Positions 1-22,321 of a stretch of DNA of 22,321 nt are shown here, in pieces (the first letter of the stretch is position 1; each line of letters opens with the position of its first letter). Position numbers and translations under genes: made by a program. Origin of the DNA: a virus; IMG/VR virus record IMGVR_UViG_3300029448_000487, positions 1 through 22,321 of that record; one strand, 5' to 3'. The notes beneath the pieces were generated by a model that saw nothing but the letters and a program-made list of their open reading frames with translations, had not been told where the DNA came from and made no database searches.

Positions 1-3000
1 AATATTTAGCTAAATTATCTGATGAATGAAGTGTAGACCATTGTGTATTTATAGTTGATAAAGCCTCTTTCATATTCATAAAAGCAATAGCGTCTCTTTG
101 AGTCGGTCTGTTTTGCCAGTCAAAAATACTAGGAGATATAACTAAACCTTTAGCGTTCTTAGAGGTAAACGAAACTCCAATACCTTCTGTAGGCATTGCC
201 ATAATATTTTGTTCAGTAATAGAACTAAATCCATCAGAAGGTCTTAATTTTCCATCTCCTCCTAAATTAGATTTACCGAAACTCTGAAGATGAGGTATGT
301 GTTTAGCGTCATACGTCTTTGCTGAAGTCTCCCCCATAGCAAGGTCAACTCCCTTTGCTTTCATCTTTTGTGCAACGTCAGGATGATAGATTAAATATCC
401 TTTTCCTAATAATTGATTTTCACCTGTTGCAAAAACGATTGTTTTAGCTCCATTAGCACCGCCCAATTCAAAGCTTTGAGCATCGTTATATTTCCCCTTT
501 AAACTCATTAAAAAAGCCATTAATTCTTTTGAGGCAAACTTAGCACCATCTAACAAAGAACTTTCTAAACTTTTCAGTTTACCTAATTCATTTCTAGCAC
601 TCTTAATAATGTCTGAAACTTGACCGCTTTCTTTTGATCTAGTAAGTTCATAATCTCTTTCCGTAATACCTTGATTATTCCATTTATGATTTGTGTCTTT
701 TTCAGCTATGTCATCTTTAACAATAGCGGTTAAATAAACAGGGTCTTTCATTCCATAATATTTACCTGTATCAATGGATTTTTGAGCAAAATCTTTTATC
801 ATTTGGTCGGGGTGATTTACAGCAGACCATTTTACAACTTCTGAATTAACTGGTTGAGTAGTTCCTCCATCTGATAACAACATTCTTTTAAATATATTTG
901 CTTGAATTTTAGCAACTTTAGACTTGTCATAGTCTGTTCCTGCCATTTCTTTAATTAATTTCTTAAACTCACTTCTACCTCCATTGTGATCTAAATAAGG
1001 CATCATAAGTTTTAACTCAACTTCATGTCTCTTTAAATTTTCAACCTTATCCATCTTGTTTTCATAAAGGTCTTTAAACACTCTTTCAAATACTTTTCTT
1101 TCGCCACTTTGAAATAATTTTCTTGTCTCTGTGTACCAATTATCAAATTCTTTATGTAAGACTCTAAGATTTTCTTTTGTTGCGGTAAAAAGAACTTTAT
1201 TCATAGGAGATACTCTCGTATAAATAAACAATTCTTTTTCAGTATTTAGAATTTCTCTTAATGTTTCAGATTTTATTTGAGGGTCAATACCTTGAAGTTG
1301 TCTTAAAATGTCTTCTGTTTTCCCTGCAAAACGAATCGCTTTGTTAATTATGGATTGAATTTCAGTAGGACTGGAAGCCATCGAGTCTATGCTAACGTTT
1401 CTTACTCTACCTGCTGTTTCCATTCCTACCATTTCATTTAAATAAATAACTTTCAGTCCTTTTTGTTCAAACCAACGAGTGTTAGGGTGTTCAACTACTG
1501 TTTTATTGTTGTCTATCTTTGCAATAGAGCTTCCAGAGTTAACCCTGTTTGTAGGAGAAACTCCTTGTAAAGTCATAAAAGAAATTTTTCTTGAGTTGAC
1601 TTGATTTAAGATTATTTCAGCGGCATCTTCTCTAAGAAATTTATCCCATTTTGACAGCTTTTGAGCATCTGTTAATTTTGGATCATTTCCTATAACTGTC
1701 CTAATATGAGTTTCAAAAGCTTTTTGAGGGTTGTCTAAAATATCTTGTTTTACATTTTCTAAAATTTTACCGTCTTCTCCAAGAAGATTGTAATTCTCAA
1801 GGATTTCAATAACTGATCTATGCTTTGAATGGATTGTCCTTTCTTTCTCCGCATTTTTAGTCAATTCCATAACATCATTATGTAAGATATGGTCTTTATT
1901 CATAACAATGCTTTGTCCAATAGACTTTCTTAACTCTCCAATCATTCCATATAAATCTCTGAAATTTCCACCTTCAGCAATATCATTTAGTTGCTCAGTA
2001 AGTGGTTTGATTGACTTGTTTTTACTATCAATATCAAGATTATGAATCTTTCTTGATAAGTTTTCTATTAAACTTGTTGCAATCTCTGGAGTAATCCCAC
2101 CACCTTTTTGACCATCATAAGCAAGGTTTTGTATTTGAACAACTAACTCTTGCATTTGATCTACTGCCTGAGATTCATGTTCATATTTCCTATGAAGAAT
2201 CCTAGATATAGGCTCCATATATCTTTTATTAATTTCAGCTAGTTCTAGTTCATTTTTAGTACCAACAATATCAGAACCTTTTAATCTGAACGAATCAGCA
2301 TATTTATCTAAACTATCTATAACTTCATCAATCTCATTTTTTGCATCTTCAGATTTATATTTATTTCTAAGCCTTATAAGATTTTCTCTTATTTTTTCTA
2401 CATCTCTTAAAGGACTGTCTGCTTGCCTATTTGGACTTTCAAGCTTTTCTTGTAAAGCAGTAATTTCTACATGAACATCTTTAATCTCTTTCTGCATGTT
2501 CATATCTTTTGATTTAAGATTAGAGAAGACCTTATCTGCATTTAAAATAGTATCACTTAAATTCTGCTCACCAAGTGCTTTGTAAATTTTAATAAAAGCT
2601 TCAGGGTCTACCTGTTCTAAATAGCGTTTATTACTATCTGTAAACATAAAATCTTTTTCTACTGCATTGGTTCCTAATACATTTTTTATAGTAGTAACCG
2701 CTCTTTTAAATAACTCTACTTCAGCTTGAGGAACTTCTCCACCTATATAGTCTTGCTTTAAAAATTCTTCAACTGCTTTTGCACTTGGTATAACTAGCTT
2801 ACCTCCCTCAATAATAGCTAACCCTTCATTTCTTAACATAGCGTGTATTCTGATCTGCCTTGAGTCTGTATTCGAGGTTCTCATTACTCGATTAAACATC
2901 ATAGCTCTCATTTGTTGAGTCCAATTGGATCCCCATTCACCTATGAATTCGTTAGTAAGTTTTCTCCAATTATCCACTAAAGGCTTAATTTGCCCTCTCT

Positions 3001-5608
3001 CTAATTTTCCTTTCGTTGAAACACTAACTTTTGCTGTTCCTCCTAAAGCTTCTTTTCTTAGTTCAAATAAGCTTCTTAACTCATCTAAGTCTCTACTAAG
3101 CTCTTTAGATTCCTCTTTAGTTAATTTATCAGATTTAATTAATTTTTTATAAACATCTATGGATTCAGCATATCGACCTTTATCCCCATTTAAACCAAAA
3201 ACATCATCTAGTTGACTAGTAAATAACCTATCCCCTTCTAGTTTGCTTTTTCCTTCTATAATATCAGCCAACCTCTCAGCAGATTCAATGGACTTAGCAG
3301 TTTTAAAATGTTTTATAAATGCATTGTCTGTAGGATGTAATTGAATCTTCTTACCACCAAATTCATTGGAAAGAATATCCATGTGTTTATTAATAATTTG
3401 CTCAGTTTGTCTTAAAAAATCATCTTTATCTTTTACTTTATTATTCCTAACCGCTCTTTCTACTAAGACATCTAAAGACTCTCTCCTACTCTGAAGGGGT
3501 CCTTCAAGCTCTCTGAGGGATTCCATAGTGCGTATGAGATCGTTTACAGTGTGTGCAGGTCCTTTGTCTACCCCTTGAGCATCAGAGATTAAACGACCTA
3601 TTACCTTACCTTCTTGATTTACTGAAATATCGTAAAGTTCTCCCAACTCATTTAACATGTTTTTATAAACTTTTAACCCTTGTTTAGCAGGCTCAATGGA
3701 TATTCTTGATAAAATTCCCTCAATTTGTAATTGAGAAATGTTATTGCCATCTTTAAACTTTAAATCCCCTAAGTGTTTTGTTAGTTGATTAAGTGTTCCT
3801 TCAGAAAGAGTTTTAACTTGGTCAGAAAGATTTCTATGATTTTCACTTGAATTGTGTTTCATTACATCATAAAGTTCTAGAATAGCTTTAGTCTTTTGAT
3901 GTTTTTCGTGAATATAGCCTTTATCACCTGTTGTTTTTGTGACTGCATTTTCCATAAGGCTATCAACAGTTTTTATGATATCTGACCCCATTTGACTTGT
4001 ATGAAGCACTGCTCCAATAGCTGCAGCGTCACTCTGTCTATCATAAAACTTTAACTTGCTTTTAACGTTATCAACATTCATACCTAACTTAGAAAGCGTA
4101 TTGTGATAAGGAGTAAAATCAGCCATATAAGTCGCTTGATTTTTAGCACCCCAATGTCCTCTCCCTTTTGTCATAATAGCAGACATAAACATGTGAGCAG
4201 ACATTTCACCTACATCCATATTTGCTAATTGAGAATCGTCAAACATCCAACTATGGTTCATAGCTAGAACACCTGCACCCATTCTAGTAAGAGTACCAGG
4301 ATTTAATAAGTCTTTTGCGTACTTAGGAGCCCAGTTCTTTATAAACTCTTTAGAGACTGCTTTTTTCATATTATTTAAGATAAAAGCAACTTCATTTATA
4401 GGCATCTTATCTAAATTCTTTAGAATGTCATCAACTCCATCATAAACTCTACCTTTAGAGTTCTTCCATCCAGCTCTAGCTAAACCTGAAGTCGTCATAA
4501 GTTGCTTTGACTCTCCACTTACCATGAGTCTCATAATATCTCGAACTGTCTCATCTCCATGTTTTTTAGCTATCGCTCTATAATTTGTATTGTTATAGCT
4601 TTTTAACAATGCATTTAATCCATTCCTAAGTTTTTCACTACCACCAGACTTTTGTGACCATAAAACATTAGGAATAGCTCTAATTGCAGGGAATGTTAAA
4701 GAGGCAACAAGAGAATGCTTTAAACTGCCTATAATTTCATCGTTTTCCCACTCGCTATCTAAAGGATTAAACCCTTTACCGCTTCGATTCATAGAGTCTA
4801 TTTTGCCTGCTATTAAACCATGTACCCCCATTAAATACATGTCATTAACTGCCATCCCTAAATAATCAGATACTTTTCCACTAATCCCTTCATTAAGACC
4901 TTTTTTCTTTAATGTTCGAGCAAACCATTCTCCTAAATCATTGACATATTTACCTTTGCCTAACTCAGTTACATAATCAGTTGATAAATCAAAAAGTTCT
5001 TTATCTGTTAATTTAATTCCATTCTTTTCAAAAGCTTCTTTTAAGATTCTAGAACTTGAGGTTGTTAATGACGAAGAAGCGTTTACAGATGCTTTCCCTG
5101 TAGTGTTTAAATCTTTTATCCATCGAACAACATTATCATCTGTTCCAAAATCAGTTAAGGTATCTTTTGATATTTTTTGAGCTTTATAATAGTCGTCAGC
5201 TTTTAAAGCACCTTTGGCGATAGTATTTTGACCTGCTTTTGTAATAAATTTATTTGCCTTTAGACCCTTTGTTGCTAACCTACCACCTTTACCGAGCAAA
5301 CCAAATGCTCCAAAAGGAGTCATTAAAGACCCTCCCTCACCAAGAATCCATCCCGCTTTACCTGCAGTGCTTAAATCTTCCCACTCTTCATTTTCATAAG
5401 CTAGTTCAGAAGCACCAAAAGTAGACCCAGAAACAAACCCTTCACTTGCGTTCCATAGAAACTCCCCTACACTGTCCAGTAGACTAGAATTGTCTATCGG
5501 TGCTATTGGAGTGTCGCTTAAATGAGCATATTCTTGAGGGGTGTAATCATTCCTTTTTTCAATTTCTTGCCTTTTAAGACTCTCTACATATTTTTCAGGT
5601 ATTTTCAT
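1..5608 (-). CDS. Giant virion/ejection-type protein, at least 1,869 residues, C-terminus beyond left edge
   Basis: One frame is open without a stop from the ATG at 5608 to the left edge. I read it codon by codon, and it gives 1,869 residues with no end. The start overlaps the stop of the 752-residue gene as TAATG; a weak GGGAT lies about 9 bases upstream. Residues 48-112 form a Gly-rich amphipathic/hydrophobic stretch (EFLWNASEGFVSGSTFG, later GAFGLLGKGG) typical of membrane-active internal virion proteins. The middle (about 250-1,500) is mostly helical and charged with coiled-coil character. Near the edge, about residues 1,687-1,764, comes DGAKFASKEL, then a beta-rich stretch, then a GVD...SAK motif. 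This loosely recalls barrel segments of phage-encoded RNA polymerases, but no DxDGD motif is inside the window. Size and position last in the virion operon fit an injected protein, either a large ejection protein or a virion RNA polymerase. The first is better supported; the exact function is not established. Confidence 0.85.
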   Translation of the reverse strand, partial: MKIPEKYVESLKRQEIEKRNDYTPQEYAHLSDTPIAPIDNSSLLDSVGEFLWNASEGFVSGSTFGASELAYENEEWEDLSTAGKAGWILGEGGSLMTPFGAFGLLGKGGRLATKGLKANKFITKAGQNTIAKGALKADDYYKAQKISKDTLTDFGTDDNVVRWIKDLNTTGKASVNASSSLTTSSSRILKEAFEKNGIKLTDKELFDLSTDYVTELGKGKYVNDLGEWFARTLKKKGLNEGISGKVSDYLGMAVNDMYLMGVHGLIAGKIDSMNRSGKGFNPLDSEWENDEIIGSLKHSLVASLTFPAIRAIPNVLWSQKSGGSEKLRNGLNALLKSYNNTNYRAIAKKHGDETVRDIMRLMVSGESKQLMTTSGLARAGWKNSKGRVYDGVDDILKNLDKMPINEVAFILNNMKKAVSKEFIKNWAPKYAKDLLNPGTLTRMGAGVLAMNHSWMFDDSQLANMDVGEMSAHMFMSAIMTKGRGHWGAKNQATYMADFTPYHNTLSKLGMNVDNVKSKLKFYDRQSDAAAIGAVLHTSQMGSDIIKTVDSLMENAVTKTTGDKGYIHEKHQKTKAILELYDVMKHNSSENHRNLSDQVKTLSEGTLNQLTKHLGDLKFKDGNNISQLQIEGILSRISIEPAKQGLKVYKNMLNELGELYDISVNQEGKVIGRLISDAQGVDKGPAHTVNDLIRTMESLRELEGPLQSRRESLDVLVERAVRNNKVKDKDDFLRQTEQIINKHMDILSNEFGGKKIQLHPTDNAFIKHFKTAKSIESAERLADIIEGKSKLEGDRLFTSQLDDVFGLNGDKGRYAESIDVYKKLIKSDKLTKEESKELSRDLDELRSLFELRKEALGGTAKVSVSTKGKLERGQIKPLVDNWRKLTNEFIGEWGSNWTQQMRAMMFNRVMRTSNTDSRQIRIHAMLRNEGLAIIEGGKLVIPSAKAVEEFLKQDYIGGEVPQAEVELFKRAVTTIKNVLGTNAVEKDFMFTDSNKRYLEQVDPEAFIKIYKALGEQNLSDTILNADKVFSNLKSKDMNMQKEIKDVHVEITALQEKLESPNRQADSPLRDVEKIRENLIRLRNKYKSEDAKNEIDEVIDSLDKYADSFRLKGSDIVGTKNELELAEINKRYMEPISRILHRKYEHESQAVDQMQELVVQIQNLAYDGQKGGGITPEIATSLIENLSRKIHNLDIDSKNKSIKPLTEQLNDIAEGGNFRDLYGMIGELRKSIGQSIVMNKDHILHNDVMELTKNAEKERTIHSKHRSVIEILENYNLLGEDGKILENVKQDILDNPQKAFETHIRTVIGNDPKLTDAQKLSKWDKFLREDAAEIILNQVNSRKISFMTLQGVSPTNRVNSGSSIAKIDNNKTVVEHPNTRWFEQKGLKVIYLNEMVGMETAGRVRNVSIDSMASSPTEIQSIINKAIRFAGKTEDILRQLQGIDPQIKSETLREILNTEKELFIYTRVSPMNKVLFTATKENLRVLHKEFDNWYTETRKLFQSGERKVFERVFKDLYENKMDKVENLKRHEVELKLMMPYLDHNGGRSEFKKLIKEMAGTDYDKSKVAKIQANIFKRMLLSDGGTTQPVNSEVVKWSAVNHPDQMIKDFAQKSIDTGKYYGMKDPVYLTAIVKDDIAEKDTNHKWNNQGITERDYELTRSKESGQVSDIIKSARNELGKLKSLESSLLDGAKFASKELMAFLMSLKGKYNDAQSFELGGANGAKTIVFATGENQLLGKGYLIYHPDVAQKMKAKGVDLAMGETSAKTYDAKHIPHLQSFGKSNLGGDGKLRPSDGFSSITEQNIMAMPTEGIGVSFTSKNAKGLVISPSIFDWQNRPTQRDAIAFMNMKEALSTINTQWSTLHSSDNLAKY

Positions 5609-7866
5609 TAATAATTATCCCAACTGCTGTAATAAGGTTTTACTCTATTTGCCCAATCTCTAAACCCTCTAATCGTATCTAATTTATCTACATAATAGAA
5701 ATAGTCTTGCATTTTAGGATCGCTAAAAAACATATCTTCGTAAAAAGAGTCAGGAATGACTTCTTCTAAGTCTTGACCAGAAATCAAATTATCCCAATGG
5801 TCTTGGCTTAAGTTTGTGTCAATAGTAGGGTCACTATCTATTGTTTGGAGATAAGATTGAAGGCTCTTTGGGTCAGAATCTAAATAGTTTTCAAGCGTGT
5901 CTCCTTCCGAAGCTCCGAAGTTAAAATTTTGTTGTTGTAAATCTGTGAGTGGTTTAAGAATATTTTCTTTTTCTACAATAACGTTCTCATTTTTAGGAGC
6001 AACTTTAGGAGGCATTTCCCCTTGAGCGTTTAATCTTTTTATCTCAGAGACTAAATCATAAAACTCTTTGCCTGACTTTTTCTCTAATATCTTATCTAAA
6101 GATGCAATTTGAGCTTCTTTTGCTCTAGAGTGTGCTTTTTGGTTTATCTGATCCCAACTCATATCTATTGTAGGATTCTCATTTAAAGCTTCTTGAATCA
6201 TTCTAGGCATTGATTTTTCACTACTAATCCATCCTTGAAGCTCATTAAACCCATAAGGGTCTATCACATCTTGAAGATTATTAAACGAACTTTGTAACTC
6301 ATCATAATATGCATCGTAATAAGGAGAGTCTAAATTAAGTTGCCCACCACCAAAAGCTCTACCTAATGTATAATTGTCTCTAGATGCTACCCCTCCTCTA
6401 ACATAAGCGAAATCTGTTATCTGATCAGAATAAACATCTCTTTCATCTCCACCACTATCTTTAAGTCTATTCAATGCATTAAATACATCTGTACCATCCA
6501 TCCCATCTAAAACAGATACTAGCATTTCTTTTTCTGTCTTAGGGGTAGTTGGTAAGGCTTTAGGTTTTATGTCGTATAAACCACCTATTTCTTTTATTAA
6601 AGTTGATTTTTGATCAACTGGAATATCGGATGTATTAATTGTTTCAACAAGATTTCTAGCTTCATCATCGGTGCTGATGTTTGCAAGCTGACTCTTAAAA
6701 GTGTCTGGTTTAAAAGACTTCTTGACTAATTGATATGGATTTGCATCATTCTTAATATTAGCCATTTCCATAGAATTTTGATCCATAGCATACATATTTG
6801 CAGACATACTTGGATGACTTCTTATTATTTGTAACAATTGCTCACTATTGGGATGCACTGCTAGTTGATTTAAAAAATCAGTAGAGGTTGTATTTAAAGC
6901 TAATGATTGTAAATCTAATACAAGTTTTTCAGGAACATCCAACCCTGTCTCTTCCTTTATTCTTCTCCATGTTTTAGCAGGATTATTTGTTTCATCATTT
7001 TCTAAAACACCTTGGATTATCTTAAAACTATCATCGCTTTTATCTATTAAAGGCTGAATTTTAGCTTTATAGGCTTGTTCTTTCTTATTTTGGATACCTA
7101 GACTACCTCCAGGATTTTCTTTATCAAATGAGGCGTTAAGACCTGCTAAAGCAAAAAGTTGAGAACTTTTATCGCTATTATTACGATAGTATTTTTTCAT
7201 ACTTTCAAAATCATCGTAATCTAAAACCCCATCTTCTCCTGCAAAGTCTGAAGCAAACTGATCAAAAAATCCTTTTTGATTTAATAATTCTTGAGTGTGA
7301 GTCTTTAGTTTATTATCCAAAAAGGCTTGCACTTCAAGTTTCCTATCGTATTCATTTTTTGCCTTACCTAGCCTTTTTTGTGTTAAGGAATCACTCTCTT
7401 TAGTTTTATATAAAGGGTTGCTAAATTTTAAATCTGATATATCGGCAGCAACTCCATAAGCGGTTTCATAATTAATCTTTTTTAATGCAATACTATTTTT
7501 TATTTCCTTAAGAGATTGTAAAGTTGATTCATACTCTTGTACTCCAAGAGCATACTCTCTTTTATCTTTTAAATCACTTTTTTGATCTATTCTCTGATTG
7601 TCATAAATTTCTTTATTATACGCTCTTGTTTCAGTTAAATCATTTGCTTGATCGAGTCTCTGCTTATCATAAATCCCTTCATTGTACTCTCTGTTTTCTG
7701 CTATCTCCTCTTTCCTTAGTCGTCTATTTTCTTCTATCTCATCTTTCCTGTATGCTCTATTTACTTGGTTCTCTCTCGCTTGTAAATCAGATTTATATAT
7801 AGAAGTTGCTCCACTAACTAAAATATCTAACCCTTTTAAAACCGCATTTATATTATCATTTGCCAT
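5608..7866 (-). CDS. Internal virion/ejection-like protein with N-terminal hendecad coiled coil (752 aa)
   Basis: The ATG at 7866 has AAGGA six bases upstream, formed partly from the stop of the preceding gene. No enzymatic motif is recognised. After a short hydrophobic N-terminus (VLKGLDILVSGATSIY), residues 27-103 form seven consecutive 11-residue repeats, each ending in Arg. This predicts a long right-handed helical bundle. The rest is polar and helical. Residues about 205-225 hold an EF-hand-like loop (GEDGVLDYDDF). The C-terminus is acidic and aromatic. It sits between two other ejection-type proteins and directly before the giant gene, with a one-base stop/start overlap, so the two are probably made together and packaged together. 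Assignment as an internal virion protein rests on context and repeat architecture, not on a recognised family. A tail fibre is less likely because beta structure is lacking. Confidence 0.85.
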   Translation of the reverse strand: MANDNINAVLKGLDILVSGATSIYKSDLQARENQVNRAYRKDEIEENRRLRKEEIAENREYNEGIYDKQRLDQANDLTETRAYNKEIYDNQRIDQKSDLKDKREYALGVQEYESTLQSLKEIKNSIALKKINYETAYGVAADISDLKFSNPLYKTKESDSLTQKRLGKAKNEYDRKLEVQAFLDNKLKTHTQELLNQKGFFDQFASDFAGEDGVLDYDDFESMKKYYRNNSDKSSQLFALAGLNASFDKENPGGSLGIQNKKEQAYKAKIQPLIDKSDDSFKIIQGVLENDETNNPAKTWRRIKEETGLDVPEKLVLDLQSLALNTTSTDFLNQLAVHPNSEQLLQIIRSHPSMSANMYAMDQNSMEMANIKNDANPYQLVKKSFKPDTFKSQLANISTDDEARNLVETINTSDIPVDQKSTLIKEIGGLYDIKPKALPTTPKTEKEMLVSVLDGMDGTDVFNALNRLKDSGGDERDVYSDQITDFAYVRGGVASRDNYTLGRAFGGGQLNLDSPYYDAYYDELQSSFNNLQDVIDPYGFNELQGWISSEKSMPRMIQEALNENPTIDMSWDQINQKAHSRAKEAQIASLDKILEKKSGKEFYDLVSEIKRLNAQGEMPPKVAPKNENVIVEKENILKPLTDLQQQNFNFGASEGDTLENYLDSDPKSLQSYLQTIDSDPTIDTNLSQDHWDNLISGQDLEEVIPDSFYEDMFFSDPKMQDYFYYVDKLDTIRGFRDWANRVKPYYSSWDNY
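7558..7788 (-). repeat. Seven tandem 11-residue (33-base) coiled-coil repeats
   Basis: These bases encode residues 27-103 of the 752-residue protein. The units end in Arg: AYRKDEIEENR, RLRKEEIAENR, EYNEGIYDKQR, LDQANDLTETR, AYNKEIYDNQR, IDQKSDLKDKR, preceded by a more diverged DLQARENQVNR. Units alternate, so a 66-base higher-order period (YNxxIYDxQR + DQxxDL) is also visible at DNA level. This suggests growth by tandem duplication. Confidence 0.8.
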
Positions 7867-7875
7867 AATTAATCC

Positions 7876-8733
7876 TTAACTAAAGTAACTATCTAGTTCG
7901 CTTGTATCTCCCTTGTAATCCTTATCTGTAGCACTTTTATAATCAGTTAACAATGCATTGTACTGCATATTCATTCTTTGCAACAACTCTGTTTCACTTT
8001 GATCTCGTTCCATAAAAGCTTTTTGTTGACCCATGTTAAAACTATCTAATCCGATTTTCTTAGACTGTTCTTCCATTCTATTTATGCCTGTATTAGACGC
8101 AAAGTCACTTTTAGATATCATATTGTCTGCAGTGTTTCTAGCTTTTTGAAAGTTTGTATTAGCAGTTAAGGTGTTTTGATCCATAGCAAAAGATTGTTTT
8201 TGATCTAAAAATCCACCTTCTCCTAAATTCTTATCTAAGGAAGTTTGAATACTTTTCATTCCACCATCTATTGCCTTATCGGCGGCTTTCTTTTCATGGT
8301 ACTTGCTATCCTTATCAAAACTAAACGCCTTCTTATCCCCAGCACCTGAAAGCCACCCCCCAATTCCATCATTTCCAAGAGTATGATCCCATGCATTTTT
8401 TGGATTTACAATAGAATCTTCCCATAAAGGATTAAGGTCGCTAAATTGAAATCCCGAACCGTCTGTTACATTACTAATAGTTTTTTTTGCAGGATTTCCA
8501 ACGTTTTTATTCCACCAATCTTTAAGTCCATATTCTTTTAAGTTTGTCATAGGGTTGGTTGTACCTGAACCATATACTGCACTTGGATCATTAACAAAAC
8601 TAAGAACCATATCTTCACCTTTGTCTTTTAAAGTATCTACTAAATAAGACTCAAAAGCAGTTAAGTGAGATTCTTTTCCTTTAATCTTTCTTATTTCGGT
8701 GTCTCCACCTCTACCATAATTCTTTTTATGCAT
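7876..8733 (-). CDS. Internal virion-like structural protein (285 aa)
   Basis: The ATG at 8733 overlaps the stop of the upstream 335-residue gene as TAATG. The N-terminus contains GRGGDTEIRKIKGKESHLTA followed by an acidic helix and a YGSGTTNPMTNLKEYG segment. From memory, a GRGGDT...H patch followed by a GSGTxNPxTxLxEY patch recurs in phage internal virion or tape-measure-like proteins. Residues 120-145 are Gly/Trp-rich (GGWLSGAGDKK), and the C-terminal half is polar, helical and Gln/Asn-rich. There is no signal peptide or full transmembrane helix. It lies in the run of four ejection-type genes. I infer a minor virion component delivered with DNA; no enzymatic function is visible. Confidence 0.8.
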   Translation of the reverse strand: MHKKNYGRGGDTEIRKIKGKESHLTAFESYLVDTLKDKGEDMVLSFVNDPSAVYGSGTTNPMTNLKEYGLKDWWNKNVGNPAKKTISNVTDGSGFQFSDLNPLWEDSIVNPKNAWDHTLGNDGIGGWLSGAGDKKAFSFDKDSKYHEKKAADKAIDGGMKSIQTSLDKNLGEGGFLDQKQSFAMDQNTLTANTNFQKARNTADNMISKSDFASNTGINRMEEQSKKIGLDSFNMGQQKAFMERDQSETELLQRMNMQYNALLTDYKSATDKDYKGDTSELDSYFS

Positions 8734-9740
8734 TATCTATCCTCCCACCAATCATAAAGCATTTTACCACCTGTTAATGCAAGACTAGCTCCTCCAGTTG
8801 CTCCAACACCCATCAGACCTGCAACTCCTAAACCTGCTTGCGCTAAACCTATTGCATCGTTAGTATCAAATTTTCCATCTCTGTTTTTATATAAATCATA
8901 CGCACTCTTTGCAACACCTAACCCTCCAGCTACTTTACCCAAAGCACCGCCACTTCCTTGCATTTTATCCATTGCTTCCATCTCAGAATGAGAATGTAAT
9001 TCAAAACCTGCAGAAGGGGAAGAAGGAGGAGTAACAAAATTATTTATTTGATTTCTTGTAAAACTTGGCATATTGCCATCAACCCCTATTTCACCTTGAC
9101 CAGATGCCCACATGTCATCAATAACGCTTTGATCTCTTAAATGGGGGTTGTCTAACATACCCTTGTAGTAAATATCGCCTCCTTCTCTTAAAAATTGATC
9201 TTTTTGGTTTTCAAGCATAGGTTTAATTAAATTGTATGTTTTTTCTTCAGTAGCATCTGCTATTAAGTTTGTGTTTTTATCGTAAATTGTTTTGTTAATA
9301 TCAGAAATTTTATTCACACCTTGTTGAGTTGCTTCCCATTGACTATTGTCATAGATGTCTCCATATTGTGAAGGTACATCAGTATTTTCCACTGTAGTTA
9401 CCGCATCTGTAGGAGAAAGCTTCCCTACTTTTGTCATATCAATTTCAGGTACTTCTGTAGGAGTCTCTGTATTAACAAATCTATTTTCTGCTTTGGTAAA
9501 AGGTCTTTTTATTTTATTCCACCAACTGTCATCCATATATTTATCTGAATACTTTAAAGAAGGGTCGTCTTGCATCATTTCAGAAGCTTTTACATTTTGC
9601 CCTTTCACATAAGCATCGCCCAGTTTATAAGCGACACTTGCAGACCTTTGCCAGTTTTCACTTCTATTCTGTTCTTTTTCCAGTCTTTTTCTTTCGATTT
9701 CTCTTAATTGTCTTCTAGCGTCTGCTATGTAGTATTCCAT
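8733..9740 (-). CDS. Internal virion-like protein with Gly-rich hydrophobic C-terminus and EF-hand-like loop (335 aa)
   Basis: The ATG at 9740 lies two bases after the stop of the 60-residue gene; AAAGGT sits about six bases upstream. Residues 1-30 are a strongly charged helix (ARRQLREIERKRLEKEQ). The centre is acidic and polar. The last 75 residues form a Gly/Ala-rich amphipathic block (GGALGKVAGGLGVAKSAYDLY and GLGVAGLMGVGATGGASLAL). They are interrupted by a dockerin/EF-hand-like loop, NRDGKFDTNDAIGL, which keeps Asn, Asp-Gly and the final Asp of a calcium loop but lacks the first Asp. Such a tail suits membrane insertion during DNA ejection. The gene is transcriptionally coupled to the 285- and 752-residue genes. 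An internal virion protein is inferred; calcium binding is only a possibility. Confidence 0.8.
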   Translation of the reverse strand: MEYYIADARRQLREIERKRLEKEQNRSENWQRSASVAYKLGDAYVKGQNVKASEMMQDDPSLKYSDKYMDDSWWNKIKRPFTKAENRFVNTETPTEVPEIDMTKVGKLSPTDAVTTVENTDVPSQYGDIYDNSQWEATQQGVNKISDINKTIYDKNTNLIADATEEKTYNLIKPMLENQKDQFLREGGDIYYKGMLDNPHLRDQSVIDDMWASGQGEIGVDGNMPSFTRNQINNFVTPPSSPSAGFELHSHSEMEAMDKMQGSGGALGKVAGGLGVAKSAYDLYKNRDGKFDTNDAIGLAQAGLGVAGLMGVGATGGASLALTGGKMLYDWWEDR

Positions 9741-9742
9741 CT

Positions 9743-9925
9743 CTATACCTTTGTAAACTGTTGTTTATATAAAACATTATTGTATCGAACAAACTGAATC
9801 AACCCATCTGAAGTTTGCCTTAAAACAGGTACACCCTCGTCTAATTCTTGGATATTAGGAACACCTTTCTTAATTATCAACCTTTCTTGTTTTTTATGTA
9901 ATAGGACTCTTTGATCTCTATCCAT
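9743..9925 (-). CDS. Small conserved-looking structural-module protein (60 aa)
   Basis: A GTG at 9928 would give 61 residues, but the ATG at 9925 makes a TGATG overlap with the stop of the 813-residue gene, so I prefer the ATG. The protein starts with a basic helix (RDQRVLLHKKQERLIIKK). It then has a compact beta segment, LDEGVPVLRQTSDGLIQFVR, ending YNNVLYKQQFTKV. The pattern 'eGxPvlrxTxxGLxxfvrxnnxLYk' looks like a small single fold, and I recall similar short proteins next to ejection genes in marine phages. Its function is unknown. It could be a minor tail or internal component or an assembly factor. No membrane segment or signal peptide is present. Confidence 0.75.
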   Translation of the reverse strand: MDRDQRVLLHKKQERLIIKKGVPNIQELDEGVPVLRQTSDGLIQFVRYNNVLYKQQFTKV

Positions 9926-12366
9926 CACTTAACGCTCTTAGCTCGATATACAATATTTATATCGTTAATTTCAAATCCTGCAGGAACCGTTTGGAGAGCA
10001 GAATCAACAGTTGCAGGAGAAATGTATAATCTCATAGAATACACATTGCTCCAATTAATAGCATTACCCCCATCGTCAGTCGAAGGTGGTATAAATGTAT
10101 TTGTGATCCAATTATCTTGTTGGTCTAAATCGGGATCTGTCACAAAGTTTCCAAAGGTTCCCCAATTGCTTAACTGACCTCCTGTTGCTTGACCACTGGT
10201 TGCTTTTGAAGACATAATCTCTGCTCTCAATCGAACCTTGTTAATTCCACAATTTTTATGAGTAATGTAAATTTTATAAATCTTTTTTCGTGTATTAGGA
10301 AAGCCAAAATCAATATCTTTAGTTCTAAGGTCTAAAGTATTAGTTGAGGCTGGGTTTGATGACCATTCAGCTACAACAATAGCTGTACTGTTTTGTTTTG
10401 CTATCCAAGAATTACCTTGGTAGTCTACTGTAAAATTTGTTTTGTCAATGCTATCCCCAAAAACAGAATCTCCAAATACCCAACTTTGAGTTACAAAATC
10501 ATAAATATAAACATCTCCATAATTTCCATCAGAGTCTCTAAGAATCATTAACTGTCTTTCTGTAGGTATATAAGTGACCTGTATGCCTGTTCCATCGTAA
10601 AAAACATCCCAATCTTCTTTTGAAATCAATCGTCTGTTTTGTTTTTCAAATAGATTTTCAACAGACTTACCATTATAAAAATAACAACCGTTTTTATTTA
10701 CCCAAGCAATACCAAAATCTGTTTGACAAGTAGCATTAGGATTATCAATGCCTTTGTGAATAAAAGTATCTTCTAAAAATTCTAATTCTTGAGAGATATT
10801 AATTAAATGCATTTTACGAGTCTTGAATTGAAGAATCCTATCAGCATACGTCTCTAGTTTTTTTATTTCATCACCATCATTTACAGAAGCTTCAATAACT
10901 CTTTGTGGAGAAAAAGTATCAAATCTATTAGGAAAGCTTTTCATCATAGCATCACTTTTAGTTACATTGATTCCATTTTCTTTATAGACCACATTTCCTA
11001 TATAAGCCATTCTATTAGTAACTACTGCAGTTTTATAATGAGCGGAAATAGTTTCTGTTTCTTGAGGTAATCCTGTATTACTTGTATAAGAAATAGCAGT
11101 TGAAGGACTTTTAATCCACTCAGTTGCAATAAAATACCTTAACGTTCCTCCAGTACCTTCATATGCAAATTTCCATTGAACACTGTTTTGATTAGCAACA
11201 TCTGTAATACCTTTAAATAAGTCTACTTCTGCTTGTAGGTAGTAAGTGTCTGTACCTGTTTCCCTTAAATATATATTTACGCCAGTAATTCTTACGTTCA
11301 ATACTGCACTAGCATCTCGTTTAAAATAGATACCAATTTTAGCTTGAGCGTTGTTTATCCCTGTCCAAGGAACACCTGACCCTAGTTTTTTTAAAGCAGT
11401 TTCTTGAGTTCCGTCATAAATGTAAGAGTAAGCAATATCCCAAGTTTTATTCCAGCCATTCCCTCCACTAGTTTCATCTCCACTAGTAGCATAAACTAAT
11501 TTAATGGTAGGATAAGCAGGAGAACCTGGGGTAGGGTAAATGGTTATTGTACCAACGCCTGCTCGTGTAATTGAACCGTCTGAATCTGTATAACATAAAA
11601 TTCCAGAGGTAGGAGGAATTGGTTCTGCATCAGTTAATAGCCAAGTATTATTATACTCCAATCCTTCATTATTAACCGATCCTAGATTAACGATCTGCGA
11701 AGCAGAACTTAAACCCGAAGCATTCCCATTATAAGCACTTTTGGCAAAAAAGATAGTATTGTTGTAGGTTCTAAAGTGACCGTCATCCATTCCAACGTTT
11801 GAGTCAAAAGCATTTGAATTGTAAGCATCTCTAGTTTGAAATCTCATTCGATTTATATGCCCATACCATTTCCGAGTACCTGTATAGTTTGTTCCGTTTA
11901 TTCCATCTGAAAATCGAACTATACCATCTGCTTTATAAAAAACAGGTTTTGAATTTGACGTAGGGAACACATAAGCATAAGTATCGTTATCTTCCCATCC
12001 TCCCCCTGTTGCACGACTGTACACATGTAGTTTTCTAGCGTTATTATCATAAACAATAATATAATGTGCAACCACTTCAGTTCCTGCGATAAATCCACCT
12101 GAACCATCTGCAACAATTCGAGTATCATTTGCATCTTCACCGCCTGCCCAGTCTGAACTAAAAGTATAAAGCCCATAGCCAGCTATTACTTGACCTCCTA
12201 TTGAAAAAGAAGTGTTTTGGATTTCACCTAATAATTTTATTTTACCGACATGATTAACCATCACATCAGTTGCTCTGCTTAATTCATTATCAGCAATATC
12301 TCTCCATTCAGAGTGAGTGTTTAATCCTCCGTGAAATTGGTCAATTTTGTAGATTTTTTTTGGCAT
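9925..12366 (-). CDS. Large beta-rich tail/hub structural protein (813 aa)
   Basis: The ATG at 12366 is preceded by AAAGAAAG; the first 46 bases overlap the 62-residue gene. The N-terminus, KIYKIDQFHGGLNTHSEWRD followed by DIADNELSRATDVMVN, is the 'F-GGLN...di-d-E...n' opening shared by many podovirus tail-hub/stabilisation proteins. Most of the chain is short beta strands rich in Tyr, Gly, Asn and Thr. The region from about residue 450 to 640 (KSFPNRFDTFSP, KLETYADRILQFKTRKMHLI, WVNKNGCYFYNGKSVENLF) reads like beta-propeller blades. The C-terminus is another beta domain (KIYITHKNC...KVRLRAEIMSS). It lies between the neck proteins and the ejection proteins, where short-tailed phages encode the tail tube or nozzle. 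It is a structural tail protein with good confidence; the specific T7 gp12 or P22 gp10 equivalence is inferred from position and style only. Confidence 0.85.
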   Translation of the reverse strand: MPKKIYKIDQFHGGLNTHSEWRDIADNELSRATDVMVNHVGKIKLLGEIQNTSFSIGGQVIAGYGLYTFSSDWAGGEDANDTRIVADGSGGFIAGTEVVAHYIIVYDNNARKLHVYSRATGGGWEDNDTYAYVFPTSNSKPVFYKADGIVRFSDGINGTNYTGTRKWYGHINRMRFQTRDAYNSNAFDSNVGMDDGHFRTYNNTIFFAKSAYNGNASGLSSASQIVNLGSVNNEGLEYNNTWLLTDAEPIPPTSGILCYTDSDGSITRAGVGTITIYPTPGSPAYPTIKLVYATSGDETSGGNGWNKTWDIAYSYIYDGTQETALKKLGSGVPWTGINNAQAKIGIYFKRDASAVLNVRITGVNIYLRETGTDTYYLQAEVDLFKGITDVANQNSVQWKFAYEGTGGTLRYFIATEWIKSPSTAISYTSNTGLPQETETISAHYKTAVVTNRMAYIGNVVYKENGINVTKSDAMMKSFPNRFDTFSPQRVIEASVNDGDEIKKLETYADRILQFKTRKMHLINISQELEFLEDTFIHKGIDNPNATCQTDFGIAWVNKNGCYFYNGKSVENLFEKQNRRLISKEDWDVFYDGTGIQVTYIPTERQLMILRDSDGNYGDVYIYDFVTQSWVFGDSVFGDSIDKTNFTVDYQGNSWIAKQNSTAIVVAEWSSNPASTNTLDLRTKDIDFGFPNTRKKIYKIYITHKNCGINKVRLRAEIMSSKATSGQATGGQLSNWGTFGNFVTDPDLDQQDNWITNTFIPPSTDDGGNAINWSNVYSMRLYISPATVDSALQTVPAGFEINDINIVYRAKSVK

Positions 12367-12509
12367 ACTTTCTTTTTAGGAGCTTCTTTTGTTCCTCTTA
12401 ATATGGCTTCTCTGTTCCATCTATCCATAGCGTAGACTTTTTCCCAATCAACAACTTCATCAAAGTCTTGAGCTTCTTCGTAATGAACAGGTTTGTTATT
12501 TAAACTCAT
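12321..12509 (-). CDS. Orphan small protein (62 aa), function unknown
   Basis: It starts with ATG at 12509, overlapping the end of the upstream 56-residue gene by 14 bases, and itself overlaps the start of the 813-residue gene by 46 bases. The first half is acidic with aromatic residues (YEEAQDFDEVVDWEKVYAMD); the second half is basic (APKKKVCQKKSTK). No motif is recognised. There is no strong Shine-Dalgarno; expression would depend on coupling to the upstream gene. The mutual overlaps on both sides make it somewhat less certain than its neighbours. However, without it the stretch from 12367 to 12495 would be the only long gap in this block, and its composition is protein-like. Confidence 0.6.
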   Translation of the reverse strand: MSLNNKPVHYEEAQDFDEVVDWEKVYAMDRWNREAILRGTKEAPKKKVCQKKSTKLTNFTED

Positions 12510-12666
12510 TTACAAATTCTTTGACCTTTGCAAACATTTTATCATCTTCTTTTGTAGGTGTTCTTTTAACCAATTGTTCTATAAACCAAATAATTGCACC
12601 TTTTGCTCCATACTTAGAAACTTTTTTTGCAATGTATCTATCTATTGCTTTTGATAACATACTCAT
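12496..12666 (-). CDS. Microprotein with EQLVKRTPTKEDD motif (56 aa), second of a paralogous pair
   Basis: This is the downstream half of a longer open frame reaching up to 12813. I place the start at the internal ATG at 12666 (MSMLSKAIDRY) because this ATG overlaps the stop of the 51-residue gene as ATGA, the usual coupling geometry. The upstream extension would read as a very basic low-complexity stretch that is just a shadow of that gene. Residues 1-22 are a basic amphipathic helix (KAIDRYIAKKVSKYGAKG) and 23-33 are hydrophobic (AIIWFIEQLV). Then come KRTPTKEDD and a Lys/Phe helix. The E-x-L-V-K-x-T-P-T-x-x-D-D core matches the neighbouring protein, so the two look paralogous. The role is unknown; the weakly hydrophobic helix and the closeness to the holin-like and lysozyme-like genes make a membrane or lysis role possible. 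Confidence 0.7.
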   Translation of the reverse strand: MSMLSKAIDRYIAKKVSKYGAKGAIIWFIEQLVKRTPTKEDDKMFAKVKEFVNEFK

Positions 12667-12818
12667 TTGCTTTTTTCCCCTTTTACCATTTTTGTTAGAC
12701 CCTGCATAACTACGTCTAGAAGAATATCGTCTTTGTCGCTTGGAGACATCTTTACTATTTTTTCTGCCACCATAAACGCCAACAATACCCATTCCCAATT
12801 CTCTGCTAACCATTCCAT
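12663..12818 (-). CDS. Hidden microprotein with EKIVKMSPSDKDD motif (51 aa), first of a paralogous pair
   Basis: This short frame is easily missed. The ATG at 12818 has a perfect AAGGAGG five bases upstream, embedded in the stop of the phosphoesterase gene. That is the best ribosome-binding site in the area. A competing ATG at 12813 in another frame is ten bases from the same site and opens a less protein-like reading. The product begins MEWLAENWEWVLLAFMVAEK, an aromatic hydrophobic helix, followed by IVKMSPSDKDDILLDVV and a short basic tail, ending at the TGA at 12663-12665. It overlaps the next start as ATGA. I recall 'VK-(L/M)-(T/S)-P-(T/S)-K-x-D-D' small proteins in other phages, but with no established function. 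A small membrane-associated, possibly holin-related, protein is an inference. Confidence 0.75.
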   Translation of the reverse strand: MEWLAENWEWVLLAFMVAEKIVKMSPSDKDDILLDVVMQGLTKMVKGEKSK

Positions 12819-12828
12819 TGAAACCTCC

Positions 12829-13710
12829 TTAGTTTGACCATGCTCTTATTTTTTTATCACTAAATTCCATTGTAACCCATCCTGTACGGATCATAGGGAA
12901 GAATGAATATCGAGCGTATTCAGCATAGTCTAGAAAAGACCCTCCTCTACAATACCATATCCTTTTTAAATCTTCTTTAGGAGTAGCGTCATCACTAACA
13001 GTAATTGAATCTATAGGCTTTGCATATAATTGATGATTATGCCCTAAGAAATAGACATCTCCATCTGTATAGACTGCCGCCATTTTATCTAATTCTAAAT
13101 CTCCATTCTTTCCACCACCTCTACCGTGACCACTTACTAAATGCCATTTCTTTGATTTAACTTGTAGCCTTGTATATCCAGGTAATTTAAAATAGGGTAC
13201 TTGCAATTCGTCTGCTAGAATCTTGGATATATCCATACCAAGAATATTAACACTGCGAATAAAATCATGGTTCCCCCCTCTAATAAATAGAAGTTTATCA
13301 GCAATTTTTTCAATTCGTTTTCTAAATGATATATGCTGATCATCGGGTTCCATTGCTTGCCCTCTTTGAGAAATCTTATAATTTGGTGGAATAAGTTCAA
13401 TGTTGTCTCCGTTTAAAAACCATCTTGCATTAGGATCAGCATCGACTTCTTCTATAAACTCATTAAAATGATCATAGCTATGTTCTTGAGCACCATGATG
13501 AACATCTGTTGCACCGTGTACTCGTATTGTAGTGTCAAAAGTATAATCAAGGATTCCTCCTGCTTCAACTTCTCCTATTTGATCGCTTATATTTTCTTCG
13601 CTTATTACTACAGAAAACCATTTACCGCACTTTGTACAGTGATAGCGTTTTCTGTCGTTTCTAGTACCTCTACGTTGCGTTTCTGTTGAGAGGCAATGTG
13701 GACATCCCAT
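12829..13710 (-). CDS. Zinc-ribbon / calcineurin-like metallophosphoesterase fusion (293 aa)
   Basis: The ATG at 13710 overlaps the upstream stop as TAATG. Residues 3-28 form a four-cysteine zinc ribbon, CPHC ... CTKC (C3, C6, C25, C28), with the basic RYHC and GKWF pattern seen in transposase-type ribbons. A complete metallophosphoesterase domain follows. Motif I is D-x-H in GATDVHH (D69, H71), motif II GDN (101-103), motif III GNHD (146-149), a histidine in VSGHGRGGG (H195), and GHNH (223-226). All expected metal ligands are present, so it should be an active two-metal phosphodiesterase or phosphatase. The ribbon probably binds nucleic acid or protein. It sits between the holin-like gene and the microproteins in the structural operon. 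The substrate is unknown; a cytosolic DNA or RNA end-processing role, or a role in virion assembly, cannot be separated from sequence. Confidence 0.92.
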   Translation of the reverse strand: MGCPHCLSTETQRRGTRNDRKRYHCTKCGKWFSVVISEENISDQIGEVEAGGILDYTFDTTIRVHGATDVHHGAQEHSYDHFNEFIEEVDADPNARWFLNGDNIELIPPNYKISQRGQAMEPDDQHISFRKRIEKIADKLLFIRGGNHDFIRSVNILGMDISKILADELQVPYFKLPGYTRLQVKSKKWHLVSGHGRGGGKNGDLELDKMAAVYTDGDVYFLGHNHQLYAKPIDSITVSDDATPKEDLKRIWYCRGGSFLDYAEYARYSFFPMIRTGWVTMEFSDKKIRAWSN

Positions 13711-13967
13711 TAAGTAAAAAGGGATCCTAAATACCCTGACAAAGCAGATGCGAGAGCTACAATAGCTACCACTACTCCTTTGTGAACTGCATTGGTTGAT
13801 TCCATTTCAGTTATCCTTGTTTCATGTTGTTTGATTGTACCATTTATTTCATCCAACCGATTTGACTGCCATTGCTGAGAGAACCACATTTTCTCTCTCC
13901 ATTCATCCATCATGATGTCGCCATCACTATTCCTTGGCATAGGCTCTAATGAGGGTTTACGACTCAT
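13710..13967 (-). CDS. Holin-like coiled-coil protein with C-terminal membrane helix (85 aa)
   Basis: Two in-frame starts exist. ATG 13973 is only three bases from GGAGG; ATG 13967 is about eight bases away and is preferred (85 instead of 87 residues). The upstream lysozyme-like gene overlaps the start region. Residues 20-60 are a charged helix (RLDEINGTIKQHETRITEME) with coiled-coil heptads. Residues 64-84 (GVVVAIVALASALSGYLGSLF) form one transmembrane segment, and the chain ends almost at once. Helix plus C-terminal membrane anchor resembles XhlA-type holin partners. Because it follows a peptidoglycan-degrading protein gene directly, a role in lysis is likely, but a virion membrane-puncturing role cannot be excluded. 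Confidence 0.8.
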   Translation of the reverse strand: MSRKPSLEPMPRNSDGDIMMDEWREKMWFSQQWQSNRLDEINGTIKQHETRITEMESTNAVHKGVVVAIVALASALSGYLGSLFT

Positions 13968-14403
13968 ACCCATTTGCCTCCATAAAATGTTTTATAGTTC
14001 CTTTTCCCAAGTGAGTGTTATAATAGGCTTTCCAATAATGAGCTTGGTCTAAATGCGTTTTAGGTAAAGGCTTAGGAACCCTTCTATAATGAAGTCTACA
14101 AAAAGCGACTTGCAATGCAATGTTACTTAAGAGTCCAAATTCTAAGTCAGCACCACAAAATCCTAACTCATCTAATGCATCTTTGTATTTAGGTCTATAC
14201 ACCACATAGTTATTTAGAATATCTCTTGTTGTGGCTGGTTCCATTTGGAAGAACCCTATAGCAGGACCTTTGATCTGTTTAAGGTGCTTGTAGTGACTTT
14301 CAGCTTGACCAGTAGCCATAATTAAAGACAATGCTTGTTCAGAGAATAGATTCATTCTTTCTAGGGTTTCTCTAGCAATAATCTCAACATGATCTCGTAT
14401 CAT
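13957..14403 (-). CDS. Lysozyme/transglycosylase-like peptidoglycan hydrolase (148 aa)
   Basis: The ATG at 14403 has AAGGA about six bases upstream. Residues 29-59 carry the lytic-transglycosylase-like signature: MATGQAESHYKHL with a candidate catalytic Glu35-Ser36, then GPAIGFFQMEPATTRD. The latter corresponds to the 'G-A-x-G-L-x-Q-x-x-P-x-T' motif of soluble lytic transglycosylase folds. The remaining part is helical (LSNIALQVAFCRLHYRR) and ends in HYWKAYYNTHLGKG, a Trp/Tyr pattern typical for the C-terminal lobe of this fold. There is no signal peptide, so export would need a holin or virion delivery. The next gene is holin-like, which supports an endolysin. Position within virion genes alternatively fits a virion-associated lysozyme that opens the wall at infection. 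Confidence 0.8.
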   Translation of the reverse strand: MIRDHVEIIARETLERMNLFSEQALSLIMATGQAESHYKHLKQIKGPAIGFFQMEPATTRDILNNYVVYRPKYKDALDELGFCGADLEFGLLSNIALQVAFCRLHYRRVPKPLPKTHLDQAHYWKAYYNTHLGKGTIKHFMEANGYES

Positions 14404-14412
14404 AATGTTTCC

Positions 14413-14772
14413 TTATTTTATAGCACTTGAAAAAGTTGGTGTAACTTTTCTAACTGCTTTTATTTTATTATTACTGTCTATATCAACCCATTTTAAAAAT
14501 TCTTTATGGTAAAACATCATTGCTTCCATTTCACCCACTTGTTCAAATCTCTTAGACTTTAAATAAGCTATTAAAGCTTGTGCTAATGTTTCACTTACAT
14601 CTAAATCAGATGATTCATCAGTTGGGATAAAAGGAATAGTGCTAAATTCCAACATTAACCCTTCAGTGATTGATTCTGTAGGAGAAACCCATTCCCCTTC
14701 TTTCCATTCTACAACTGCAATATTTCTACCTCTGATGTAGTATGCATATTTAGTTTCAGGTTTATAAGCCAT
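14413..14772 (-). CDS. Probable head/neck completion protein (119 aa)
   Basis: The start overlaps the end of the 93-residue gene by 11 bases. AGAGGA lies about a dozen bases before the ATG. The N-terminus is beta (YAYYIRGRNIAVVEWKEGEW), then SPTESITEGLMLEFSTIPFI. The second half is a helical pair, SETLAQALIAYLKSKRFEQV and EMEAMMFYHKEFLKWVD, with an acidic TDESSDLDVSE between them. I recognise this order ('YYI..n.iavie...W.sP...D-E-S-d-x-l-d...Al..Yvkak..e..g') as a recurring protein of phage structural modules, located between capsid and tail genes. Its exact function is not known to me. A head-tail connector or completion protein is the best guess from position. Confidence 0.75.
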   Translation of the reverse strand: MAYKPETKYAYYIRGRNIAVVEWKEGEWVSPTESITEGLMLEFSTIPFIPTDESSDLDVSETLAQALIAYLKSKRFEQVGEMEAMMFYHKEFLKWVDIDSNNKIKAVRKVTPTFSSAIK

Positions 14773-15043
14773 CTTGGTCTACATCCTCTACATTTCTTAT
14801 TCTAGGAATTTGTCTGTACTTTATAATCCCATCATCTCCTTCCCATTTAGCTCTTACATCTAAAAGATCAACCATAACAGGAGGTAGCGTATAAAATCTT
14901 TGATCTTTCACAAGATCAGACTTTCCTTGTTCTACTTTTTCAGGATACCTACTTTGTATTTCTATAAATGCAGATTTTAAATAAGATTTAGTTAGTCCTA
15001 ACTCTTTTATATCTGCTCTTTGCATTAATTCAATTAATTTCAT
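14762..15043 (-). CDS. Probable small connector/adaptor protein (93 aa)
   Basis: The gene starts three bases after the 107-residue gene stops; the only Shine-Dalgarno-like sequence is a GGGG about eleven bases upstream. Residues 1-35 are helical (ELMQRADIKELGLTKSYLKS). Then comes a beta core DQRFYTLPPVMVDLLDVRA and KYRQIPRIRNVED. The 'YxLPxxmvdllxV' strand followed by a second strand with IPRI recalls the small beta domain of head-to-tail adaptor proteins. Coming between the 358-residue structural protein and the 119-residue protein, it probably belongs to the neck. The assignment is by position and a short motif only. Confidence 0.7.
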   Translation of the reverse strand: MKLIELMQRADIKELGLTKSYLKSAFIEIQSRYPEKVEQGKSDLVKDQRFYTLPPVMVDLLDVRAKWEGDDGIIKYRQIPRIRNVEDVDQDGL

Positions 15044-15046
15044 GCT

Positions 15047-15370
15047 TTAACCCCAACTGGTTTCAAATACAACCCCTATATCATTGTATTTATTTGATGA
15101 GAAATTTTCTGTGTAATTTTGACCATCCCATGTTAAAGTTTCTATTTCATTGTTCCATAAAAAAGGAGTCATTTGAACAACTTCTTCACCTTCAATTAGC
15201 TCAACTCCTAAAGAATTAACCCAAGTAGAATCAGAGACCTCAGCAATAGGAGTTTCAGCTACTATGGTCGCATTGTTTTTATCTTTCCATACTATTGCAT
15301 CGTTAGAAACTTGTACCCCTGCATCGTTAACTACTATAGGATTAGGAGGTTGCTGAATTGTCCAAGACAT
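15047..15370 (-). CDS. Beta-rich small structural-module protein, unknown (107 aa)
   Basis: The ATG at 15370 overlaps the stop of the 358-residue gene as TAATG. The sequence is acidic, with no Lys-rich or helical section. It alternates short strands: MSWTIQQPPNPIVV, DAIVWKDKNNATIVAETP, FLWNNEIETLTWDGQNYT and DIGVVFETSWG. It is Trp-rich for its size and starts and ends with a Trp-containing strand. This would fit an Ig-like or other all-beta accessory of the capsid or neck, such as a decoration protein, but no family is recognised. Confidence 0.7.
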   Translation of the reverse strand: MSWTIQQPPNPIVVNDAGVQVSNDAIVWKDKNNATIVAETPIAEVSDSTWVNSLGVELIEGEEVVQMTPFLWNNEIETLTWDGQNYTENFSSNKYNDIGVVFETSWG

Positions 15371-16446
15371 TATCTTTCTTCCTTTTGTTGAGGTGGTTGC
15401 TTTACTTCCTGACCAAAACGTCCGTAATATTCTTGTTGTAATTCTTGTTTCCTTACATTGTAAATACTGAGTTTTTCTCTAAGTACAGACAGTTTTTGAG
15501 TTGCTAGTTTTACAGACTCTAATTGACTGGTCAGTTCAACCCCTGCTCTAGAAACTTCTTGTTGAGCCACCATCATAACTGCTTGAATCATTTCACTGTC
15601 TTCATCATTAATCCATTCTGTTGCATCTGTTGTAACTATTTCGTTAGTAGCAGAATGATCTTTAGCCTTAGAGTCAATTAATCCTTTTGCAGTATCTAAA
15701 GCATCTCGCATAGTTCCATCGCCTAGATATGTATTTAAAGCGGTTTCTATAGTGCCTGCAAGCGTAACTATAGCATCAGTTTGAGATACAATTGTATCGT
15801 TTAAAATTCTTATAGCGGTAAATAAAACAATTAAATTTTCTAATTGAAAAGATACTCCATCAACCGAAGTGTCATTTCTTAGCGTAACTGCATCTATATT
15901 TGTATAATCAATTTTTTTTATTAACACTTTATCAGAAGGTGCTTTTGGTAAAACTTTTATTTTAGACTGCCCTGCAGTTGAATTATCAATTGTATAGATA
16001 GGGTGATAAGAGCTTGCTTGATAGATACTTCCATCTGCTTGAGTCCAATTTGCACCTGCATTTTCACAAGCAGTCTGCGTAAGATGTTGACTAAGACTAC
16101 AGAATCCACCGCCAAGATGATATGAGTTATAAAGGTCTTCAGAGATTTCTTTACATAAATGTCCATCTCGCAAAACTTCTAATATAGTTTGTACTGCATC
16201 ATCAAGAATTACATAAAAACTTTTATCAGCTTGTACTTGTGTTGAAAAAGTAGTAACAAGGCTTCTTATTAATTCTACATCTGTTTTAGCAGAACGATAA
16301 ACCACATCCCTAGCACCTTCTTTAAAATAATTCTTCCACTGATTCTCTAAATAAGTAGTTCCACTAGCGACTGGAATACCCGCTAAATTAAATATCTTAG
16401 CAAGTAGACTTACTCCATCAGTTGTGTTGCTGTTTGATTCTGACAT
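15370..16446 (-). CDS. Structural (neck/adaptor-type) protein with cysteine-bearing insert (358 aa)
   Basis: The ATG at 16446 is preceded by AT-rich sequence without its own Shine-Dalgarno; the nearest AGGAG lies on the far side of a strong hairpin. Residues 32-60 and 62-95 are helical, like other head-tail adaptors ('W..YF.EGARDVVYR' followed by a helix containing 'VQTILEVLRDG'). Residues 147-186 (YHPIYTIDNSTAGQSKIKVL followed by PKAPSDKVLIKKIDY) are beta. The helical C-terminal region includes LENLIVLFTAIRILNDTIV and a coiled coil ending KLSVLREKLSIYNVRKQELQ. Between them, residues 114-138 hold FCSLSQHLTQTACENAGANW, a Cys-x10-Cys-x6-Trp insert. It is a virion protein by position; adaptor or neck is inferred. 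The Gln/Pro-rich end (EVKQPPQQKEER) is probably flexible. Confidence 0.82.
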   Translation of the reverse strand: MSESNSNTTDGVSLLAKIFNLAGIPVASGTTYLENQWKNYFKEGARDVVYRSAKTDVELIRSLVTTFSTQVQADKSFYVILDDAVQTILEVLRDGHLCKEISEDLYNSYHLGGGFCSLSQHLTQTACENAGANWTQADGSIYQASSYHPIYTIDNSTAGQSKIKVLPKAPSDKVLIKKIDYTNIDAVTLRNDTSVDGVSFQLENLIVLFTAIRILNDTIVSQTDAIVTLAGTIETALNTYLGDGTMRDALDTAKGLIDSKAKDHSATNEIVTTDATEWINDEDSEMIQAVMMVAQQEVSRAGVELTSQLESVKLATQKLSVLREKLSIYNVRKQELQQEYYGRFGQEVKQPPQQKEER

Positions 16447-16485
16447 ATATTAGTTAAGGGGTCTGCGAAAACAGACCCCTCTCCT
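16446..16485 (-). promoter_or_regulatory. Stable hairpin between a Shine-Dalgarno and the start of the 358-aa gene
   Basis: On the transcribed strand AGGAG (16485-16481) is followed at once by a perfect 9-bp stem, AGGGGTCTG / CAGACCCCT (16480-16472 and 16465-16457) with a 6-base loop TTTTCG. Ten AT-rich bases and then the ATG (16446) follow. There is no U-tract after the stem, so it is not a classical terminator. The geometry suits a hairpin that brings AGGAG next to the start codon. It could also attenuate or stabilise the transcript after the capsid genes. Confidence 0.6.
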
Positions 16486-16507
16486 AGTTTGTTTGGTTAT
16501 CAAACGA

Positions 16508-16711
16508 TTATTCTATTGTTGTGGCAGCAAACAAAGGAATGTAGTAAATTGTTCCTGCTACGACTACTTTTAAAGCCTTTGTAGGAACACCATCTGCATT
16601 TCCCATTTTACCTGAACCCGATGCAATAGAGACTTCTCCGTTTTGAAGCATGTCTATTAGTGCATCAACAAAAGCGTCATTGCTGTTTGAACCATGTAAT
16701 GGATTTGCCAT
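16508..16711 (-). CDS. Small protein following the capsid gene (67 aa)
   Basis: The ATG at 16711 has AGGAGG nine bases upstream, 18 bases after the capsid gene stop, so it is probably translated strongly. The sequence has a polar N-terminus (ANPLHGSNSNDAF), one short helix (VDALIDMLQNGEVSIA), a Gly-rich turn, and a hydrophobic beta hairpin (LKVVVAGTIYYIPLFAAT). No family is recognised. Being directly after the major capsid gene and before a hairpin suggests a high-copy virion component such as a capsid decoration or minor head protein. This is only an inference from position. Confidence 0.72.
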   Translation of the reverse strand: MANPLHGSNSNDAFVDALIDMLQNGEVSIASGSGKMGNADGVPTKALKVVVAGTIYYIPLFAATTIE

Positions 16712-16729
16712 ATTCTATATCCTCCTAGA

Positions 16730-18304
16730 TTAACTTGCGTTCCAAATAGCGTGTTTCTCAGGCATTGAAAATTCCATACCAGCTTCGGTAAGAATTTGAT
16801 CAACTCTGCGGTCAACACCACTATTTTCAAGAGTTTGAACACCAACGTAAATTGATGTATCACGATTTACACCGTTACCTACTAGAGGTCTGTATGCAAC
16901 ATGTTTAAGATCAACACCCATGATAGCAATCTTAGTTCCGTCTAAATGGATATTTCTAACTACATTCATATCTCCATAAGGAGTTGCGATAGTAGTCATA
17001 TCAAGACCTAAGACTTTCTTGCGACCTGTTACTGCAAGGTCAGCACGAAATACAGAAGTATTTATCTTTAGGGTTTGATTAAAGTATCCACCTATTTGAT
17101 GTAACCAGTTATACACTGCAGTTGAGCAAAAGAATACTGATCCTTTTCCACCACCGTATCTTGGGTCTAATAATGCTGACATATCGTTTAAGAAATCATC
17201 TGCATTTTTATCAGCAGTCCATGAAAATACGTTTCCATAGCTAGAAACCCAATCTACTGCACCTTGTGTCGTTCTATATTTTGAGCTTTGAGAACCAAAT
17301 AACATAGATTGTTCAATATCGAACTTGTGTTCAATAAGCTTTTCTTTCCATATTCTTGCCCACTCATTACCTTCATACTTCAAAACAGTTGCACGATCAG
17401 TGTTGGTCATCGCCATTGATGTTTTCCAAATCTGAGTCATACCGTATGCAGTCTTAAAAGGTTGATCTTTCCAACTGTCTGGAAATCCAGTTCCTTTATC
17501 AAACGTAGTTCCCATAACATAGCATTTCATGTTTTCTAAATCTGCCATATTTAAAGGTTTTCCCTCTGCATCATTAATTAAACTAGCTAATGCTATACCG
17601 TGAGTTGCGTGTCCTACTACATTTTTAGAAGCACTTCCACCTGCGGTATCTACTAATGGTACATAAGCATTTGAACTAAGAGAACATGGTTTAACTACTA
17701 CCATTTTTAATAGCGTATGAGCCATGTTTGTGCTATCTGCCCAAGTGGTTGAACCTGGTACTTGAGTTGCTTCTTGGACTTTTGCCACTACATAGTCAAC
17801 TGCTTTACCTGCCGCTGCCGAAGCAAGAGGTATTCTTACTAACTGCCCAGCAATAAAGAAGATCGGTTCTGTGTTTTCAGCCCCAATCTTTACTTCGTTT
17901 TTAGTTTGACCATAGATATTAGCTACATTGCCTTCATTTTTATAATCTCCAGCCATTTTTACATAAAACACAGTATCAACAGTGTCTAATGCAACTGTAC
18001 CTAAAGCAATAGCACTGTCGTAATCCCATGTGCTATTATTATGAGAAAATCCCGCAGGATAAGCATAACGCTTATGCCAAGAACCTCTACGTTCAGTGTA
18101 TTTAAACTGAGGGTCGTCAGTTGGTTTTTTTGCTAGTTTACTTACAAGACGGAAAAATGGGTCTTGTGATATTGATAATTCAGAAACACGACTCCCAAAG
18201 TCGTATTTTCTTCTCAGGTCACCTGTATCTGGATACCCTGTTGTTATATTGTCGGTAAACGTACCAATGTCGTTACCGCCTTTGTAAAGAATGTCGTTAG
18301 CCAC
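16730..18304 (-). CDS. Major capsid protein, HK97-fold type (524 aa)
   Basis: It starts with GTG at 18304, with AAAGGAG about six bases upstream; the upstream in-frame sequence has no better start. Position after a portal and an acidic scaffold-like protein, length, and content point to the major capsid protein. Content includes a flexible N-terminus (GTFTDNITTGYPDTGDLRRK), a 'dPFFRLVSKL...DDPQFKYTERRGSWHKR' segment, long helices with Lys/Glu (WARIWKEKLIEHKFDIEQSM), and strand patterns near the end (AIMGVDLKHVAYRPLVGNG). I think the family is the SU10-like (DUF5309-type) group of HK97-fold capsids, but cannot confirm it. It has no obvious protease domain or signal peptide. It would assemble with scaffold and portal into procapsids. 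Remote-homology search or fold prediction would settle the family. Confidence 0.88.
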   Translation of the reverse strand: MANDILYKGGNDIGTFTDNITTGYPDTGDLRRKYDFGSRVSELSISQDPFFRLVSKLAKKPTDDPQFKYTERRGSWHKRYAYPAGFSHNNSTWDYDSAIALGTVALDTVDTVFYVKMAGDYKNEGNVANIYGQTKNEVKIGAENTEPIFFIAGQLVRIPLASAAAGKAVDYVVAKVQEATQVPGSTTWADSTNMAHTLLKMVVVKPCSLSSNAYVPLVDTAGGSASKNVVGHATHGIALASLINDAEGKPLNMADLENMKCYVMGTTFDKGTGFPDSWKDQPFKTAYGMTQIWKTSMAMTNTDRATVLKYEGNEWARIWKEKLIEHKFDIEQSMLFGSQSSKYRTTQGAVDWVSSYGNVFSWTADKNADDFLNDMSALLDPRYGGGKGSVFFCSTAVYNWLHQIGGYFNQTLKINTSVFRADLAVTGRKKVLGLDMTTIATPYGDMNVVRNIHLDGTKIAIMGVDLKHVAYRPLVGNGVNRDTSIYVGVQTLENSGVDRRVDQILTEAGMEFSMPEKHAIWNAS

Positions 18305-18352
18305 TCTAAACTCCTTTTTTTAAGAGTTCTGAGTAGTCTATATATAAACTAC
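18303..18352 (-). promoter_or_regulatory. Possible translational control structures before the capsid GTG
   Basis: Two small inverted repeats fill the 44-base gap. The first, 18333-18352, is GTAGTTTATATATAGACTAC on the transcribed strand. It is an 8-bp stem with a UAUA loop and one G-U pair, and it includes the scaffold stop codon. The second, 18303-18327, pairs ACTC-TAAA with TTTA-GAGT around a one-base bulge, with loop AAAAGGAG containing the Shine-Dalgarno and the stem partly covering the GTG. The stems are weak and AT-rich, so their role is uncertain. Confidence 0.35.
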
Positions 18353-19281
18353 CCGAACAAGTTGTCTAATTCTGCATCCATACCAAGCATTGCATCAAAG
18401 ACCTTATCTTCTTGCGATTGCTTTGGTTTGCCTGCACTATTTACTCCACTTGCACTTGTAGGCATGTTCCTTACGTTCCTCATTTGGTTCATCATATCAG
18501 CTTTAGTCGCATTTGCAGTATTCTGAGCGACTTTATCTCTATTAATAAGATAATTCACATCATCTAAAGTCATCTTATGTTGTTGAGCTTTAGACTTAAA
18601 TTCTGCAAACTGTTCCTCTGTCATATTATTCCGTTTCATAAATTCAAGTTCTTCACCTTGTCTCGCTTTAGCTTGTTGAATTTGTGCAGACTTTTGCTTT
18701 TCAGCATTTATCATCGTACCGACTCTTTGTTGCACAATCCCATCTACATGAGCGTTCATAAGTTTAGCACTATCTGATTCGGGATCTGACATTGCCTCTG
18801 ATTGATCAAACATAAAATCCTCTCCAAGATTTAACTTCTCTTGAATTGTCTTTGCTGGTTGACCTCCATTTACCAAATAGTCACGGACATGATCTACAAG
18901 TCCACTATCTTTTTTCATAGCCTCTAGAACTGGAACAAACGGTTCAAGTTCTTTCAACTGCCCTTTAAGATTTACCGCTTCTCGACTACTGTCTGAATAG
19001 CGTTTCTTATAAGGGTTGTTTTCATCATCCCATTGATTAGAGCCATCGTTTTGTGTGGAGTGAGTTGCCTGTTCGGGGTCACTCGTCTGTTGACGGGTTG
19101 CTTGAGGGATTTCATCGTCAATGATTGCACCATTAACGTTTTTATCCAAAGCATCAAAAAATTCATTCCCATCGGAGCCTTCTGCGAATCCATCTTCAAA
19201 CTGATCTATTGATTCAAAATCATTAATCGGTTTGGTTTCCTCTGCAGGAGGGTTACCTTTTTGGTCTTGAGAAACTGCCAT
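18349..19281 (-). CDS. Scaffold-like capsid assembly protein (310 aa)
   Basis: The ATG at 19281 lies 31 bases after the portal stop, with AAGGA about ten bases upstream. The protein is acidic and polar at the N-terminus (FESIDQFEDGFAEGSDGNEF). It has a Gln/Lys/Glu helical middle (KQKSAQIQQAKARQGEELEF) and a polar C-terminus (KPKQSQEDKVFDAMLGMDAE). It has no hydrophobic core, no Cys, no membrane segment and no protease motif. Charged, mostly helical proteins of about 300 residues lying directly between portal and capsid genes are typical phage scaffolding proteins (P22 gp8 has a similar size). Function comes from position and composition; sequence similarity to known scaffolds is not visible by eye. 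Confidence 0.8.
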   Translation of the reverse strand: MAVSQDQKGNPPAEETKPINDFESIDQFEDGFAEGSDGNEFFDALDKNVNGAIIDDEIPQATRQQTSDPEQATHSTQNDGSNQWDDENNPYKKRYSDSSREAVNLKGQLKELEPFVPVLEAMKKDSGLVDHVRDYLVNGGQPAKTIQEKLNLGEDFMFDQSEAMSDPESDSAKLMNAHVDGIVQQRVGTMINAEKQKSAQIQQAKARQGEELEFMKRNNMTEEQFAEFKSKAQQHKMTLDDVNYLINRDKVAQNTANATKADMMNQMRNVRNMPTSASGVNSAGKPKQSQEDKVFDAMLGMDAELDNLFG

Positions 19282-19312
19282 GCTTCATACTTCCTTTTAG
19301 TTATGTTGTATT

Positions 19313-21607
19313 TTATTCATTGTCACTTGTCTTTGACAAGTTGTTTTGAAATTTTTGTAATTCTAAATCCATTTTACCTTTTTGAGCTTGTGCTTCATTC
19401 TGCATTACATGTTGAAGTAGCTTCTGTTTACCCTCTGTTTCAATGTATTTCTTTTTCTCGTCAGATTTAATCTGCTCTTTGTTTCGAGTAATTTCCATCT
19501 CGGCTTGCATAACCTTGCCTTTAATACCTGCTTGAACCAGTTGTCGCTCTAAGGTTTCTATTGCACCATCTTTATCTTTAATAGACTCTTGCATATTCTC
19601 AATTTGACTTTGCATTTGAGCATATAAACTTTTGCGTTTTGCGATTTGTTCTTTATTTCGTATGTCTGTCTCAGCTAATACCGCAATATCATCTACAATA
19701 CCCATTTTAAGCATTTCTTTCATTTCATCTAAGTATGCCCATCTATTAACAGGGAGTGTAGAACCTGCAACAACCTTAACATCAAACTTAGCAGAAGCAT
19801 AGTCCATTGACTTACCAATAGCTTCTCCCATATCGTTATACATAGGAATGTTAATCTCGGTTTCTTTTCCTTCTTGTAATGTATTAGGTTGAATAATTCT
19901 AAATCGTTTATTTGCACTGTAAACACTTTGAGAAAATTGCATAATAACTTCCCCAAGTTGTTTCAATGCAGGTTCAATACTGTGTTTCATCCATTGTTTA
20001 ATTCTTCGAGTTCCGTACTCATCCATAGCTAACATACCTCGGTAAGTCTCATGTTGACTTCCTGTATCTCCTTGCATAGCTGAATAAATTCCCGCAAGAT
20101 ATTCCATATCCGTTTTACCTTCTTGAACAATGCTAAAAAAAGCATTAGATAACGGTGCAGGCATTACAGGAGTTGGAGCTTCTGATCCTGCTCGTATTGG
20201 AAGTAAAGCACCAGGGGAGGCTGAGTATTTTTCCCATGTCTCAGCATCAATAGACCCTTCTTCATACATCCAACGTAAGGATGAACCAAGGGAAGCATTG
20301 TGAACGAGGATTTGGTGACTTTTGTTTATTTCTCTCTGTTTGCCTATTAAAGGTGAAACTGCAGACATTGAGAAAGGCGTACCAGTCCATTTAAAATGGA
20401 AAGGAACTAGCGGGTAATCTTTAACGGTGTCAGGTAAAACTTTTTCATATAAAAACTGACCTCCTGCTGTGCAACACAACTTAATTCTTGTTCCTTTAAA
20501 AGGAATCATTTCTATTACATTTTTAGAAAACTCTCTATCTTTAATTAAGATATCAAACTCTTTCTTAGAAACCACTTTGTTTTCAATCTTACTAGCTTCT
20601 TTCTGTAAAAGACTCATTTGTTCTTGTGAAAAAGCTTGGAGTTGTTGTTCCATTTCATCAGATGCTTTTTTCATTTCCAATTCAAATCTTTGCGGTAACA
20701 TCTTACCTGACTGAACTGCCATTTGCATCTGTTGTTGTTTTTCCATCATTTGAACTTCAAGTTCTTGTTTCATCTCCATAACCATAACTTGAATCTGTTC
20801 TTGCATCTGTTTTAATTGTTCAGGTGAAGGTGGAATCCTATAAAAAACATTCACATATTCAACTTGTACTTTTTCATACGTTTCAAAAAACTCAACCATT
20901 TCATCCATAGTTCCGTCTGATCTAGCTGAAGCTGAATTGTTATTGTCTTTAGGGGTAAATAAAGATTGTTCTGAGTCATGCATTGCTCTATCTGAATACA
21001 CATCATAGGTTTCAACATTGTGAGCTTTTTTAATCTTTCTTTTGTGTTCAGGAAATAACTTTTCTAAATGATTTCTAGGCAACATTTTTCTAATAATTAT
21101 ATACGATGCATCTCTAAACAACATATCTCTTGATTTAGGATCTACATATACATCAAAAGGTTCAGGTTGTTTTAAGGTAACCTCACCCATTCCATTATCC
21201 ATATTTGGATCAACGTCAACTAAAAAATAACCAACAGACTTACATATCGAATCGTTTATAGCATTTGCATATAATGTAGACCCCGAAGATAAGTTCCATA
21301 TATAATCAGATAAATCACTAAAGACTGCTGCGACATCACTATCTGATCCTTCTGAACCCACTGCTTGCCATCTAGGATTATTGGCAGTAGCGTAAAAGTT
21401 TAACATTTCTACAACAGGCATAATCCTATTAATAGTAAACGTAGGCATGCCTTGTTCTTCTAAGTTGTCTTTTTCGTCTTGAGAAAGTTGAGAATCATTA
21501 GCAAATTCATACCCTTTGGTATTAATCCGTTCCCATTGCTGTCTTTCCCAAGTCTCAGCAAGGTTAAATAACTCTTTGACTTTATCTGCTTTTTTATTTT
21601 TTTTCAT
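19313..21607 (-). CDS. Portal protein, P22-type size (764 aa)
   Basis: AAGGT lies five to six bases before the ATG at 21607. Portal features: a long N-terminal helix (AETWERQQWERINTKG), 'PTFTINRIMPVVEMLNFYAT' (a motif of podovirus portals), the NPRW...DLSDYIWNLSSGS region, and 'EPFDVYVDPKSRDMLFRDAS', the wing/stem beta part. Later come KRKIKKAH, KTDMEYLAGIYSAMQGD, and MDEYGTRRIKQWMKHSIEP, the crown-side helix. Residues about 650-764 form a charged helix (QIENMQESIKDKDGAIETLE...) that could form a coiled-coil barrel as in P22 gp1. The odd feature is a Met/Gln-rich helix at about residues 262-348, inside the wing region. As the twelve-fold vertex it would anchor terminase and the tail. Confidence 0.9.
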   Translation of the reverse strand: MKKNKKADKVKELFNLAETWERQQWERINTKGYEFANDSQLSQDEKDNLEEQGMPTFTINRIMPVVEMLNFYATANNPRWQAVGSEGSDSDVAAVFSDLSDYIWNLSSGSTLYANAINDSICKSVGYFLVDVDPNMDNGMGEVTLKQPEPFDVYVDPKSRDMLFRDASYIIIRKMLPRNHLEKLFPEHKRKIKKAHNVETYDVYSDRAMHDSEQSLFTPKDNNNSASARSDGTMDEMVEFFETYEKVQVEYVNVFYRIPPSPEQLKQMQEQIQVMVMEMKQELEVQMMEKQQQMQMAVQSGKMLPQRFELEMKKASDEMEQQLQAFSQEQMSLLQKEASKIENKVVSKKEFDILIKDREFSKNVIEMIPFKGTRIKLCCTAGGQFLYEKVLPDTVKDYPLVPFHFKWTGTPFSMSAVSPLIGKQREINKSHQILVHNASLGSSLRWMYEEGSIDAETWEKYSASPGALLPIRAGSEAPTPVMPAPLSNAFFSIVQEGKTDMEYLAGIYSAMQGDTGSQHETYRGMLAMDEYGTRRIKQWMKHSIEPALKQLGEVIMQFSQSVYSANKRFRIIQPNTLQEGKETEINIPMYNDMGEAIGKSMDYASAKFDVKVVAGSTLPVNRWAYLDEMKEMLKMGIVDDIAVLAETDIRNKEQIAKRKSLYAQMQSQIENMQESIKDKDGAIETLERQLVQAGIKGKVMQAEMEITRNKEQIKSDEKKKYIETEGKQKLLQHVMQNEAQAQKGKMDLELQKFQNNLSKTSDNE

Positions 21608-21615
21608 AATTTACC

Positions 21616-21933
21616 TTAGTGCTTGCCATTGAGGCGACTTAAACTCCCTTCAATTCGAGAAATTTGTGAGTCCAAGTCTCTAGTGTTTCTATTTAGGTCG
21701 TCAAATTTCCGATCAAGTTTCTCATCTGATTTATTCCATCTTTCTATCAGTTTTATAACCATTCCTTCCATATTTTCTAGCGTTTCACTTTGTCCTTTAT
21801 TTTCAACTTCTAATTCTTTTAACACTTGTTGCTGTGCTTCACTTTTTTTAGATAATGAAACGACTAAATAAACGAACATTGCCCCTACTACTCCTATCAT
21901 CCCCGCTTCGCCATATATAGCCATAAAATCCAT
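21616..21933 (-). CDS. Holin-like/coiled-coil membrane protein (105 aa)
   Basis: A TTG at 21957 would add eight residues, but the ATG at 21933 overlaps the stop of the preceding gene as TAATG and follows a purine-rich stretch (AAGGAAAAAGAAG), so I use it. The N-terminus is one transmembrane segment (EAGMIGVVGAMFVYLVVSL), followed by a long charged helix with heptads (KSEAQQQVLKELEVENKGQ, LDRKFDDLNRNTRDLDSQIS). This resembles BhlA/UviB-type holins or an inner-membrane spanin-like subunit. It occurs before the portal gene, away from the lysozyme-like gene, so a lysis function is possible but not shown. No signal peptide cleavage motif is visible. Confidence 0.72.
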   Translation of the reverse strand: MDFMAIYGEAGMIGVVGAMFVYLVVSLSKKSEAQQQVLKELEVENKGQSETLENMEGMVIKLIERWNKSDEKLDRKFDDLNRNTRDLDSQISRIEGSLSRLNGKH

Positions 21934-22253
21934 TACTTCTTTTTCCTTTTCCTCCAACTAAGGGGATTAATGTTGAGTTCTTTTTCATAGAACTTTAATT
22001 TTTTTTCTAATTCTTCTAGCTGTACACTTTCTTCCAACTGATGCTTAGCAACCAGCAACTTAATTTCAGCATGAGCTTCCAAAACTTCTGCTTCAAGACT
22101 TTGTATTCTGCCTTGTATGTCAAGCCAAGCGAAAGTAAGACTAGAAATGAGTACGCCAAGCTGAACCAAAAGTTTCCAGTTAATTGTGATATAAGCGTTA
22201 TCGTCAATAATCCCAGTGCGATAAGAGCGAGCAGATTTAATTTTTTCATTCAC
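21933..22253 (-). CDS. Membrane-anchored coiled-coil protein, spanin-like (106 aa)
   Basis: The start is GTG at 22253, directly after an in-frame TAA, with only a weak Shine-Dalgarno. It overlaps the end of the upstream gene by eight bases. After 25 polar residues there is one transmembrane helix (NWKLLVQLGVLISSLTFAWL). A coiled coil follows (RIQSLEAEVLEAHAEIKLLV, HQLEESVQLEELEKKLKFYE), ending in basic NPLSWRKRKKK. This topology (short N-terminus, membrane anchor, long charged helix) fits an i-spanin-type (Rz-like) or other membrane-tethering protein. A different frame starting at the ATG at 22249 is also open for 77 residues and is discussed in the findings. I consider the 106-residue frame the real one. 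Confidence 0.68.
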   Translation of the reverse strand: MNEKIKSARSYRTGIIDDNAYITINWKLLVQLGVLISSLTFAWLDIQGRIQSLEAEVLEAHAEIKLLVAKHQLEESVQLEELEKKLKFYEKELNINPLSWRKRKKK

Positions 22254-22321
22254 TTACCAACTCTACGTTTTCATATTGCTGATGAAAGAAACACCAATTT
22301 TCCCCAACTCTAATATCACGA
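22246..22321 (-). CDS. C-terminal end of an upstream gene, unidentified (partial, 24 aa)
   Basis: One frame is open from the right edge to a TGA at 22248-22246 and reads RDIRVGENWCFFHQQYENVE plus four residues. The other two frames contain early stops. It overlaps the next GTG by eight bases and the ATG at 22249 as ATGA, as expected in this operon. In this phage layout a terminase or another lysis/packaging gene could be here, but 24 residues do not allow an identification. Confidence 0.5.
   Translation of the reverse strand, partial: RDIRVGENWCFFHQQYENVELVSE

Follow-up and report, generated by a model that had tools for sequence, protein, structure and literature searches.

The window, i.e., the whole stretch of DNA analyzed here, comprises all 22,321 bases of its virus record and carries at one edge a giant open reading frame (ORF) on the minus strand, with genes for structural proteins upstream of it. 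The features that bear on its interpretation are as follows.

2..5608, minus strand: giant ORF, residues 1 to 1869 of an estimated ~2,980, with its 3' end beyond the record; it would comprise the N-terminal region, the linker, and the DPBB-B half of a proposed single-chain two-barrel RNA polymerase.
104..571, minus strand: predicted DPBB-B (beta-like) barrel, residues ~1680 to 1835, delineated from motifs, the columns of a 23-sequence alignment, and the strands of structural models.
854..889, minus strand: K-R-x3-[LS]DGGTT motif, residues 1574 to 1585, just N-terminal of DPBB-B.
2684..4456, minus strand: best-conserved N-terminal region, residues ~385 to 975 (approximate boundaries), common to the distant V-type giants (see below); a [PT]RMxxGxxAMN motif lies within it at 4256 to 4288.
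5608..7866, minus strand: 752-aa protein, directly upstream of the giant and overlapping its start by 1 nt; cargo/ejection candidate by position.
7876..8733, minus strand: 285-aa protein; cargo/ejection candidate from position only.
8733..9740, minus strand: 335-aa protein with a Gly-rich hydrophobic C terminus; cargo/ejection candidate.
9925..12366, minus strand: 813-aa protein in the place of the crAss-like tail-stabilization/muzzle gene, an analogy by position only.
16730..18304, minus strand: major capsid protein, SU10-type (PF17236, E = 1.6e-20; phrog_1328).
19313..21607, minus strand: P22-like portal protein (PF16510, E = 3e-45; phrog_156, E = 4e-59).

The giant ORF starts with an ATG at 5608 and runs through 1,869 codons to position 2 with zero stops, remaining open at the edge, whereas shuffled versions of the same 5.6 kb held no open frame longer than 128 codons. 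The initial annotation had described just such a single stop-free frame of at least 1,869 aa, and its length can now be put in numbers from complete relatives of 2,934 to 3,168 aa. As the window is the entire record, the last part of the gene is out of reach in its own genome. The same annotation had argued for membrane passage from a Gly-rich hydrophobic N terminus. Residues 48 to 112 are indeed Gly rich (22%), but the highest 19-residue Kyte-Doolittle mean of the giant is 1.19, too low for a membrane segment; a membrane-spanning N terminus was rejected on this basis, and hydropathy lends the argument no support. Only the 335-aa neighbor comes near a value of 1.6 (1.54 at residue 296).

Three proteins (752, 285, and 335 aa) do lie immediately upstream of the giant, as had been noted, with an ejection role proposed from position. 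None of the three matched a family in the Pfam or PHROGs libraries above threshold, and in relatives of this phage a large protein occupies the place of the 752-aa gene. The resulting order (tail protein, 335, 285, 752, giant) resembles that of phages phi14:2 and crAss001. Two further ORFs of the window may be recorded here. One (12829 to 13710, minus strand) lies in the structural module and encodes a metallophosphoesterase-like protein (PF12850, E = 4e-4, below the cutoff) with a CPHC...CTKC zinc ribbon at its N terminus; phi14:2 likewise has a metallophosphoesterase in its structural module. The other (13957 to 14403, minus strand) encodes a 148-aa phrog_3108 protein (E = 9e-29) beside small membrane-type ORFs and is, by position, a possible lysis gene. 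The IMG sample numbers suggest a marine origin for the fragment.

Searches with the window giant recovered no match in PHROGs, Pfam, or (at the sequence level) the PDB; TBLASTN against 50,697 phage records and pattern scans of IMG/VR and GTDB likewise returned nothing. Having matched nothing itself, the giant was traced in other genomes through the portal protein of the window, which matches at least 212 uncultured contigs; 80 of these were retained. Comparison of the giant with 29 portal-sharing records yielded six homologs with open frames of 2,943 to 3,097 aa, one of them (2,979 aa) 36% identical across window residues 1 to 1863. A profile built from these six recovered 34 loci and one confined to the motif region (see below) 36, the two sets overlapping. 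Complete relatives measure about 2,930 to 3,170 aa and are 20 to 37% identical to the window giant; for the representative L114, the figure is 35.9% over 1,792 aligned residues. The late module holds a giant gene in all nine examined records of >35 kb, six of them with the type found in the window (W), two with a second type (V; G022 and G017), and one (G025) with a third. The V and W families are linked by HHalign over profile columns 396 to 986 (E = 3e-15) and again at DPBB-B (E = 0.0015). The third giant (L096; 15 to 3374 and 42027 to 47095 of a 47,095-base record, split over the record ends) escapes both profiles and carries RYPRTTPNDLTILRL...GDYDFDE, an RNA polymerase (RNAP)-like motif; a search for further relatives of it found none, and a nonhomologous or extremely fast polymerase replacement at one locus is possible. 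TBLASTN with the window giant and with L114 matched no cultured phage, and a cultured member of the clade was not found among the 50,697 phage records.

Several additional features of these genomes were observed. In most relatives, the giant is followed by a protein of 882 to 964 aa that belongs to no recognized family (L107:1288-4170, plus strand, and equivalents); in phi14:2, too, a large structural protein comes after the virion RNAP. In G026, a 2,310-aa tail-type protein (L108:10620-17552, plus strand) ends in a C-terminal Peptidase_G2 autoproteolytic domain (E = 5e-34), and the terminase is only ~24 to 25% identical to those of known phages. Near its two ends (the beginning of L113, ~20 to 70, and the end of L105, ~53010 to 53060), the 53-kb G013 record repeats a stretch of at least ~50 bases, which suggests a genome that is almost closed or has terminal redundancy. 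A search of the intergenic regions for a shared promoter-like element gave nothing usable; a triple repeat in G013, considered as such an element, was discarded because it arose partly from the overlapping contig ends.

In an alignment of the near-full-length relatives, residues ~600 to 1400 are poorly conserved, and two blocks of conservation stand out in the C-terminal half. The second of these contains Q-R-D-x-D-G-D at about residue 2157 in every W-type relative that spans the site. The extended form N-x3-D-x-R-x3-Q-R-D-x-D-G-D[HR] is kept in all 22 rows of the alignment of this block (A3), including rows that drop to 24 to 27% identity with the first, and also in relatives added later. By its form, this is the predicted metal-binding loop of a beta'-type double-psi barrel (DPBB-A), for which the signature has been given as DxDGD (PMC7598289) or DxDxD (PMC10770324). 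At the equivalent place, V-type giants have DADYDMDK (NRQP...DADYDMDK) and the G025 giant has DYDFDE (RYP...GDYDFDE). Single occurrences of DxDGD mean nothing, since ~9% of shuffled giants contain one; the weight of this evidence lies in strict conservation and in the variants found at the same place. A combined pattern, [RA]xP-D-R-DxDxD, written post hoc, was found in 28 of 33 W-type giants, all six V-type giants, and the G025 giant, as against none of 314 other ORFs and 6 of 2,400 shuffled sequences.

The first conserved block precedes the aspartates and comprises DG-x-K, KG, NG-x-KT, LGKG-x5-P, and VD-x3-G-x3-AK. It is complete in the window giant (residues 1686 to 1764, with NGxKT, LGKG, and AK at 1719 to 1764). 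Across 23 sequences including that of the window, the motifs of this barrel (LDGxK, KG, NGxKT, LGKGxxxxxP, VDxxxGxxxAK, and S-x-S-x-[FM]D-x-Q) are invariant or nearly so, as are columns K120, R121, and D126 to T129 of alignment A2, which form the K-R-x3-[LS]DGGTT motif just upstream. A lysine-bearing block before DxDGD is the order in which DPBB-B occurs in single-chain enzymes, and the lysines of the giant are presumably the catalytic ones. The copy in the window stops before the catalytic aspartates, so that it displays DPBB-B only; its membership in the two-barrel RNAPs is given by the motif and fold of its relatives.

AlphaFold models were obtained for two different representatives, L114 and L132, whose full-length proteins share 25.6% identity. 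The model of L114 residues 1460 to 2610 has a pLDDT of 76 and a pTM of 0.70, and that of the L132 core has a pLDDT of 81 and a pTM of 0.81; the DPBB-B strand pattern is present in both. Around the aspartate motif, the model predicts a strand, a helix, the DxDGD loop, a strand, and a helix. After DPBB-A comes a 30-residue helix (582 to 611), a bridge-helix candidate, and then a trigger-loop candidate, a helix-loop-helix in which N, D, G, R, and P residues are invariant or nearly so; both candidates are named for their place in the expected order. In Foldseek searches of the PDB with the L132 core, the first 13 matches are all two-barrel RNAPs, headed by Arabidopsis RDR2 (E = 5.8e-4, probability 1.00) and the phi14:2 virion RNAP (6vr4; E = 1.3e-3, probability 0.98) and followed by nonvirion RNAPs of the P23-45 group (ranks 3 to 6), African swine fever virus (ASFV) RNAP, plant Pol IV, and AR9 RNAP. 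The L114 model places maize RDR2 first (E = 0.022). As global TM-scores are low (0.27) and the rmsd is large, the fold evidence rests on the Foldseek E-values, the purity of the top ranks, and the position of the motif, and the predicted two-barrel match is a fold-class assignment rather than a close superposition. Against BFVD, the L114 model matched the giants of the crAss-like phages cr118_1 (E = 3.6e-8) and cr50_1 (E = 1.2e-6), each with a probability of 1.00, as well as viral proteins without a name (E = 8e-22 for the best). The cr50_1 giant (NC_055868, 65825 to 80149; L154) is itself matched by the phi14:2 virion RNAP and carries SDFDIDK, in light of which its annotation as a DNA helicase looks wrong. 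The cr118_1 giant, also annotated as a DNA helicase, is matched by fold only.

The computations show the family length, the DxDGD motif of the W-type relatives, the lysine barrel in the window, the two-barrel fold match, and the crAss-like gene order. We consider it very likely that the giant is a single-chain, two-barrel, DNA-dependent RNAP of ~3,000 residues, and we propose that it is packaged in the head, ejected with the cargo proteins, and able to transcribe the first phage genes without the host enzyme. We infer that the window protein continues as its relatives do, is catalytically active, is carried in the virion, and transcribes early genes. Rather than reaching an early stop with no globular domain, all complete relatives run ~1,100 residues further and bear the polymerase motif.

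The most serious alternative is a two-barrel RNAP that is made during infection and stays out of the virion, since P23-45 and phiKZ possess both virion and nonvirion RNAPs (PMC10770324, PMC7598289). The gene of such an enzyme would normally sit among the early genes, whereas the giant gene ends the structural module, straight after the cargo-like genes and in the crAss-like order. Its polymerase is fused to ~1,400 further residues, and the ORFs of at least 90 aa in nine relatives yielded no further protein with a conserved DxDxD. Altogether, a nonvirion enzyme seems improbable to us. Less probable still is a structural or ejection protein that derives from or resembles an RNAP and is no longer catalytic. 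The extreme sequence divergence of the giant from all known RNAPs would fit such a protein, as would the Ala that the W type has in place of the R-x-P arginine of the V type, G025, and the crAss-like RNAPs. However, the three aspartates are kept in all W-type members that span the site, in the V type, and in G025, which argues against a dead enzyme, for which losses in one lineage or another would be expected.

The N4-type (T7-like) virion RNAP and the polyvalent injected effector, which the initial annotation had listed beside an ejection protein, are recommended by genome position, giant size, and the association with ejection-type genes. The virion RNAP of N4 is a giant injected protein of a podovirus and has a T7-like fold. 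Of this proposal, the RNAP part has strong support from motif and fold. The N4 type gives way to a two-barrel enzyme: no profile of the N4 virion RNAP matched, it is absent both from the PDB profile matches and from the fold matches listed, and the top structure matches are two-barrel enzymes. The polyvalent effector fails for want of a domain: no polyvalent-domain profile matched, and Pfam effector/polyvalent domains were absent above the cutoff from the window protein and its relatives. We accord either reading a negligible probability. The equally implausible notion of an EF-hand-like calcium-binding loop (DNDGD) in a giant structural protein could appeal to the occurrence of DxDGD[G] in EF-hands and to very weak calmodulin/troponin profile matches (E = 0.16 or worse), part of a PDB profile search by sequence whose yield was confined to noise from coiled-coil, designed, or EF-hand proteins, but these matches fall on profile residues 39 to 127, ~570 residues from the motif, the sixth motif position is His or Arg with Gly absent, the model has helix-loop-strand against the helix-loop-helix of EF-hands, and the fold search gives RNAPs and no EF-hand proteins.

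Returning to the packaged two-barrel RNAP, we propose its course by analogy with the crAss-like phages and P23-45. In the former, mass spectrometry of virions detected cargo and RNAP proteins, and their ejection is believed to precede that of the DNA (PMC10172136); in the latter, the pre-early genes are transcribed by a virion polymerase (PMC10770324). The giant, whose presence in the virion we infer from gene position only, would be packaged in the phage head, thread into the host together with the 335-, 285-, and 752-aa proteins, refold inside, and transcribe the early phage genes without the host enzyme. The large N-terminal portion outside the polymerase may serve to link the giant to packaging or translocation. 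Given the active-site signature and predicted RNAP fold of the relatives, the phages of the clade probably deliver a transcription apparatus of their own to the host, as gut crAss-like phages do, although with a sequence too divergent to be recognized in standard database searches.

In cellular enzymes, the R-x-P arginine contacts the incoming nucleotide and helps select ribonucleotides. It seems to have been lost in the W type, which has [HN]A[IV]P (variants PIP and SIP) at L114 ~2119 to 2122, against NRQP in the V type, RYP in G025, and YRIP in crAss-like RNAPs. One could go further and regard the W, V, and G025 giants, three mutually near-unrecognizable versions at one locus, as one kind of single-chain two-barrel virion RNAP that forms a deep branch of the RDR/crAss-like enzymes and in which the missing arginine of the W type may alter nucleotide selection; as a whole, we think this rather unlikely.

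Packaged two-barrel RNAPs have been described for few phage groups, namely, crAss-like, P23-45-like, and jumbo phages, and a search of the open-access literature found no description of the polymerase of this clade. The giants apparently constitute an undescribed RNAP family, one that sequence searches do not recognize; the uncultured clade that carries it is widespread, its portal being shared by at least 212 contigs. They add ~30 diverse complete single-chain polymerases that bear on the kinship of RNA interference and cellular RNAPs, and they open to testing whether these phages transcribe their early genes independently of the host. They also illustrate how a frame at a contig edge can hide its informative domain and how relatives recover it.

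Among known systems, the giant is most usefully compared with the phi14:2 virion RNAP (PDB code 6VR4; gp077, 2,180 aa, KC821624), with which it shares a single-chain two-barrel core having DPBB-B before DPBB-A and, as also with the Crassvirales homologs, giant size and a place after the tail and cargo genes. The catalytic loop differs, being QRDxDGDH in the W type against xDFD[IV]DK in crAss-like enzymes. HHalign gave no significant match to 12 crAss-like RNAPs, whatever the window size (probability of 0.4% or lower), although the motif-sized alignment was in register (P = 0.27), and we therefore claim no sequence homology; many pairs of two-barrel families are likewise nonsignificant by profile (PMC10770324). 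By terminase and capsid family, the phage is assigned outside Crassvirales: crAss001 has phrog_6681, 6547, and 11589 for its terminase, portal, and major capsid proteins, against phrog_38 (G026 terminase), 156, and 1328 in the clade of the window, the broad phrog_156 of the portal alone being common to both and weak in crAss001. Genome records of the relatives reach ~62 kb, against ~100 kb for crAss-like phages. The eukaryotic RNA-dependent RNAPs RDR2 and QDE-1 resemble the giant in their single chain and two-barrel core, RDR2 being the top PDB fold match of both models; they differ as cellular RNA interference enzymes that use RNA templates, with ~9% identity and without the phage-type N-terminal extension. 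Of the two P23-45 enzymes, nonvirion gp64 is represented by the gp64-type structures at ranks 3 to 6 of the L132 core matches, whereas gp96 offers the parallel of a two-barrel RNAP within a giant virion-type protein for which the sequence clue is DxDxD only (PMC10770324). In gp96, the RNAP is N terminal and fused to a tape measure protein of a long-tailed phage (PMC10770324), while in the family of the window it occupies the C-terminal half of the protein, in a phage with a P22-like portal.
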